From Brumimicrobium mesophilum (lineage in GTDB: Bacteria; Bacteroidota; Bacteroidia; Flavobacteriales_D; Crocinitomicaceae): 64,000 nucleotides of DNA. The notes under the pieces are model-generated. The model saw only the letters and a program-made list of their open reading frames with translations. It was not told the DNA's origin and made no database searches. Below are positions 1 through 64,000 of this stretch, in pieces; position 1 is the stretch's first letter; each line of letters begins with the position of its first letter. Made by a program: the position numbers and the translations under genes. The stretch covers positions 1-64,000 of the forward strand of contig NZ_PVSS01000014.1 in assembly GCF_003025005.1 (NCBI RefSeq), given 5' to 3'.

Positions 1-645
1 CATCTGTTACAGTTAAAGTATAACTCCCACTTGATAAAGCACTCAAATCCAAAGTTGTGGCAGCAGATAAAGTCCAGCTATAAGTCAATGTTCCAGAACC
101 TCCAGAAGCTATAATACCAGTAATTGAACCATCGTTTCCATTGCACGATTCATCAGTTATAATTAAATTAGTTTCATCAATCACAATTGGTGAAGGTGAA
201 TTAATTGTGAAAGGTCCAACGGTTGCAGCACATCCATTTGCATCAGTCACAACTAAAGTATAATTCCCACCGACTGCATTGTTGAGATCAGCACTTGGTG
301 TTACAATTCCATTCCATTCGTAAGTTAAAGGGGCTGTTCCACCAGAAGTCGTAATTCCTATAATACTTCCGTTATTTCCGTTACAAGTTTCATCATTTAT
401 CGCTAAACCAACTGAATTTATTGAAGGGCCGGGTGAAGAAGGAATAACAAAAGGTCCAACGGTTTCAGAACAACCAGATAAATCAGAAACAGTTAAAGTA
501 TATGAACCGCCTACAGAATTTAATAAATCTAATGACGTTGAATTGACCCCATTCCATTCGTAAATCAATGGAGCGATTCCACCACTGACCGTTAACCCCG
601 TAATTGCCCCATCATTTCCAGCACACGTTTCCGGAGAAATTAGTG
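1..645 (-). repeat. Three tandem 240-bp SprB repeats (third incomplete)
   Basis: In the encoded protein the signature D/PETCxGNxGSIxGIxxSGGxxPLxYxW recurs with its Cys codons at about 625, 385 and 145, a spacing of exactly 240 bp (80 residues). Each unit ends in GGSYTLTVxDxxGC. The series continues past the left edge. Confidence 0.8.
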
Positions 646-2569
646 GAGGTATTCCTGAAATCGTGATTTCTGGGGAAACCACAATAGTAACTGGAACCCT
701 AAATGTACCGGGACAAGAACCTGCATAAAATGTTATTGTTGTGCTTAATGGCGGAGTTGTAAAAGTAGACCCAGCATTTAGGAAATTTCCACCTACCTCT
801 GAATCAAACCAACTAACAAGTGGACCAGGTAAAGTATTCCCTATAATTCCTGCAGTAATTACAGCCGATTCACCCTCACAAATTGTATCATCTGTTAATA
901 CTATATCGTAAAATGAAGTGGACTGTGAAGCCATTCCTGCAGCTCCTCCTGTTGCTCCATTTACAGGAAATAGTGTCATGTAACTTGAATTGGTAACACC
1001 AGCAAAACCACCGGAAACGTTTTCATTTGGAGAACCAACAGAAAAGGCAATTAATCCACCTGCACCTCCACCACCAGGACCGTCAGCTTGATTTGCATTA
1101 TTAAAAAGACCAAACTTCAGAAATTGATCTCCACCGTTTCCTCCTTTTGCTTCCAAGTTTATAGTTGAAGGAAGAGGGTTAATATTATTGATGATTACTG
1201 AACCACCACCTCCTGCTCCACCAGCTCCATCATCACCATTTTTTTGTCCAAAGCCTGGATTTGCTACCGCCATTGCATTTCTTCCATTTCCGCCATTGGC
1301 TGAAATCGTTCCATTACCCGTAACATTTCCGTATAAATTTAAAAATACTGCACCACCGCCTCTTCCACCCCAACCGGCGTAAGTATTGTTTCCATGACCA
1401 CCGCCACCACCGCCACCTAAAAAAGCACGATCTTCGTCATACGTTAGTGGATGACCACCAACACCTCCTGAAATCCTTCTATAATCTATACCCCATAAGG
1501 AATTATGAGGCCCCGTAATAAGTGGATTATTGTTAGTTTCCGCATGCGAATATCCACCTCGACCACCTCCGGAAGAAGGCAAAGAAACCATATTTGGGTC
1601 TTCTAAATTCCAAGCCTGATTATACGCATTTGCAGGACCTTGATCAACTACTCCATAGCCATAGTAATTTCCTGTTCCAACGTTAGAACCTCCACCACCA
1701 CCAGCATTGTGATAACCTCCACCTCCTCCAGCATTAGCTATTGCTCCATAACCATATCTCGTTGACAATAAATCATATACTGTATTTCCTCCGTAAATCC
1801 CTTCTCCTTTTTCTGACCCTTGTATTGGATCAAATGACCCCATATATCCACGATCTTGAATATTAGAAATACTTCCTGGACCACCAGATGTGGAAGCATT
1901 GTTAACCGGATGACCACCTCTAAATCCAGAAGAATCCGCTGTTATCTCGCCTGACCCCATTATATTTAATGTTCCATTTACTTCCATCGACAATACTCCA
2001 CCAGTTACTCCATCCCAATGAGTCGCAACTATACTTGTATTGTTTGAAACGGTCAAATCATTAAATCTTGGAATCCTGATAACTTGAGTTTTATTATTTG
2101 AACCCGTTGAGAAATTTTTGGTTAAGGGACATGACAAAGTAATAGTTTGTGTTCCACTGATCGATTTCACTTCTACAAACTCATAATTACCTGTATTATC
2201 ATAAGTTAAGACATCCCCAAACTCAATAAAACTAAATGGTAAGCCATTGGTTATAAAAGAGCTTTGCACCACATAGCTCCCTCCCCAAGAAACTGTAGGA
2301 GTTACATCAATATCAATTGTACCACCTTGAACTTGATAAATAAGTAATAAGTCTCCAGGTGATAGAGGACCAGAAAAGTTTGCTCCAGTTAAGGCATTAT
2401 TATTTACAGAAATTGAATTGCTTGGTGCAGTAGCATTGGAAATTAAAAAAGTAAATGTATTTACTATTTCATCTTGTGCAGAGCTTGTATAACTTCCATC
2501 TTTACCCCTTTGAGAAAACCCCAAAAAAGCTATCATAAAAATAAGTAGTGAAATTTGAAATTTATACAT
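1..2569 (-). CDS. Large Gly-rich secreted protein with SprB-type repeats (3' end outside window)
   Basis: I read this by translating the reverse strand from an ATG at 2569; the frame stays open to the window edge, so the C-terminus is missing. The N-terminus is a signal peptide (MYKFQISLLIFMIAFLGFSQ). Residues about 30-170 are beta-rich. Residues about 200-520 are extremely Gly-rich with runs such as AGGGGGYHNAGGGGGS, followed by an Ig-like stretch and then three 80-residue SprB-type repeats. SprB-like proteins are T9SS-exported cell-surface adhesins, linked to gliding in flavobacteria. I infer a surface adhesin; the expected C-terminal sorting domain cannot be seen. Confidence 0.8.
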   Translation of the reverse strand, partial: MYKFQISLLIFMIAFLGFSQRGKDGSYTSSAQDEIVNTFTFLISNATAPSNSISVNNNALTGANFSGPLSPGDLLLIYQVQGGTIDIDVTPTVSWGGSYVVQSSFITNGLPFSFIEFGDVLTYDNTGNYEFVEVKSISGTQTITLSCPLTKNFSTGSNNKTQVIRIPRFNDLTVSNNTSIVATHWDGVTGGVLSMEVNGTLNIMGSGEITADSSGFRGGHPVNNASTSGGPGSISNIQDRGYMGSFDPIQGSEKGEGIYGGNTVYDLLSTRYGYGAIANAGGGGGYHNAGGGGGSNVGTGNYYGYGVVDQGPANAYNQAWNLEDPNMVSLPSSGGGRGGYSHAETNNNPLITGPHNSLWGIDYRRISGGVGGHPLTYDEDRAFLGGGGGGGHGNNTYAGWGGRGGGAVFLNLYGNVTGNGTISANGGNGRNAMAVANPGFGQKNGDDGAGGAGGGGSVIINNINPLPSTINLEAKGGNGGDQFLKFGLFNNANQADGPGGGGAGGLIAFSVGSPNENVSGGFAGVTNSSYMTLFPVNGATGGAAGMASQSTSFYDIVLTDDTICEGESAVITAGIIGNTLPGPLVSWFDSEVGGNFLNAGSTFTTPPLSTTITFYAGSCPGTFRVPVTIVVSPEITISGIPPLISPETCAGNDGAITGLTVSGGIAPLIYEWNGVNSTSLDLLNSVGGSYTLTVSDLSGCSETVGPFVIPSSPGPSINSVGLAINDETCNGNNGSIIGITTSGGTAPLTYEWNGIVTPSADLNNAVGGNYTLVVTDANGCAATVGPFTINSPSPIVIDETNLIITDESCNGNDGSITGIIASGGSGTLTYSWTLSAATTLDLSALSSGSYTLTVTD

Positions 2570-2727
2570 TTTGTAAAATTATCATTTCTTATCCATTTGG
2601 ACGTATTTGAAATATTTATGAATGACTAAATTAAGTAAAGATTCAAATAAAAGTAAATTCATACTTCTAAAAAACATTTTAAAATTCCTATTTTAGGTGG
2701 AAATAAAATATTTACCTCTATTTATAG

Positions 2728-3807
2728 ATGAAGAAAAAGATTAAAAAAAGAAGGAACAAAAGTAGCCAATTGAAAAAGACTGGTATGTCTCCTGGTACAT
2801 TTTTGTTTACAGGGGAACAAAAGGTAGACAATACTACTTTGCAATTAATCACCTATGACAAATCTGACATTGAAGAAAAATATTTTACAAATATGGAAGC
2901 GCTTTTGACTCAAATGTCAAATACGAATCAAATGTCGTGGTTAAATGTTATTGGACTACACGAAGTAGAAGTAATCAGCAAAATAGCGGAACATTTTCAA
3001 TTACATAGGCTATCAGGAGAAGACATTTTAAGTGTTGGTCAGAGACCTAAATTAGACGAATATGATGATTACATTCATATTGTAGCAAAAATGTTTAGGA
3101 TTGAAGATGAAAACATTGAAGATGAACAAGTAACGATATTATTCGCAGAAGGATTGTTGATCACTTTTCAAGAAAAGGAAGGCGATGTTTTTAATGGTGT
3201 AAGAGAAAGGTTATTTGAATCAAAAGGTCAAATAAGACATCGAAAAACTGATTACCTGGCTTATGCTTTATTGGACTCTATAGTAGATCATTATTTTATA
3301 GCAATAGAACATTTTGGAAATGTCATTGATGAATTAGAGTTAGAATTATTAGAAAATCCATCAGATCAAATTTTACCACAGTTACATGAAGTCAGAAGAG
3401 AGGCTTCATACATAAGGAGATCTGTTTTTCCTATGAGGGAAACTGTAAGTCGCTTTGAAAAATTGGAGGTGCCTTACATGCACAAAGAGACGAAACTATT
3501 TATTCGGGATTTATACGATCATACGTTACAAGTTATTGAATCCTTAACCGTATTTAAGGATACTGTAGGAAGTTTGATGGATTTATACATGAACAGTATC
3601 TCTTATCGCATGAATAATGTAATGAAAGTCCTCACAATTGTATCTACAATTTTTATCCCATTAACCTTTATAGCAGGAGTTTATGGAATGAATTTTTTAG
3701 TTATGCCAGAATTGGAGTATAAATATGGCTATTATTACGCTTTGATTGCGATGGCTGTATTAACTTTGCTAATGATAATTTACTTTAAACGCAAAAAATG
3801 GCTTTAA
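2728..3807 (+). CDS. corA: Magnesium/cobalt transporter CorA
   Basis: CorA is the pentameric Mg2+/Co2+ channel of the inner membrane. The 359-residue length is normal for the family. A long acidic cytoplasmic domain comes first, the helical stalk covers about residues 150-290, and two membrane helices close the protein with the diagnostic YGMN motif at 319-322 between them. The C-terminus is basic (FKRKKWL). The N-terminus carries an unusual Lys-rich leader (MKKKIKKRRNK). The last 10 bases overlap the next gene, so it is probably the first gene of a four-gene operon ending with the AstE-like deacylase. Confidence 0.93.
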   Translation: MKKKIKKRRNKSSQLKKTGMSPGTFLFTGEQKVDNTTLQLITYDKSDIEEKYFTNMEALLTQMSNTNQMSWLNVIGLHEVEVISKIAEHFQLHRLSGEDILSVGQRPKLDEYDDYIHIVAKMFRIEDENIEDEQVTILFAEGLLITFQEKEGDVFNGVRERLFESKGQIRHRKTDYLAYALLDSIVDHYFIAIEHFGNVIDELELELLENPSDQILPQLHEVRREASYIRRSVFPMRETVSRFEKLEVPYMHKETKLFIRDLYDHTLQVIESLTVFKDTVGSLMDLYMNSISYRMNNVMKVLTIVSTIFIPLTFIAGVYGMNFLVMPELEYKYGYYYALIAMAVLTLLMIIYFKRKKWL

Positions 3808-4265
3808 AAAAGAAAGACAAACCCATTAAGAAGGTAAAACCTATTATAGGAAAAGACGATATCGCGGACATGCCTAAGTTTAATTTACAAAATGTGAACG
3901 TAAAAATTGATTCAGGAGCCTATACATCCACAATTCATTGTTCAGATATTGAAAAAACAGATAAAGGATTGAGGGTAATATTCCTTGATGAAAACGAATC
4001 AGGATATACTGGAGAATATGTGTACTTCGAAGAATATGAAAAGAAAAAAGTACGCAGTTCAAGCGGAGAAATGCAATTGAGATACATCATTATGGGAAAC
4101 ATAGTTTTATTTGGAAAAAAACATTCAACAGAATTTACACTTTCTAAACGAGATTTAATGAGATATCCTGTACTTTTGGGAAGGAAGCTATTATCTAATC
4201 GCTTCATGATAGATACAACATTATCAAACGAATCATACAAACATAAAACAACAATTACAAAGTAA
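3798..4265 (+). CDS. RimB-like retropepsin-type protease (PF05618 family)
   Basis: A 155-residue protein of the family long annotated as ATP-dependent zinc protease and now regarded as retropepsin-like (clan AA). The core motif [13 protein letters not shown] carries the likely catalytic Asp38 in a D-S-G-A context, and the C-terminal [10 protein letters not shown] is typical of the family. It overlaps corA by 10 bp, and its stop overlaps the rimK start by one base. In pseudomonads the equivalent gene (rimB) acts with rimK on ribosomal protein S6; a similar role here is inferred from family and context only. Confidence 0.8.
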
Positions 4266-5140
4266 TGAAAATTGCAATATTAAGCAGAAATGCTAATTTA
4301 TATTCAACTAGAAGACTAGTAGAAGCATGTAAAAAAAATGGTCATCATGTGGAAGTTATTGACCACTTAAAATGTAACATTCTAATTGAAGAAGAGCTTC
4401 CAAGGATTTACTATGTAGATCGTTATCTTGAAGGTTTTGACGCTGTAATTCCTAGAATTGGAGCATCAGTTACTTTTTATGGCACTGCAGTTGTTAGGCA
4501 GTTTGAAATGATGAGTGTTTTTACAACTGTTAAATCAAGAGGCCTAGCAGATTCGAGAGATAAACTTCGCTCTTTACAATTGTTAACTAAATCAGGTATT
4601 GGCTTACCTAAAACAGTGTTTACTAACTATTCAAAGAATGTGGAAAGCATCATTGAATCAGCTGGTGGCGTTCCAATAGTAATAAAATTGTTGGAAGGAA
4701 CACAAGGATTGGGAGTAGTTTTAGCAGATTCCAAAAAAGCAGCAACATCTGTTCTTGAAGCCTTTAATGGATTAAAAGCACGTGTAATCGTTCAGGAATT
4801 TATCAAAGAATCAGGTGGTGCAGACATCAGAGCATTTGTAGTTGATGGAAAAGTTGTTGGAGCAATGAAGCGACAAGGTAAGCAAGGTGAGTTCAGGTCT
4901 AATCTTCACAGAGGAGGGTCATCTCACGTTATTGAGTTATCTGAGGCTGAAGAAAAAGCTGCAATCAGTTCAGCTAAGGCATTGAATTTAGGAGTTGCAG
5001 GAGTTGATATGCTTCAATCTAGTCGTGGTCCATTGGTATTAGAAGTAAATTCTTCACCGGGATTAGAAGGAATTGAAAATGCAACACATTTAGATATTGC
5101 TAATGAAATAATTAAATATATAGAAAGAAGCGCTAAATAA
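4265..5140 (+). CDS. rimK: RimK-family ATP-grasp amino-acid ligase
   Basis: RimK enzymes use ATP to add glutamates to the C-terminus of ribosomal protein S6 or to related acceptors. The protein (291 residues) shows the N-terminal RimK fold, the ATP-grasp glycine loop (EGTQGLGVV, about residues 145-153) and the metal-binding LEVNSSPG motif with Glu260 and Asn262. Start and stop both overlap neighbours by one base, implying translational coupling. The acceptor cannot be told from sequence; RimK relatives also make small peptides (for example tetrahydrofolate or F420 tails), so S6 is only the default guess. Confidence 0.88.
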
Positions 5141-6150
5141 TGAAAAAAGCAAAACCCTTAAAGAGAGCTCCCTTCAAATTATTGGGTCATTCAATTGAGC
5201 CTGGTAAAACTACGAGAATAACTTTGGAGGTTGCAAAATTGCATACCAACACCCCTATTCAAATTCCAGTAATAGTAAGTCACGCCAATAAAACTGGACC
5301 AATATTACTTTTACTTGCTGGTTTACATGGTGATGAAATCAATGGAATTGAAGCTGTTAGGCAAATCATTAAAAAAGGTTGGCATAAACCGAATTACGGT
5401 ACAGTAATATGTATTCCCGTTTTCAATATTTTCGGATTTTTAAATTTATCAAGAGAGTTTCCAGATGGTAGAGACTTGAATCGTGTGTTTCCTGGTACCA
5501 AAAATGGATCATTGGCAAGTCAATTCGCTTATATTTTTATGAAAGAAATAGCACCATTGACAGATGTCATTATTGATTTTCACACTGGTGCTTCACAAAG
5601 AAATAATTTCCCTCAAACTAGGGCAGATTTTAGAGATAAAGGATCACGAGAATTGTGTGATGTTTTTGCAGCTCCATTTACTATTGATTCAGCAGTTTTA
5701 GCCAAATCAATTCGAAATTCTGTAACCAAATTGGGGAAAAAATATATTTTATTTGAAGGAGGAAAAGCCAATAGAATTGAAAATTTCGTTGTAAACACTG
5801 CTATAAATGGAACTTTAAGGGTAATGCAGCATTTAGGGATGAGATATTTCGATGTAGAAGACAATGAAGAGCCAAGTCATGTAATTAAGAGAACAAAATG
5901 GATAAGAGCAAGTAGTTCTGGAGTTTTAAACTTGAGGGTTGAAAACGGTCAATATGTTGAGAAAGGCAGTGTTTTGGCTATTATTTCAGATCCTTTTGGG
6001 AAATTTGAACGCTCTGTAAAATCTCCAACGAACGGCTTTATTTTCAATGTAAACGAAATTCCATTGGTCAATAAAGGTGATGCAATTTTTAATATTGGAA
6101 AACGTGACCCTAAGCCCGTTGTTGTGGCAGAAAAGAAGGTAGAAAACTAA
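5140..6150 (+). CDS. Succinylglutamate desuccinylase/aspartoacylase-family (M14-like) hydrolase
   Basis: A zinc-dependent amide hydrolase of the AstE/AspA branch of the M14 fold, 336 residues. Zinc ligands are visible as H63 and E66 in GLHGDEING and H148 in DFHTGA; the substrate-binding DLNRVFPG lies at 112-119 and the catalytic Glu at E206 (LFEGG). Residues about 250-325 form the biotinyl-lipoyl-like C-terminal barrel common in this branch. It is coupled by one base to rimK. The substrate is unknown; context suggests it cleaves amide or peptide bonds made by the RimK ligase. The 3' end overlaps the convergent O-antigen ligase gene by 41 bp. Confidence 0.85.
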   Translation: MKKAKPLKRAPFKLLGHSIEPGKTTRITLEVAKLHTNTPIQIPVIVSHANKTGPILLLLAGLHGDEINGIEAVRQIIKKGWHKPNYGTVICIPVFNIFGFLNLSREFPDGRDLNRVFPGTKNGSLASQFAYIFMKEIAPLTDVIIDFHTGASQRNNFPQTRADFRDKGSRELCDVFAAPFTIDSAVLAKSIRNSVTKLGKKYILFEGGKANRIENFVVNTAINGTLRVMQHLGMRYFDVEDNEEPSHVIKRTKWIRASSSGVLNLRVENGQYVEKGSVLAIISDPFGKFERSVKSPTNGFIFNVNEIPLVNKGDAIFNIGKRDPKPVVVAEKKVEN

Positions 6151-7351
6151 TAAAAAACGCATAAGGAATTATTCCAGCTTGAGTTTCCAGCATTGATTCG
6201 GGTAGTAATGCTACGCATAAAATGCTAATTATTCCTATTCTCCAAGCCCTGTAATTGTCTGGTTTCCTCTTAAGGTAGCTTGTTACAATTGAAAGTAACA
6301 AAAATAAACTTCCAAAGATTCCCAATGCGATATGGGAATTAAAGAATTGATTGTGACTATTCAGTTTTTGTTTTGCAACTCCCGTATAACCTTTATCAAA
6401 ATTTCTTTGAATTAATTCATCTTTAATATCTCCTGTACCTACACCCCACCAAAAATTCTCCTTGATTAATTCTAAGGATGAATCCCAAACCATGATTCTT
6501 GATGCAGTACTTTCGGGATGTTCCTTATCAAAACTATCGATTGATGCATTCATAGAGTTAATGGCAAGGTTTAAACGTCCTGTTATACTAGGAGCTAAAT
6601 AAAAAACAGATGCTATACCAACGGCTAATACTGCTATCGAAACTGGTAGAATCCATTTGTTATTAAACTTTTTGAACAAAGAAATAACCGCCCAAATACT
6701 CACAAAGAATAAAAGGATAAAACCAACTTTAGAACCTGATAGAAAAACAAAAGCAATCATTATTAAAGCTCCAGTAAGGTTTAAAAAAAATGATTTTTTA
6801 TTTTCTGATTCAATCATGAGTTTTAGCAAAAAGAAATAAGCTAAAATCAAATAAACTGCCCAGTATCCACGGTGCATTAGATGAGATAAATGTTCTCCAG
6901 AAATATAATAAACATGCAAGTGTCGTAAAAAGACCTCAGAAGATAAGTAAACGTTATATAGTATAGAAATAAAGGCACCAATGATGAATACTTTCACAAA
7001 TAATTTCCAATTTACCTTTACACTGTAAAGCATAAAAAATAATGGTAAAACCCCTAAAGAAGCTTTCATTCCTAGGTCCATATTCGCAAATTTCATATTT
7101 TCAGAATGAATAAGACCAACTAAATGCAATAAATAGAAGCCTAAAATCCAAATACCCGGATTGCGCCATGAGAATTGTGATTTTAAATAAGATAAATCAA
7201 TTTTAGGACGGCGGATCAATTGTTCAACAATGATCAAAGCAACTGCAACGCCAAGCATTTTTGGACTTAAAGGAATGAAAAAAGCCATAAAGTAAACCCC
7301 AATAGGTCCTTCACTGAATAACTTCCTTAAATTATTTATTAATTTACTCAT
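6110..7351 (-). CDS. O-antigen ligase/polymerase-like membrane protein (Wzy/WaaL family)
   Basis: A 413-residue polytopic membrane protein with about ten hydrophobic segments and a large periplasmic loop around residues 255-335 (SASRIMVWDSS...WWGVGTGDIKD...HNQFF), the pattern of the Wzy_C/O-antigen ligase family. These proteins polymerise surface polysaccharide or attach it to lipid carriers in the inner membrane. It lies 17 bp downstream of the TonB-like gene and is probably the last gene of that operon. Its final 41 bp run antisense into the AstE-like gene. Ligase versus polymerase cannot be decided. Confidence 0.78.
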   Translation of the reverse strand: MSKLINNLRKLFSEGPIGVYFMAFFIPLSPKMLGVAVALIIVEQLIRRPKIDLSYLKSQFSWRNPGIWILGFYLLHLVGLIHSENMKFANMDLGMKASLGVLPLFFMLYSVKVNWKLFVKVFIIGAFISILYNVYLSSEVFLRHLHVYYISGEHLSHLMHRGYWAVYLILAYFFLLKLMIESENKKSFFLNLTGALIMIAFVFLSGSKVGFILLFFVSIWAVISLFKKFNNKWILPVSIAVLAVGIASVFYLAPSITGRLNLAINSMNASIDSFDKEHPESTASRIMVWDSSLELIKENFWWGVGTGDIKDELIQRNFDKGYTGVAKQKLNSHNQFFNSHIALGIFGSLFLLLSIVTSYLKRKPDNYRAWRIGIISILCVALLPESMLETQAGIIPYAFFISFLPSFLPQQRA

Positions 7352-7368
7352 AAATTTTAAGATTTTTG

Positions 7369-8163
7369 CTACCTATAAACGAATCGATATGTAATTGTTC
7401 CTTCTTGCTTTTTTGGCGCACTCGAAGTGTAATTAAATCTTGATTTCATTGCATATTCTCTTGCTTTTTCCAACATACATGGTGTAGCTCCTTGACTCTG
7501 TTCTTCGATAACTGAGGCTCCAATGACCTCACCTCCGACATCAACTGAAATTGCTATTGTAACGATTCCATTTACATTCCCACAAGTATAACCTGGGTTT
7601 CGTACATTCCAATCATTATGATTTAATGGATGACGATTGATTAGCGAAAATGAAACCATCGTCTTACCTCCTATTGCCTCAGTACTTGAGTTACTTCCTT
7701 GTCCAGCATCTTTTTTTGGAGGTTTATTGCCTTCATTTTTTATTGCTGTGGATACTTTAGTTTTTTTACCCTCCTTTTCTTCGCGGGCTTTCTGAATTTG
7801 ATCTTTTATGCTTTGCTCATAATCTCGCTCTAATTGTTCAGCACCAGTTTTGCTATAAGTTGACGTGTATTTGGTATTTTCATCCTGACTGGTTTTACGC
7901 GTATCATTTTGATCACGCACAAAAGCTGTGACTTTCTCTTGAGGTTGAAGCAAACTTTGTTCTTCTGGTGTTTGAATTTGATCAGGATCTATTTGAATAT
8001 CATCAATAGATTCATCTTTGGCATTTCGGAATTCCCAAGGTTCAAAAAGAACAGCTTCTTTGTATGTAGCGACTTGAAAGTACACAAATATCCCTACATG
8101 AATTGCAAGGGTTATTAATATACCAAATTTATGGCGCTCAATAAAATCAAGTAAATTGTTCAT
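7369..8163 (-). CDS. TonB-family protein
   Basis: A 264-residue protein with one N-terminal membrane helix (residues about 13-33), a long polar, Gln/Lys-rich periplasmic stretch (about 45-165) and a C-terminal TonB-like domain (about 168-264) with CGNVNGIVTIAISVDVGGEV and a terminal TYRFVYR strand. TonB proteins pass proton-motive energy from ExbB/ExbD to outer-membrane transporters; no exbBD lie nearby. The spacer is not the usual Pro-rich TonB type, so the protein may serve a structural or other energised task. The start ATG overlaps the stop of the upstream WG-repeat gene. Confidence 0.72.
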   Translation of the reverse strand: MNNLLDFIERHKFGILITLAIHVGIFVYFQVATYKEAVLFEPWEFRNAKDESIDDIQIDPDQIQTPEEQSLLQPQEKVTAFVRDQNDTRKTSQDENTKYTSTYSKTGAEQLERDYEQSIKDQIQKAREEKEGKKTKVSTAIKNEGNKPPKKDAGQGSNSSTEAIGGKTMVSFSLINRHPLNHNDWNVRNPGYTCGNVNGIVTIAISVDVGGEVIGASVIEEQSQGATPCMLEKAREYAMKSRFNYTSSAPKKQEGTITYRFVYR

Positions 8164-10271
8164 TAATCTTGTAAACTAATTATTCTGTTATTATTTACTT
8201 CGTAATAGGTAACATTCTGTCCTTTAATCAATTGAAATAAATTTGGAGAAAGCTCTTGAATTCGGTCATAATTGGATGCAACAACAGTTTCATTCGAAAT
8301 AGTCAAAAGTCCATAAAATCCAGCTTGTTTAACCAATAAAATATCATTTGACATTCTTTTTATAGATTCAAACGCTATGGGGATAATTTCTTCATTTTCT
8401 AAACCAATTACTCCCATTAAATCGTCTCTTTCTACAATTGCTCCACCGTTTACAAATCCATAAGCATATGAGTACTGATACTTTATTTTCAAATAAACGT
8501 CTTTATTTGAGTATCCCCAACCATCACCTTTTGTAATAGGAATTAACTCCCCAAAAGTTCCAATTCCTGTAAAAATTGCTGGAAGTACTGATTTTCCCAG
8601 ACTATCCATCATTGCGAATTTTCCATTTCTTTTTATAACGACGTGACCATTTTCAAATTGTGCAAATTGCGTATAATTTGAATAAGGAGTATGTTCCATT
8701 GGAATAATAATTTTCCCTTTGCCATCGATATAGCCATATTGACCATTTTTTTCGATAATTGCTCGATTGTTTTTCAAAACTCCAATTTGATCAAAACTTT
8801 CTGCAAACAAATATTCACCATTGGCATACATTAGATTTACACTATCTCTCGTTTCATGTATAAAAATCGAATCTTTGAAATGCTTTAAGCTTCCATTTTC
8901 AACCGAGACAACAAATGAACCGTCCTTTTTAATATATCCTTTCTCTTCATTCTTTCTTACCAAAGCCATACCCTTATCAAATGAAAAGGCTTCATCATAC
9001 ATTGTAGAAAAGGCTAAAGAACCATCTAAGGTGTAGTATTGAAAACCTTTCTCTTCCTGCACATAAGCCAACCCCTCTGAAAACACTCCAATATCTTTAT
9101 ACTTTGGATTTAAGATATATGTTCCAGAAACATCAATTATTCCATACTTGTCATTTTCCAAAACAATGGCTCTACCTTGATCGAAATCCATTGCCTCTTC
9201 ATATTTATAATCAATAAGCAGAACCCCATCTTTATTAATGTAACCATAAATCCCATTCTTTGCCACTACGGCCAACCCATTATTAAATTCACCTGCAAAT
9301 TCGTATTTAGCCGGTATTACTACATTACCGCTCTCGTCCATAAATCCATATTGCTCATTTTTTATGAATTGGAATATTTTCTTGCCAACAAGTTTTAAAT
9401 CTTGCTGTATTAAATCTTGGAAAGGAAAATCTGAATAATCATTAGAAAACTTCTCAATTGTTTCCTTTTTGTAATCTGCTATGGATAAGCGATACAAACT
9501 GGTCCAAGCGTCATTAATAAATGGATTTTTTGGAAAACTGCGAATAAAAGTCCTGTATTCTGCAATTGTTCCTGCTTTGGTTTCTAACGAGTAAATTTGG
9601 AATTCTGCATCCCTAACAAGCGGATTATCTGGAAATTTATTAATAAAATCAACATAACTCTGTGTAAGGCCTTCTATTATTGTTTCATCAAATTGAGCAC
9701 GAAATAATAGAGTTTGCGCCTTATTTTCCCATTTTTCGTTCTGATATTTTTTCAGGAATTCAATATAGGCTGTACTTGAACCTATTGACTTCGCATTCAG
9801 GAAAGCCAAAGAATCTCTTCTCTGTTCGGCTAATTCTTTAAAGACAGACCAAGGGTATTTTGCAATAAAACCTTGATAAGCCAAAACTGTATTTTCATCA
9901 ACCGTTTTGTTAAAAGCTAAATCACTAATTTCTTTCCTGTGTAGTTTTGCCTTCTCTAAACTAAAATCAAGTTTTTCTTTCCATTTAATTTGAGTTTTCT
10001 CCTTCGACTCTTTAAACGATTCTACGGAAAGTAAACTATAATGGTATGCAGAGTCCAAATTGTGGAAAGGATTATCATTTCTAAAATAGATTACACTTAA
10101 ACCATAGGACGCTGGAGACTTTTCTTTTTGAATAGATTTTTCAAAGTTCTTTTTTGCCTCAAAATAGTTGAAAGAATCAAGCGATTCAAATCCCTTTTGA
10201 ATTTTACAAGAACCTAGAGTAATGAGGAATAGTCCAAGTGAAGATAAGAATATATATTTGTATCGCGTCAT
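8163..10271 (-). CDS. WG-repeat lipoprotein with TPR-like N-terminal half
   Basis: A 702-residue probable outer-membrane lipoprotein: the signal peptide ends in the lipobox LGSC (Cys22). Residues about 30-290 are helical with TPR-like spacing (FIKNFPxxPLVRDAE-type segments). Residues about 300-690 hold repeated WG-type beta units of the form YGFMDESGNVVIPAKYE, with near-copies GYINKDG, GIIDVSG, GYIDGKG and GVIGLEN. WG repeats are assumed to bind ligands or partners, but no activity is established. It is the first gene of a three-gene reverse operon with the TonB-like and O-antigen-ligase-like genes, so envelope assembly is a reasonable guess. Confidence 0.8.
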   Translation of the reverse strand: MTRYKYIFLSSLGLFLITLGSCKIQKGFESLDSFNYFEAKKNFEKSIQKEKSPASYGLSVIYFRNDNPFHNLDSAYHYSLLSVESFKESKEKTQIKWKEKLDFSLEKAKLHRKEISDLAFNKTVDENTVLAYQGFIAKYPWSVFKELAEQRRDSLAFLNAKSIGSSTAYIEFLKKYQNEKWENKAQTLLFRAQFDETIIEGLTQSYVDFINKFPDNPLVRDAEFQIYSLETKAGTIAEYRTFIRSFPKNPFINDAWTSLYRLSIADYKKETIEKFSNDYSDFPFQDLIQQDLKLVGKKIFQFIKNEQYGFMDESGNVVIPAKYEFAGEFNNGLAVVAKNGIYGYINKDGVLLIDYKYEEAMDFDQGRAIVLENDKYGIIDVSGTYILNPKYKDIGVFSEGLAYVQEEKGFQYYTLDGSLAFSTMYDEAFSFDKGMALVRKNEEKGYIKKDGSFVVSVENGSLKHFKDSIFIHETRDSVNLMYANGEYLFAESFDQIGVLKNNRAIIEKNGQYGYIDGKGKIIIPMEHTPYSNYTQFAQFENGHVVIKRNGKFAMMDSLGKSVLPAIFTGIGTFGELIPITKGDGWGYSNKDVYLKIKYQYSYAYGFVNGGAIVERDDLMGVIGLENEEIIPIAFESIKRMSNDILLVKQAGFYGLLTISNETVVASNYDRIQELSPNLFQLIKGQNVTYYEVNNNRIISLQD

Positions 10272-10287
10272 TTCGTTTTAATATAGC

Positions 10288-10296
10288 GCAAAGGTA
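10288..10296 (-). promoter_or_regulatory. Bacteroidota -7 element (TAccTTTGC)
   Basis: On the reverse strand this reads TACCTTTGC, an exact TAnnTTTGC match, 17 bp before the ATG of the WG-repeat lipoprotein. I see no convincing -33 TTTG at the usual distance. Confidence 0.45.
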
Positions 10297-10469
10297 AACA
10301 TATCCATCCAAAATAGAACTTCCATTGAACAAAGGAAAAACCTTTTTTATGAATTCTTATCAAGAAATTGGGATTGCGGAGGTATAAAATGTGGGTTGGA
10401 AAAGAAAATGATTAAATGGAGTTAAGGTAACTGAATAAAAAAACTTCATATTATCAATATTTTACCTGT

Positions 10470-11828
10470 TTAGAAGAAAAACAAAACATATATCACCAAA
10501 GTCACCACAACGGAAGCCACCAAGTTCAATAATACTCCATACCTCACCATTTCTTTTATTCGAATTAAATTTGAGGAATAAACGATAGCGTTTGGCGGCG
10601 TGGCAACTGGCAACATAAACGCGCAACTTGCACTTAATGCAACTCCTGCTGAAATTCCCAATAATGGTAAATCTAGCTCAATAGCAAATTTTCCTATCAA
10701 CGGGATAAGTAAACTTACGAGCGCCAAATTCGACATTAATTCTGTGGCGAAAAGTGCAACGCTAAAAATGACCAAGAGTAAAACTATAACAGGGAATTTA
10801 GCCAATGGTTTCATATTTTCAACTAAAAAAGACACCACATTTGCCTCGGCCAATATCGCAGCTAGGGCCATTCCACCACCAAAAAGGAAGAGAATTCCCC
10901 AAGGTAATCTATTGAGATCTTCCCAAATAAGCAGTGCTCGTTTTTCGGTTGATGGCAAAATAAACAACAAAATAGCTCCAGAAAGAGCAATTACGGTATC
11001 GTTTATTTTAATAGGCATTATTTCATTTAAAAAAGTTCTACCCATCCAAAAAGTAACAACTGTAAGAAATAAAAAAAGCACTCTTTTTTGATTGGCATCT
11101 AATTTTCGTTCCGCTATTCTAGGCATTTCAAAATTGGCCTTTCTAATGAAAAAGTAACGTAAAGTAAGGTATGACAACACCATCATAATAACCATAAAAG
11201 GTGTTCCAATCATGAACCATTCAAAAAAACTAATCGATAAATTAAACTCTTGTTCTAAAATTCCAGCCATTTGAATATTAGGTGGCGTACCTATCAAAGT
11301 TGCCGTTCCTCCAATATTCGCAGAAAAAGCAATACTCAACAATAAACCTACAGCAAACAACCGTTTTTCTCTAAACCTTGGAATAGAATTAATGACTGCA
11401 ATGGCAATCGGCAGCATCATCAACGTAGTTGCCGTATTACTGATCCACATACTCAACAAAGCAGTTGAAAACATAAATCCTCCTAAAATTCTATTCGGTG
11501 TTCGCCCGAATAATCGCAATATAGTAAAAGCAATTTGTTCGTGTAATTTCCATTTTTCAATTCCCAATGCCAAAATAAAACCTCCTAAAAACAGAAATAT
11601 CATCTGATTCCCATAAGATTGTGCCAAGATATCATTAGGGATTAATTCAAAAGGAACACCAACTGCTATGGGCAACAAAGCAGTCACATAAAGAGGAACT
11701 GGTTGAAAAATCCACCAATAAACCATCCATAGGGCCAAACCAAGTGCTGAACTATCGAATGCAGAAATATCGAATTGTCGAATGCCGAAAAACAAGACTA
11801 TTCCGATTATAAAATGTAAATATTTCAC
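10470..11828 (-). CDS. DASS/SLC13-family anion symporter
   Basis: A 452-residue inner-membrane transporter with about 11-12 hydrophobic helices. The duplicated SNT/SNx substrate motifs of the DASS family are visible as SNTATTLMMLPIA and the later ELMSNLALVSLLIPL, with the conserved GTPPNIQMAG and ATPPNAIVYSS segments. Family members carry Na+-coupled di- or tricarboxylates, sulfate or phosphate; the sequence does not settle which. The gene appears monocistronic: it is divergent from the amidohydrolase gene and separated from the WG gene by about 200 bp without recognisable features apart from the WG promoter. Confidence 0.87.
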   Translation of the reverse strand: MKYLHFIIGIVLFFGIRQFDISAFDSSALGLALWMVYWWIFQPVPLYVTALLPIAVGVPFELIPNDILAQSYGNQMIFLFLGGFILALGIEKWKLHEQIAFTILRLFGRTPNRILGGFMFSTALLSMWISNTATTLMMLPIAIAVINSIPRFREKRLFAVGLLLSIAFSANIGGTATLIGTPPNIQMAGILEQEFNLSISFFEWFMIGTPFMVIMMVLSYLTLRYFFIRKANFEMPRIAERKLDANQKRVLFLFLTVVTFWMGRTFLNEIMPIKINDTVIALSGAILLFILPSTEKRALLIWEDLNRLPWGILFLFGGGMALAAILAEANVVSFLVENMKPLAKFPVIVLLLVIFSVALFATELMSNLALVSLLIPLIGKFAIELDLPLLGISAGVALSASCAFMLPVATPPNAIVYSSNLIRIKEMVRYGVLLNLVASVVVTLVIYVLFFF

Positions 11829-11982
11829 TAGATTATGAGTGTTATTATATTGGTTTCTATGCTTATCCCCTCAGAATATTCAAGGCTTAATTGAACAAAA
11901 ATAATCAAATTCTATTTGCAATTTTAGTTTCTTATTAATTCGATAGAAATCTTCTTATTTTTACATTTCAAAACAAATAAAA

Positions 11983-13611
11983 ATGAAATACTTCATCCTC
12001 CTTACATTAATGCTTGCTTTGGGTTCTTGTTATAAAGGAAAAAGCGTTGACCTGATCATTCATAACGCCAAAGTGCACATTATGAATGACAAACTTGAAA
12101 TTGCAGAAGCTATTGCGATAAAGGATGGAGAAATTGTTGAAGTTGGTCCAGAAAGACAAATTTTGAATAAATATTCTGCTGAAACCACAATTAACGCGCA
12201 GTCTAAAGATGTTTTCCCTGGTTTCCATGATGCACATGGACATATCATGAGTTTGGCCAAACAAAAACTCAATGTTGATTTGCGCGACACCCGTTCTTAC
12301 TACGAGGTGATTTCAAAATTAGAAAAGCATCAAAACAAGAATAACCAAGAAGTTCTAATTGGAAGAGGTTGGGATCAAAGTATGTGGAATGAAAAAGAAT
12401 TGCCAAATAATGATTTATTAAATGAAGCGTTTCCGACTATTCCTGTTGCATTAACAAGAATAGATGGTCATGCGATGCTTGTGAACAAAGCTATGTTGGG
12501 TCATGTTGGAATTACAGATACAACGATTGTAGATGGTGGTGTAATCAAACTAGAAAACGGAAAACTTACAGGAATTCTTCTGGATCACGCTTTAGATTTG
12601 GTAAATTTCAAATTGCCAAAACCTAATAAAGAACAATTGAAGAAGGCGATTCTTCAAATTCAAGATGAACTTTTAGCCGCTGGAATAACCCATGTTCACG
12701 AAGCAGGACTATATAAAGAAGATCTGGATATATTTATAGACTTAGCCACAGAAAATTCTTTGCAAATTTACGTTTATGCCATGTTACTCCCAACCAAAGA
12801 AAATATTCAATTCGCTAAGGAAAATGCCTATTACAAAAACAATCGCCTTTCAGTTCGTAGTTTTAAAGTAATCGCTGATGGCGCACTAGGTTCACATGGC
12901 GCATGTCTAATTGAACCTTATTCAGATGATTCATCAACAACTGGAATTCTGCTAAAATCACCAGAAGAAATTATGGACATTTTCACCCTTGCAAAAGATT
13001 TAAAGTACCAGGTCAATACTCATTGTATTGGAGACTCTGCCAATCGTTTGGTTTTGAACATCATCGACACTTTGATGAATGACGTACAAGATCATCGATG
13101 GAGAATTGAACATGCTCAAATCGTAAAACCATCTGACTATAAACTATTTAGTTCAGCAAGAGTTCTTCCTTCAGTTCAACCAACTCATGCCACTTCAGAC
13201 CAACGTTGGGCAGCACATCATATAGGAAAAGAACGTTTAAACAACGGTGCCTATGCTTACAATAGTCTGCACAAGCACTCAGGGATGATATTATTTGGAA
13301 CAGATTTCCCTATTGAACATTATGATCCTTTTGCCACCATTCATGCTGCAGTTCAAAGAAAAAATTCGAACGATGAACCTATTGAAGGTTTTTTAAAAGA
13401 TGAAGCTGTTTCTTTACCAACGACTTTAAAAGCGATGACATTATGGGCTGCTTACGGATGTTTTGCTGAATCTGAGGTAGGAACTTTGGAAAAAGGGAAA
13501 ATTGCTAATATTTCTATTTTCGACCAAAATGTGACGAGTACTGAGAAGTTTTTACCAAACTATTCTTGGGTTACAATTGTTGATGGTAAAATTGTGCATG
13601 ACATGCGTTGA
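11983..13611 (+). CDS. YtcJ-like amidohydrolase lipoprotein
   Basis: A 542-residue member of the metal-dependent amidohydrolase superfamily (amidohydro_3, YtcJ/NfdA-like). The metal site begins with FHDAHGH (H85 and H87). Further ligands are likely in the HVHEAG, NTHCIGD and IEHAQIV segments, with the final Asp in LFGTDFPIEH. The N-terminus is a lipoprotein signal (LGSC, Cys16), so the enzyme should sit in the periplasm or outer membrane. This subfamily hydrolyses N-substituted amides, but the natural substrate is unknown. It is followed 60 bp later by the FG-GAP gene on the same strand. Confidence 0.86.
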   Translation: MKYFILLTLMLALGSCYKGKSVDLIIHNAKVHIMNDKLEIAEAIAIKDGEIVEVGPERQILNKYSAETTINAQSKDVFPGFHDAHGHIMSLAKQKLNVDLRDTRSYYEVISKLEKHQNKNNQEVLIGRGWDQSMWNEKELPNNDLLNEAFPTIPVALTRIDGHAMLVNKAMLGHVGITDTTIVDGGVIKLENGKLTGILLDHALDLVNFKLPKPNKEQLKKAILQIQDELLAAGITHVHEAGLYKEDLDIFIDLATENSLQIYVYAMLLPTKENIQFAKENAYYKNNRLSVRSFKVIADGALGSHGACLIEPYSDDSSTTGILLKSPEEIMDIFTLAKDLKYQVNTHCIGDSANRLVLNIIDTLMNDVQDHRWRIEHAQIVKPSDYKLFSSARVLPSVQPTHATSDQRWAAHHIGKERLNNGAYAYNSLHKHSGMILFGTDFPIEHYDPFATIHAAVQRKNSNDEPIEGFLKDEAVSLPTTLKAMTLWAAYGCFAESEVGTLEKGKIANISIFDQNVTSTEKFLPNYSWVTIVDGKIVHDMR

Positions 13612-13671
13612 TTTTCAAATCCATTAGGTGAAGAAATATAAAATCAATAAATTTACTTGAATTAATTCTTA

Positions 13672-15933
13672 ATGGAACTAAACTTTAAAATAATGAAAAC
13701 TTTTGCTTTACTTCTGTTCAATAGTTTCATTTTTCTATTTGTTAATTTTAGTCATGCCCAATTTGGTTTTATTTTCAGCGACAGCATTCAAGTTAAAAAA
13801 GGGGGCAACACATTAGAGTTTCCTTGGGCAGGCGGATTAAATCATGCTCAATTCTCAACTATTGATGTAGATTTTGATGGAATGGAAGATTTATTCATTT
13901 TCGATCGAAGCGCAAATCAAATTCGTATATTCAAAACAGTTCTGCTTAATGGTGTTAAAAGCTATCAGTATTTAAACAACACCAGAGATTTATTCCCTAA
14001 AGATATACGCTATAAGGCTACGATGGTAGACTTCAATGGAGATGGTAAAAAAGACATTTTCACTTATGGCATTGGAGGTGTAAAAGTTTATCGAAATATT
14101 GGAAATGCTGCAATTGGATTACAATGGATCTTGGAAAAATCAGTTCTACAATCAATTTATTCAAATGGTAACTTATCCAACCTTTATGTAAGTTCGATAG
14201 ATATTCCTGCCTTTACAGATGTAGATGGAGATGGCGATACAGATGTATTAACCTTTAATATTGGAGGGCAACAGGTAGAATATCATAAAAATACATCCAT
14301 GGAAAATTATGGGATTCCTGATTCTCTAGAATTTCAACTTGAAGATGCATGTTGGGGAAAATTCATTGAAAGTGACACTGATAATAATATCCAACTAAAT
14401 TCAAACGTTGGGCCTTGCGATCCTTCTAATATTACTTTTCCTCAAAATGGAGTTCGGCATGCGGGCTCAAGTTTGTTAGCCCTTGATTTAAATAATGACA
14501 ATGCTCTAGATTTGATTCTGGGCGATGTTTCACATTATAACTTAACTTCTTTGACCAATGGAGCACTGCCGAATGAAGAGGCTTTAATGACAGCTCAAGA
14601 CCCAAATTTCCCAAGCAACACCACTCCAGTAAATCTTCCAATTTTCCCAGCTCCTTTTTATATTGATGTGAACCATGACGGAATAAAGGATTTGGTAATT
14701 GGCACAAATGCTAGTGGAGGTTCAGAAAACTTAGAAAGTGTTTGGTATTACCAGAATCTAGGTTCGAATTCTAATCCAAATTTTTCTTATGTCAAAAAGA
14801 ATTTTCTTCAAGATCAAATGATAGAAAATGGAAAGGGTTCTATTCCTGTTTTAATTGATTTAAACAATGATGGATTGAAGGATTTATTGGTGGCTTCAAA
14901 TTTTAGATTTTTAGATCCCGCAGATAAAATTTCGAAAATTCAGTATTATCAAAATACAGGTACTGTTGATACGCCTGCGTTCACTTTTATTTCAGACGAT
15001 TGGCTTTCACTGTCAAACGGAGGGTACGGTTTGAGAATGCATCCAGCTTTTGGAGATTTAAATGGAAATGGGCAAGTTGAAATGATTATAGGAACTTCAG
15101 CCGGAAATCTTCATTTATACAACAAAACTGGGAATGGTCCAGAAAATTTTGTGTTGGATCAAATTAACATGACTGACAATTTAGGTCAAGTTATTCAAGT
15201 AGGTGCTTTCGCATCTCCACAAATTTTTGACCTCAACAACGATGGTTTATTGGATATTATTATTGGAGAGAAAAATGCCGGATTAACATTTTATAAAAAT
15301 ATTGGAACTCCTACACTACCGTCTTTTGAATTAATTACAAATGACTTAGGTCAAATAGACATGGGGGAACAATTTATTCCTGATAATTATTCTGTTCCAG
15401 CTTTTGTTCGACACAATGACACAACCCATTTATTTATTGGAAACAGAAAAGGATCAATATATTACTATAGGGAAATCGATGAAAACTTAGAAGATGGAGA
15501 TTCATTTTCATTATTGTCAGATAATTATTCTTTCATAAATACAGGAGCTTATTCTGCACCTTTTATTGATAAAATACATTCTGATGGCAGGTATAGCATG
15601 TTTGTAGGAACGGATTTAGGTGGAATTTGGTCATATATCGCTGGTACTTCAAGTGATCTAATTTTATCAATTAACGAATTAGAAAAAATTGATAAGAAAA
15701 TTAACATTCACCCTAACCCTAGCAAAACTGGACTATTTACAATTAATTTAGGTGAAATTGATCAAGGGTTAAATATAGGAGTTTACGATAATTTAGGTCA
15801 GCTGATTAAAGAAAGTAAACAACTTTGGGGACACGCACACTTGGATTTATCCAATTCAGCGAAAGGGGTTTATACTGTCATTTTTAAAAGTACGACGCAA
15901 TTTGTTTCCACAAAAAGAATTGTGATTCAATGA
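13672..15933 (+). CDS. FG-GAP/VCBS-repeat protein with T9SS sorting domain
   Basis: A secreted 753-residue protein. The signal peptide core begins at Met8 (MKTFALLLFNS), so the real start may be the ATG at 13693. Several Ca-binding-like FG-GAP loops of the form DxDxDGxxD or DLNNDGLLDI recur (for example near residues 64, 125, 184, 281, 340, 400 and 528), consistent with a beta-propeller. The last 70 residues (IHPNPSKTGLFTI ... GVYTVIFKS ... KRIVIQ) are a type A T9SS sorting domain. The protein is therefore probably exported through the T9SS and released or anchored at the surface. A ligand or enzymatic role is not evident. Confidence 0.85.
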   Translation: MELNFKIMKTFALLLFNSFIFLFVNFSHAQFGFIFSDSIQVKKGGNTLEFPWAGGLNHAQFSTIDVDFDGMEDLFIFDRSANQIRIFKTVLLNGVKSYQYLNNTRDLFPKDIRYKATMVDFNGDGKKDIFTYGIGGVKVYRNIGNAAIGLQWILEKSVLQSIYSNGNLSNLYVSSIDIPAFTDVDGDGDTDVLTFNIGGQQVEYHKNTSMENYGIPDSLEFQLEDACWGKFIESDTDNNIQLNSNVGPCDPSNITFPQNGVRHAGSSLLALDLNNDNALDLILGDVSHYNLTSLTNGALPNEEALMTAQDPNFPSNTTPVNLPIFPAPFYIDVNHDGIKDLVIGTNASGGSENLESVWYYQNLGSNSNPNFSYVKKNFLQDQMIENGKGSIPVLIDLNNDGLKDLLVASNFRFLDPADKISKIQYYQNTGTVDTPAFTFISDDWLSLSNGGYGLRMHPAFGDLNGNGQVEMIIGTSAGNLHLYNKTGNGPENFVLDQINMTDNLGQVIQVGAFASPQIFDLNNDGLLDIIIGEKNAGLTFYKNIGTPTLPSFELITNDLGQIDMGEQFIPDNYSVPAFVRHNDTTHLFIGNRKGSIYYYREIDENLEDGDSFSLLSDNYSFINTGAYSAPFIDKIHSDGRYSMFVGTDLGGIWSYIAGTSSDLILSINELEKIDKKINIHPNPSKTGLFTINLGEIDQGLNIGVYDNLGQLIKESKQLWGHAHLDLSNSAKGVYTVIFKSTTQFVSTKRIVIQ

Positions 15934-15985
15934 TTTTTTCACCCTATAGAGGCCCAATGCATTACGCATCAACGGGGTGAAAAAA
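15934..15985. terminator. Bidirectional terminator carrying a dispersed palindromic core
   Basis: The outer arms TTTTTTCACCC (15934-15944) and GGGTGAAAAAA (15975-15985) pair perfectly and supply U-tracts in both directions between two convergent genes. The interior (15947-15973) centres on AATGCATT and matches 22 of 27 bases with the core of the element at 48362-48388. Confidence 0.75.
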
Positions 15986-15988
15986 AAA

Positions 15989-16801
15989 TTACAATTCCAC
16001 TACTTCTAAAAATCCATCTTGTATTTCAAATTGACCTTCTAAATCCGGTGCTGAATCAAATATTCCAAACATGGTAGAACCAGAACCTGTCATTGCCGCA
16101 TAGCTAGCTCCTAAATCATACAACTTAGCTTTTATTGATTTTAACTCTGGAAAAGCCATTAGAGAAGGTTCTTCAAAATCATTCTCTAAAGTTTCCTTCC
16201 AATTTGGAATTGGTTCATTTAAAATATCCTCCAGTAGATAAATTGGCGTTTTTGGATTTATTCTTCCATACGCATCTGCAGTACTAAAATGCAAGCCAAC
16301 ATTCACCAAAACTAATGTTTTACCTTTCAAATCTAAATCAAAAGGTGTGAGTTTATCTCCTTTACCGGTGGCTATTTGTGGTATGGCTTCAATAAAAAAC
16401 GGGCAATCTGAGCCCAATTTAGCAGCTCTATTTTTTAAATCCTCTGTACTTAATCCCAATAAAAATAATTCATTCAGAACTTTTAAAGCGTAAGCACCAT
16501 TCGAAGACCCACCACCTAAACCTCCACCCATTGGAATATTTTTGTACAAATAAATTGAAACAGGAGGAATATCAAATTCGTCTTTCAAGATTTCATAAGC
16601 ACGAACAACCAAATTTTTACTTTTATCGCCTGGAATAGCTAATCCACCAGATTCAAATTGAAATTTTTCAGCTGGTACAATTTCTAGAACATCCTTAACT
16701 GGAACAGGATACATCAATGAATTTATCTCATGAAAACCATCTTTTCTTTTAGAAAGAATGTGCAATCCGAGGTTTATTTTGCATATTGGGAATGATATCA
16801 T
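15989..16801 (-). CDS. ispE: 4-diphosphocytidyl-2-C-methyl-D-erythritol kinase
   Basis: IspE phosphorylates CDP-methylerythritol in the MEP isoprenoid pathway, in the cytoplasm. The start at 16801 gives MISFPICKINLGL with catalytic Lys8; the GHMP-kinase glycine loop PMGGGLGGGSS is at 90-100 and catalytic Asp132 lies in GSDCPFF. The 270-residue length is normal. The frame extends 58 codons further upstream, but that part is antisense to accA and would put junk before the motif. A TAcaTTTG element ends 6 bp before the chosen ATG, so the message may be nearly leaderless. Confidence 0.92.
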   Translation of the reverse strand: MISFPICKINLGLHILSKRKDGFHEINSLMYPVPVKDVLEIVPAEKFQFESGGLAIPGDKSKNLVVRAYEILKDEFDIPPVSIYLYKNIPMGGGLGGGSSNGAYALKVLNELFLLGLSTEDLKNRAAKLGSDCPFFIEAIPQIATGKGDKLTPFDLDLKGKTLVLVNVGLHFSTADAYGRINPKTPIYLLEDILNEPIPNWKETLENDFEEPSLMAFPELKSIKAKLYDLGASYAAMTGSGSTMFGIFDSAPDLEGQFEIQDGFLEVVEL

Positions 16802-16806
16802 AGTTA

Positions 16807-16814
16807 CAAATGTA
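16807..16814 (-). promoter_or_regulatory. Bacteroidota -7 element for ispE (TAcaTTTG)
   Basis: Reverse-strand TACATTTG ends only six bases before the ispE ATG, so transcription would begin at or very near the start codon. It lies in the 64-bp divergent gap to accA. Confidence 0.4.
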
Positions 16815-16865
16815 GAAATAGCTATTAATTTTTTGTAACTTTCACCGCTCAAAAGAATATAAAAA

Positions 16866-17819
16866 ATGTCAATATACTTAGATTTCGAAGAACCATTGAA
16901 AGCATTAGAGGACCAAATTGCAAAAGCGCAAGAAATTGGACAAGATGCAGAATTAGACATGACTGATAAAATCAAAGCTTTAGAATTAAAGCTAGAGGAG
17001 AAAACCGTTGAGATTTTTTCTAATCTTACGCCTTGGCAAAGAGTACAATTATCACGTCATCCAGAAAGACCTTATACATTAGCTTATATAGATGCAATTA
17101 CCCATGGTGATTTCCAAGAACTACACGGAGACAGAAACGTTGGTGATGACAAAGCCATGGTAGGTGGCTGGGGTTCAATTGATGGAAAAACAGTAATGTT
17201 TATTGGTCAACAAAAAGGAATGAACACCAAAATGCGTCAATACCGTAATTTTGGAATGGCCAATCCGGAAGGATACAGAAAAGCCTTGCGCTTAATGAAA
17301 ATGGCTGAAAAGTTCAATAAACCAATTGTAACTTTTATTGATACACCTGGTGCATTTCCAGGTTTAGAAGCTGAAGAGCGTGGTCAAGGTGAAGCAATTG
17401 CAAGAAATATTTACGAAATGATGAACATAAAAGTTCCTATCATTTGTATTATTATTGGTGAGGGTGCTTCTGGTGGAGCATTAGGAATTGGTGTGGGAGA
17501 CAAAGTAATCATGCTTGAAAACACATGGTATTCTGTAATTTCTCCAGAATCTTGTTCATCAATTCTTTGGAGATCTTGGGATTACAAAGAAAAAGCAGCA
17601 GAAGCATTGAAATTGACTTCTGAAGACATGAAAAGATTGAAGCTTGTTGACGGAATTATTAAAGAACCTATAAACGGAGCGCATAGAAATAAGGAAGAGA
17701 TGTTTGCTACAGTAAAACGTGAAGTAAAACGCCAAATCACTTTATTATCTAAATTAGAACCTTTAGAACGTTGCGAAAAAAGAATGAATAAATTTATAGA
17801 TATGGGTGTTTATAAGTAA
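16866..17819 (+). CDS. accA: Acetyl-CoA carboxylase carboxyltransferase subunit alpha
   Basis: AccA, with AccD, transfers the carboxyl group from biotin to acetyl-CoA to give malonyl-CoA for fatty-acid synthesis. The 317-residue protein has the family's helical N-terminus, the [14 protein letters not shown] and [10 protein letters not shown] segments, and the oxyanion-loop region [15 protein letters not shown] followed by [14 protein letters not shown]. It is divergent from ispE and closes with a strong hairpin terminator, so it is probably transcribed alone; accB, accC and accD are not in the window. Confidence 0.96.
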
Positions 17820-17840
17820 ACGAACCCCATGATTACACTT

Positions 17841-17873
17841 AAAGCTTCAACTTAATGTTGAAGCTTTTTTTTT
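17841..17873 (+). terminator. Rho-independent terminator after accA
   Basis: A perfect 11-bp stem AAAGCTTCAAC / GTTGAAGCTTT with a TTAAT loop is followed by a T-run, 21 bp after the accA stop. Confidence 0.9.
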
Positions 17874-17991
17874 GTTTCAATATTCTTATAGATGAAATTT
17901 AAAAATGGCCACAGGATTATAAAGTGCCTACTTTTACAAGATTTTGGGTACCTACTCTATCTAAAACACCTCCTTTATTATAAACATTTTT

Positions 17992-17999
17992 TATCTTTG
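17992..17999 (+). promoter_or_regulatory. Bacteroidota -7 element (TAtcTTTG)
   Basis: TATCTTTG lies 21 bp before the YbaB-like ATG, matching TAnnTTTG. A -33 TTTG is not seen at the expected distance. Confidence 0.4.
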
Positions 18000-18020
18000 T
18001 AATTCATAAACACAGAAAAT

Positions 18021-18320
18021 ATGTTCGGAAAAGATATGATGGCAAAATTGCAGAAAATGCAAGAACAAGCGCAATTGTCAAAAGAGAAATTAGATACCAT
18101 AATCGTTCATGGAGAAGCGGGCGGAAATCTGATTGAAGTTGAAATGAATGGAAATAGAAAATTGACGAAACTTTCTATCAATTCTGATTTGAATCAAATG
18201 GAAAAAGAAGATTTAGAAGACCTGTTAAGTGTAGCTCTAAATCGCGCAATTCAAGCTGCTGATGCCGCAAATGAAAAAGAAATGGCAAATTCTGCTAAAG
18301 GATTAATACCAGGAATGTAA
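18021..18320 (+). CDS. YbaB/EbfC nucleoid-associated protein
   Basis: A 99-residue member of the YbaB/EbfC family of small dimeric DNA-binding proteins. The N-terminal helix is rich in Met/Gln/Lys (MMAKLQKMQEQAQ), followed by a three-stranded sheet (IIVHGEAGGNLIEVEMNG) and a C-terminal helix (DLLSVALNRAIQAADA). In many bacteria the gene sits with dnaX and recR; here it is instead coupled by a one-base stop/start overlap to 5-formyl-THF cyclo-ligase. Confidence 0.9.
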   Translation: MFGKDMMAKLQKMQEQAQLSKEKLDTIIVHGEAGGNLIEVEMNGNRKLTKLSINSDLNQMEKEDLEDLLSVALNRAIQAADAANEKEMANSAKGLIPGM

Positions 18321-18907
18321 TGACAAGAGAGGAAATTCGTAACCACTATCGTGCTCTAAGAAAAGAGTTAACTCCTGAGCAATGTATTTATTATTCTCAG
18401 CAGATTGCTAATAATTTTCTGAGAAATTGGAGATTTACCGACAAGTTAATTCATTGTTTTCTGCCAATACATCGCTTAATGGAGGTGGATACGATTCCTC
18501 TAATAAAAAGATTGAGACTTAAAAATCAAGTATGTATTCCTGTTTCAAACTTTGATAAAAACAACATGACGCATAAAATCTTGGATGAACACACTCAATT
18601 CCAGGACAATGCGTACGGAATAGCTGAACCTCAAACAGGAAAAGATGTTGATGTTAAAGAAATTCAGGTAGTTATTGTTCCACTTTTAGCCGTTGACCAG
18701 CACGGAAATAGATTGGGTTACGGTAAAGGATTTTATGATAGATTTTTAGCTGAATGTTCTCCAGAAACTATTTTTATTGGTTTTACGATGTTTGATATTC
18801 ATGATGATCTTACGGAAATTGACGAATTTGACATCCCTTTACATTTTGTAGTAACACCTAAAGGAATTCTACAAACGACAGCTGAACAACCTATATCGAA
18901 TGGATAA
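18320..18907 (+). CDS. 5-formyltetrahydrofolate cyclo-ligase
   Basis: This enzyme (MTHFS family) uses ATP to convert 5-formyl-THF to 5,10-methenyl-THF in one-carbon metabolism. The 195-residue protein has the N-terminal basic helix REEIRNHYRALRKELT and the family signature GNRLGYGKGFYDRFL near residue 130-145. It overlaps the upstream YbaB-like stop codon by one base. No clear terminator follows; a weak GGGTT/AACCC hairpin lies near 18966-18991. Confidence 0.93.
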   Translation: MTREEIRNHYRALRKELTPEQCIYYSQQIANNFLRNWRFTDKLIHCFLPIHRLMEVDTIPLIKRLRLKNQVCIPVSNFDKNNMTHKILDEHTQFQDNAYGIAEPQTGKDVDVKEIQVVIVPLLAVDQHGNRLGYGKGFYDRFLAECSPETIFIGFTMFDIHDDLTEIDEFDIPLHFVVTPKGILQTTAEQPISNG

Positions 18908-19018
18908 CTAACAAATCAGAGGACCTTCTTAAATAAAATCGAAAAATTTGTGGATTGGTTGAAAGGGTTCCGCTACTTGAAGTGAAACCCAATTTGTGAA
19001 TTGTCAACTTTACTTTAT

Positions 19019-19471
19019 TTAGGTAATACTCAATATTGCCTGTTGGGTATTATTTAATTGAATAATGTCTCCTACTTTTTTATGTAACAACAGTTTTCCT
19101 AATGGTGAAGCTGTTGAAATTGCATATATAATTTGATTCTGAATTTCAATTTTCCCCAAACTTAAACCTAAGAAATAAAATCCCTTATCTGTTTCGACAA
19201 AACTACCAGAAATCACTTTCTCAGATTTCTCTAAAACCGGTAACCTACTCAATTCATTTTTAAACAATTTCGCTTGGTGGATACTGGCCTCAGCATTATC
19301 CATTTCTTGTTGCATCATAGCCCTACTGGTTTCATATTTATCTCCAGCACTGCTTTTAGTGTCATTATTACGTGATTCTAACGCATCATTGTATGCCTGA
19401 TTAGATAAAGCCAGTCTTTCTTCCAAAACTTCTTCAATCGCTTTAATTACTTCTTTTTTTATGGCTTCCAT
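19019..19471 (-). CDS. GreA/GreB-like small protein
   Basis: A 150-residue protein with an N-terminal helical hairpin (about 1-75, including SSAGDKYETSRAMMQQEMDN) and a C-terminal FKBP-like domain (about 85-150, ISTASPLGKLLLHKKVGD). This resembles the Gre elongation-factor layout, in which the coiled coil enters the RNA polymerase secondary channel, but the acidic tip is not canonical. Close relatives in this phylum carry the misleading label 3-oxoacyl-ACP synthase. Whether it rescues stalled polymerase is unknown. It lies 50 bp downstream of aroA on the same strand. Confidence 0.65.
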   Translation of the reverse strand: MEAIKKEVIKAIEEVLEERLALSNQAYNDALESRNNDTKSSAGDKYETSRAMMQQEMDNAEASIHQAKLFKNELSRLPVLEKSEKVISGSFVETDKGFYFLGLSLGKIEIQNQIIYAISTASPLGKLLLHKKVGDIIQLNNTQQAILSIT

Positions 19472-19521
19472 ATTTTTCTAATATCGATATTTTTAACTGA
19501 AATGATATTGAATTACTACTG

Positions 19522-20784
19522 TTATATTGTTAAAAAGTCTTTATAAAAGTCGGGATAAGATTTATCTATGGCATTTGGACTATCAATAAAAATCGAGCTT
19601 TTAGCAGCAATACTAAATAAACTCATCGCCATTGCAATACGGTGATCATTATGCGATGAAAAAGTAACTTCTTCTGAAATACTTTGATTTTCATTGCCAT
19701 AAATAATCATTTCATCCGCTATTAACTCAATCTTCACTCCTATTTTAAAAAATTCCTTTTGCAAAGTGATTCCTCGATCACTTTCTTTATGTTTTAACCT
19801 ATTTACTCCTTTAATCCTAGATCTACCATTACAGTATGCTGCCAAAACAGCTAAAGGAGGAAACAAATCTGGACATTCAGTGGCATCAAATTCAAAGTGA
19901 TTCAATTCGCTTTTTTCAACATATAAATCTCCTTTTTTCCAATTCACTCTTGCACCAGCCAATTTTACAGCATCTAAAATTGATTTATCTCCTTGACGAG
20001 AATTTTCAGAAAGACCAGAGAGTTTAACTTTACCTCCTATTGCAGCAGCTACAACATGAAATGAAGCCGCGCTCCAATCTCCTTCCACTTTATAATTTAT
20101 AGGCTTATCCAGACTTTGATTTCCTTTAATATTAAAAGTTTTAAAATTTTCATGTTCGACTTTCAATCCAAAAAAACGCATTAAATCGATTGTCATTTCG
20201 ATATAAGGTTTACTTTTTAGATTACGCACTTGTATCCTTGTATCTGAATTTAAAAATGGTGCTACGATTAATAAACCTGTCAAGAATTGTGAGCTAATAC
20301 TTCCATCGATTTCAACGTTGAGATTTGTAACTTCTCCTGAGATCGACAAGGGCAATTTCAACTCATTACTTTTAATCACTTTCCCAAATGGTTCTAATCC
20401 ATCAATGACCATTTCCATTGTTCGCTGGAGAATTGAGCCTTCACCATTGAGAAGAAACTCCTGTTCAAACAGCAATGAGAAAGCACTAAATAAGCGGGTG
20501 CTTAAACCAGATTCTTTACTATTTATGAAAACTTCTTCTTTAGAATCAAAATTTATTCCCTTTAAAAAGCGTAATTCTGCGCCATTTCGAGAGAATTTTG
20601 CTCCAATTGATTTAACAATACCTTGCGCAGCTATTACATCATCACTATTGGTCAAATTATGAATTACTACACTTGAACTAGATAATGATGCCAAAGCAAT
20701 TGCCCGTTGTGCATAGCTTTTGGATGAAGGAATATTTATTTCACCTTCAATACATTTTTTTGGTAGAATCTCCATTTTCAACAT
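19522..20784 (-). CDS. aroA: 3-phosphoshikimate 1-carboxyvinyltransferase (EPSP synthase)
   Basis: AroA makes EPSP from shikimate-3-phosphate and PEP in the aromatic amino-acid pathway. The 420-residue protein shows the PSSKSYAQRAIALASL start of the S3P site, the SKESGLSTRLF loop, the second-domain VEGDWSAASFHVVAAAIGG segment and the C-terminal SHNDHRIAMAMSLF motif. The loop around the glyphosate-sensitive Gly has the sequence NSKESGLSTR rather than the LGNAGTAMRP of enteric enzymes, suggesting a divergent subclass. The start could also be Met4 (20775). Confidence 0.93.
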   Translation of the reverse strand: MLKMEILPKKCIEGEINIPSSKSYAQRAIALASLSSSSVVIHNLTNSDDVIAAQGIVKSIGAKFSRNGAELRFLKGINFDSKEEVFINSKESGLSTRLFSAFSLLFEQEFLLNGEGSILQRTMEMVIDGLEPFGKVIKSNELKLPLSISGEVTNLNVEIDGSISSQFLTGLLIVAPFLNSDTRIQVRNLKSKPYIEMTIDLMRFFGLKVEHENFKTFNIKGNQSLDKPINYKVEGDWSAASFHVVAAAIGGKVKLSGLSENSRQGDKSILDAVKLAGARVNWKKGDLYVEKSELNHFEFDATECPDLFPPLAVLAAYCNGRSRIKGVNRLKHKESDRGITLQKEFFKIGVKIELIADEMIIYGNENQSISEEVTFSSHNDHRIAMAMSLFSIAAKSSIFIDSPNAIDKSYPDFYKDFLTI

Positions 20785-20965
20785 GGTTACGAAGATAAGA
20801 AAGTACCAGAAATACCAACTTCTAAAATCAAATTTCGAATAAATTAAGCAAAAATTGAACTTTGACGAGTTATGTCAATAAAACCAAATAAATCTAATCA
20901 TATTCACCAAATCTGACTAACTTTACCATAAATAAATCAAAATCTCCATTCTAAAACCTACTTGT

Positions 20966-22159
20966 ATGAATAATCTAAAAACACTACTTTCAATCGCACT
21001 TTTTAGTTTTATATTCTTAGCATCCTGTAATAAAAAAGAAACTGCGGAAAAAGATTTTCAAACATCTCTCCAAAATATAGCAGATAGTATTTACCAAAGT
21101 TTTAATACAGAATGGGGAATAGATAATGCTGGAATTCATTTTTATATTTCTGGGCTCTCCGGGTCTTTTATGGCTTCAAGCAATATTACTCCAAAACCTA
21201 GTCCTGACTCTCATTTTCGTGTAGCAAGTATTACAAAAACCTTTACAGCAGCTTCAATAATGTTGCTTCATCAACAAGGGGAGTTAAATATAAACGACAC
21301 CATAACCTCCTATTTACCAAACACATCAAATTTTGATATCCCGAATAAAAACATAATTACGATCAAGCAACTTCTTCAGCACCGGTCCGGGGTTTTTGAT
21401 GTGTCAAATAATGATATTCCTGCTACTGTTTCTGCTCCATATGCAGGAATGAAATATGAAGATTATATTAGAAATCAAAATGATTTACATAGCTTCACAT
21501 TTGAAGAAATGATTGGAGTAAATGCCGAGCACCAATTAAGTACGGCCTTACCCGATGATGGATTTTACTATTCAAACACAGGCTATAATATTTTAGGAAG
21601 AATAATAGAGGAAGTTTCAGGCATTAGTTATAGTGAGTTTATTGCCGAAAAATTCACGATTCCTCTAGGTTTAACAGGCACTTACAGTCCTTGGCAAGGA
21701 AGCGAAGTTGAAATGCAAACACCTTATATAAATTCCTATTTTTATATGGTTGGAGAAACACCTATAGAAACTTCACAAAATAATGTTTCCATTCATGTAG
21801 CTGAAGGAAATATTGTATCAACTCCAGAAGACATTACCAAATGGATAAAACTATTATTGACCGGTAATGCAGGAATAAATTCTTCAAATGTGGCATTGAT
21901 GAAAGAAATGGAAATAGCGGATGAGGGGCATGGTCTTTATGGTTTAGGATTAATATATGACGATTTGGGATACGGACACAATGGAATACATCAAAGCTAC
22001 GTCTCTTCAACAAGATACAATCCAAACAATGGAATATCTATTTTGGTCTCTGCAAATTTCATAAGGTTTGATCCGGCAGTTGGACAAGAAAGCATTTTTG
22101 AATTAGCTTATGCACTTCGCGATGCAATGCATGTTGTAGTTGAAGAATATCAAAAATAA
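20966..22159 (+). CDS. Serine hydrolase lipoprotein (class C beta-lactamase/DD-peptidase fold)
   Basis: A 397-residue penicillin-binding-protein-like hydrolase. The lipobox LASC (Cys21) predicts envelope attachment. The active-site SxxK is S88-K91 (VASITKTFTAAS), the Y-S-N element is in FYYSNTGYNILG (about 208-218), and the HNG triad element appears near residue 335 (GYGHNGIHQS). The family includes DD-carboxypeptidases, esterases and beta-lactamases; nothing in the sequence points to antibiotic resistance. It appears to be a single-gene unit. Confidence 0.87.
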   Translation: MNNLKTLLSIALFSFIFLASCNKKETAEKDFQTSLQNIADSIYQSFNTEWGIDNAGIHFYISGLSGSFMASSNITPKPSPDSHFRVASITKTFTAASIMLLHQQGELNINDTITSYLPNTSNFDIPNKNIITIKQLLQHRSGVFDVSNNDIPATVSAPYAGMKYEDYIRNQNDLHSFTFEEMIGVNAEHQLSTALPDDGFYYSNTGYNILGRIIEEVSGISYSEFIAEKFTIPLGLTGTYSPWQGSEVEMQTPYINSYFYMVGETPIETSQNNVSIHVAEGNIVSTPEDITKWIKLLLTGNAGINSSNVALMKEMEIADEGHGLYGLGLIYDDLGYGHNGIHQSYVSSTRYNPNNGISILVSANFIRFDPAVGQESIFELAYALRDAMHVVVEEYQK

Positions 22160-22189
22160 AACTGCCGCCCATTTTAAGAGGCGACAGTT
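22160..22189. terminator. Possible hairpin between convergent genes
   Basis: AACTGCCGCC (22160-22169) pairs with GGCGACAGTT (22180-22189) with one mismatch. The T-run on either side is poor, so termination is only a guess. Confidence 0.35.
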
Positions 22190-22219
22190 CAGCATTATTT
22201 AAGAATTTATACTAGCTGT

Positions 22220-22321
22220 TTATTTTCCAGCTTTCTTCGCACGTTTTTCTTCTTTTTTCTCTTTTGGAGTTTTTAAAGGTGCTTTTTTTTCAGTTTTCTT
22301 TGCATCTTGACTTTTTGCCAT
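22220..22321 (-). CDS. 33-residue Lys-rich micro-protein
   Basis: On the reverse strand an ATG at 22321 opens a 33-codon frame beginning MAKSQDAKKTEKK and ending EKRAKKAGK, followed by TAA. More than a third of the residues are Lys, with Glu and Ala, so it is strongly basic and probably one helix or disordered. I recall short proteins of this style in other flavobacteria, but cannot verify it here. It stands alone between a convergent serine hydrolase gene and a long non-coding gap. A nucleic-acid or ribosome-binding role would fit the charge, but that is inference. Confidence 0.6.
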   Translation of the reverse strand: MAKSQDAKKTEKKAPLKTPKEKKEEKRAKKAGK

Positions 22322-22661
22322 GATCTTAAAGTTTAATTGTTAGTTACAATTGACAACAGTCATTTCGTTGTCATTCACAAACCAATTTTACGACAATTTT
22401 CGATATAAAAAGAAAGTTGATGAAAATATATTTAAATGCTTTCACTTTGAATTTAATTTAACATTTATAAACTCCAGTTCTTACACAAATCCAATTGGTG
22501 GGAATTCATCCCCCACTAATTGAAATTATGAGTTGTCAAAAGTGGTTTCAACCACTTACTTTAATAGATTTAAGCTATTTCTCTACTGGCGAAGTATCCA
22601 ATCGGCATTTATTTCTTTTAGATTCTTTCAATTAACAGATAAATTGAGACTAAAAATCAAC
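22322..22661. other. Non-coding stretch, about 340 bp
   Basis: AT-rich with no convincing gene on either strand. It begins with the leader of the Lys-rich micro-protein gene, where an imperfect inverted repeat GACAAC...GTTGTC lies at about 22351-22372. The rest holds no structure I can support. Confidence 0.5.
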
Positions 22662-22692
22662 AAAAAAAGCCTCAACAAAATTGTCGAGGCTT
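22662..22692 (-). terminator. Rho-independent terminator of the DUF3078 gene
   Basis: On the reverse strand the arms AAGCCTC and GAGGCTT flank a short loop and are followed by a run of T's, 23 bp after the stop of the upstream gene. Confidence 0.8.
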
Positions 22693-22714
22693 CAATATTA
22701 AATATGTTTATTTT

Positions 22715-23668
22715 CTATTTTTTTTCTTCTTCGAAGTTAGCCAAACGATAAGCTATTCCAAGTCCAATTACTTGTTTAAATTGGGTTCTAGGCCCAACGT
22801 TTCCGTCTCTATCCGTGATGGCAATATCATCATCATAAATTACATTCAGCTGTAAATTTGCCGAAAACCATTTATTCACTTTAAAATCAAGAATTACCTC
22901 TCCATTCACATCAATATTCCCAGGGTTTTCTTGGTAATTAGAGAATAATTCAAGTCGAGATCTCAAACCAATATTTTCCATTAACTCCTTTTTATAGATT
23001 ATACGGAAATATGCTCCTAATTCCGCTCTGAAGTTTTCACCAGATTTTATTAAATCACCCATACTATTAAATTCAGCCGGTGCTACACCAAAAGCTCCAG
23101 AGTCTGCCAAAACTTGATCTTGAACAAAAGTTAATTTAGCAGATAACGGAGAAAGAAATACTTTTAAATTTTCATTAGGAATATATTCAATACCCAAAGA
23201 TATGTTAGCATATCCCGGTGCCATAATCGTTGAAGAACGAACAGAATCTTCTGGATTAGAAAAACCATCTAAAAATTGAGTTCTAAACCCTCCTAATAGT
23301 GAAACATACCAAGGATCTTTCAAACCGTAAGAAACTGTTGATTGAATATCTATAACATCATCCGTTTTTTCTATGGCTTCATCAAAATATTGAATTCCAC
23401 CAAGACCAGTAGATAATGTTGTAGCCCATCTGATTCTGTCTTTTTTATAATCCGCAGAAGCATTGATAAAACCTAATCCTGAAATATTGTTACGTCCACC
23501 ACTTGCCCAATTTGTAAAAGTTGATTGTGTAACGTTCAAAGCAAATTTACTTTCAAGTTTCCAATTACTTGTTTTTGGAACTAAAACAATAGTATCCATC
23601 TGTGCATTAATAGTTGGTGCAGCGAAAATGCTAATCAAACCGACTAATGAAATCATTTTAAAATTCAT
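22715..23668 (-). CDS. DUF3078 outer-membrane beta-barrel-like protein
   Basis: A 317-residue protein with a signal peptide (MNFKMISLVGLISIFAAPTINAQ) and alternating-hydrophobic strands to the end, closing with an aromatic-containing strand and a short charged tail. The conserved opening W-K-L-E-S-K-F-A-L-N-V-T-Q-S-T-F-T-N-W-A-S-G-G is the DUF3078 signature. I infer an outer-membrane barrel; no substrate or role is established. It is monocistronic, with its own -7 element and terminator. Confidence 0.85.
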   Translation of the reverse strand: MNFKMISLVGLISIFAAPTINAQMDTIVLVPKTSNWKLESKFALNVTQSTFTNWASGGRNNISGLGFINASADYKKDRIRWATTLSTGLGGIQYFDEAIEKTDDVIDIQSTVSYGLKDPWYVSLLGGFRTQFLDGFSNPEDSVRSSTIMAPGYANISLGIEYIPNENLKVFLSPLSAKLTFVQDQVLADSGAFGVAPAEFNSMGDLIKSGENFRAELGAYFRIIYKKELMENIGLRSRLELFSNYQENPGNIDVNGEVILDFKVNKWFSANLQLNVIYDDDIAITDRDGNVGPRTQFKQVIGLGIAYRLANFEEEKK

Positions 23669-23710
23669 TAATTAAATTTTATGTAGTTAATATATATTAA
23701 AAAATTCGGA

Positions 23711-23719
23711 GCAAAAGTA
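23711..23719 (-). promoter_or_regulatory. Bacteroidota -7 element (TActTTTGC)
   Basis: Reverse-strand TACTTTTGC matches TAnnTTTGC, 42 bp before the DUF3078 start. No clear -33 box. Confidence 0.45.
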
Positions 23720-23837
23720 GTTATTAATATCCTAATTAGCCGATTAAAGGACGTTTAAAGTACTTAATCACTTAAAAAGATGGGGAAAGGTGAAGAATTT
23801 TGTACATTCGTAGCAATTAAAAAAAAATTACAGAATC

Positions 23838-25016
23838 ATGAAAGAAGTTTATATTATTTCAGCTGTTCGTACACCTATTGGAAGTTTTCTTGGTGGATTA
23901 TCGACGGTTTCAGCTACACAATTAGGAGCAACAGCCATTAAAGGAGCAATTTCAAAAGCTAACATCAAACCTGAAGACATCAATGAAGTTTTTATGGGTA
24001 ATGTGCTTTCTGCAAATTTAGGTCAAGCACCTGCTCGTCAAGCATCAATGTTTGCCGGTATTTCTGATCAAGTTCCTGCCACAACAATTAATAAAGTTTG
24101 TGCTTCTGGAATGAAAGCTTTGTCTTTAGCTGCACAAACCATTCTTTCGGGTGACAATCATATTGTTGTTGCTGGTGGAATGGAAAACATGAGTCAAGTT
24201 CCTCATTATCTAAATGGACGTAATGGTCAAAAGTTAGGTGATATGAAAATGGTTGATGGAATGGTTAAAGATGGTTTAACTGACGTTTATGGTCAAGTTC
24301 ACATGGGATCTTGCGCCGACGAATGTGCAACAGAATATAAATTTTCTCGTGAAGACCAAGATAATTTTGCTATTAACTCATACGAAAAAGCTGCAAAAGC
24401 TTGGGAAGATGGTAAATTCAAAGAGGAAGTAGTTCCTGTAGAAGTACCACAAAGAAGAGGAGAGCCAGTTGTTGTATCGGAAGATGAAGAATATTCTAAT
24501 GTAAAAATGGATAAAATTTCATCATTACGTCCGGCCTTCAATAAAGAAGGAACTGTAACGGCTGCAAATGCTTCTACATTAAATGATGGAGCTTCTGCAT
24601 TAATTCTAGCTTCAAAAGAAGCTGTAGAAAAGCACGGTTTGAAACCAATCGCAAAGATTGTTGGATATGCTGATGCTTCTCAAGAACCAAAATGGTTCAC
24701 TACAGCTCCAGCAAAAGCTTTACCAATTGCATTGGACAAAGCAGGAGTTTCTAAAGATGATATTGACTTTTGGGAATTGAACGAAGCTTTCTCTGTTGTT
24801 GGTTTAGCCAATACAAAGATTTTAGGTATTGACCCAGCAAAAGTTGATGTGAATGGTGGTGCTGTAGCACTAGGACATCCTCTTGGAAATTCTGGATCTA
24901 GAATTATTGTAACTTTGATTAACGTTCTGAAACAAAACGGTGGTAAATATGGAGCTGCTGGAATTTGTAACGGTGGTGGTGGTGCTTCTGCTATGGTAAT
25001 AGAGAATATAGATTAA
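23838..25016 (+). CDS. Acetyl-CoA C-acyltransferase (thiolase)
   Basis: A 392-residue type II thiolase that joins two acetyl-CoA or cleaves beta-ketoacyl-CoA. All catalytic residues are present: Cys88 in INKVCASGMKAL, His347 in GGAVALGHPLGNSG and Cys377 in GICNGGGGASAMV. The length and the NEAFSVVGLAN motif fit the acetoacetyl-CoA thiolase branch, but biosynthetic versus degradative use cannot be decided because no fatty-acid oxidation partners are adjacent. It stands alone and is followed by two palindromes. Confidence 0.95.
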   Translation: MKEVYIISAVRTPIGSFLGGLSTVSATQLGATAIKGAISKANIKPEDINEVFMGNVLSANLGQAPARQASMFAGISDQVPATTINKVCASGMKALSLAAQTILSGDNHIVVAGGMENMSQVPHYLNGRNGQKLGDMKMVDGMVKDGLTDVYGQVHMGSCADECATEYKFSREDQDNFAINSYEKAAKAWEDGKFKEEVVPVEVPQRRGEPVVVSEDEEYSNVKMDKISSLRPAFNKEGTVTAANASTLNDGASALILASKEAVEKHGLKPIAKIVGYADASQEPKWFTTAPAKALPIALDKAGVSKDDIDFWELNEAFSVVGLANTKILGIDPAKVDVNGGAVALGHPLGNSGSRIIVTLINVLKQNGGKYGAAGICNGGGGASAMVIENID

Positions 25017-25031
25017 TAAAATTAGATATAG

Positions 25032-25059
25032 ATAAGGGCGATTTACAAATCGCCCCTAT
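25032..25059. repeat. Imperfect intergenic palindrome
   Basis: GGGCGATTT (25036-25044) and AAATCGCCC (25047-25055) pair perfectly around AC, extended by ATA/TAT with a mismatch. A possible decayed half copy (TGTAAATCGCCCTA) lies at about 36605-36618. Confidence 0.6.
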
Positions 25060-25067
25060 ATTAAACC

Positions 25068-25095
25068 AAAAAAGCAGACCTAGGTCTGCTTTTTT
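25068..25095. terminator. Bidirectional terminator between thiolase and the reverse operon
   Basis: A perfect 28-bp palindrome, AAAAAAGCAGACC and GGTCTGCTTTTTT around TA, gives a GC stem with U-tract in both directions between convergent genes. Confidence 0.9.
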
Positions 25096-25114
25096 AATAT
25101 TATAATATCATACT

Positions 25115-25591
25115 TTAACCAGCCATGTGCGCAAAACTGCTCTTCTTAATAGATCTAGGCCAAGCTTTTCTTAATTCTCCTAATGAGTTAATTAATGGAT
25201 CAAAAATGAGTACTTCACTACGATTACTTAATTCTGAAAAATGAATTTGTTTTAGCTCCTCTCCTTCTTGAATGGTAACCTGCATTCTATCAAAAAAGTT
25301 AATTCCCATCTTTCCTCCTAAATCTTTCATTTTGTGAACAGATGCATCTACTGAGCAGCCCGATGGTGGTACTAATGAATCATTTACTGCTACAACTGCA
25401 AAATATGGATTTAATACTTTCGCTCCAGCCCATAATTTATTTCCATGAGCAGCCCATCCATCAACGAAGGATGATAGTTGATTCTCTAGTTGTGACATCT
25501 CTTCCCCATTCAAAGCTCTATCGCTTTGATACAACCAAATTTTTGATTGATCGGGAAACTGAATAAATAAATCTTCGTTTGAAATCTCCAT
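25115..25591 (-). CDS. Conserved Bacteroidota protein of unknown function
   Basis: A 158-residue soluble protein with no signal peptide. The most distinctive part is the Cys-containing segment LVPPSGCSVDASVHKMKDLG (about residues 74-93) after WAAHGNKLWAGAKV. Relatives are sometimes labelled ABC transporter ATPase, but I see neither Walker A nor Walker B motifs, so I do not follow that name. It is the last gene of the operon amidase, MCE, membrane Fe-S, CCG protein, 9 bp after the latter, which suggests a link to that redox pair. Confidence 0.75.
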   Translation of the reverse strand: MEISNEDLFIQFPDQSKIWLYQSDRALNGEEMSQLENQLSSFVDGWAAHGNKLWAGAKVLNPYFAVVAVNDSLVPPSGCSVDASVHKMKDLGGKMGINFFDRMQVTIQEGEELKQIHFSELSNRSEVLIFDPLINSLGELRKAWPRSIKKSSFAHMAG

Positions 25592-25600
25592 AAATATTGA

Positions 25601-26395
25601 TTATAAATCTGCCGCAGTAGCAATTAACTCTGCAACATCAATGACTTGAATATTATTCTCTTGATCTTTATTTTTGACACCGTCAGTCATCATCGTATTA
25701 CAGAATGGACAACCTGTAGCAATGATATTCGGTTTTACTTCCATTGCTTCTTCGGTTCGTTTTACATTAACTTCTTTATCTCCTTTTTCAGCTTCTTTAA
25801 ACATTTGGGCACCTCCTGCACCACAACAAAGTCCTTTAGCTTTACAGTTCCTCATTTCCACCAATTCGGCATCTAACTTACTTAGCATTTCTCGTGGTGC
25901 TTCATAAACATTATTACCGCGGCCCAAATAGCAAGGATCATGGAAAGTGATTTTCTTACCTTTGAATGTATCTCCTCCAGCCACTTGCAATCTTCCTTCT
26001 TCAATTAATGACTGTATCAATTGCGTGTGGTGAACTACATCATAATTCCCACCCAATTCAGGATATTCGTTTTTCATTGTATTAAAACAATGAGGACATC
26101 CAGTTACAATTTTCTTAATTTCATATCCATTTAAAACTTCAATGTTTTGCATCGCTTGCATCTGAAAAACAAACTCATTTCCAGCACGCTTTGCAGGATC
26201 ACCTGTGCAAGACTCCTCTGCTCCAAGAACAGCAAATTTAACTTCGCATTTATTAAGTATCTTAACAATTGCCTTGGTTATTTTCTTTGCTCTATCATCA
26301 AAACTACCAGAACAACCTACCCAGAATAAAATTTCAGGAACTTCTCCGTTCGCTGTCATTTCCGCCATTGTCGGTACTTTCATCAAATCGCTCAT
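25601..26395 (-). CDS. CCG-domain (Fe-S)-binding oxidoreductase subunit (HdrB/GlpC-like)
   Basis: A 264-residue protein with two Cys-rich CCG domains: the first holds WVGCSGSFD and TGCPHCFNTM, the second FHDPCYLGR, KGLCCGAGGAQMF and ATGCPFCNTMM. CCG domains in heterodisulfide reductase subunit B bind unusual Fe-S clusters and handle disulfides or quinols. It lies 29 bp downstream of the membrane Fe-S gene and presumably forms a complex with it. No flavoprotein or dehydrogenase partner is next to it, so the electron donor is unknown. Confidence 0.85.
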   Translation of the reverse strand: MSDLMKVPTMAEMTANGEVPEILFWVGCSGSFDDRAKKITKAIVKILNKCEVKFAVLGAEESCTGDPAKRAGNEFVFQMQAMQNIEVLNGYEIKKIVTGCPHCFNTMKNEYPELGGNYDVVHHTQLIQSLIEEGRLQVAGGDTFKGKKITFHDPCYLGRGNNVYEAPREMLSKLDAELVEMRNCKAKGLCCGAGGAQMFKEAEKGDKEVNVKRTEEAMEVKPNIIATGCPFCNTMMTDGVKNKDQENNIQVIDVAELIATAADL

Positions 26396-26424
26396 ATAAC
26401 TATCTTTGTAATCTGTTTATAATC

Positions 26425-27765
26425 TTATTTCTCTTCTCTCCAATTCAACCTGTCTTCAGGACTAAACTGCCAAGGTGCTCCATTGTTTTCAATGTTCGAA
26501 ATCATTCCAGCCAATTCATTTGGCACTTTTGATTCTTCCATCACTAAGTAACGGCGCATATCCATGATAATCGATAAAGGGTCTATATTCACCGGACAAG
26601 ATTCAACGCAGGCGTTACACGAAGTACATGCCCATAACTCTTCCTCGGTGATATAATCATTTAACAAACTTTTCCCATCATCATAGTCTTTTCCATTCTT
26701 CCTTAAACCTTCCCCTTTCTCTTCCAATCGGTCTCTGGTGTCCATCATTATTTTACGAGGAGAAAGCAATTTACCCGTTTGATTTGCCGGGCAACTAGAA
26801 GTACATCTACCACATTCAGTACAAGTGTATGAATCCAATAAATTTTTCCATGTTAAATCTTCAACATCTTTAGCACCAAACCTTTGAACCACTGCATCTT
26901 CATCCCCTTCTTCAGGAACTGCATACGGATCAGCATCTGGGTCCATCATTAATTTCACTTCTTTCATCACAGCCTCCATGTTGTTGAACTGACCTTGAGG
27001 TTTAAGGTTAGAGAAATAAGTATTTGGAAATGCCAATATTATATGGAAATGCTTTGAGAATGGTAAATAGTTTAAAAAAGTAAAAACCATCAATATGTGT
27101 CCCCACCAACCTATTCTTTCTACGATAATTAACGAGGATTCACTCATTCCACCGAATAGAGCTGGACCAACAAATTGAGAAATAGCAAAACCAAATGATT
27201 GATCTCCTAAATTCTCAGCGTGAGAAAGGCCTTGTGAATATAGGACTTCATCCGCCCCATTCATCATAAAAATGAAAGTAACAAGAATCAACTCCATTAC
27301 AAGAATCATGTTTCCATCAATCTTAGGCCATCCTTTCATTTCTTTCATATTGAAACGAGGTATTTTGAGCAAATTTCTTCTGGCCAAAAATATAAATGTA
27401 GCCACAAAAGCTAAAACTGAAAGTACTTCTATAAATGAGATAATGAATGTATAAAAACCACCTAAAGCTTCTCTAAAAACCCTATGTTCTCCAGTTAAAC
27501 CATCAGCGATAATCTCTAACAACTCAATCTGTGTTACAACAAATGCAACATATAGGCAAAGGTGAAGAATAGCCGGAATTGGTTTTTTAAACATTTTTTT
27601 CTGACCTAGCGCTATAAGCGACATAACCTTTAAACGTTCTCCTTTATTATCAGACCGATCCACATCGCGTCCCATTAAAATATTAGTTCGAATTTTATTT
27701 ACATTCATTGCAAAAAATCCAAACCCCAGAAGCAATAAAACTGCGAATATTATAATTGAAATCAT
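26425..27765 (-). CDS. Membrane (Fe-S) protein: NarI-like helices plus 2x[4Fe-4S] domain
   Basis: A 446-residue fusion. About five membrane helices fill residues 1-250, including HLCLYVAFVVTQIELL and WWGHILMVFTFLNYLPFSKHFHII, where the paired His residues look like heme-b ligands of the NarI/DsrM type. The C-terminal part has two ferredoxin motifs, CTECGRCTSSCP and CTSCNACVESCP. Such proteins move electrons between membrane quinone and a cytoplasmic Fe-S partner; here the partner is most likely the CCG protein encoded next. Start at 27765, 17 bp after the MCE gene. Confidence 0.82.
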   Translation of the reverse strand: MISIIIFAVLLLLGFGFFAMNVNKIRTNILMGRDVDRSDNKGERLKVMSLIALGQKKMFKKPIPAILHLCLYVAFVVTQIELLEIIADGLTGEHRVFREALGGFYTFIISFIEVLSVLAFVATFIFLARRNLLKIPRFNMKEMKGWPKIDGNMILVMELILVTFIFMMNGADEVLYSQGLSHAENLGDQSFGFAISQFVGPALFGGMSESSLIIVERIGWWGHILMVFTFLNYLPFSKHFHIILAFPNTYFSNLKPQGQFNNMEAVMKEVKLMMDPDADPYAVPEEGDEDAVVQRFGAKDVEDLTWKNLLDSYTCTECGRCTSSCPANQTGKLLSPRKIMMDTRDRLEEKGEGLRKNGKDYDDGKSLLNDYITEEELWACTSCNACVESCPVNIDPLSIIMDMRRYLVMEESKVPNELAGMISNIENNGAPWQFSPEDRLNWREEK

Positions 27766-27782
27766 AAATTAGTATTTAATGT

Positions 27783-28823
27783 TTATTGAATAGTATCAAG
27801 CAAATTCTTCAATTTAAGCTCTTCATCTTTTGTAATTGGTACACCTTTAGTCTTTGAGCCAAAAACAGAGAAATGGATGTATCGTTCTGGATGAACTTTA
27901 ATGTCGTCAACTAAATTTTGTAAGCGCTCATTCGTTTCATTCAATTCATCATATAATTTCTCATCATTCAATAATTTTCCAAGCGTACCATTTCCTTCAG
28001 AAGCCTCTTCTAATAAACCATTAAGGTTTTTCAGAGTTATTGTTGCCTCACCAATAGCGGATTTAAAATCTACCGTCATCAATGTATCAGAAATTTGAAC
28101 CATATTTCCAACCACTTTCTGAATTTCAGCATTTGTTTCTTGGAAATTTTCTGTAATATTTTCAACATTATCAAAAATACGACCTAATTTGGCTTTTTCA
28201 TCCAATATCATATTGTCGATATTATAAGCCACACGTCCAAATCTAGAAATTGCAATTTTCACTTCGTTTAAACCTTGGTCTAAAGTGTGGGCAGCTGATG
28301 TATCCCAAAATACAGTAATCGAATTCACGATATTATCAATTGAAGTTATTAGGCTTTCCATCTTTCTTTTAATAGGAAGTAACTCTGACTCGATTTGTTC
28401 TGTTATTTCTTGACTTACTGTCCCATCAAGTGTATCACCAATTTCATGATATCCCTTTTCAGCAATAAAGTTTTGCTCGATATGCACTCCAGTACTTAAA
28501 ACACCTGGAACAATTTTAATTCCAGAACCTCTGGCTAAACTAAGCCCTTCAGTGTGTACATTGAATTTCACCAAAACTCTTTTGTTTGGATCAGTAAAAT
28601 TATTAGGGTTAACAAGATCTACAGTTAAAACTTTTCCTACTTCTACCCCATTTAAGGTAACAGATGATGATGGAGTCAATGCTCCAGAAGTTGGGAAATA
28701 GGCGTAATAGACATCATCTCCTCCGAAAAAACTATTTCCTTTGAGGTAATTCACCCCGAAAACCAGTAATGCTGTAGATAATATTACTGCTAAACCTATT
28801 TTAAATTCTTTTGAGACTTTCAA
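27783..28823 (-). CDS. MlaD/MCE-domain protein
   Basis: A 346-residue protein with one N-terminal membrane helix (about residues 7-26), an MCE domain (about 35-115, with VTLNGVEVGKVLTVDL and the GTGVHIEQ-like strand) and a long helical C-terminal region (about 140-320). MCE proteins are periplasmic lipid-transfer tunnels working with an ABC transporter (MlaEF); those genes are not in the window. It sits 67 bp downstream of the amidase gene and upstream of the redox pair on the same strand. Confidence 0.88.
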   Translation of the reverse strand: MKVSKEFKIGLAVILSTALLVFGVNYLKGNSFFGGDDVYYAYFPTSGALTPSSSVTLNGVEVGKVLTVDLVNPNNFTDPNKRVLVKFNVHTEGLSLARGSGIKIVPGVLSTGVHIEQNFIAEKGYHEIGDTLDGTVSQEITEQIESELLPIKRKMESLITSIDNIVNSITVFWDTSAAHTLDQGLNEVKIAISRFGRVAYNIDNMILDEKAKLGRIFDNVENITENFQETNAEIQKVVGNMVQISDTLMTVDFKSAIGEATITLKNLNGLLEEASEGNGTLGKLLNDEKLYDELNETNERLQNLVDDIKVHPERYIHFSVFGSKTKGVPITKDEELKLKNLLDTIQ

Positions 28824-28890
28824 TACTTATGATTTTGTGCTAAAATAAAGAGAATAAATTAATAATTACAGTACTAAAGTAATAGAAATT

Positions 28891-30039
28891 CTACTGCTTT
28901 GCCAATTTTATGGCTTCAGCAATTGGAATTCTTTCGCCATTTTTGAATCCAACGACAAATGCGTGTTTAAATCCTAAATTTTGCATTTCTACTTTATACT
29001 TGTTTGCAGTATCAAAATCATTCTCAAACAATCCAGCTGTATATTTGTACAACCCATCTTGTTTATACTCTTTAACTGCCACATTATTAAATCGTTTGTG
29101 ATTCACAGAAAGTGGTTCTCGTGAAGTCTCTACTTGAACTTTAAAATAAACCTTATCTTTTTCTTCTTTAAAAACAACCTTTTCACCGGCATCGTTTTCC
29201 TTTATATCTTTGATTGAAGCTTCAAATCCTTCTCCATTTTCTACCAAAGTATTAACACCTTCTATTTCAGAAACATACTCTTGAAAAGCTTTAAAAATAA
29301 CATTGGCCATTTTAATTTGATTCACAGGATCATTTAAAAACTTTTCTTCAGAGGAATTAGTTAAAAATCCAGTTTCAATTAATACACTTGGCATTGTTGT
29401 TTTATACAATACAATGAATCCAGCTTGCTTAACTCCTCTATCACGTCGGTCAATCCCTCTAAATTGTGCTTGAATTTTAGAAGCTAAATTTATACTTTGA
29501 TTCAAAAAAACACTTAATTGCAATTGTCTGGCAATAATGGCATCAGGTGTTAATTCGAAATCTTTGTACTTCTCTTCGCTATTTTCTTCAAAAAGAATTG
29601 TGCTATTTTCACGTTCCGCTACCTGTTGTTGACTTTCAGACCTATGCAAACCTAAGACATAAGTCTCTGTTCCATATGCGGCAGATCCAGCTGCATTAGC
29701 ATGTATAGAAATAAATACATCTGCGTTTTTTTCATTGGCGATTTTTGCACGTTGATCCAATTCGACAAATTCATCTGAATCTCGTGTAAATATCACGTTA
29801 ATATCAGGATACTTGCTTTTAATGTATTCACCAAGCTTCAAACCAATTGCTAGAACAACAGTTTTTTCATTGGTAATTCCACCATGACAACCTGGATCTT
29901 TTCCTCCGTGTCCAGGATCAATAACCACGGTTTTTATCCCACTAGACAACACGTCATCAAGATTTCCTTGGGCGAACATTGGATGAACTGACCAAAGAAG
30001 CGTAAATAATACTATTGTTTTAAATATTTTTGACCACAC
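28891..30039 (-). CDS. N-acetylmuramoyl-L-alanine amidase with SPOR-like C-terminus
   Basis: An exported zinc amidase (Amidase_3) that cuts the bond between MurNAc and the stem peptide. The GTG start at 30039 is needed to include the signal peptide (MWSKIFKTIVLFTLLWSVHPMFAQ). Zinc ligands are H44 in DPGHGG, E58 and H113 in SIHANAAG, and the catalytic Glu lies in VLIETGFLTN. Residues about 295-382 look like a SPOR-type domain that would bring it to denuded glycan at the septum. It is the first gene of the reverse operon and divergent from lptD. Confidence 0.9.
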   Translation of the reverse strand: MWSKIFKTIVLFTLLWSVHPMFAQGNLDDVLSSGIKTVVIDPGHGGKDPGCHGGITNEKTVVLAIGLKLGEYIKSKYPDINVIFTRDSDEFVELDQRAKIANEKNADVFISIHANAAGSAAYGTETYVLGLHRSESQQQVAERENSTILFEENSEEKYKDFELTPDAIIARQLQLSVFLNQSINLASKIQAQFRGIDRRDRGVKQAGFIVLYKTTMPSVLIETGFLTNSSEEKFLNDPVNQIKMANVIFKAFQEYVSEIEGVNTLVENGEGFEASIKDIKENDAGEKVVFKEEKDKVYFKVQVETSREPLSVNHKRFNNVAVKEYKQDGLYKYTAGLFENDFDTANKYKVEMQNLGFKHAFVVGFKNGERIPIAEAIKLAKQ

Positions 30040-30054
30040 AACAATGTAATTTTT

Positions 30055-30063
30055 TAGATTTGC
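30055..30063 (+). promoter_or_regulatory. Promoter of lptD (-7 TAgaTTTGC, -33 TTTG)
   Basis: TAGATTTGC matches the -7 consensus exactly, and a TTTG at 30029-30032 lies 22 bp upstream, close to the usual spacing. The distance to the TTG start at 30106 is 42 bp. Confidence 0.5.
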
Positions 30064-30105
30064 ATCCGTTAAGTTTATCTATACATACAAATTTACAAGT
30101 TACTA

Positions 30106-32655
30106 TTGAGCAAAAAATATTCCATAAGGCATTTTTTCGTCGTTGGATTGTTAATAATTCTATTAGCTCCTTCTTTTTATGCCCAAGATTCTCTTCGAAC
30201 TGAAGATAAAAAACGCATCTATAAAACCAAAGATGTGTTAGACTCTCGTGTGTCCTATTCATGTACAGACTCAATTGTTGCAAATTTAAAAACCAATAAG
30301 ATTTCAATTTACGGTGATGCTCGAATAGAATATGAAGGCATTGTAATGACCGCTGATTTAATTGAATTAGATACTGATAAAAGTGAAATTTATGCGATAT
30401 ACACGCTTGATGAAGAGGGTAATCGTGTTGGAATTCCAAAATTTGAAGAAGGAACTCAATCATTTACCGCTGCAACAATGCGTTATAATTTTAAATCCGA
30501 AAAAGGATTTATTGAAGAATTAAAGACCAAACAAGAAGAAATGTACCTCCAAATGGGAGTGGCAAAACGTCAAAAAAATGAACAAGTCCATTTCATTAAA
30601 GGTAAATTTACGACTTGTGAGTTAGACGATCCACATTTTCATTTTCAACTTTCTAAAGCCGTCATGGTTCCTAATAAAAGAATTGCCACAGGACCGGTTA
30701 ATTTATGGGTGAAAGGAATTCCAACTCCACTCGGTTTGCCTTTCAGTATGATTCCAACAAAAAGTCAAGAAGAAGAACAAAATGGTTTTATATTTCCAAT
30801 GTTTACTCCAGTTTCGCAATATGGTTTTGGATTTCAAAATTTAGGATACTATTTTCCCTTGAAAGGATCAGATCTTATTCAAACTACTCTATATGGAACT
30901 TTATATTCGAGAGGAACATTCGAAGTAAGAAATCAAACGGATTATAAAAAGCGATACAAATTTCAAGGAAATTTCAATCTTCAGTACAGTAGCTTTAGAC
31001 AATCATTTCCAATAGATACAGTCCGAAATCAAAAAATTGTCGTTCAATGGAGGCACCAACAAGAGGCAAAAGCAAATCCTTTTTGGCGATTTAATTCAAA
31101 TGTTAACTTTCAATCAGATAATTCAGGAAAAACAGATTTAGATCCTCTTAGTCAACAATACTTTCAGAATAATTTCAATTCTGACATCAACTTAATTCGA
31201 AGTTTTCCCAGCAAACCAGTTACAATTGGTTTAAAGGCAGCATTAAAACAAAACTCTGCATCTCAAAACATTGATGTTGACCTACCAACATTAAATGTTA
31301 ATGTGAACCGTTTTTTCCCTTTTAAGGGATTAAGAAAAAGTGCAATTGGAGATGAAAAATTCTATGAAAAGATAGGTTTCACCTATGCCTTAGAAGCAAA
31401 AAACACAGCCCTATTTGGAGATAGTTTATTAACAGATAAACGATTTGACTTAATCCAAAATACTTTTCAGAATGGAATTCAACACAATTTTGGTTCAAGC
31501 TATCCCTTAAAACTATTCAACCAAGTTGTAACACTTAACACCACAGCGCAATACAATTTAAGAATGAATTTTCAATCAATCGATAAACGATATATAGATT
31601 CATCCAATTTGATTATTAATGATACATTGTCTGGACTAGGACTTTCACATGATGCCGCTTTTGCTACTGAGCTTTCTACAAATTTATATGCATATTACAG
31701 TTTCATTGGAAATAGTGGAATGAAAATGCGTCATGTAATAACTCCGCGTATTTCCTTTCGCTACCAACCGAATATTAGCTCATATAAAGCCGAATATTTA
31801 GGTCCAGAAAAAGAATCTGTTTATTACTCTCCTTATGAAAATAGTGTTTACAGGGAAAGTTTTGGGAGAGATGTTGGAGTTATAAGTTATTCTTTAAATA
31901 ATACTTTCGAATTAAAACACCGCAATAAAAACGATACAATTGAAGATGAGTTTACGAAAACGAGAATCATAGATGCATTTGGAATAAGTGGAAATTATGA
32001 TTTCTTTAAAGACTCCTTAAAATTATCAGATATTAAATTCGACTTGAGAATTGCACCTATTAAAGGATTGAGTATTGTATCAGGGGCCTCATTTTCTCCT
32101 TATGCATGGGACGATAACGAAATTTCTTACGATGAGTTTGCTATCGACAACGGACAAGGTTTAGCGCGATTAACCAGAGCAAACATTTCAACAACATACA
32201 CGTTCACAGCCGATGAATCGAGGGATGAAATAAATAAAACCCAAGAATTAATGGGAGATCATTGGGGTGCAGATTTTCAATATTATGCATTGAATCCACA
32301 TGAAGTTATTAATTTTGAGATTCCTTGGAAAATAAACTTAACCCACACTTTCTTTCTTGATTTAAACACCTCCAATCCAGAAGAACGCTACAGCCAAAAT
32401 CAAAATATTGTTGTATCAGGAGATGTCAGTTTTACAGAAAGATGGAAGTTAGGTCTAAACTCAAGTTACGATTTAAAAATGCAGGAATTAACCCAAACAA
32501 GATTATCATTAAGTAGAGACATGCATTGCTGGCAACTTTCCTTCTTTTGGACTCCAATTGGAGGACAACAAAGCTTCTTAGTTCGTTTTAACGCTACTTC
32601 GGCCCTATTCCAAAGTGCTAAATTGGAATTGCGTAAACCACCGGAATTTCTTTGA
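30106..32655 (+). CDS. lptD: LPS-assembly protein LptD-like (OstA family)
   Basis: LptD is the outer-membrane barrel that, with LptE, inserts lipopolysaccharide in the outer leaflet. The 849-residue protein has a signal peptide (about 1-28, ending FYAQ), an OstA-like beta-jellyroll with the KISIYGDARIEYEGIVMTADLIE stretch, and a large C-terminal barrel (about 200-849). No ATG precedes the signal peptide in frame, so a TTG start at 30106 is preferred. It pairs divergently with the amidase-MCE operon. Confidence 0.85.
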   Translation: MSKKYSIRHFFVVGLLIILLAPSFYAQDSLRTEDKKRIYKTKDVLDSRVSYSCTDSIVANLKTNKISIYGDARIEYEGIVMTADLIELDTDKSEIYAIYTLDEEGNRVGIPKFEEGTQSFTAATMRYNFKSEKGFIEELKTKQEEMYLQMGVAKRQKNEQVHFIKGKFTTCELDDPHFHFQLSKAVMVPNKRIATGPVNLWVKGIPTPLGLPFSMIPTKSQEEEQNGFIFPMFTPVSQYGFGFQNLGYYFPLKGSDLIQTTLYGTLYSRGTFEVRNQTDYKKRYKFQGNFNLQYSSFRQSFPIDTVRNQKIVVQWRHQQEAKANPFWRFNSNVNFQSDNSGKTDLDPLSQQYFQNNFNSDINLIRSFPSKPVTIGLKAALKQNSASQNIDVDLPTLNVNVNRFFPFKGLRKSAIGDEKFYEKIGFTYALEAKNTALFGDSLLTDKRFDLIQNTFQNGIQHNFGSSYPLKLFNQVVTLNTTAQYNLRMNFQSIDKRYIDSSNLIINDTLSGLGLSHDAAFATELSTNLYAYYSFIGNSGMKMRHVITPRISFRYQPNISSYKAEYLGPEKESVYYSPYENSVYRESFGRDVGVISYSLNNTFELKHRNKNDTIEDEFTKTRIIDAFGISGNYDFFKDSLKLSDIKFDLRIAPIKGLSIVSGASFSPYAWDDNEISYDEFAIDNGQGLARLTRANISTTYTFTADESRDEINKTQELMGDHWGADFQYYALNPHEVINFEIPWKINLTHTFFLDLNTSNPEERYSQNQNIVVSGDVSFTERWKLGLNSSYDLKMQELTQTRLSLSRDMHCWQLSFFWTPIGGQQSFLVRFNATSALFQSAKLELRKPPEFL

Positions 32656-32772
32656 TAATGGTTAATTCTCTTTCGGATTTGACGTTCGAGGAATTATTGG
32701 CAGTTAAACAAACAATTGAAAGTTCACATTACCTTTCATCTACTTTCCATATGCGAACAAAGCCGTTGTAAA

Positions 32773-32807
32773 TTTGTTTTATAGATACCTTTAGGAATAT
32801 AAATTTG
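32773..32807 (+). promoter_or_regulatory. Possible promoter upstream of the YqgE gene
   Basis: TTTG (32773-32776) and TAAATTTG (32800-32807) fit the Bacteroidota -33/-7 pair with a 23-bp spacer, slightly long. The leader would be about 125 bp. Confidence 0.3.
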
Positions 32808-32938
32808 ACCAAAATATTAAAGAGTTAATTAGAGCTGCTATTTTTATTACTTATTTTTAAATTTAGTTAATATTTACTATTTCTGTTAAAGAAGATTTTA
32901 TATATTGAAAAAAATTAAAAGTTCAACACATAGAAACC

Positions 32939-33520
32939 ATGGCTATCGACTTATCATTCGAAAACAAAAGAAAACCACGCAAAGGACGCGTTCTAATTTC
33001 TGACCCATTTTCTAAAGACGATTATTTTGGTCGTTCGGTGGTGTACATGTGCGATTATAATAGTGAAGGAACTTTTGGATTTGTTTTAACCAACTATTTA
33101 GATCTTGATCTATCTGAAGTTGCTAAAAATTTCCCTGATGTTGGTGCTAACATTAGTATTGGCGGACCTGTTCAAACAGAAAACATTTTCTTTATTCATA
33201 CATTAGGTGATCAGTTACCTGGTAGTATTGAAGTAGATGATGGGATCTATATTGGTGGAGATTATGACCTTTTATCGAAACAATTGAAAGAGGGAAAAGC
33301 TGATCCTTCTAAAGTTCGTTTCTTTTTAGGTTACTCTGGATGGGACGCAGGTCAATTAGAAGAAGAAATTAATCAAAATAATTGGATTGTAGCACCAGTT
33401 TTAAATCCATTAGAAATTATGGACACTTCAATTAATGACATCTGGCAAAGATTCATGAAAAGAGAAGGGAAAAAGTATGATATATTGTCTAGAGCTCCTT
33501 TGGATTTTAATGACAATTAA
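32939..33520 (+). CDS. YqgE/AlgH family protein
   Basis: A 193-residue cytoplasmic protein of the YqgE/AlgH (UPF0301) fold. Signature segments are RGRVLISDPFSKDDYFGRSVVYMC near the N-terminus, GTFGFVLTNYL, ISIGGPVQTENIFFIH and FFLGYSGWDAGQLEEEI. AlgH was first named for alginate regulation, but its biochemical role is not settled. Monocistronic by position; the 283 bp before it contains only the possible promoter noted separately. Confidence 0.93.
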   Translation: MAIDLSFENKRKPRKGRVLISDPFSKDDYFGRSVVYMCDYNSEGTFGFVLTNYLDLDLSEVAKNFPDVGANISIGGPVQTENIFFIHTLGDQLPGSIEVDDGIYIGGDYDLLSKQLKEGKADPSKVRFFLGYSGWDAGQLEEEINQNNWIVAPVLNPLEIMDTSINDIWQRFMKREGKKYDILSRAPLDFNDN

Positions 33521-33612
33521 GATAAAAGTATTGAATAGGGAGTACAACGTAGTATGAACGAAGTACTCAAAACTCTAGCCGACCTACTCAAGACTTTAAA
33601 CTCAATACTGAT

Positions 33613-34398
33613 TTAATATAACGCCATCAACAGACCGAGTGTTTCTGATGTCTCTACTTTTGTAGCTATACCATAAGAACTTTTCACTGACATATCTTTT
33701 CCAACATTAAGTTTCAAATCATCCAATCTCTTTACTTCATCATTTCTTCCTATTGGGGATTGAACCTCCATCATTTCCTCAAGAAAAACATCCTCGGTTT
33801 GAAGGTTATTCTCCATTTGAATTACCTGAGGATTATGTTCATTTGTTGAAGTAGGTATGTCGAAAGAACTTTCTTCCATCTTTACTTTCAATTCATTTTC
33901 CAAATCTTCACCCACCTCTTCCACTTTATTATCCGATTGTGAATTTGATTTTTCTTTAGAAGAAGTGTGTTTTACTTTATCCAAAACTTCAAGCTTTTCA
34001 ATTTTTAGTTGACTTTCATTCATAGCATATTGCGCTTTTTCATCTTGCCATAAAAATGGGATTATTAGCAATATTACTAACGCAACCATTGCCAGTTGAA
34101 ATGCGGGCTTCTTGAAAAAAGATGTCTCACTTGGAAAGAAGAAGACTGAGAATTTATTCCAAATCGATTCATTTTTCTTGCCATGTTTTGCCGCGAAACG
34201 ATCTTTCAGTCTATTCTTCACCTCTGGCGACAAATTAGCTTGTTTACCTTGACTCAAGGTTGACACAGCTTGAAAAGTTCGTTTTAATGCATCAAACTCT
34301 TCTTCATTTTCAGCCCAGTCTTTGATCAACGACCTTTCTGTTTGAGTCAATTCAAAATATCTTTTCTCTGTAATTATATTTTTTATCAAATCTTCCAT
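33613..34398 (-). CDS. Putative anti-sigma factor (single-pass membrane protein)
   Basis: A 261-residue protein encoded 1 bp after the ECF sigma gene. An N-terminal helical part of about 90 residues (MEDLIKNIITEKRYFELTQ...) would be cytoplasmic, one membrane helix follows (about residues 97-114, LAMVALVILLIIPFLW), and the rest is a polar, Glu/Ser-rich periplasmic tail. Topology and position fit an anti-sigma factor, although no zinc-binding HxxxCxxC is present. An alternative start 12 bp upstream (MKNKMEDL) would overlap the sigma gene. Confidence 0.65.
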   Translation of the reverse strand: MEDLIKNIITEKRYFELTQTERSLIKDWAENEEEFDALKRTFQAVSTLSQGKQANLSPEVKNRLKDRFAAKHGKKNESIWNKFSVFFFPSETSFFKKPAFQLAMVALVILLIIPFLWQDEKAQYAMNESQLKIEKLEVLDKVKHTSSKEKSNSQSDNKVEEVGEDLENELKVKMEESSFDIPTSTNEHNPQVIQMENNLQTEDVFLEEMMEVQSPIGRNDEVKRLDDLKLNVGKDMSVKSSYGIATKVETSETLGLLMALY

Positions 34399-34399
34399 C

Positions 34400-34990
34400 T
34401 TATTCTTCATTAATAGGATTATACATCTGCAAAGCTCCAGCGATTTTCTTAGTTGCATAAAATAAGCGCGACTTTACAGTTCCTTCATTGATATCCATTA
34501 TTTCTGCAACTTCTTTAACCGACAAACCATCTATATGGCGCATCACAAAAACTTCTCGGTGTTTATCTTCTAGTTTATACATTGCTTTTTCTAAATCCGA
34601 ACTAAAGTTCTTTTCATTCAACTGTTCTTCTATCGGCTGATTATTCCCAGCAACCTGCAAATCAGATGAAATACCATTATTTGTATTGGAGCGAACAGCC
34701 ATTTTTTTGTATTCATTAATACACATATTATTGGCAACAGAATAAATCCAAGTTTTAAAACTTCTCGAAGGATCAAAAAGTTCTGGACGATCTATCAACT
34801 TAGCAAATAAATCATGCATGAAGTCTTCTCCTTTTTCTTTATCATGCTTCAGTTTTCGAGTAAAATAATAGGCCAACTTTGAACCATAGCGTTGATAGAC
34901 CTCGTCAAAAGCGCGTTCATCACCTTTGCCCATTAGTCTAACCAATTGCTCATCAGTTTGTTTTCTATAGTTAACTCTAAATATTCCCAT
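34400..34990 (-). CDS. ECF RNA polymerase sigma factor
   Basis: A 196-residue sigma70-family ECF factor. Region 2 is seen as AFDEVYQRYGSKLAYYFTRKL...GEDFMHDLFAKLIDRP...FKTWIYSVANNMCINEYKK; region 4 as LEDKHREVFVMRHIDGLSVKEVAEIMDINEGTVKSRLFYATKKI. It lies between the 376-residue unknown gene (1 bp upstream) and the putative anti-sigma gene, so the three probably form one transcript. Target promoters are not identifiable. Confidence 0.92.
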   Translation of the reverse strand: MGIFRVNYRKQTDEQLVRLMGKGDERAFDEVYQRYGSKLAYYFTRKLKHDKEKGEDFMHDLFAKLIDRPELFDPSRSFKTWIYSVANNMCINEYKKMAVRSNTNNGISSDLQVAGNNQPIEEQLNEKNFSSDLEKAMYKLEDKHREVFVMRHIDGLSVKEVAEIMDINEGTVKSRLFYATKKIAGALQMYNPINEE

Positions 34991-34991
34991 T

Positions 34992-36122
34992 CTATTTTTT
35001 CAAGAGCGCTTTGACTTGATTTATTTTATTCGATTTTTGTCCAATTAATATTATCAATTTTTCTAATTCCTGCATATCTTCAACATTTTTTAAGTCACTT
35101 CTGAAGATGTAATCATTTCTTACTGAAAATAAATACGGAAGGTAATTTGCTAAAATCTGTCCATCTTTAGCCTGGGCTACATGATTCAAAATTTCGTTTT
35201 TTAGAGTATTTTCATAATAATTCAAATTATAATAAACATCATTCTTCCTGTCAAAAGAGAAGCCCAAACCTACTGTATTGATCTGCTTACCATTTTTCAA
35301 ATAAGGTTGAGGAACAGATCCTGCAACAATAATATTTTTAGTAGAGTTCATTTGAATAAAAATTTTAAAAAACTCCGTATCTACCATCTCGCGTTTAGGT
35401 ATTTTAAACCCTTTCGATTGCAATCGGTTTCTATACTCCTTACTTTGTAGATGATCTAAACTTATAATTTCCACATCATTTCTAACATTATTTATTTTTT
35501 GTTGAATTAGCATTGGGTAAGTATCAGATTCTCCATGACTTAACACAACTGAATTAGTAGGAAGAGATTTAAGTACGTTTGTCGCGTAAACATCTAAATC
35601 AGAGGAAAAAACACGTTGAGAATTTAGGCGTCTTAAGTATTTAACTAGGTCTTTCTCATTGTTCATTATATAAGAATATGCACTAAACTCTTTCAAAAGA
35701 GCGGCATCATTTGGGTTTATTTTCTCTGCTTTCTTTAAACTCTCAACACGCGAGAAATCATAATTACCAACCTGATAATTCAATAAATGATATTCAAAAC
35801 TATTAGCATTCAATCTCTTCACTTCTTTTAATTGAATCTCCAATTGTTTCTGTTGTTTATCTGTAGGTGTTTTACTTGTTGTAGATAATGATAAAACTCT
35901 CAAATCCGTTTGTAAAGTATTTACATTACTCAAAAAAACTTCTCTTTGAGAAGCGAAAGGTTTTGCCTTTATTGATTCAGTTTCAACTTCTTCTAATTCT
36001 TGAATTATTTTGTTTGACTTCTTTTCCACCTCGATAGAATTATTCTGATTTCTAGTTGGTGTTTCCACCTGAGCAACGGAAACCAGTGAAAAAAAGACGA
36101 ATAAAAGGAGTATTTTATACAT
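34992..36122 (-). CDS. Exported protein of unknown function in the sigma/anti-sigma operon
   Basis: A 376-residue protein with a signal peptide (MYKILLLFVFFSLVSVAQ) and mostly helical, TPR-like middle part (about 75-185). Residues about 190-250 (NSVVLSHGESDTYPMLIQQ, VEIISLDHLQSKEY) resemble the domain that ends DUF2723 O-mannosyltransferase-like proteins, where a GDNDTYP motif is usual. No catalytic function is evident. Its stop lies one base before the sigma gene, which suggests it feeds a periplasmic signal to that pair, but this is inference. Confidence 0.7.
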   Translation of the reverse strand: MYKILLLFVFFSLVSVAQVETPTRNQNNSIEVEKKSNKIIQELEEVETESIKAKPFASQREVFLSNVNTLQTDLRVLSLSTTSKTPTDKQQKQLEIQLKEVKRLNANSFEYHLLNYQVGNYDFSRVESLKKAEKINPNDAALLKEFSAYSYIMNNEKDLVKYLRRLNSQRVFSSDLDVYATNVLKSLPTNSVVLSHGESDTYPMLIQQKINNVRNDVEIISLDHLQSKEYRNRLQSKGFKIPKREMVDTEFFKIFIQMNSTKNIIVAGSVPQPYLKNGKQINTVGLGFSFDRKNDVYYNLNYYENTLKNEILNHVAQAKDGQILANYLPYLFSVRNDYIFRSDLKNVEDMQELEKLIILIGQKSNKINQVKALLKK

Positions 36123-36271
36123 AATGATGCTTATTTTTATAACTGTACATCTTTGTTTAAGATTGGTTCAAATAAATAATTCATTACGAATTATTCAAAC
36201 ACGAATTTAGTGAATAAGGTACCAATTGCTGCGGGATTACAATATAAAATTAGCCCTAATTGAAAAAGAGC

Positions 36272-36526
36272 ATGATTACAAAGAAAGAATTTACTACAAT
36301 GTCGTTACAAGAACGCTATGAAATACTCAAAAAACATGGTGAATATGCTGGTGTTCGACAATTAGGAGATCATCGGGTACACTTGTATGCCGTTTCTAGT
36401 TTCTTTGTTGAAATGTGGATTCTATTTTGCATTAATGAAATTCGATGGATAGAAATTCAAGAAAATCAATCGATATTAAACGAATACACGGATAGAATTG
36501 ATTTGAAGAAAAATCTTGGAATTTAG
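36272..36526 (+). CDS. Small hypothetical protein (84 residues)
   Basis: A soluble 84-residue protein beginning MITKKEFTTMSLQERYEIL. A TTG four codons upstream is also in frame; the ATG is preferred. The predicted fold alternates a helix (SLQERYEILKKHG) with strands (HRVHLYAVSSFFVEMWILF, EIRWIEIQENQ). I have the impression of similar short proteins in other flavobacteria with a VxLxxR-xxxYxxxLYxLxxFYVEI pattern, but the function is unknown. It lies alone between two reverse-strand genes. Confidence 0.6.
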   Translation: MITKKEFTTMSLQERYEILKKHGEYAGVRQLGDHRVHLYAVSSFFVEMWILFCINEIRWIEIQENQSILNEYTDRIDLKKNLGI

Positions 36527-36629
36527 ATAATTACGAACGGCTTTAGCCCTCAACGAAGTTAACTACTACTGCTAAAATAATTAATGGTACTGTACAGTCC
36601 ACTTGTAAATCGCCCTAATTAATCCGAAA

Positions 36630-37439
36630 TTATTTTACCATTTTCTTTCGCACTACTCCTTCAGAAGTTTCTACTGAGATGAAATAAATTCCAGAATAAA
36701 GATTTGAAACAATTACTGAATGTTTTGTTTTTGAATCTACAACTTCCTCATTTAATACTAATTGACCAAAAGAATTGAAAATTTCAACTTTCTGAATGAT
36801 TGCATTTCCAGTTGATAAATTGATAACGTCCATCATTGGATTTGGATAAACAGATAAATTGATTTCTTCCGTTTTAACTGATAATGGATCTTCCACTCTC
36901 ACATTAATACTATCTAAATACAATTTAAAACCATTGAATGTAGTATTCACGAAAGCAATATAAACATCTTCGCCTGCATAATCATCTAAAAGTTCAGTGT
37001 GACTTGTCCAGATTGGAGCTTCATTACTCACAACAGTGATAGTATCTGTAAAATCTGCAATCGTATTTCCAGTAACAGAAATCATCACTTTGTATGAATC
37101 TGGGAAAGAAGGATCATGTGATAAACCACTCCAAGAAAGATAATTCCCAAATGACGACAAAGTTATTTGTGGAGTGATTAACCAGCGGTCGGCTCTATCC
37201 ACAGGACTAAAATAGGAAGTACTTGAAACTGTTCCATTAGATGCGTCCATCGGATCCTCTTTTAGAATCCAAGCACTAGTATATTCTTGTACATCTTGCG
37301 CAACAGTGTTACCATCATTATCAATTATCGAAAAATTAGAAGGAAAAGTTGGTAAATCAAAATTTTCGTCCAAAATTGTTGTTTGTCCATATAAAGTTGA
37401 ACCTACTATAACCGCTAAAATTGTAAAAATACACTTCAT
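36630..37439 (-). CDS. T9SS cargo with choice-of-anchor-J-like domain
   Basis: A 269-residue secreted protein: signal peptide (MKCIFTILAVIVGSTLYGQ), a jelly-roll domain over about residues 22-185 (ENFDLPTFPSNFSIID ... WLITPQITLSSFGNYLSWSG) of the kind found in choice-of-anchor J/cleaved-adhesin proteins, and a type A sorting domain over the last 70 residues (SVYPNPMMDVINL ... YSGIYFISVET ... RKKMVK). It should leave the cell through the T9SS. Binding partner unknown. Confidence 0.85.
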   Translation of the reverse strand: MKCIFTILAVIVGSTLYGQTTILDENFDLPTFPSNFSIIDNDGNTVAQDVQEYTSAWILKEDPMDASNGTVSSTSYFSPVDRADRWLITPQITLSSFGNYLSWSGLSHDPSFPDSYKVMISVTGNTIADFTDTITVVSNEAPIWTSHTELLDDYAGEDVYIAFVNTTFNGFKLYLDSINVRVEDPLSVKTEEINLSVYPNPMMDVINLSTGNAIIQKVEIFNSFGQLVLNEEVVDSKTKHSVIVSNLYSGIYFISVETSEGVVRKKMVK

Positions 37440-37566
37440 CTAATGAATTCATTTTATTTAAGCAACTTGCTTAAAATTTGATGTACAAATGTAACAAATT
37501 CAATAGACAAAGTTTGTATTCAGATTGAGATATCGTTAAAGTATGTGTTTTTTCTATAGGCAATTA

Positions 37567-37752
37567 TTAAGAAAGTGAGATTATTAAAAATAGGGCAACA
37601 GCAGACATGCCCGCTGTGCCCCAAAATCCAATTGATTTCCAATAAACAACAGGTTCCTTGTGTACATTTTTAAGAATAGCATCAAAGTCCTGGTTTTTTC
37701 GGATTTCCTCGGAGGGAATTTTCCATCGATTATAAACTAATTTTCGTTTCAT
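37567..37752 (-). CDS. 61-residue membrane protein coupled to an ECF sigma gene
   Basis: A tiny protein with a 40-residue basic/polar N-terminal part (MKRKLVYNRWKIPSEEIRKN...) and one C-terminal membrane helix (about 42-60, GFWGTAGMSAVALFLIISL). The start overlaps the sigma-factor stop as ATGA, so the two are translationally coupled. Position and topology (N-in, one helix) are those of an anti-sigma factor, yet no recognised anti-sigma fold fits in 40 residues. A role as a minimal sigma tether is inference. Confidence 0.6.
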   Translation of the reverse strand: MKRKLVYNRWKIPSEEIRKNQDFDAILKNVHKEPVVYWKSIGFWGTAGMSAVALFLIISLS

Positions 37753-38330
37753 AAGCGTATATTTTTATTAAATGATTTCTTGAGCTTTTCAAGAGCTCTG
37801 AATGTTTTAACTTTTGCATTATTTTCTTTCACATCAATAATTTCTCCAATTTCTCTATATGGTCTGTCTTCAAAATAACGCAACTCAATCAATTGTAATT
37901 CTGACTCATTCAAACCTTTTAAGGCATTAAACAAACGTTTTTTATTAATTGAATTGGTTTCTTCTTCAAAAACCTCCATAAATGTAGCCACTTGAATATC
38001 ATCAATATTAATTGCACGTTTCGCTTTTTTATCTCTAAAAGATTGATTTAATTCACTTTTAGCAATGCGATACAACCATGAAGCCAAGGGTACTCCACGA
38101 AATTCAAACTTTTTTAAGTTATGAATTGCTTTTAAAAATACCTGGGATGTTACATCATAAGCCGATTGCTTATCGTCCATTCGTTGATAAACATAACGGA
38201 AAATTTGTTCGTGATATTTCTCATACAAAGGAGCGAAATTTTTCGGATTTTCTTTTGCTTTTGTTATCCACTCTTGCTCTTGACTAAGCATTTGAGTTGA
38301 GTGGTGATAAATGGGGTTTACACTTCTCAT
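37749..38330 (-). CDS. ECF RNA polymerase sigma factor
   Basis: A 193-residue sigma factor. Region 2 is FAPLYEKYHEQIFRYVYQRMDDKQSAYDVTSQVFLKAIHNL...ASWLYRIAKSELNQSFRDK; region 4 is ALKGLNESELQLIELRYFEDRPYREIGEIIDVKENNAKVKTFRALEKL. The frame is open further upstream, but the ATG at 38330 (MRSVNPIYHH) fits better; MLSQEQEW at 38291 is a second option. It is followed by the 61-residue membrane protein gene with an ATGA overlap. Confidence 0.9.
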   Translation of the reverse strand: MRSVNPIYHHSTQMLSQEQEWITKAKENPKNFAPLYEKYHEQIFRYVYQRMDDKQSAYDVTSQVFLKAIHNLKKFEFRGVPLASWLYRIAKSELNQSFRDKKAKRAINIDDIQVATFMEVFEEETNSINKKRLFNALKGLNESELQLIELRYFEDRPYREIGEIIDVKENNAKVKTFRALEKLKKSFNKNIRL

Positions 38331-38493
38331 GGTTTCAAATTTGGGTTTATATGGGTTTATTAAAGTTGCTTGCAGACAACTTTGAACACTTATAGAATGA
38401 AATTTTAAATTCCAAAGTAAAGTGCTTTTCACATATATTAACGCCTGATTAAATAATTTATTGTGGTTTGGAATTACAGAAAATATATTTCAA

Positions 38494-38532
38494 CAAAAAA
38501 AGTGGACCCTACACTTGAGTAGAATCCACTTT
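38494..38532 (-). terminator. Terminator of the DUF4249 gene
   Basis: On the reverse strand AAAGTGGA and TCCACTTT pair, with an inner CTAC/GTAG stem, followed by a run of T's; it lies 62 bp after the DUF4249 stop. Confidence 0.8.
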
Positions 38533-38593
38533 AAATTATGTTTAAACTAAAAAAAAGGATTACAATAAAAGCTTCCCTCTTCTAATTCCAGTA

Positions 38594-39679
38594 CTAATTA
38601 CAATAATAAGTCGTATTTATATCATTAGGAATTGGACTACAAAAATTCAATGCATTTGTATATTGTCCATTACATAATTCTTTTGTAGAATTTTGGTTAA
38701 GCGCTCTCCAATTCCCATTAAAAGAAGGTTTATACTGAGTTGCTGTTACACGTGAAGAAAATATTCCTAATGCTCCATCAACATTTGAATATGTTGGTTT
38801 ATTTTGAGCTAATGAAGAACTAGGTTCGTTTGTTAACATGTAAGTATACAAATCTCTTGAACCTGCAGTTATCACGATTTTCATTCCTTCAACTTGTCGT
38901 TTAGTCACATTCGGGTCAACAGCAATTTTACTTTGTAACAACTGGTAAAAACGTTCTCCACTTGGTAAAAAAGTTGCAGAACCATTTGTAGAACTGTTAT
39001 TTACTGATTCTCCTAGTTCCATAAGTACAGTTTTAACTTCACTATTGCTCCCAACAAACTCTCTATAATCAAACTCTAACCTTCCTTTAAAAATTGACGC
39101 TTCAGGAGATGTTGAATACTTAATCTGCGTAGTTCTATAACCATTCAAAGGAACGTTATTTTCAGCAAAACCAAAGGAGATATTAATATTTGGATATTCT
39201 ATACCAACGCCTTTAACCAACTCTGTTTGTCCTTCAACAATATGGTTTCCATTGTCAATGTCAATATTCAATCGATAAAATGCATCTTCATCTAAATAAA
39301 CAGTTTGTCCATTAACCACATTTTCATCACCTCTAAAAAAGTACAATTTTTGCTCAGGACCATAAAAAGCTCCTTCATCTTTATTATTAATAACTGTATC
39401 CTCTAAAGTCCAAGTTTTTTGAACACTTCCGTTCTTGATTTCTTCAACCGTGGCTACAACATTATCGAAATAGGACAATTCAGCATCTTTTGCAAACTCA
39501 TTTGCGTTTCCTTCCTTCAAAAAAGTTCGATTTAGTTTTAAAAATTGGAATTCTTGACCTTGGTCAAGCAAGAAATGTACGATTGGAGTTTCCTCGTATT
39601 CACCGTTAACACTAAACTTTGTTTCACAACTCGCTAAGAAAGTAAGACTTAAACCAAAAAAGAATATTTTTTTAAACAT
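38594..39679 (-). CDS. DUF4249-family lipoprotein
   Basis: A 361-residue lipoprotein with lipobox LASC (Cys18, MFKKIFFFGLSLTFLASC). The beta-rich body (YEETPIVHFLLDQGQEFQFLKLNRTFL, later YTYMLTNEPSSSLAQNKPTYSNVDGALGIFSSR) matches the DUF4249 pattern. Such proteins often accompany TonB-dependent receptors or T9SS genes; no receptor gene is next to this one. Function unknown. It is monocistronic with a strong terminator. Confidence 0.8.
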   Translation of the reverse strand: MFKKIFFFGLSLTFLASCETKFSVNGEYEETPIVHFLLDQGQEFQFLKLNRTFLKEGNANEFAKDAELSYFDNVVATVEEIKNGSVQKTWTLEDTVINNKDEGAFYGPEQKLYFFRGDENVVNGQTVYLDEDAFYRLNIDIDNGNHIVEGQTELVKGVGIEYPNINISFGFAENNVPLNGYRTTQIKYSTSPEASIFKGRLEFDYREFVGSNSEVKTVLMELGESVNNSSTNGSATFLPSGERFYQLLQSKIAVDPNVTKRQVEGMKIVITAGSRDLYTYMLTNEPSSSLAQNKPTYSNVDGALGIFSSRVTATQYKPSFNGNWRALNQNSTKELCNGQYTNALNFCSPIPNDINTTYYCN

Positions 39680-39774
39680 ATATATAGCTTTGAAAAAGAT
39701 AAAATTAAGAAAAAAATACGGCTAAAGAGTTACCAATCACTCATTAATCCACACTAATCAAATAGTAAATATGA

Positions 39775-40839
39775 TTATTTCACGCGATTCATCCCCATAG
39801 CTTTCAACATCCATGTAGGCAGTGCTTTTTTGGGGTTTCTATTTTTTAGATTAATATACCAACCCAACTTTTTCATTACTGGAACTTTATGCGTCTCAAC
39901 AAATTCTATCCATGAACCATCTGGATCTTCAATATATGAGAATCTTCCACCTGCTTCACCCATATCGAAAGTTGAACCACTATCAACAGTGAAAGGAAAA
40001 CCTGCAGCTTCGCATTCTTTTTGAAGTTCATCCATATTTCTCACATCAAAACACAAGTGAATGAATCCCCAATCTCCCCAGAAACGGTCTTTAAATATCT
40101 TCTTAGCGTCTGTTCTTTCAATTGCTTGAACTAATTCAATTTTCGTTGGGCCTAATAATGGAGCAAAAGGTCCTTCACGTTTTTCTGGATGCGATAATAA
40201 AACACGACGTACTTTCTTATCTCCATGAGGTAAATCAGAAAAGCAATCAAAAACATCAGTTTCATCGTATTCCACAGTTGAATATCCAAGAATATCAGCA
40301 TAGAGTTTTTTAGCAGCAGCAATATCACTAACACCAATCATAACTCCAGCAGCTCCTCCTGTTTTTCCTTCAAATTTTGTTTTTTGGAAAACAGTATGTT
40401 CTTGAACTACATTGAAAATGTTTCCATTTGGATCTTCTACAAAGAAATGAGGTTCGCCATGAGGAGTCTTTTTTAAATCCCCTAATACTTTCGCACCTTT
40501 AGATTTCATAAATTCGTAAGACGCCTTGACATCTCTTGACTTAATACGACAAATATATAATCCTAAATCACCTAATTGAATTTCGAATTTCGCTTTTTCG
40601 GTATCTCGGCTTGTATATTGCCAAATTTCGAATCCACCACCTCCTTCCATGGAAAGCGCTAAAGTTGCAGTTCTAGCTTGAACCTTGTCACCCGTATATC
40701 TTGTCATTAAAGGAGCTTCAGCAGCTTCTTCAAAAATCCGAACATCTACTCCAAAGAATTTACGGTACCATTTCCATATTTCTTGAACATCTGGAACACC
40801 AATTCCAATTTGTTGAATTCCACAGATAATTTTCTCCAT
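39775..40839 (-). CDS. VOC-family protein with two glyoxalase-like modules
   Basis: A 354-residue cytoplasmic protein built from two vicinal-oxygen-chelate halves: residues about 1-150 (IQQIGIGVPDVQEIWKWYRKFFG ... HFFVEDPNGNIFNVVQEH) and about 160-310 (GVMIGVSDIAAAKKLYADILGY ... FSYIEDPDGSWIEFVETH). The end-of-module Glu and the His residues could bind a metal, as in extradiol dioxygenases or 4-hydroxyphenylpyruvate dioxygenase. The substrate is not evident and no pathway genes flank it. Confidence 0.83.
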   Translation of the reverse strand: MEKIICGIQQIGIGVPDVQEIWKWYRKFFGVDVRIFEEAAEAPLMTRYTGDKVQARTATLALSMEGGGGFEIWQYTSRDTEKAKFEIQLGDLGLYICRIKSRDVKASYEFMKSKGAKVLGDLKKTPHGEPHFFVEDPNGNIFNVVQEHTVFQKTKFEGKTGGAAGVMIGVSDIAAAKKLYADILGYSTVEYDETDVFDCFSDLPHGDKKVRRVLLSHPEKREGPFAPLLGPTKIELVQAIERTDAKKIFKDRFWGDWGFIHLCFDVRNMDELQKECEAAGFPFTVDSGSTFDMGEAGGRFSYIEDPDGSWIEFVETHKVPVMKKLGWYINLKNRNPKKALPTWMLKAMGMNRVK

Positions 40840-40861
40840 TTTTTTGCATTATTTTGACTTC

Positions 40862-40870
40862 GCAAATTTA
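40862..40870 (-). promoter_or_regulatory. Bacteroidota -7 element (TAaaTTTGC)
   Basis: Reverse-strand TAAATTTGC matches the -7 consensus exactly, 22 bp before the VOC-protein start. Confidence 0.45.
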
Positions 40871-41003
40871 AGATTCTTTTCCATATAGAAAAACACCCTC
40901 CAATAGCAAACGGAATACGAAATAACAATTCCAATTATACCATACCCCATTTGGTCGACAATTAACCATTGATAATTCACAATTAAAAAACTATTTTTAC
41001 AAA

Positions 41004-41927
41004 ATGTTCAGTGCTTTCGCATATTACGTATTCATTTATCCTTTGTCTTTACTGCCATTGCGGGTGATGTATTTATTTACTGATTTCTTTTATTTGTTAT
41101 TGATTTCTGTAATTCCTTATCGCAGGAGTGTAGTGCGTGGGAATATTGAGAGATCTTTTCCAGAGAAATCAACTAAAGAAAAAAGGAAAATTGAGCGTCA
41201 ATTCTATCGTCACCTAACAGATTTATTGGCTGAGGGGGCGAAAAATTTAAGTATTTCCGAAAAACAATTATTGAAACGTTTTAAGGTTGAGAATCCTGAA
41301 ATAATGGAAGAACTATATGCGAAAAACAAGGATGTTTTATTGGTTTCTGGACATTACAATAACTGGGAATGGCTAATAACAGGGCAAAATTTGTTATTTA
41401 AACATCAAGCAGTGGGAATAGGAATGCCATTGAGCAATGGATTTTGGGATAAAAAATTAAATGCCCGAAGATCAAGATTTGGGATGAAGGTTATTCATGC
41501 GAAAATTGTTCATGAATTTTTAAAATCAAATTCCGCTACGATTTCAACACTCATTTTAGCTGATCAATCGCCAGGAAATTCCAAAAAATGTTATTGGATG
41601 GAATTCTTGAACCAAACATCGGGAATCATTTTTGGACCTGAAATGCTCGCAAATCAATATGATCAAGCTGTCGTATACTTTAGTTTGCATAAAGTAAAAC
41701 GCGGTCATTATTCAATGCAATTAAAGGAAATCACCTCTACTCCAAGGGAGTTAGAATATGGCGAAATTACAGAACGATTTGCTCATTTGTTGGAGGAAAC
41801 AATTAATGAAGCTCCTCAATATTGGATTTGGTCTCACAAACGATGGAAAAGAGATATTCCAGCTGATCTAAAAGAACTTAGAGCTCAACAAATTCAGAAA
41901 TTTAATGATAGATTCCGTTCTAATTAA
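41004..41927 (+). CDS. Lysophospholipid/lipid A acyltransferase (LpxL/HtrB family)
   Basis: An inner-membrane acyltransferase of 307 residues. It has an N-terminal hydrophobic region (about 1-40), the catalytic HX4E motif as H117 to E122 (SGHYNNWEW), and the downstream motifs ISTLILADQSPG and IFGPEMLANQYDQAVV. The family adds secondary acyl chains to lipid A or to aminolipids; in this phylum some members make ornithine or flavolipid-type lipids, so the acceptor is left open. The small membrane-protein gene follows after 2 bp. Confidence 0.87.
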   Translation: MFSAFAYYVFIYPLSLLPLRVMYLFTDFFYLLLISVIPYRRSVVRGNIERSFPEKSTKEKRKIERQFYRHLTDLLAEGAKNLSISEKQLLKRFKVENPEIMEELYAKNKDVLLVSGHYNNWEWLITGQNLLFKHQAVGIGMPLSNGFWDKKLNARRSRFGMKVIHAKIVHEFLKSNSATISTLILADQSPGNSKKCYWMEFLNQTSGIIFGPEMLANQYDQAVVYFSLHKVKRGHYSMQLKEITSTPRELEYGEITERFAHLLEETINEAPQYWIWSHKRWKRDIPADLKELRAQQIQKFNDRFRSN

Positions 41928-41929
41928 AT

Positions 41930-42277
41930 ATGGAAACAATTTCTATAATCTTAGGCACAATCATCCTCTCATTAGCAATTGGAATTACAGGATTTTCTTT
42001 ACTAAAGAGAGGTCACAAAAAACAAAAAGATGCTTATCCAAAGCTATGGGATAAATTTCAAAAATTGAAAAACGAAAATTCCAATGTTCAATCAAAAGAA
42101 ATTATTGAAATAGCTAACCAATTAATTTACAATAATGCTATCCCTACAAAACATTTAGAAATCATTCTAGAATTTGCTAAGGAAATGGAAATTAGATATC
42201 CTGAATTTAAAGCTTTAAAATTAAATGCTTATGATAAGTGGGTTCATCGTTCCCAGGGACGAGGAGGTAATTTTTAA
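41930..42277 (+). CDS. Small single-pass membrane protein (115 residues)
   Basis: A 115-residue protein with one N-terminal membrane helix (about 4-25) and a helical, Lys/Glu-rich cytoplasmic part; the end SQGRGGNF is glycine-rich. Two bases separate it from the acyltransferase stop, so co-expression is likely. I do not recognise a family; an accessory role with the acyltransferase is only a guess. Confidence 0.7.
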   Translation: METISIILGTIILSLAIGITGFSLLKRGHKKQKDAYPKLWDKFQKLKNENSNVQSKEIIEIANQLIYNNAIPTKHLEIILEFAKEMEIRYPEFKALKLNAYDKWVHRSQGRGGNF

Positions 42278-42280
42278 TAC

Positions 42281-42318
42281 AAAAAGGAGCGAAAACACAT
42301 TCGTTCTCACTCCTTTTT
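42281..42318. terminator. Bidirectional terminator
   Basis: AAAAAGGAG (42281-42289) pairs with CTCCTTTTT (42310-42318), with an inner CGAA/TTCG stem. It separates the forward acyltransferase pair from the convergent lipoprotein gene. Confidence 0.88.
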
Positions 42319-42357
42319 ACAAATTATCTCAATATAACTGAGAACTTCAAAAAGAAT

Positions 42358-42819
42358 CTATTTTTTATCAACTCTAATCCCCTTATCATTAAATACCATT
42401 GTTGACATTGCACCATCCTTTTTAACATTTACTTCATAAGTTTTGGTTCCATCAGCATGTTCTAAAACAAAAGCTCTCTCAAAAGTATAAGATAAGTATT
42501 TTTCACCTTTAAGAGTTTCTGAAATTGATGGAGGCAATAACGCCAATTTCACTTCTTCTCGTTCCACTATCTCACTGGTTTCAGTTGAATTTAGACCATC
42601 CTGATTCATAGAATCTGAATACATTAAATCTTGTTCTTCCTCCATTTCATAATAATCAGAGTTTGATGAATTCATATCCTCATCATTATCATCATTCAGA
42701 ATCATTGTATCTACTGACATATCGGACCTTGACATATCATCTTCTGAACCAGATTCACAAGACGAACTGATCAATGCTCCAGCTAAAACTCCCGTTAATG
42801 CAATTTTCGTTAATTTCAT
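42358..42819 (-). CDS. Highly acidic lipoprotein
   Basis: A 153-residue lipoprotein; the lipobox is ISSSC (Cys21), followed directly by a run of Ser/Asp/Glu/Asn (about residues 22-90, SEDDMSRSDMS ... YYEMEEEQDLM), an acidic stretch of the type seen after surface-export signals. The C-terminal 60 residues form a small beta domain (YTFERAFVLEHADGTKTYEVNVKKDG) reminiscent of PepSY-like folds. The function is unknown; a Ca2+-binding or surface-exposed role would fit the charge but is not shown. Confidence 0.75.
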   Translation of the reverse strand: MKLTKIALTGVLAGALISSSCESGSEDDMSRSDMSVDTMILNDDNDEDMNSSNSDYYEMEEEQDLMYSDSMNQDGLNSTETSEIVEREEVKLALLPPSISETLKGEKYLSYTFERAFVLEHADGTKTYEVNVKKDGAMSTMVFNDKGIRVDKK

Positions 42820-43150
42820 ATCTTTTTATTTTAGTTAATACGATAATGAAAATACAAAAGACAATTCATTATTCCTAACTAGCTGATTAATATAGTTTTT
42901 ACTAAATTTAAGGTTTATCAGAATATTTCAAAAAAAACAATACAAACATAATCACGACAATAAAACCCATAACCACATAACAACCAGAAAGTTAACTGCA
43001 GCCATAGAATTTATTACTTTGGAAAACCTCACTTTTTCTTATTAATAAAACAAGAATATACTATTGAAAATATGACCAAAACTTTAACAATTGTTTTAAA
43101 ATTTAGTTAGATAGAAATACCTAATTAAGAGCAATTCGATGGCAATAAAA
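42820..43150. other. Non-coding stretch, 331 bp
   Basis: AT-rich, without a plausible gene on either strand. It must contain the promoter of the acidic lipoprotein gene and the end of the pabA transcript, but I see no clear -7 element, hairpin or repeat in it. Confidence 0.5.
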
Positions 43151-43735
43151 TTATTTCAAAGGAACATTTAAAAAATTATTAATTATGGCTTTGCCGTGTT
43201 CACTTAAAACTGATTCAGGATGAAATTGAACACCATAAAGATTGAATTTCTTGTGTCTTAAGGACATAATTCTCTTATTATCATCAATCGCTGTAATGAC
43301 CAAGTCATTTGGGAAGTGAGTAGTAGATATAATCCAACTGTGGTATCTTCCAACTTGAAATTTATTTGGCAAACCTAAATAAAGCTTCTCCTCATCATCA
43401 ATAACCGTTAATTGTGTAGACACCCCATGGTAAACATGTGATAAATTTTCTAATTTTCCACCGAAAACCTCTCCTATTGCTTGCATTCCTAAACAAACTC
43501 CAAGAATTTTCTTTGAACTAGCATATTTTTGAATCAGAGACTTTAATATACCCGCATTTTCAGGCAACCCTGGACCTGGTGACAAAACTATTGTATCGTA
43601 TTTCTCAACCTCGTCAAGTGAAATTTCGTTATTTCTATATACATCAGCATCATAATCACCACTGGATTCAATATAATGAACCAAGTTATAGGTAAACGAA
43701 TCATAATTGTCTAAAACAAGGATTTTTTTCTTCAC
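43151..43735 (-). CDS. pabA: Glutamine amidotransferase of anthranilate/aminodeoxychorismate synthase
   Basis: A class I glutamine amidotransferase that supplies ammonia to a chorismate-using partner for folate (PabA) or tryptophan (TrpG). The GTG start at 43735 places ILVLDNYDSFTYNLVHY at the N-terminus and gives 194 residues, the normal length; the open frame runs 39 codons further upstream but codes for nonsense there. Catalytic residues are Cys81 (GVCLGMQ), His172 and Glu174 (YGVQFHPES). No synthase gene lies next to it, so PabA versus TrpG remains open. Confidence 0.88.
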   Translation of the reverse strand: MKKKILVLDNYDSFTYNLVHYIESSGDYDADVYRNNEISLDEVEKYDTIVLSPGPGLPENAGILKSLIQKYASSKKILGVCLGMQAIGEVFGGKLENLSHVYHGVSTQLTVIDDEEKLYLGLPNKFQVGRYHSWIISTTHFPNDLVITAIDDNKRIMSLRHKKFNLYGVQFHPESVLSEHGKAIINNFLNVPLK

Positions 43736-43938
43736 TTGCCAAATATAAAAATTTAAAAAGATGAAATATTTGGAATTACATATTAGAAATCGAGAATTAA
43801 GTAAAATAAAATAGTTTAACAATAAGTGAATTACCTTACCTCCACCATTCAATAGGACTTACAGAAGAAATTATTTTAATCGTGCATATTTTTTGAAATT
43901 ATCAATTGACAATTATCCATTATCAATTATCAAATCCG

Positions 43939-43946
43939 TAACTTTG
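43939..43946 (+). promoter_or_regulatory. Bacteroidota -7 element for dnaE (TAacTTTG)
   Basis: TAACTTTG lies 20 bp before the dnaE ATG. The sequence just before it (43901-43935) is a run of near-copies of CAATTATC. Confidence 0.4.
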
Positions 43947-43966
43947 AAATGTAAAAATCCGCTCCC

Positions 43967-46900
43967 ATGTACATAGTTTTTGATACTGAAACAACAGGTT
44001 TACCTAAAAATTGGAACCTTCCATATACTGACACCGACAATTGGCCAAGATGTATTCAAATTGCCTGGCAATTGCACGATGAAAAAGGTCAGCTTGTTGA
44101 GTCAAAAGACTTCTTAATTCGTCCAGATGGTTTTGATATTCCTTACGATTCGGAGAGAATTCACGGAATTTCTACACTTTTAGCTGAAACTGAAGGTGTT
44201 CCTCTTCGTGAAATGATGGAAGAATTCAACAAGGACTTGGAGCGTTCTCAGTTTATTGTTGGGCAGAATGTTGGTTTCGATATCAACGTTATGGGTTCTG
44301 AATTTGTACGATTGAACATGGAAACGCCAATGCATGACATGCCAATATTGGATACATGTACGGAAACTACAGCTCAGTTATGTCGTATTCCTGGAGGTCG
44401 AGGTGGAAAATTCAAGTTACCCACATTAACTGAATTACATCAGCACTTATTTGACGTTCCTTTTGGAGAGGCGCATAATGCAACTGCCGATGTTGAAGCA
44501 ACTGCTCGCTCTTTCTTCGAATTGGTGAGAAGACGCGTATTCACAGCTCAAGAACTTCAAGCAGAAGAAGCATATATTGAGGAATATTTAGATGCTAATC
44601 CAGATGTTATTCAACCCGTTGGACTGACGCACTTAAATTTGAAACAAAAAAGTGAAGCACTAAAAGCCCAACATGAAACTCAAGAGGAAGTTTCCCAAGC
44701 GGAAATAGAAGAAGGACTTGAAATATTAGCAGAAACTCAGTTTGTTCACCTTCATAATCACTCTCAGTTTTCAGTTTTGCAATCTACGAGTAACATCAAA
44801 GATTTAATTAAGAAAACTGCGGAATACAATATGCCTGCTGTTGCCTTAACAGACACCGGAAATATGATGGCTGCCTTTCACTTTGAAAAGCACATTACAA
44901 ATTTCAATAAAGCTGTAAGAAAGGAACGTGAAGAGGCTGAAAAAGAAGGCAGAACATACAAACAGAATGAAATTACACCAATTATAGGTTGTGAATTTAA
45001 TATTTGTGAAGACCACCTTAACAAAACAGTAAAGGACAATGGATTTCAGGTTGTCTTGCTTGCGAAGAACAAAAAAGGGTACCACAATGTTGCGAAAATG
45101 TCTTCTATTGCCTTCACTGAAGGTAAATATTACGTTCCGCGAATTGATAAAAACGTAGTTGAAAAATACAAAGGAGATATCATTGTACTTTCTGGAAATA
45201 TGTATGGTGAAATTCCATCTAAAATCCTGAACGTTGGTGAAAAGCAAGCTGAAGAAGCAGTTATTTGGTGGAAAGAGCAATTTGGAGATGATTTCTACTT
45301 GGAATTAATGCGTCATGACCAGGAAGATGAAAGACGTGTCAATGAAGTATTATTACGATTTGCAAAAACGCATAATGTGAAACTCGTAGCCACAAATAAT
45401 ACTTTCTATTTGAATAAAAGTGATGCTGCTGTTCATGATATTTTATTGTGTATTAAAGATGGTGAAATGGTGGAAACGCCAAAAGGTAGAGGTCGAGGTT
45501 TCCGATATGGACTTCCAAACGACAACTACTATTTCAAGTCACCAGATGAAATGAAAGAATTGTTTGCAGATTTACCTCAAGCAATAGAAAACACAATGGA
45601 AATAGCCAACAAATGTGAGAAATACACTTTGGCCAGTGATATATTATTGCCCGCATTCGATATTCCTGAAGAATTTACTGATCCTTTAGATTTAGAAGAT
45701 GGAGGAAAAAGAGGAGAAAATAATTACTTGCGTCACTTAACGTATGAAGGAGCAAAACCTAGATATAAGGAAATTACGGATGAAGTTAGAGAAAGGATAG
45801 ATTTTGAGTTATCAGTAATTGAAAATACTGGTTATCCTGGATATTTCTTGATTGTACAAGATTTTTGTCATGCCGCACGAGACATGGGAATTATCGTTGG
45901 ACCAGGTAGGGGTTCTGCAGCAGGTTCTGTAGTTGCCTATTGTAATGGTATTACGAATGTAGACCCTATTGCTTACGATCTACTTTTCGAGCGTTTCCTT
46001 AATCCTGACCGTGTATCAATGCCCGATATAGATATTGACTTCGACGATGAAGGTCGTGGTAGAATTATTCAATGGGTAATTGATAAGTATGGCGCTAATC
46101 AAGTGGCTCAAATTATCACCTATGGAACGATGGCGGCAAAATCATCGATTAGAGATACCTCTCGTGTTTTGAATCTTCCACTCTTCGAAGCTGATAGATT
46201 AGCCAAGTTAATTCCAGATACTTCTTTGAAGAATATTTTTGGCATGGATGCAGCAGATTTATCTGTAAAATTAAAAGAAAACCAGGAAAGTATCACAATG
46301 GCCAATCAGCTAATTGATATTTCAAAAGGTACCGACTTACCCGCGCGGGTACTTGGAAGCGCTCGTAGATTAGAAGGAAATGTAAGAAATACAGGAATCC
46401 ATGCTTGTGGGGTAATCATTACACCTAGCGACATCACAGAATATGTACCTGTTGCATTGGCTAAAGACTCTGAGATGTATTGTACGCAATACGATAACTC
46501 TGTCGTTGAGGAAGCCGGTCTACTTAAAATGGATTTCTTAGGATTAAAGACCCTTACTTTAATTAAAGATGCTGTTGCATTCGTTAAAGATATACATGAT
46601 ATAGATTTAATTCCTGATGACTTTCCTTTAGATGATCTAAAAACATATGAACTCTTCCAACGAGGTGAAACTGTGGGAGTTTTCCAATATGAGTCTCCAG
46701 GAATGCAGAAATACATGAGGGAACTTAAGCCATCAGTATTTGCAGATTTAATTGCAATGAATGCCTTATATCGTCCAGGACCAATAGAGTATATTCCTGA
46801 CTTTATTAAACGTAAAAATGGAGAACAAGAAATTGTTTATGACATTGAAGATTCAAAGGAATACTTGGAGGAAACCTATGGAATTACTGTATATCAAGAG

Positions 46901-48331
46901 CAAGTGATGCTGCTTTCTCAAAAATTAGGTGGATTTACCAAAGGTGAAGCAGATACACTTCGTAAAGCTATGGGTAAAAAGCAACTGAGCTTACTAGCTG
47001 AACTAAAACCAAAGTTTTTAAATCAAGGTGCAGAATTAGGACATAATAAAGGGAAATTAGAAAAAATATGGCATGACTGGGAGGCTTTCGCATCTTATGC
47101 ATTTAACAAATCTCACTCCACTTGTTATGCCTGGATTGCCTACCAAACAGCTTATTTAAAAGCCAATTATCCAGCAGAATATATGGCTTCCGTGTTGAGT
47201 AACAACATGAATGACATCAAACAGGTAACATTCTTCATGGAGGAATGTAAGCGAATGGGATTAGATGTTTTAGGACCAGATGTTAATGAGTCAAACTACA
47301 AATTTACAGTGAATTCGAAAGGAGCTGTTCGTTTTGGTTTAGGAGCTATTAAAGGTGTTGGTAACGGACCAGTGGATGCAATTGTTGAGGAAAGAAAAGA
47401 AAATGGACCTTTTAGGGATATTTTTGATATTACAAAACGCGTAAATTTAAGAAAATGTAATAAGAAAGCATTTGAAGGCTTGGCACTTTCTGGTGCTTTA
47501 GACTCATTTTCAAATGTTCACAGAGCACAATATTTCGTGGAAGAAAACAACAGAACTTTTTTAGCGAATGCTATTAAATTCGGAAGTAACCATCAAGAAA
47601 GTGCGAACTCTAATCAAGTTAGTCTTTTTGGTGAAGGATCTGGTGTTGAAACTCCTGCTCCAAAAATTCCTATGGTTGCAGAATGGTCTTCTCTTCAAAA
47701 ATTGAATAAAGAAAAAGAAGTTGTTGGAATTTACATTTCGGGTCATCCGCTTGATGATTATAGAATTGATATTGATTCTTTCTGTAATGGGAACGTAGAA
47801 TACATTAACAACCTGGAGGAATACAAGAATTTAGAATTTACTGTTGCAGCAATTATCACGGAGGTTGAACACCGACATACAAGAAAAGGTGACCCATTTG
47901 GAACCTTAATGATCGAAGATTATAACGATTCAACTAAATTATTTTTGTTCCGAGAGGATTATGGAAAATTTAGAGATTACATGGTTGAAGGTTCATTTAT
48001 TTTCATGACAGGTAAAGTAATGTCAAAACGATGGAATCAAAATGAATTTGAATTTAAGATTCAAAAGATTGATTTCCTTTCAAGTTTACGAGATCAAAAA
48101 GCAAGTGCTTTAGAATTATCTGTTCCATTAACCGATATTAGTCATACACTAATTGAAGACATTGACAATATTTTTAAGGAGAACGAAGGAAAATTCCAAG
48201 TAAAGTTTAAAATTTATGATACAGTAAATAAACTTGAAATTGAAATGCCATCACGTTCGCTGAAAATTGATATTAACGAGAATGTTTTAAAGACATTGAA
48301 TTCAAAGAATATTGAATATAAGTTGATTTGA
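43967..48331 (+). CDS. dnaE: DNA polymerase III alpha subunit with N-terminal DEDDh exonuclease
   Basis: The replicative polymerase catalytic subunit, 1454 residues against about 1160 for E. coli DnaE. The extra N-terminus is a DnaQ-like proofreading exonuclease (about 1-190): Exo I FDTETTG (Asp6, Glu8), Exo II GQNVGFDINVMG, Exo III HNATADVEATA. A linker leads to the PHP domain (FVHLHNHSQFSVLQS), then the palm with GPGRGSAAGSVVAY and catalytic MPDIDIDFDDEGR, fingers, the tandem HhH region and a C-terminal OB fold. Proofreading is therefore encoded in cis. It converges on porU2. Confidence 0.95.
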   Translation: MYIVFDTETTGLPKNWNLPYTDTDNWPRCIQIAWQLHDEKGQLVESKDFLIRPDGFDIPYDSERIHGISTLLAETEGVPLREMMEEFNKDLERSQFIVGQNVGFDINVMGSEFVRLNMETPMHDMPILDTCTETTAQLCRIPGGRGGKFKLPTLTELHQHLFDVPFGEAHNATADVEATARSFFELVRRRVFTAQELQAEEAYIEEYLDANPDVIQPVGLTHLNLKQKSEALKAQHETQEEVSQAEIEEGLEILAETQFVHLHNHSQFSVLQSTSNIKDLIKKTAEYNMPAVALTDTGNMMAAFHFEKHITNFNKAVRKEREEAEKEGRTYKQNEITPIIGCEFNICEDHLNKTVKDNGFQVVLLAKNKKGYHNVAKMSSIAFTEGKYYVPRIDKNVVEKYKGDIIVLSGNMYGEIPSKILNVGEKQAEEAVIWWKEQFGDDFYLELMRHDQEDERRVNEVLLRFAKTHNVKLVATNNTFYLNKSDAAVHDILLCIKDGEMVETPKGRGRGFRYGLPNDNYYFKSPDEMKELFADLPQAIENTMEIANKCEKYTLASDILLPAFDIPEEFTDPLDLEDGGKRGENNYLRHLTYEGAKPRYKEITDEVRERIDFELSVIENTGYPGYFLIVQDFCHAARDMGIIVGPGRGSAAGSVVAYCNGITNVDPIAYDLLFERFLNPDRVSMPDIDIDFDDEGRGRIIQWVIDKYGANQVAQIITYGTMAAKSSIRDTSRVLNLPLFEADRLAKLIPDTSLKNIFGMDAADLSVKLKENQESITMANQLIDISKGTDLPARVLGSARRLEGNVRNTGIHACGVIITPSDITEYVPVALAKDSEMYCTQYDNSVVEEAGLLKMDFLGLKTLTLIKDAVAFVKDIHDIDLIPDDFPLDDLKTYELFQRGETVGVFQYESPGMQKYMRELKPSVFADLIAMNALYRPGPIEYIPDFIKRKNGEQEIVYDIEDSKEYLEETYGITVYQEQVMLLSQKLGGFTKGEADTLRKAMGKKQLSLLAELKPKFLNQGAELGHNKGKLEKIWHDWEAFASYAFNKSHSTCYAWIAYQTAYLKANYPAEYMASVLSNNMNDIKQVTFFMEECKRMGLDVLGPDVNESNYKFTVNSKGAVRFGLGAIKGVGNGPVDAIVEERKENGPFRDIFDITKRVNLRKCNKKAFEGLALSGALDSFSNVHRAQYFVEENNRTFLANAIKFGSNHQESANSNQVSLFGEGSGVETPAPKIPMVAEWSSLQKLNKEKEVVGIYISGHPLDDYRIDIDSFCNGNVEYINNLEEYKNLEFTVAAIITEVEHRHTRKGDPFGTLMIEDYNDSTKLFLFREDYGKFRDYMVEGSFIFMTGKVMSKRWNQNEFEFKIQKIDFLSSLRDQKASALELSVPLTDISHTLIEDIDNIFKENEGKFQVKFKIYDTVNKLEIEMPSRSLKIDINENVLKTLNSKNIEYKLI

Positions 48332-48347
48332 TTTGGATTGTTGCATT

Positions 48348-48401
48348 TTTTCATGTTCTTGTAGAGGCGTAATGCATTATTCCTCAACAAGAATATGAAA
48401 A
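48348..48401. terminator. 54-bp imperfect palindrome between dnaE and porU2
   Basis: The arms TTTTCAT, TTCTTGT, GAGG and TAATG pair with CATTA, CCTC, ACAAGAA and ATGAAAA around the centre TAATG|CATTA. Mismatches fall at 48355/48394 (G-U possible), 48363/48386, 48368/48381 and 48369/48380 (G-U possible). It ends at the porU2 stop codon and can terminate both genes. The core is shared with 15947-15973. Confidence 0.75.
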
Positions 48402-51400
48402 TCACCTCATCAAGTACATTTTTCCCCAATTCTTTTTGAAGTATTGATCTGCACCTGTTTCTCTATGTTTGATATCTTCACCGTTGATTTTGGCTTTCAT
48501 TCGGTACAAATAAACACCATTCGCCAATGGATCTCCAAATTCATCTCTACCATCCCAAGCATATTCTGTGATGTTTCTACCAATTCTAATAAATCCTAAT
48601 TCATCTTCGGTAATTTCTCGAACAATTCTTCCAGTTACCGTCATAATTTGGATAATCATGTCTTCAGGAACTTCAGTACCAGTTAACGTAAACACAAATC
48701 TAGTAGATGTAGAAAATGGATTAGGGTAATTCATTAAATGAGTTATCGTTGACTCTAAAATCACTTCAAATTGAATTCGGTATTCAATATCTCCAGAAAG
48801 ATTTCCAGAGTTATCAGATCCCTGAACCATCAATTCATATACTCCACTTTCTTCAAATTCTGCGTTGTAGATAATTTCGAACCTTAAATCTGTACCATTC
48901 GCAGGAATCCAAGTCAAAATTTGATTTCCATTTCCATCGATAAAAGGAACACGTTTTTGATCACCATTCGGATGCGTTAAGAAAATTCCAAAATTACTCG
49001 TATCCGCATCATTATTCATCATTAAGAATGGATTTTCATCTTTTAAACCAATGACTATTTCCGCTTTTGGACTTACAATATCGCCGTTCAAAATATGTTC
49101 ACCATCAAAAGTAACATCCAAAATAGGATTGACGTCATCCACTTTTAAGAAGAATGAAATTTGCAATAGATTATTGAAATGCGCCAATTCTGGTTGATCC
49201 TTTAATTGATTATTAACCCCTTTATTGTATGGGTTAACTTCCATCCAAAAGGTGTTTTCACCCGATAAACCTTGAGTTGAAAATTGCACAGTATCTCTTA
49301 AAACCTGCCCTGGTCTCAAAGAATCTTGACGCATATAATTAATAGGATGTTTAACTTGATTTTTATCTGTTATCCAATAATTCACCAATAATGAATCCAT
49401 TGATAAATCACTTATATTTTTCACATCAACTGCAAAAGACATTTCAATACCTTCTTGCAATGAATCTCCTTGATCGGGTAAAAATGCATATCCAGCTGAA
49501 CCATCAATTGCGGCTTCAGGCAGAGGTTGATATAATACATGCCATCTGTCCACTTGCGCTGGAGTTAGTGTTATTTTATCATAATACTTAGCTTGCAATT
49601 GCAGATATGGGTAGTCATTTGCAGAAAGAATAGTATTGAAATTTTGGATAGAATCGTTGTTGGAAAACACAGTATCAATCTCAATTTGGAATTGTTTATT
49701 GTGATCGTACCCCTTAATAACTAACCTAGTAGAATCATTCACAGGAGTTTCCATAGAGCTTTGTTTCCAATAAATGGTTTGCCATTCCGCTGCCGGACCA
49801 ATTAAAGTAGAAGACTCTATTCCACTACCTACTGAACCAGAAAAGGTATTTGCTAAACTAATGAATTCCCCTGAATTTTGAGCATGAATAGTCATGGCCG
49901 TACTTGGATCCCCTTTTTCATAAATAAAAATAAAGGCTCTATCAGGTGATGAAGGTGACATTCCAGTTGCACCAGCATTTTGTAAAGTCGTAAATAAACT
50001 TGGGTGAATGGATTGCCATTGACTATACAAAGCTCGCATTGTAGTATATATCACTATGAAATGTCCATCTGGAACTTCATTCGCAATCATATTTTCAAAT
50101 GCTTGAAGTTGTGATGCAGAGTTTTGACGAAAAATAAAATAATTCTCTACACGAGTTCTACATGAAGCACCATTGTTAGCATTTCCAAATTGATTATTTA
50201 CATTAACCCCGTTATAAAAACTTCCCCACGGAGCTTGGGTAGAAGGGTCAACAACACCTACATGTAAGGAAGGTGAAGTTGTACATAAACCATATTCTGC
50301 ATCTTGCCCATTTACAGACCACAATGTGGAGTTATATTTGAAAACTGAATTTGAATTATCATAAACTTGAGCAGCTAACTCTATTTGTTGTGTTGCGAAT
50401 TCTCTTTTTCTTGGAGTTCTTTCATAAGAAACTCCATTAAAATCACTGTTTTTAAATTGAAAGAAATGATCTTGTCCCCAACCCGTTTTATTTGGAATAT
50501 ATTGGAAAGAATGCTCTGTCCAACTATAAACACTTGAATCTATAGAAACCCTCCAAAAATAAGCTACGCTATCTTCTAAAATCAAGGGAGAATTGGAATT
50601 ATTTGAAACCCTCCTCCAATCATTTGGGAAAACTTCTTTTACACCACCAGTTCCACTTTTTACAGCATATTTTAGAAATGGACTATTAAATAAATCAGTC
50701 GTATCAATTTCAAAACGATAAGTATTAAAAGAAGCTATGGGATTAATCGTTGAAGCTTTCAGAACTATAGAGTCATTTGGTACAACTGCATAATTATATG
50801 GCAATACAGGCATTATTCCGTCAATATTTAGAAAGTAATCAATTTTAACTTCATTATTTTGAAATTCATCGTACTGTTCTGGAACAAAAGATGGTAAATC
50901 TGCTTGAATTGTAAATTGATTCACTCCAGAACCTATTGAAGCTTGCAAGGGCATATTGAATTGAATAGTATCTCGATAATTCAATCCATATATTGATAAA
51001 TTATAAACCGAATCAATAGCTGAATTAGGAAAACCTCTAGTTATTGTCAATCCAAATGTATCGGTTACGCTTCTACCAAGATTTGTGAGAACAACATTTA
51101 CTGTAATTGAATCAGTAGACAAATTAACTTGAGAAGGAGTAAAATAAACATCTTGAATTGTTAAATCAATTTCAGGCTTAGCATGCCAATTCAATTTGAT
51201 CATTGGGTCAGCATGTAATATCATTTGCATTGCCGTTACCTCAGTCAAGAAACTAGGATTTACAATTTCTAAATTGCGTATTGTCGTGGACATTTGAGCC
51301 CCCAAAGATGCGCCATAATTATCTGGACTCATTTGTCTATATAACTCCGCAGAATATAGATTCAAATAAGAAGCATATCCTAATTTAGAAGAGGAAAGAA

Positions 51401-53546
51401 AGCCTATGGCACCTAAATCCTCTAAAAGGACAAAACTCTCGGCCGTAGAACTATTATCTGATTTAAAAATATCTCCAGTGTAGCATCCGTTTCCAATTAC
51501 CATCGGATATTTCCCAGTATTATTCCAATTTTCAGGATCGTCAATATTTTGATCGAATCCATCACCTGTGGCATGTCCAAAGAAAGTCATTAATGAAACT
51601 CCATTTTCTAGTAATTCACGCACTTCAGAAGATTGTACAGGATTAAATGGATTTGAAGTTTCTTTAAAATATGAAGTAACATTCCCTCCGTAATCTGGAC
51701 CTTCAATGGAATTTTTCATACCATTAAGGTAAGATTGCAAAAGTGACTGTTCCTGAGATGTTGAACCACCTCCAAAATGGATAACTTGTTTTTGCCATTC
51801 TTTTAACTCTTTATTATAAACAGCATTTTGATTTTGCGTAGCTTCAAAAATCTTAACTTTTTGCAAATACATATTCAACTGTTCATTGTTATTGGCTGCA
51901 ATTCTACCTGTTGGAATTTCAGGTTTCATGCTGATGGATCCATTCCATTTGGCAGTTATACAAATATCACTAGAAGGAGAACCATAACTTGGTACAATAT
52001 TCAAACTGTTCACCGCAGCATTCTTTCTCGGTGCCCCTGCTGAACTTGTGTTTGGATCACTGGCCTCTGAAATCGCCTTACCTGCTATAAATAATGCTAC
52101 AGGTTTTAAAGTTGAAATGTTGTAAATATGATTAATAGCGCGACGACTTCCTAAAATATGTTTTGGAACTCCCCCTCCATATTGCATCCATGCATCGTTC
52201 ACTTCTAACATCACAACATTATATCCTCCTCCATTTGGAGTTTTACGGTAAGAAGAATATTGGGTCGCAGAAGATAACATTTGCTGATTATATAATAAAA
52301 TATATGCCGCTTCAACGTTAATTTGACTATAATCCGTAAAAACTCCAGTTCCATTTACGGCCGAAATTGAATTAATCTCTTTAATATCAGCATCTGAGGT
52401 AATAATTAATTTTTGATTTGCACCATTCACTGAATTTGGAATTAAAACTTGCCAAACTCCCCCATTGTTTGTGATCGGAATTTTCCGAGCATTTAGATTT
52501 CCAAAAACATAAGCAGTAGGATTAATTAAATTAGAAGCTGAAATATCTAATCTACTTTTTGCTTGAGTGCCCGCACTACGAACTTCCCAGTCAATAGATG
52601 TTTCATTTGAATTAGGTATACGAGGATATTCAACAGAGACATAACTCACAGATTGAAAATCCGTTGAAGCTCCTTGATCACCTATAATTTTAAAAAATGC
52701 ATTGGTTGTTCCATTCGAAAGAATACTTGGGTTGAAATTCTTATTAACTGAAGTCTGCCTATAACCTATAAAAATTTCATCATGCATTTCCGTCCCACTC
52801 GAACCAAGTTCCCATCTTAAATGATGATTTCCTGACCCTGAAAAACTAGCATTTGAATTGGCATTAGATTTAGCATGGAAACTTGCATCTGGAGCTCCAA
52901 CCCCAGTATAAACATCAGGTGTTGGAACTGGAATAGTTAAAGTATAATTAGAGGCCCCATTATAATTTGGTCCGCCCCAACCTTCACCTGCAGAGAAAAA
53001 TGAACTATAAGATGAGTATGCCGAAAAACCACCATAATATTGCACATGATAATCTAAAATAGACTTTTCAAGAACATAAGATGAAGGAGAATAAATTGAA
53101 TAATTGACATCTGTTTCAATTAAAAATCGTTTAGCAGTACCTGTAGTCCACGTTAAAAAATAGTATAACGAATCATTATATAATGAATAAGCTGGATTCC
53201 CAATATCGTCTGGGGAGTTATACAGTAATGAATCTAGCCATCCATCATTAGACTCTGCATAAAATTCAATGTAATCTCCTACATTAATAACATTATCTCC
53301 ATTGTCATTCACAAATAGAGGAAGCTCTTTTTCCTTACCGAAAATTTGAAATTTATTCGCTGCTATAGTATTCACTGGAACACCTGCATTAACCAATGTT
53401 TGATATGAAAGTTGGTAAACACCATCCTCTGCCACTCCAAACTTGTAATATTTTTGGTTGTAGTCTATCCATTCATTCCCATATGGCTGAGCCCATACGA
53501 ATGTTATGGTTAGAAAAACTGATAATAAGGTAGTTATTATACGCAT
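48402..53546 (-). CDS. porU2: T9SS C25 peptidase, PorU2-like sortase
   Basis: A 1714-residue secreted gingipain-fold protease. A signal peptide (MRIITTLLSVFLTITFVWAQ) precedes N-terminal beta domains; the C25 catalytic domain (about 440-790) carries the His658 (MTFFGHATGDG) and Cys688 (IGNGCYTGD) pair with normal spacing. Long Ig/CARDB-like regions follow, and the C-terminus has NYPNPFSTSTRF ... WDGRDEFGDPLANGVYLYRMKA, a FlgD-like/sorting module. PorU cleaves sorting domains from T9SS cargo; this larger paralogue is usually called PorU2. It lies 27 bp downstream of the PorV-like gene. Confidence 0.78.
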   Translation of the reverse strand: MRIITTLLSVFLTITFVWAQPYGNEWIDYNQKYYKFGVAEDGVYQLSYQTLVNAGVPVNTIAANKFQIFGKEKELPLFVNDNGDNVINVGDYIEFYAESNDGWLDSLLYNSPDDIGNPAYSLYNDSLYYFLTWTTGTAKRFLIETDVNYSIYSPSSYVLEKSILDYHVQYYGGFSAYSSYSSFFSAGEGWGGPNYNGASNYTLTIPVPTPDVYTGVGAPDASFHAKSNANSNASFSGSGNHHLRWELGSSGTEMHDEIFIGYRQTSVNKNFNPSILSNGTTNAFFKIIGDQGASTDFQSVSYVSVEYPRIPNSNETSIDWEVRSAGTQAKSRLDISASNLINPTAYVFGNLNARKIPITNNGGVWQVLIPNSVNGANQKLIITSDADIKEINSISAVNGTGVFTDYSQINVEAAYILLYNQQMLSSATQYSSYRKTPNGGGYNVVMLEVNDAWMQYGGGVPKHILGSRRAINHIYNISTLKPVALFIAGKAISEASDPNTSSAGAPRKNAAVNSLNIVPSYGSPSSDICITAKWNGSISMKPEIPTGRIAANNNEQLNMYLQKVKIFEATQNQNAVYNKELKEWQKQVIHFGGGSTSQEQSLLQSYLNGMKNSIEGPDYGGNVTSYFKETSNPFNPVQSSEVRELLENGVSLMTFFGHATGDGFDQNIDDPENWNNTGKYPMVIGNGCYTGDIFKSDNSSTAESFVLLEDLGAIGFLSSSKLGYASYLNLYSAELYRQMSPDNYGASLGAQMSTTIRNLEIVNPSFLTEVTAMQMILHADPMIKLNWHAKPEIDLTIQDVYFTPSQVNLSTDSITVNVVLTNLGRSVTDTFGLTITRGFPNSAIDSVYNLSIYGLNYRDTIQFNMPLQASIGSGVNQFTIQADLPSFVPEQYDEFQNNEVKIDYFLNIDGIMPVLPYNYAVVPNDSIVLKASTINPIASFNTYRFEIDTTDLFNSPFLKYAVKSGTGGVKEVFPNDWRRVSNNSNSPLILEDSVAYFWRVSIDSSVYSWTEHSFQYIPNKTGWGQDHFFQFKNSDFNGVSYERTPRKREFATQQIELAAQVYDNSNSVFKYNSTLWSVNGQDAEYGLCTTSPSLHVGVVDPSTQAPWGSFYNGVNVNNQFGNANNGASCRTRVENYFIFRQNSASQLQAFENMIANEVPDGHFIVIYTTMRALYSQWQSIHPSLFTTLQNAGATGMSPSSPDRAFIFIYEKGDPSTAMTIHAQNSGEFISLANTFSGSVGSGIESSTLIGPAAEWQTIYWKQSSMETPVNDSTRLVIKGYDHNKQFQIEIDTVFSNNDSIQNFNTILSANDYPYLQLQAKYYDKITLTPAQVDRWHVLYQPLPEAAIDGSAGYAFLPDQGDSLQEGIEMSFAVDVKNISDLSMDSLLVNYWITDKNQVKHPINYMRQDSLRPGQVLRDTVQFSTQGLSGENTFWMEVNPYNKGVNNQLKDQPELAHFNNLLQISFFLKVDDVNPILDVTFDGEHILNGDIVSPKAEIVIGLKDENPFLMMNNDADTSNFGIFLTHPNGDQKRVPFIDGNGNQILTWIPANGTDLRFEIIYNAEFEESGVYELMVQGSDNSGNLSGDIEYRIQFEVILESTITHLMNYPNPFSTSTRFVFTLTGTEVPEDMIIQIMTVTGRIVREITEDELGFIRIGRNITEYAWDGRDEFGDPLANGVYLYRMKAKINGEDIKHRETGADQYFKKNWGKMYLMR

Positions 53547-53573
53547 ACAGCGATTTAAAAAGTTTAAAGTTAG

Positions 53574-54659
53574 CTATTTAAACCCGAATTTAAGTGAAAT
53601 TACGTGAGAAAACAAAGCTTCTGACTGATTTCCGATATTCGTGAAAGCATAGTCTAGGGTTATCCCTTTAAATGTAACACCTAAACCTATATTTGGTTGA
53701 AAAACTAAAGTTTCATTGTCATTAAAGTCCTTGATATATTGAAAGTTATTCACTCCTGTTCTAACAGCAACAATATCTCTCCAGCCTATTTCTAAGCCCA
53801 TCACCGGATCTATTGAAACAACACCAGATTTGATTAAAGTATTTCTTCTTCCGTCTGTTGTAATTGAAGCATTTATTTCTGGAGAGATAGTAATATCTTG
53901 CCATCCAATATCAATTTTTCTTTTTGCTGCTAAAATTAATCTTGGTAAAGTCAACTCTAAACCATTTTCTGGAATTTCGTTTCCCGTTTCTAAGAAAACC
54001 TCTTGCATATCGGAATCGAGGTTAAAAATCCACGCATTGAACGTTGAAGTAACATCTCTAGCCATCGCTCCAAAAAACCATTTTTGATTAACGTTATATT
54101 GCATTCCCGCATCGATTCCAAAGCCCCAACTTCTAGCAAAATCTCCAGCTCGTCGATGTACAACTTTAACTGTTCCACCAACACTAAGTCCTTCAACACC
54201 TAACTTTCTACCATAAGAGAAAAGGAATCCGTAATCTGCAGCCGTAAAAACAGTAATTCTATCGTAATCAATATTTCCTTCATTATCAATCAATTGAGTA
54301 GTATTAGGAATATCGTCTACCCCAAAACGAATTGCGGCGAAACCAACCGCACTTTTATCATCAATTTTGTGTGCCAATCCCATATAATCGTATTTCGCAA
54401 TTCCAGCAAAATATTCTGAGTGCATTAAACCAACATCAAATTTGTTTTTCACGCCTGTTAGTCCTGCAGGATTCCAATAAACAGAAGTTACATCATCTAC
54501 ACCAGCTACCATGGCATTTCCCATTCCAAGTGATCGTGCTCCAACACCAATTTGTAAAAATTCGTTTGAATATTTAGGTGCAATAGTCTCATCTTGTGCA
54601 AAAACAGAAGTTTGTAGCATCAATAAAGACAAGGTGATAATCCAAAAGTTATTTCTCAT
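53574..54659 (-). CDS. PorV/PorQ-family outer-membrane protein
   Basis: A 361-residue FadL-like outer-membrane barrel of the PorV/PorQ family. The signal peptide (ending SVFAQ) is followed by the family signature IGVGARSLGMGNAMVAGVDDVTSVYWNPAGL, with barrel strands to the end (HVISLKFGFK). PorV shuttles T9SS cargo from the translocon to the PorU-containing attachment complex. Being the first gene of a two-gene transcript with the PorU2-like peptidase, it likely serves that enzyme; whether it is the cell's main PorV cannot be told. Confidence 0.83.
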   Translation of the reverse strand: MRNNFWIITLSLLMLQTSVFAQDETIAPKYSNEFLQIGVGARSLGMGNAMVAGVDDVTSVYWNPAGLTGVKNKFDVGLMHSEYFAGIAKYDYMGLAHKIDDKSAVGFAAIRFGVDDIPNTTQLIDNEGNIDYDRITVFTAADYGFLFSYGRKLGVEGLSVGGTVKVVHRRAGDFARSWGFGIDAGMQYNVNQKWFFGAMARDVTSTFNAWIFNLDSDMQEVFLETGNEIPENGLELTLPRLILAAKRKIDIGWQDITISPEINASITTDGRRNTLIKSGVVSIDPVMGLEIGWRDIVAVRTGVNNFQYIKDFNDNETLVFQPNIGLGVTFKGITLDYAFTNIGNQSEALFSHVISLKFGFK

Positions 54660-54821
54660 AGTCTAAACAATAGCGCAAATTTGCATAAAATATTGTGTAA
54701 CTTAATAACTTTTATTAACAGAATCTATATTAATGATAAAATGGAACACTTTCAATCAGGAATTAAACAAAATTAGACCTAAAACAAACGCCATTAAAAC
54801 ATTATTTGTTTCTTTGTCCAC

Positions 54822-55682
54822 ATGTTTACAGTAGCAAATATTTTAACTGGTTTCAATCTATTATTTGGTGTTTCCAGTATCATCTTCACATTTTCAGGGA
54901 GATTAGAGTTAGCAGTTTTAGCAATCATTGCTGGGGCTTTATGTGATTTCCTTGACGGATTTGTCGCGCGTTTAATGAAACAACCAAGTGAATTAGGAAA
55001 GCAATTAGATTCTTTAGCTGATTTGGTTACATTCGGAGTAGCTCCTGGACTAATCGTTTTTGTACTTTTGATTTTATCAGGTGCATGGGATATTATTCTT
55101 GAAAGTGGCGGAGGAATTAACGAATTGTGGATAGAAGGAACAATGGGCTTTAGCGTTCAATTATGGATTTCAGTTTTCTTGAATGATTTGGTTGGCAACA
55201 ATTCCCCATTTCTACCTAATCATTTTTATGGATGGTACAAAGTGATGCCTTTCTTTGCATTATTGATTCCTTTCATGAGTATGTTCCGTTTAGCAAAATT
55301 CAACCTAGACGTAAGACAAGCAACAGGATTTATTGGTTTACCTACTCCGGCAAATAGTTTATTTTTTGCCTCTTTTGCCTTGTTATTATGGGATGGATTT
55401 GGTCAAGACAATTGGAAAACCGTTTTATCCATGACATTCATTAAAGACCAAATGTTATTGTCCTTAGTCATTTTGTTCTCCATTCTTTTAGTTGCTGAAA
55501 TACCTTTATTTGCATTAAAATTCAAGTCCTTCAAATGGAAAGGAAACGAAATTAGATATTCATTCCTTCTGGCTTCATTGGTTTTAATACTGATTTTATG
55601 GGTTTGGGCAATACCAATTATTGTACTCATGTATATTTTGCTTTCGGTGGTGAATAATATGGTTTTGAAGAAAAATAGCTAG
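54822..55682 (+). CDS. pssA: CDP-diacylglycerol-serine O-phosphatidyltransferase
   Basis: Makes phosphatidylserine, the precursor of phosphatidylethanolamine, in the inner membrane. The CDP-alcohol phosphotransferase motif DGx2ARx8Gx3Dx3D is intact (D45, G46, A49, R50, G59, D63, D67). The protein is 286 residues, longer than many PssA, mainly through an insert after the second helix (about 85-130). It has about seven membrane helices. It is divergent from the PorV-like gene and appears to be transcribed alone; no psd gene is adjacent. Confidence 0.9.
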   Translation: MFTVANILTGFNLLFGVSSIIFTFSGRLELAVLAIIAGALCDFLDGFVARLMKQPSELGKQLDSLADLVTFGVAPGLIVFVLLILSGAWDIILESGGGINELWIEGTMGFSVQLWISVFLNDLVGNNSPFLPNHFYGWYKVMPFFALLIPFMSMFRLAKFNLDVRQATGFIGLPTPANSLFFASFALLLWDGFGQDNWKTVLSMTFIKDQMLLSLVILFSILLVAEIPLFALKFKSFKWKGNEIRYSFLLASLVLILILWVWAIPIIVLMYILLSVVNNMVLKKNS

Positions 55683-55758
55683 AGTTAATGACATTCTATT
55701 CCCATATCCCTTAGTATTTCAGGCAATTAAACAAGGTTTTGAATTAAACTAAATAATT

Positions 55759-56334
55759 TTGAGAAACAACAAAATAATATCATTTGTTCTCCCTTTTACT
55801 TTTATAATACTAGGCTGTTCAACACAACAACTATTTTCAATAAAAGAGGTTGAAAATGACTTTATTTATAAAGATAAAATTCAGGAATTCAACAAAGACT
55901 CAATAAGTAATTTTCTAAAATTAATGGAGCAGGATATGAATAAACCTAAAGCCATCCTTAATGAATTACACCTCTCAATTTTTCAAAATCCTAAAGATGT
56001 CGATTCAATTATTACAGAACAAACTTATTTCCTTTATAACATTCAATCATTAACTACTAAGAGAACTCGGATTACTGTGATTGGAACTAACGATAATTGG
56101 ATAAATGAAATTACTTTACTCTCATTCAATAAATTTGGACGACTTTGTAATAAATCAATATTAGCTGAACTAGGTGGTGACCAAGATTACTTTATTGAGA
56201 GTCAAAGCAAATTACAAAATGACTCAACTTACATAAAAACTATCAAGAATTTCAAATACGATATAAACACCAATAGTAATAAGCTTATAAATCAATTTCA
56301 AGACACAGTTAATATAAAACAGGGTAATAAATAA
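55759..56334 (+). CDS. Hypothetical lipoprotein (191 residues)
   Basis: A TTG start gives MRNNKIISFVLPFTFIILGC with a lipobox at Cys20. The remainder is soluble and mixed helix/strand, with Asn/Lys/Ile-rich composition. No family is recognised. It opens a run of three forward genes for small exported proteins (55.8-57.8 kb), more AT-rich in feel than the surrounding housekeeping genes. Confidence 0.6.
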   Translation: MRNNKIISFVLPFTFIILGCSTQQLFSIKEVENDFIYKDKIQEFNKDSISNFLKLMEQDMNKPKAILNELHLSIFQNPKDVDSIITEQTYFLYNIQSLTTKRTRITVIGTNDNWINEITLLSFNKFGRLCNKSILAELGGDQDYFIESQSKLQNDSTYIKTIKNFKYDINTNSNKLINQFQDTVNIKQGNK

Positions 56335-56379
56335 TCACAAGTTTTGATAATCGGATTTGATCAACCATTATATTGCGCT

Positions 56380-57051
56380 ATGAAAATCAATACTAAATTT
56401 TGTAAGTTAACCCTAAGTATATTTATTATTATTTTAATTAATGGATGCTCTTCATATAGTGAGGATGAACAAGAATTAATCAAAACATTGGAAAATAAAT
56501 ATGAATGTAAAATTGAGGTAAAAAAAGAAGAAGACCTTATAATCATTATCTTTTCCAAATGTGTGATAGATGAAAAAAAAAGAGGAGAAATCTCTTCTAA
56601 CAGCTCTTTGTCAGCATTAAATACACTTTCTAAAATTAATGATTTTACAAAAGTGAAAATTATATTCCCTGAAAATGCCTATTTTGAATATAAGATAAAT
56701 GATTTGGTAGAAGTGAATAAATCTCTAGATTTATATTATCTAACATTTGAAGAGCTAAAAAGTAAAAAATACGAACCTGTATATAATAAATTGTGGTCCG
56801 AGATACGAAAAACAACTACACTAGAAGATTTTATATCTTATATTCAAACAGTAGATAAAAAAGCTAATTTTGCACAACTTGAGTTTAAAGAGTTTAAATT
56901 TGGAGATATGAAAGAAGATAATTTAGAAATATCTTTCATAAGGTTTATTGGGCAATTCAAAAATAAAAAAGATGAAAGTTTTATATTTGAACTTTTCATT
57001 CCAACCAAGGGAAATGATGAAATCTACGGCTTGTTGATTGAAACTTTATAG
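56380..57051 (+). CDS. Hypothetical lipoprotein (223 residues)
   Basis: The ATG at 56380 (MKINTKFCKLTLSIFIIILINGC) is preferred over a TTG 36 bp upstream because it places the lipobox normally (Cys23). The mature part is charged, with Lys/Glu-rich helices (EDEQELIKTLENKYECKIEVKKEED) and a C-terminal beta part (EISFIRFIGQFKNKKDESFIFELFIP). It has no recognised family. It lies 45 bp after the preceding lipoprotein gene. Confidence 0.6.
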   Translation: MKINTKFCKLTLSIFIIILINGCSSYSEDEQELIKTLENKYECKIEVKKEEDLIIIIFSKCVIDEKKRGEISSNSSLSALNTLSKINDFTKVKIIFPENAYFEYKINDLVEVNKSLDLYYLTFEELKSKKYEPVYNKLWSEIRKTTTLEDFISYIQTVDKKANFAQLEFKEFKFGDMKEDNLEISFIRFIGQFKNKKDESFIFELFIPTKGNDEIYGLLIETL

Positions 57052-57182
57052 AAACAAATTAGTATACTCAGCTACCACACAACTCCGTTCGCTTAGTAGT
57101 CCTCAAGTATCAAGCGAGAGCTTAAGAAGCTTGAAACAATAAATTTAGAATTTTAATAATATAGTATCACAACTTGAATAAA

Positions 57183-57836
57183 ATGAATAATTATAGAATG
57201 TTTAAAATTCAAATAATAATACTTCTTTGTCTTGTGTTTGGTATTAAAGAATGTTTTTCTCAAACTAAAAAACAAATAACGAGTGATTTAATCAACATAG
57301 AAAACATAGTCGAGGCCAAGACCTACTCCAAGCTGCATCCCACCTGGTTAGCAAATATTTATACAATTTCAGAGTTAGATACTTCTAAAAGATTCCATGA
57401 TATTACAAAAGCTCCATTGATGGAAACGTTTTACTGGCATGATATTAAAACTAATATTAATTTCATGGCTAAGGTAATAGATACCATAACACAGCATGTT
57501 TGGGATGCTAGATTTATCTACTTAGATAAAAACAAATTAGAAGCCTCTAAAATCGACTCATTTATTGATGTAATAACTGATAGTTATAAAAATGGTGAGT
57601 CATTTCAATCCCTATTTGCAAAATACCATATGGGTCCTGATCCCATTAGTAAATTAGAATTGATTAAAGAGGGAGATTTATTACCAGAACTTGATTTAAA
57701 AACTAAAGAAGCCAATCAAGGAGATATTTTCACTGCCTATCTCCCAACTTTAAACTGTTATCTCATCGTATTAAAAACAGTCGACGAACGACCTATAAGG
57801 TTTAAGAGAGTACTTGTTACTAAGTTTGTTGATTAG
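57183..57836 (+). CDS. Exported protein with weak parvulin (PpiC)-like C-terminus
   Basis: A 217-residue protein with a signal peptide (about 1-27, ending KECFSQ). The C-terminal half follows the layout of PpiC domains: an opening strand (WDARFIYLDKNK), a helix (KIDSFIDVITDSYKNGESFQSLFAKYHMGPDP) in which the SFQSLFAKY piece resembles the parvulin SFxxLAKxxS motif, then a GDLLPEL turn and closing strands. I rate the relation as suggestive only. An in-frame TTG nine bases upstream is an alternative start. Confidence 0.55.
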   Translation: MNNYRMFKIQIIILLCLVFGIKECFSQTKKQITSDLINIENIVEAKTYSKLHPTWLANIYTISELDTSKRFHDITKAPLMETFYWHDIKTNINFMAKVIDTITQHVWDARFIYLDKNKLEASKIDSFIDVITDSYKNGESFQSLFAKYHMGPDPISKLELIKEGDLLPELDLKTKEANQGDIFTAYLPTLNCYLIVLKTVDERPIRFKRVLVTKFVD

Positions 57837-57921
57837 CCCTCCTCGCATTCGTACGTCTTTATTCGCATGGTTGTCTTAATCCCCCAGGAGCTTGAGAATT
57901 AATATTGAATTCCCTAAGATT

Positions 57922-58344
57922 CTATTTTATTTCCTTACCATTTAACTCAATTAGTCTGCGGTTATCATAAAGTCCTTTTTCAACAATCTGTTTATCATGG
58001 ATTATGAAGTAACCATACCTATAAACTCCAAGGTAAGATTCCCATTCATTGCCAAAAGGTTCATAGTCTTGACCAAAATTAGTTCTATTGAGACTTCTAG
58101 CCTCTTTGTATAAGGTGACAGTTAGTTTATCATTCTCTTCCACCTCGTCAAGAACTAAACTATCGATTAATATTCTATTTTGTTGAGTATATAGATTGTC
58201 ACCTCCTAAAACCATAACAAGGTTTTGGGATTTATCAATAAAACATTTCGCATAGAACTCAGGAGGAAAAGGAATTAACTCAATCCTATCTTTCTGACAG
58301 GATTGTAAAAGCATTGTTAAAAGGATAAAATTAAACACTCTCAT
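57922..58344 (-). CDS. Hypothetical lipoprotein (140 residues)
   Basis: Start at the ATG 58344 (MRVFNFILLTMLLQSC) with the lipobox LQSC (Cys16). The mature part is beta-rich and ends VEKGLYDNRRLIELNGKEIK. No family recognised. It is convergent with the parvulin-like gene and separated from it by 85 bp lacking clear features. Confidence 0.6.
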   Translation of the reverse strand: MRVFNFILLTMLLQSCQKDRIELIPFPPEFYAKCFIDKSQNLVMVLGGDNLYTQQNRILIDSLVLDEVEENDKLTVTLYKEARSLNRTNFGQDYEPFGNEWESYLGVYRYGYFIIHDKQIVEKGLYDNRRLIELNGKEIK

Positions 58345-58438
58345 CAGCAATATTAAAAATTAAAAATGATTTTCTATTTTCATCAAAATTGAATGAAAAG
58401 AATTTTGCCTAAAATTTCATTTATGAAATTTCCCTAGG

Positions 58439-58474
58439 TTGGTACGGACGTTTTGCAAAACGTCCACCTACCAA
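58439..58474. repeat. Intergenic palindrome with a perfect 20-bp core
   Basis: The core GGACGTTTTGCAAAACGTCC (58446-58465) is a perfect palindrome, flanked by TTGGTA (58439-58444) and TACCAA (58469-58474), which also pair once a two-base bulge is allowed. The free-standing position between two short reverse genes suggests a dispersed REP-like unit. Confidence 0.75.
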
Positions 58475-58544
58475 GCCTATCAATAGCTCAAAAAGATTTG
58501 ATCAAGAAGGTTTTTTCTCTTTTAAATTAGACTATTTAATAAAA

Positions 58545-59084
58545 TCAACCTACTTTAATAAAAAAGGCCATTATTCCAAAAATGAAAGTAGTTAATCCTC
58601 CTACTAATGTCATTGGAAACAACCATTTCACACTTTTCTTTAAATAGGCAATTCTGGAGGAAACAAGAATTTCAATTAGACCGACAATTACTACATAAAT
58701 TGAAGCGATTTTTATGCTAAAAAACATTACTCCAAGAAGAAATAGACCAAACATCATCATTATTAAACCCAATAAGAAAAACAGAGGTAATCGCCAGGGA
58801 CTCTCCAGCTTATCAAATCTTTTAACATAAGTGCTATATACCGAATACGCTCCTACACCTATTGAAATAATTGCAGAATAAAAAAAATTTGAATCTGTTT
58901 TTAAATGTCCAGAATAAACCTTGTCTAGCACCAAAAAGTAACCAAAAAATATAAAAACAATGCTACCAAAAAGTATCATCGATTTTCGCCATTCGTCAGC
59001 TACCTCATTATTCCAAAAATAAAGTATAAAGCAAACTCCAAATAACCCTAAGCCTAACAATACAAGTTCATTTAGTGTAATCAT
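58545..59084 (-). CDS. Small multi-pass membrane protein (179 residues)
   Basis: About five to six membrane helices (for example ELVLLGLGLFGVCFILYFW, SMILFGSIVFIFFGYFLVL, LPLFFLLGLIMMMFGLFLLG, IASIYVVIVGLIEILVSS) make up nearly the whole protein; no charged motif or known fold stands out. The ATG at 59084 is preferred over an adjacent TTG. It belongs to the patch of lineage-specific genes between pssA and the thioredoxin gene. Confidence 0.65.
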   Translation of the reverse strand: MITLNELVLLGLGLFGVCFILYFWNNEVADEWRKSMILFGSIVFIFFGYFLVLDKVYSGHLKTDSNFFYSAIISIGVGAYSVYSTYVKRFDKLESPWRLPLFFLLGLIMMMFGLFLLGVMFFSIKIASIYVVIVGLIEILVSSRIAYLKKSVKWLFPMTLVGGLTTFIFGIMAFFIKVG

Positions 59085-59119
59085 CAAAAAATATTTAATT
59101 TTATTGCCTATTTTAAATA

Positions 59120-59160
59120 AAAAATGGTTACATCGCGTTTAAAAAACACCATGTAACCAT
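59120..59160 (-). terminator. Terminator of the TlpA-like gene
   Basis: ATGGTTACAT (59124-59133) and ATGTAACCAT (59151-59160) pair perfectly; reading the reverse strand, a run of T's follows. It lies 18 bp after the stop of the TlpA-like gene. Confidence 0.82.
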
Positions 59161-59177
59161 TCATATAATTAATTTTA

Positions 59178-59672
59178 CTACTTAATCAACTTCTCAATCT
59201 CAACATGCAATCCAATTCCTCTCAATTTATTTCCTTGAGCAACAATTATCCCATCTCCATCGATTAAGAATGAATGTGGAATAGAACGCACATTATATTT
59301 TTGCGTTACATCCTTTGACTTATCCCAAACGTGTCCATCCCATTTCAAATTGTCTTTTTTAATTGCATCCTTCCATGGTTGTTCTGCTCTATCTAAAGAA
59401 ACGCTTAGAATAACAAATCCTTTTCCATTTTCGAATTTTGAGTTTTTATATTTTTCGTATGCTTCTACAATATTTGGATTTTCTTTTCTACAAGGTCCAC
59501 ACCAAGAAGCCCAGAAATCAAGTAGAACAACTTGCCCTTTATAATCGTCTAACGCCACCATTTCTCCTTCGGGATTCAACAATGTAAAACCTATTGCTCG
59601 CATTCCATTCTTAGGTTGTGCAAAAAGCATGAATGGTAAAAAACCAACGAGGATTAAAACTAAATTCTTCAT
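59178..59672 (-). CDS. TlpA-like thioredoxin-family protein
   Basis: An exported 164-residue thiol-disulfide protein: signal peptide (about 1-19, ending LFAQ), then a thioredoxin fold with the active site WCGPC (Cys58, Cys61) and the cis-Pro loop SIPHSFLID (about residue 137). The ASWCGPCRKENPNI and DRAEQPWKDAI segments place it in the TlpA/ResA branch, which reduces disulfides in the periplasm, for example in cytochrome c maturation or in surface proteins. No partner is adjacent. It is monocistronic. Confidence 0.9.
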   Translation of the reverse strand: MKNLVLILVGFLPFMLFAQPKNGMRAIGFTLLNPEGEMVALDDYKGQVVLLDFWASWCGPCRKENPNIVEAYEKYKNSKFENGKGFVILSVSLDRAEQPWKDAIKKDNLKWDGHVWDKSKDVTQKYNVRSIPHSFLIDGDGIIVAQGNKLRGIGLHVEIEKLIK

Positions 59673-59787
59673 AATACAATTTATTCTTTTAATGAGGCAA
59701 GCAAAATATACCGAAAGCCAGGTTAACCCTAAAAATGGGAACGATAGAACGGAATACTTAACAATTTGATTTGCTAATTAGCAAGAA

Positions 59788-61092
59788 CTATACCCTTCTG
59801 ATATCTGCTCCGAGATTATTCAAACGAATATCTATATCTTGGTATCCTCTGTCGATTTGCTCGATATTGTGAATTACACTTTTACCTTCAGCAGATAAAG
59901 CTGCAATCAACAAAGAAACTCCAGCTCTAATATCAGGTGAAGTCATTTGAATTCCACGCAAATTATTTTGTCTGTTCATTCCAATAACGGTTGCTCTGTG
60001 AGGATCACATAAAATGATTTGAGCTCCCATATCTATTAATTTATCGACAAAGAATAAACGCGATTCAAACATTTTTTGATGGACAAGTACACTACCTTTG
60101 GCTTGTGTTGCGACAACTAAAATAATACTCAACAAATCTGGAGTAAATCCTGGCCAAGGTGCATCAGAAACCGTTAGAATAGAGCCATCAATGAAAGTAT
60201 CAATTTCATAAGATTCTTGCGCAGGAACAAAAATATCATCTCCTCGGCGTTCTAAATTGATTCCTAAACGTTTAAAAATCGTTGGAATAATTCCAAGGTG
60301 TTCGTACCCAACATCTTTGATTGTAATTTCTGATTGGGTCATTGCTGCCAATCCAATAAAACTACCAATTTCAATCATATCTGGAAGAATTCTGTGGTAA
60401 CATCCACCCAATTCCTTTACTCCTTCAATGTGCAATAAGTTACTTCCAACACCTGTAATTTTAGCACCCATATTGTTGAGCATTTTACACAACTGTTGTA
60501 AATATGGTTCACACGCGGCATTATAAATTGATGTTTTACCTTTTGCTAGAGCAGCTGCCATCACGATATTTGCAGTTCCAGTCACAGAAGCCTCATCCAT
60601 ATGAATATAAACCCCTTCTAATTTTTCTGCTTCAACAGTATAGAAATGTTCTTTAGAATCAAAATTGAAATTCGCCCCCAATTTAATCAATCCCTCAAAA
60701 TGTGTATCCAGTCTTCTTCTTCCTATTTTATCTCCTCCTGGCTTAGGCATAAATGCTTTTCCAAAACGAGCCAATAAAGGTCCAATGATCATTACAGAAC
60801 CTCTCAAACCACTGGCACGATCTTTAAAATCTTCTGATTTCAAATAATCTAAATCTAAATCTTTGGCTTGGAAAATATAAGTTCCTTTTTCAACTTTTTC
60901 AATCTTTACTCCCATTGCTTGGAGTAGACTGATCAGTTTATTGACATCAATAATATCGGGAAGATTAGATATAGTTACTTTTTCTGGTGTTAGTAAAACC
61001 GCACAAAGAATCTGCAAAGCTTCGTTCTTTGCTCCTTGTGGAATTACTTCTCCTTTTAACTTCTTACCTCCGTGAATTTCAAATGATGCCAT
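59788..61092 (-). CDS. murA: UDP-N-acetylglucosamine 1-carboxyvinyltransferase, Asp-type
   Basis: MurA transfers enolpyruvate from PEP to UDP-GlcNAc, the first committed step of peptidoglycan synthesis. The 434-residue protein has GAKNEALQIL near the N-terminus (Lys22, Asn23) and SPDIRAGVSLLIAALSAEG near the end. The catalytic loop reads MPKPGGDKIGRRRLDTHF, so the Cys of enteric MurA (Cys115) is replaced by Asp121. It follows the DUF4290 gene after 5 bp, and the pair is probably one transcript. Confidence 0.95.
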   Translation of the reverse strand: MASFEIHGGKKLKGEVIPQGAKNEALQILCAVLLTPEKVTISNLPDIIDVNKLISLLQAMGVKIEKVEKGTYIFQAKDLDLDYLKSEDFKDRASGLRGSVMIIGPLLARFGKAFMPKPGGDKIGRRRLDTHFEGLIKLGANFNFDSKEHFYTVEAEKLEGVYIHMDEASVTGTANIVMAAALAKGKTSIYNAACEPYLQQLCKMLNNMGAKITGVGSNLLHIEGVKELGGCYHRILPDMIEIGSFIGLAAMTQSEITIKDVGYEHLGIIPTIFKRLGINLERRGDDIFVPAQESYEIDTFIDGSILTVSDAPWPGFTPDLLSIILVVATQAKGSVLVHQKMFESRLFFVDKLIDMGAQIILCDPHRATVIGMNRQNNLRGIQMTSPDIRAGVSLLIAALSAEGKSVIHNIEQIDRGYQDIDIRLNNLGADIRRV

Positions 61093-61097
61093 AATTT

Positions 61098-61721
61098 TTA
61101 TTTTCTACGTTTTTTAGATTTGTGTTTTTTCATCGGCTTTTTAGGAGTTACCCCAACCGTTTTTAGGATTGTATTCGTAGGCTTTAAAAGACTAATATCT
61201 TTCAATTTAAGTTGTCCTTTTGATAACTCTCTTAAGTGTGAAGTTATTGCACTGTTCTCCACATTTTGTGTGTGAAAAGTCAAATAATTCTTCTTCAACA
61301 GATTCGCCAACAATTCAGTTAGGTAATCTTTTTCTTCCTGATCCTCTACTGTGACAGTCTCCTTAATCATTCTCTCAGCGTAATAGCCAAAATGACCATA
61401 TTTACTACTATTTCGAGGATATTTCATGATTTTAGGACGCTCAGAAAGAGTTTCTGGTTCTGGAATTTCATAAGGAGAGTCTACATCAATTTCAAAATTA
61501 CTCATTATGTACATGTGTGTCCATAACTTGTGAGTGTAATCTTCAACATCTCTCAAATGCGGATTCAATTGACCCATCACATCAATAATAGCGCGTGCGG
61601 CCAAATTACGTTCTTCCCTTGATTCAATCTGCTTAGCAAAATTGATCATGTTCTGAACATTTCGTCCGTATTCTTGAATATGTAATTGTGCCCGTTCTGT
61701 ATTGTATGAGAGGGCATTCAT
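61098..61721 (-). CDS. DUF4290 protein
   Basis: A 207-residue cytoplasmic protein restricted to Bacteroidota. The ATG at 61721 (MNALSYNTERAQLHIQEYGRNVQ) is preferred over a TTG five codons upstream. The body is helical (LNPHLRDVEDYTHKLWTHMYIMSNFEIDVDSPY is the most distinctive segment) and the C-terminus is strongly basic (KPMKKHKSKKRRK), suggesting nucleic-acid or acidic-partner binding. It is coupled to murA, an arrangement that hints at a cell-wall or growth-control link, but no function is known. Confidence 0.85.
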   Translation of the reverse strand: MNALSYNTERAQLHIQEYGRNVQNMINFAKQIESREERNLAARAIIDVMGQLNPHLRDVEDYTHKLWTHMYIMSNFEIDVDSPYEIPEPETLSERPKIMKYPRNSSKYGHFGYYAERMIKETVTVEDQEEKDYLTELLANLLKKNYLTFHTQNVENSAITSHLRELSKGQLKLKDISLLKPTNTILKTVGVTPKKPMKKHKSKKRRK

Positions 61722-61783
61722 TGAGTATTCTTCCAAAATAAATTTGTTTTAAAAATAAGGTAAAACCTTAAATTGATGGTGGT

Positions 61784-61885
61784 TTATCCAAAAAATACAA
61801 TCGTTAGGATAACTCCTAGTAAAAAGACTGTATATAACGATGCTAATGCAACGGTTGAATCATCAAAATAATTTCTCTTAGACAT
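61784..61885 (-). CDS. 33-residue single-helix membrane micro-protein
   Basis: On the reverse strand, ATG at 61885 opens MSKRNYFDDSTVALASLYTV and continues through a hydrophobic run to FFG and TAA. The first ten residues are polar, the remainder forms one membrane helix (about 12-33). The layout resembles small auxiliary subunits of respiratory or secretion complexes, but no family is recognised. A weak -7-like TATTTTTAC lies about 20 bp upstream. It lies between the DUF4290-murA transcript and a lipoprotein gene on the same strand. Confidence 0.5.
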   Translation of the reverse strand: MSKRNYFDDSTVALASLYTVFLLGVILTIVFFG

Positions 61886-61970
61886 AATATTGTTGTTTTG
61901 GGGTAAAAATAGTAAATCTTATTTAAATAAAACAGCCTAAAAAAAGGAAAAACTGTTGGGATGATGTTTT

Positions 61971-62348
61971 TTATTTCAAAAATATAACTTCTGGAATTGG
62001 GGGGACAGGTTTTCTCACCAATTTCCTTCCTCTTTTCCATAATTGCCACTCCTCTACGGAACCAGATTCAAATTCTACCAATAGTGAATAATACATTTTA
62101 GTTTCAACAATAACTTTATAGCTTGCCGCTATATTTTGTTTGGGTGTTTTTAACCATAATTCATTATAAGCTAAGGTCAGTTCATGTTCAGCTGCAGGAA
62201 CTACAACCGGCTCACCATTCATGCTTACTTCAAAAGCTTCTTGCCTTCCTTCATACCTACCTAAATGTTTTTTCGGGAATAATCTGTCACCATTTCCACA
62301 AGAGCTCATGAAGAAAATTATTAAACCGTAAAATAGGAAGTTGCGCAT
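61971..62348 (-). CDS. Hypothetical lipoprotein (125 residues)
   Basis: A small lipoprotein with lipobox MSSC (Cys17). The mature part forms a compact beta domain (RYEGRQEAFEVSMNGEPVVVPAAEHELTL ... YYSLLVEFESGSVEEWQLWKRGRK) with a Pro-rich end (PVPPIPEVIFLK). Function unknown. The gene is divergent from thyA. Confidence 0.72.
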   Translation of the reverse strand: MRNFLFYGLIIFFMSSCGNGDRLFPKKHLGRYEGRQEAFEVSMNGEPVVVPAAEHELTLAYNELWLKTPKQNIAASYKVIVETKMYYSLLVEFESGSVEEWQLWKRGRKLVRKPVPPIPEVIFLK

Positions 62349-62477
62349 TTATTCATTTTTAAAGGTCTAAGATAAATATATAATTTGAACCGCTACAAAT
62401 TCATTTCAAATTAAAGGAGTATCAATATTACTTAATTAATAAAATCAACTATTTTTACCCTTTAAAATTGACAATTC

Positions 62478-63272
62478 ATGGAGCAATATCATCATCTTTT
62501 AAAGCATATCCTTGATAATGGAACTGATCGAGGAGATAGAACGGGAACGGGAACACGGTCGGTATTTGGCCACCAAATGCGCTTTGATTTAAGCAAAGGT
62601 TTTCCTGTTGTCACAACTAAAAAATTGCATTTACGTTCTATCATTCATGAACTTTTATGGTTTATAACTGGTGATACAAACATCAAATACTTAAAAGAAA
62701 ATAAAGTTTCTATTTGGGATGAGTGGGCGGATGAAAATGGAGATTTAGGTCCTGTTTATGGTCACCAATGGCGTTCTTGGCCTGATGGAAATGGTGGAAC
62801 GATTGATCAAATATCAAATTTGGTGGAGCAGATTAAAAACAACCCCAATTCACGTAGACATATTGTAAGCGCATGGAACGTTGCCGATGTTGAAAAAATG
62901 GCTTTGCCTCCTTGCCATCTGTTGTTCCAATTTTATGTTGCAGATGGAAAATTAAGTTGTCAGTTATATCAACGCTCTGCAGACACATTCTTAGGTGTTC
63001 CTTTTAATATCGCAAGTTACGCCCTTTTCACAATGATGATGGCTCAAGTTTGTGGATTGGAACCTGGAGATTTTGTGCATACTATGGGAGATACACATTT
63101 ATATTCAAACCACTTTGAACAAGCGGAATTACAACTTTCTAGAGAGATTTTACCGCTACCAACAATGAAAATAAATCCAGATGTAAAAAGCATATTCGAC
63201 TTTAAATATGAAGATTTCGAATTGGTAGGTTACGAACCACATCCTCACATTAAAGCTCAAGTAGCTGTATAA
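62478..63272 (+). CDS. thyA: Thymidylate synthase
   Basis: Methylates dUMP to dTMP with 5,10-methylene-THF, producing dihydrofolate. The 264-residue protein matches the E. coli enzyme in length, with Arg21 ([10 protein letters not shown]), catalytic Cys146 ([12 protein letters not shown]) and the [18 protein letters not shown] and GDTHLYSNH motifs. The following gene encodes dihydrofolate reductase, which regenerates the cofactor; 38 bp separate them, so they are likely co-transcribed. Confidence 0.97.
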
Positions 63273-63310
63273 TATTTCAATCGAGATTGACTATTTAAAA
63301 TACACCATTT

Positions 63311-63814
63311 ATGAATTACTCGCTGATTGTAGCCATGGGAAAACACCGAGAAATCGGGAAAGACAATGATTTATTGTGGAGGTTACCACGTGACATGAAG
63401 TTTTTTAAAGCAACTACCGAAGGTCACACCGTGGTAATGGGACGAAAAAATTGGGAGTCTATTCCAGAGAAATTTCGCCCACTTCCAAATCGTAAGAATA
63501 TTGTTGTTTCCAGAAATCCTGACTACGAAGCAGATGGAGCAATTGTGATTTCTGATTTAAAAGAAATTCCAACACATTTTAATGTTGAATCTGATAAGAA
63601 ATGTTTTTTTATTGGAGGTGCGCAGATATACAAGTTGGCTTTGGAACAGGGCTTAATCAATGAAATGTATATCACACAAGTGCATGAAACATTCGAAGCC
63701 GATACTTATTTTCCATTCGTAAATTGGGACGGTTGGGACGAAGAAGAACTTTTTGAATTCGAAAAAGACGATAAAAATCCGCATTCATTTACTGTAACAA
63801 AATATACACGATAA
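63311..63814 (+). CDS. folA: Dihydrofolate reductase
   Basis: Reduces dihydrofolate produced by ThyA with NADPH. The 167-residue protein has NYSLIVAMGKHREIGKDNDLLWRLPRDMKFFK with the substrate-binding acid at Asp28, VVMGRKNWESIP for NADPH, and FFIGGAQIYKLAL. The topB start lies four bases after its stop, so thyA, folA and topB may be one unit. Confidence 0.95.
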   Translation: MNYSLIVAMGKHREIGKDNDLLWRLPRDMKFFKATTEGHTVVMGRKNWESIPEKFRPLPNRKNIVVSRNPDYEADGAIVISDLKEIPTHFNVESDKKCFFIGGAQIYKLALEQGLINEMYITQVHETFEADTYFPFVNWDGWDEEELFEFEKDDKNPHSFTVTKYTR

Positions 63815-63817
63815 TCC

Positions 63818-64000
63818 ATGAAAGTTTGCATTGCCGAGAAACCGAGTGTCGCTAAAGACATTGCTAATACTATTGGGGCTACCCAGCGTAAAGACGGTTA
63901 TTATGAAGGCAATGGATATCAAGTAACATGGACTTTTGGACATCTTTGTACCTTAAAAGAACCTAGAGATTACGTTGAAGATTGGAGATATTGGAATTTA
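63818..64000 (+). CDS. topB: DNA topoisomerase III, N-terminal fragment (runs off right edge)
   Basis: Only the first 61 codons are in the window. MKVCIAEKPSVAKDIANTIG is the Toprim start of type IA topoisomerases of the TopB branch (catalytic Glu7), followed by YQVTWTFGHLCTLKEP, which is characteristic of topoisomerase III. The 3' end is beyond 64000. Confidence 0.88.
   Translation, partial: MKVCIAEKPSVAKDIANTIGATQRKDGYYEGNGYQVTWTFGHLCTLKEPRDYVEDWRYWNL

Follow-up and report, generated by a model that had tools for sequence, protein, structure and literature searches.

A RimB-like peptidase, a RimK ligase and an M14 zinc hydrolase encoded side by side in Brumimicrobium mesophilum: a candidate poly-α-L-glutamate cycle

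Results

Four overlapping genes

The window analyzed here is a stretch of 64,000 nucleotides from Brumimicrobium mesophilum (contig NZ_PVSS01000014.1, positions 1 to 64,000). Four plus-strand genes follow one another in it: corA (2728..3807; 359 aa), the first gene of the overlapping set; a rimB-like gene for a retropepsin-like aspartic peptidase (3798..4265; 155 aa); rimK, for a RimK-type ATP-grasp α-L-glutamate ligase (4265..5140; 291 aa); and a gene for an AstE/AspA-type M14 zinc hydrolase, here called M14 (5140..6150; 336 aa). The coordinates of the open reading frames confirm the overlaps of 10, 1 and 1 bp along this series that the first-pass annotation had described, and the four genes are presumably co-transcribed. 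A scan of the window with a Bacteroidota-type promoter consensus returned 5 matches versus 7.07 expected, none of them upstream of corA.

The corA product is a CorA-type Mg2+/Co2+ channel (Pfam PF01544, 5.5e-69) that exceeds the equivalog cut-off of NCBIfam TIGR00383 (307.5 versus 200.75 bits), displays the YGMN motif in its translation and is the sole CorA match of its own genome at E ≤ 1e-30.

Conserved residues in RimK and the RimB-like peptidase

RimK harbors the Pfam domains PF08443 (2.8e-64) and Rimk_N (PF18030, 2.1e-41), scores above the equivalog cut-off for S6–L-glutamate ligases (PRK10446; 369.1 versus 331 bits), and aligns over residues 1–289 with residues 1–289 of the Pseudomonas RimK structures 7qyr (9.2e-109) and 7qys (2.3e-105). 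With the poly-Glu contact positions of Pseudomonas RimK taken from PMC10092738, all seven are present in the window protein (S7, R8, S14, R64, S68, R189 and N262); six of these positions are kept in 65/65 sequences and R8 in 59/65. RimK is also related to cyanophycin synthetase, matching that family (TIGR02068) at 1.7e-15 and 56 bits, far below its cut-off. The MptN and CofF families, α-glutamate ligases of coenzymes by name, match as well, each below its own cut-off. Apparent RimK fusions in three genomes of one family (f10; frames of 373–941 aa) were taken as spurious, because what they add is low-complexity translation, after which an internal start corresponds to that of RimK itself.

The RimB-like protein matches Pfam PF05618 (Zn_protease, RimB family; 2.2e-17, 63.7 bits versus a gathering cut-off of 27) and reaches 63.3 bits against the 200 of the RimB equivalog model NF052261 (NCBIfam), scores that class it as RimB-like and not as a curated RimB equivalog. 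Its catalytic motif is D38-S-G, and K36, D38, G40, R95 and R118 are invariant across 30 RimB-like sequences. The structure model (pLDDT 93.4) matches the folds of Lpg0085 and of the RloA structures. K36, R95 and R118 align to the K/R/R of RloA2; their equation with K46, R114 and R137, the basic residues that line the poly-Glu groove of RloA, is our own mapping. The RimB-like protein probably retains the poly-Glu contact residues. No signal peptide was seen in it by eye.

The M14 hydrolase

M14 carries an AstE_AspA_cat domain (Pfam PF24827; 3e-28, 99.1 bits versus a cut-off of 25), and its key residues are H63, E66 and H148 (zinc), N114-R115, R105, E206, R161 and R192; the roles of H63, E66, H148 and E206 are those that we presume from carboxypeptidase A and aspartoacylase. 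On this assignment, the predicted zinc site (HxxE...H) and the putative catalytic Glu are complete. Every listed residue is kept in 124/124 sequences from RimK-bearing genomes or records, a set in which at least two genomes are counted twice. R161 and R192 were considered as a signature unique to the RimK-linked M14 clade and rejected, as they also occur in 4/9 and 5/9 unlinked relatives.

The best solved sequence match is DoeB (6twm, 4.8e-19), and M14 lies below the DoeB equivalog cut-off (TIGR02994; 90.2 bits versus 402.7). In VIA-align comparisons, the structure model (pLDDT 92.8) matches 3cdx with Z 35.7, DoeB (6twm) with Z 35.0 and CphZ (8ein) with Z 26.9. DoeB removes the acyl group from a small N-acyl amino acid; the others among the closest solved relatives carry family names only. 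A literature search found no biochemistry for this M14 clade.

Co-occurrence of the trio

Among 119 genomes of the host's class, RimK is present in 41/42 genomes with M14 (22 families) versus 18/77 without it (Fisher test, p ~1e-16, with related genomes treated as independent). Before the counts were made, one genome with two matches at 27–30% identity (G001) was removed from the M14 set; another, in which M14 is a 108-residue fragment and which is 86% complete (G071), was kept and accounts for the one M14 genome that has no RimK. The contiguous order RimB-RimK-M14 occurs in 22/119 class genomes from 13 families, the window's included. RimK and M14 lie less than 1.5 kb apart on one strand in 24/41 class genomes having both, and are separate or on different contigs in the remaining 17/41; RimB and RimK lie less than 1.5 kb apart on one strand in 42/57 class genomes. 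M14 is missing from 18/59 RimK-bearing class genomes.

A further set of named loci comprised the best-scoring 80 of at least 568 confirmed stretches, and the contiguous order is found in 42 of these best 80. One ORF caller places RimB at 42 of the 80 and RimK at 63; another gives 43 and 64. With start codons chosen mechanically, the gap from RimK to M14 is ≤10 bp in 47/62 loci in which RimK directly precedes M14, and 16 of those 47 pairs overlap, again among the best 80 of at least 568. In all 17 named genomes of this best-80 set whose M14 locus lacks rimK, RimK is encoded elsewhere, 15 of the 17 genes being hybrid-length frames of 455–524 aa. Whole-genome searches for RimB covered 18 of the 21 loci of the best 80 (of at least 568) that have RimK and no RimB, leaving out L106, L127 and L157; none was found in 12/18, and RimK-M14 therefore persists as a pair.

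Outside Bacteroidota, the trio is found in Vibrionaceae (Gammaproteobacteria), in the alphaproteobacterium Phaeobacter and in the cyanobacterium Acaryochloris. Pairwise distances of RimB, RimK and M14 correlate beyond S6 at 19 loci (partial r 0.61–0.70), S6 being a short and poor proxy for species distance. The neighborhood survey that the first-pass annotation had suggested thus bears out the co-occurrence, in 22 of the 119 class genomes and in distantly related bacteria: the trio is no local accident. An open-literature search found no paper on it; an ATP-grasp survey by Iyer and colleagues (Mol Biosyst, 2009) may already list the neighborhood.

The other recurrent neighbor of the class loci is an FAD oxidoreductase (cluster c2, one member of which is PF01266), present at 12/41 loci and divergent in all but two; the next neighbor clusters reach 4 loci. 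We took these neighbors as synteny and rejected them on that account.

S6 as an unlikely acceptor

C-terminal ends of S6 were read in 90 of the 114 genomes with an S6 match, including all 56 RimK-bearing genomes with a match. The S6 of the window's own genome ends in ...AKAEAK. A C-terminal Glu or Asp occurs in 0/39 class genomes with both RimK and M14, and a C-terminal Glu in 3/17 with RimK and no M14, all three in one family; in the controls, which are RimK-bearing records of Klebsiella and Aeromonas, S6 has Glu-Glu at its C-terminus. S6, commonly regarded as the protein to which RimK attaches its chain, is therefore unlikely to be the acceptor in this lineage. A protein encoded two genes after S6, which we took for bL9, has a Glu-Glu end in the window's genome.

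corA and ion-transport neighbors

With the same strand required, corA lies beside rimK in 1/44 sampled class genomes having both genes, namely the window's own. Reading the listed contigs of the class sample by eye on both strands revealed no further pair within 20 kb. Among the best 80 of at least 568 named loci, corA also accompanies the other genes in L078 and L079, which are the nearest two of the named relatives; at a Pricia locus (L087) it lies downstream of M14. CorA, originally grouped with the other three, was accordingly rejected as a core member of the unit.

The suggested tie to Mg2+ fares somewhat better and is weakly favored: MgtE, CorA-family, MscS or antiporter genes lie near the trio in 6/7 species fetched from outside Bacteroidota, by raw count, and several proteobacterial copies are flanked by Mg2+ transporters and mechanosensitive channels. 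In Bacteroidota, ion-transport neighbors of the trio are few.

Discussion

A candidate poly-α-L-glutamate cycle

We regard a writer/eraser unit as the best reading of the locus because the trio co-occurs, the poly-Glu contacts are kept in RimK and probably in the RimB-like protein, and the predicted M14 active site is complete. The earlier proposal that the AstE-like enzyme trims tails made by RimK keeps its writer and eraser on these grounds; the data do not support S6 as the acceptor or CorA as a regular member. More specifically, we propose with moderate confidence that the operon encodes a poly-α-L-glutamate cycle and a Mg2+ channel. RimK would use ATP to join glutamate by α peptide bonds, yielding free chains or a tail on an acceptor other than S6 in this lineage; any such acceptor, like any physiological role, is presumptive. 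The RimB-like protein would make internal cuts in the chains, and M14, as a zinc amidohydrolase of predicted activity and substrate, would finish the turnover of α-glutamyl oligomers, be they dipeptides or the ends of chains, by releasing free glutamate, much as the AstE-like CphZ acts after cyanophycinase in cyanophycin breakdown. AstE/aspartoacylase-annotated enzymes finish that pathway (PMC10206079, in part). Several observations stand against the cycle: 18/59 RimK-bearing class genomes lack M14, the two genes lie apart in 17/41, R161 and R192 are not exclusive to RimK-linked M14, a 5-formyl-THF cyclo-ligase gene comes after M14 in 54 of the best 80 of at least 568 named loci, and the nearest characterized relative, DoeB, acts on a small N-acyl amino acid. 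A second eraser is also not strictly needed, because in Pseudomonas RimB is sufficient by itself for tail removal (PMC7343187, in part).

Comparison with known systems

In the rimBK and rimABK arrangements of Pseudomonas, a RimK ligase is likewise accompanied by a retropepsin-like RimB, and RimK aligns over residues 1–289 with its poly-Glu contacts kept. However, the window adds a conserved M14 gene and has no rimA among its four genes, S6 of its genome lacks a C-terminal Glu, and its RimB-like protein (63.3 bits) is far under the cut-off of 200. The cyanophycin cycle (CphA, cyanophycinase, CphZ) has comparable components: its polymer synthetase contains an ATP-grasp part related to RimK, a peptidase cuts the chain, and a zinc hydrolase of AstE-like type takes the last step (M14 to CphZ, Z 26.9). 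Its polymer, however, is another one, the window's RimB-like protein is an aspartic peptidase, and M14 shows no statistical link to CphA. DoeB/EutE (N-acetyl-diaminobutyrate deacetylase, 6twm) is the best solved sequence match of M14 and second by fold; in the alignment, however, it lacks Arg at R161 and R192, and M14 is associated with RimK. In tubulin glutamylation, TTLL is an ATP-grasp-type writer and CCP an M14-clan eraser, a pairing alike in outline, although CCPs belong to a different M14 branch: the bacterial CCP 4b6z aligns to residues 17–233 only of the M14 model (Z 17.3). The Rlo system of Pseudomonas aeruginosa (RloA/B/C) also unites a retropepsin-like peptidase with an ATP-grasp protein and has a poly-Glu substrate in vitro, but RloA has a signal peptide and RloB as operon partner, in place of M14 (PMC12239564, in part).

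Alternative explanations

RimK might instead lengthen the glutamate tails of folates, with M14 trimming them, which we consider very improbable. A 5-formyl-THF cyclo-ligase gene (PF01812 in two members tested) follows M14 in 54 of the best 80 of at least 568 named loci, overlapping it by 1–8 bp in 3/7 loci listed, including at loci that no longer hold rimK, and RimK matches the MptN and CofF coenzyme ligase families below their cut-offs; yet this neighbor is absent from the window, from 40 class-sample loci (22 with M14) and from 22 plasmid loci (14 with M14), and the arrangement seems to reflect a gene order common to Flavobacteriaceae and their close relatives. Mammalian RIMKLA/B reportedly make N-acetylaspartylglutamate and citrylglutamate (synthase work ascribed to Collard, 2010), and the nearest solved folds of M14 are 3cdx and DoeB, so that RimK could make an N-acylated Glu dipeptide that M14 deacylates in the manner of aspartoacylase or DoeB. 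We find this rather improbable: it leaves no role for the RimB-like protein, which has a poly-Glu endopeptidase as its relative in Pseudomonas, although this protein joins RimK-M14 in 22 class genomes and 42 of the best 80 of at least 568 loci, and the poly-Glu contacts of RimK are kept.

RimK could also tail a specific protein other than S6, with RimB and M14 removing the tail and free poly-glutamate being a side product. The action of RimK and RimB on glutamate tails is established for Pseudomonas RpsF (PMC7343187 and PMC11957791, each in part), and three neighboring genes, one of them for a second hydrolase, are in keeping with a tag that is tightly reversible, but no acceptor is visible, given S6 ends in Glu/Asp in 0/39 genomes with M14 and in Glu in 3/17 without it, and we judge this reading unlikely. 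That M14 supplies the cyanophycin dipeptidase still missing from Bacteroidota, and is linked to RimK incidentally, is almost certainly wrong. The window's genome does encode a cyanophycin synthetase (1244 bits), the dipeptidase of this phylum is described as undiscovered in PMC10206079 (in part), and M14 shares its fold with CphZ; M14 is nevertheless independent of cyanophycin synthetase, which occurs in 19/42 genomes with M14 versus 34/77 without it (p = 1.0), and we rejected this candidate on that account.

Implications and a possible osmotic store

Curated models name such RimK proteins S6 ligases, and nearly all sampled RimK-bearing class genomes are without a suitable S6 end, while most keep M14 as a third, overlooked enzyme. 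M14 activity on Glu-Glu or poly-Glu, if true, could redefine the role of RimK outside proteobacteria and could bring to light a poly-glutamate cycle of common marine and freshwater bacteria.

Only tentatively, since we hold it doubtful, might RimK, RimB and M14 form a reversible poly-α-L-glutamate store that buffers glutamate and counter-ions under salinity change. Polymerizing glutamate would leave fewer osmotically active particles and depolymerizing would return them, with ions adjusted to the same purpose by linked mechanosensitive channels and Mg2+ transporters (in the window, CorA). Such a store would parallel cyanophycin, and ribosome modification through S6 would be a use that particular lineages make of a more ancient metabolic cycle. 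Against it stand the few ion-transport neighbors in Bacteroidota and a P. aeruginosa rimB deletion that has no hypo-osmotic phenotype (PMC12239564, in part). Two hints point toward the store. A Mg2+ uptake system (K03284, corA going by that paper's reference) and rimK (K05844) are found more often in genomes from brackish water than in marine ones (PMC10219603, in part), and in Photobacterium damselae at low salt rimK is up 52-fold and mgtE 5-fold (PMC10308900, in part).

Gene organization and family placement

Four genes on the plus strand overlap in succession by 10, 1 and 1 bp, as the first-pass annotation had stated: corA (2728–3807; NCBIfam CorA model, 307.5 bits, cut-off 200.75), a rimB-like gene (3798–4265; PF05618, 63.7 bits, cut-off 27), rimK (4265–5140; NCBIfam RimK model, 369.1 bits, cut-off 331) and a gene for an AstE/AspA-type zinc hydrolase, M14 (5140–6150; AstE_AspA_cat, 99.1 bits, cut-off 25). 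Judged by Pfam and NCBIfam scores, all four are firmly placed at family level; the RimB-like protein lies below the curated NCBIfam RimB equivalog (63.3 bits, cut-off 200) and M14 far below that for DoeB (90.2 bits, cut-off 402.7). The window comprises bases 1–64000 of a 121,716-base contig in a 3.88 Mb genome, and the closest named M14 relatives among the matches listed are from Flavobacteriales MAGs (72–75% identity). The 3′ end of the M14 gene overlaps that of a convergent open reading frame on the minus strand (6110–7351) over 41 bp (6110–6150).

RimK and RimB are already known; what appears new here is that the rim operon includes a third conserved enzyme, and does so in a lineage for which S6, the textbook acceptor, seems to be excluded. 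No paper on an M14 partner of RimK was found in the open literature. The ATP-grasp neighbourhood survey of Iyer and colleagues (2009) may mention such a partner.

M14 is closely tied to RimK

Each protein was searched in the same 119 genomes of the window's class and the overlaps were then computed, with one genome whose only matches had 27–30% identity left out of the M14 set. M14 is present in 42/119 genomes (22 families), RimK in 59/119 and RimB in 57/119, and all 57 RimB genomes also encode RimK. RimK occurs in 41 of the 42 M14 genomes versus 18 of the 77 without M14 (one-sided Fisher test, 1.4e-16, related genomes being counted as independent). RimB and RimK genes are adjacent on one strand in 42/57 genomes, RimK and M14 genes in 24/41, and the order rimB–rimK–M14 is found in 22 of the 119 genomes and 13 families, the window's own counted, which bears out the expectation that the trio co-occurs in related genomes.

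In a separate scan, the 80 best-scoring named M14 loci, from at least 568 confirmed stretches, included RimK at the locus in 63 cases, RimB in 42 and the contiguous trio in 42. RimK is encoded elsewhere in the genome for all 17 loci without rimK, in 15 of these genomes in frames of 455–524 amino acids, the length of a RimB–RimK hybrid; PF05618 shares the frame with RimK in 4/4 hybrid-length frames tested. With the 41 of 42 class genomes, these 17 make the M14 clade close to obligate for RimK, even with the genes apart. The whole genome was checked for RimB for 18 of the named loci that have RimK and M14 but not RimB; RimB is in a hybrid-length frame in four, a separate gene in two and was not found in 12, several of the genomes being MAGs that may be incomplete. 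RimK and M14 thus seem capable of staying paired when RimB is missing. Pairwise protein distances across 19 loci, after allowing for S6, gave partial r values of 0.63 (RimK–M14), 0.61 (RimB–RimK) and 0.70 (RimB–M14), each reaching the lowest p value that 2000 permutations allow; we treat this co-evolution as supporting evidence only, since S6, the distance reference, is short.

Three Aequorivita loci (L138, L139 and L143) have the order RimK–RimB–RimK–M14, with rimB between two rimK copies. A 5-formyltetrahydrofolate cyclo-ligase accompanies M14 in 54 of the 80 best-scoring named loci (for example, L096:5948–6511; PF01812 confirmed for two members), including loci that rimK has left to form a hybrid of RimBK length elsewhere.

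Active sites and a putative glutamate-chain cycle

M14 residues H63, E66, H148, N114, R115, R105, E206, R161 and R192 are present in 124/124 sequences from RimK-bearing genomes or records, and their zinc- and substrate-binding roles are presumably those of carboxypeptidase A and aspartoacylase. DoeB has neither R161 nor R192 in the alignment; since 4/9 and 5/9 relatives not linked to RimK, respectively, have them, they are not a private signature of RimK-linked M14. All seven residues reported to contact the resolved poly-Glu chain in RimK (S7, R8, R64, S68, S14, N262 and R189; PMC10092738) are present in the window's RimK, six being invariant in 65 sequences and R8 present in 59/65. RimB has catalytic D38 and basic K36, R95 and R118 in 30/30 sequences, and by our own mapping these basic residues appear to match poly-Glu-contacting residues of RloA (PMC12239564).

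The predicted models of RimB and M14 are confident (pLDDT 93.4 and 92.8). The RimB model matches Lpg0085 and RloA first, then viral retropepsins. For M14 the top folds are 3cdx (Z 35.7), DoeB (6twm, Z 35.0) and 3na6 (Z 34.4), and, of the enzymes below these, the first whose substrate is named is CphZ, the cyanophycin dipeptide hydrolase (Z 26.9); the Helicobacter carboxypeptidase Csd4 matches over the catalytic domain (Z 19.5), with succinylglutamate desuccinylases and aspartoacylases below it (Z 17–19).

In Pseudomonas, RimB is described as an endopeptidase acting on poly-Glu and, in addition, as stimulating RimK to make poly-alpha-glutamate (PMC11957791, PMC7343187). Endopeptidase cutting would leave oligomers, from which the M14 zinc hydrolase would release glutamate and so close the cycle; we consider it an even call that M14 is such a glutamate-chain hydrolase. 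The cyanophycin pathway offers a precedent, with a synthetase, then a chain-cutting peptidase and then a dipeptide hydrolase, the last annotated 'succinylglutamate desuccinylase/aspartoacylase' (PMC10206079), and a cyanophycin synthetase model matches the window's RimK weakly but clearly (1.7e-15). That M14 simply serves cyanophycin is contradicted by the distribution of CphA, found in 19/42 M14 genomes versus 34/77 others (p = 1.0). The window's genome does encode a full cyanophycin synthetase (contig C56:222107–224692, 1244 bits), and the final cyanophycin dipeptidase of Bacteroidota is given as undiscovered in PMC10206079.

S6 is an unlikely acceptor

The acceptor S6 of E. coli has a C-terminal glutamate, and S6 had also been named as a protein to examine here. 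C-termini were read in 90 of the 114 class genomes with an S6 match. The last residue is Glu or Asp in 0/39 genomes with RimK and M14, in 3/17 with RimK but no M14 (all three from one family, f40) and in 3/34 without RimK; in the controls, RimK-bearing Klebsiella and Aeromonas records, S6 ends in Glu-Glu. Given 0/39 against these controls, S6 modification by the known route appears unlikely in the window's lineage, and 'S6--L-glutamate ligase' is probably a misnomer for RimK there. Some RpsF proteins without a C-terminal glutamate are also noted in PMC11957791 (JBC 2025). In the window's genome, a protein taken for bL9 (L158:2178–2624), encoded two genes downstream from S6, has a Glu-Glu C-terminus, unlike S6 itself, and is a possible alternative acceptor there.

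Occurrence outside Bacteroidota

Among the plasmid and chromid records examined outside Bacteroidota, the order RimB–RimK–M14 is found in Salinivibrio proteolyticus, S. kushneri, Acaryochloris and Phaeobacter, and RimK–M14–RimB in Vibrio europaeus and V. nigripulchritudo; our own search of an unannotated stretch located the trio in Photobacterium sp. DA100. No RimK was found in the fetched flanks of M14 homologues from Haladaptatus, Haloferax, Legionella, Deinococcus and Pukyongiella (≤33.4% identity) or from a V. parahaemolyticus plasmid (41.9%, in two frames), and no M14 in the flanks of the RimK or RimBK-length protein from Leisingera, Allocoleopsis, Aureibacter, Thioclava, two Vibrio records, one Aeromonas and one Halomonas record. 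On the V. europaeus plasmid, a diguanylate cyclase gene (L162:1319–3040) ends 28 bp upstream of rimK, recalling Pseudomonas rimA, a c-di-GMP phosphodiesterase.

CorA, ion genes and salinity

The first-pass annotation had suggested that CorA may tie the unit to Mg2+ and ribosome status. CorA lies within 20 kb of RimK in only one of the 44 class genomes with both, the window's own, which speaks against counting it as a regular part of the unit. Among the 80 best-scoring named loci, the 10 bp corA–rimB overlap recurs in the closest relatives (L078 and L079), and in Pricia (L087) corA is found downstream of M14. Ion genes are few in the class loci (MscS 2/40, Na+/H+ exchanger 2/40) and in these 80 (CorA 3/80; MscS 3/80, all Fulvivirga). 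Taken as raw occurrences, they recur at trio loci outside Bacteroidota: MgtE and MscS genes lie near the Salinivibrio trio, V. europaeus has MgtE–CorA–MscS–Usp, V. nigripulchritudo has MscS, Phaeobacter has ZntB and PsiE, and Acaryochloris has a cation:proton antiporter, with no ion-transport gene found at the Photobacterium DA100 locus.

Published data hint at a salinity link of rimK and Mg2+ genes: Photobacterium damselae at 1% NaCl is reported to raise rimK 52-fold and mgtE 5.35-fold (PMC10308900), and K05844 (rimK) and K03284 (a Mg2+ uptake system) are listed as more frequent in brackish than in marine genomes (PMC10219603). Against such a link, hypo-osmotic growth of P. aeruginosa is described as unchanged by rimB deletion (PMC12239564).

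Other features of the window

Genes for a large C25-family peptidase (48402–53546), an FG-GAP protein carrying a Por secretion tail (13672–15933) and a SprB-repeat protein (2–2569) make up a type IX secretion setting in the window. The window also encodes a DNA polymerase III alpha subunit (43967–48331) whose N-terminus carries an RNase_T exonuclease domain.
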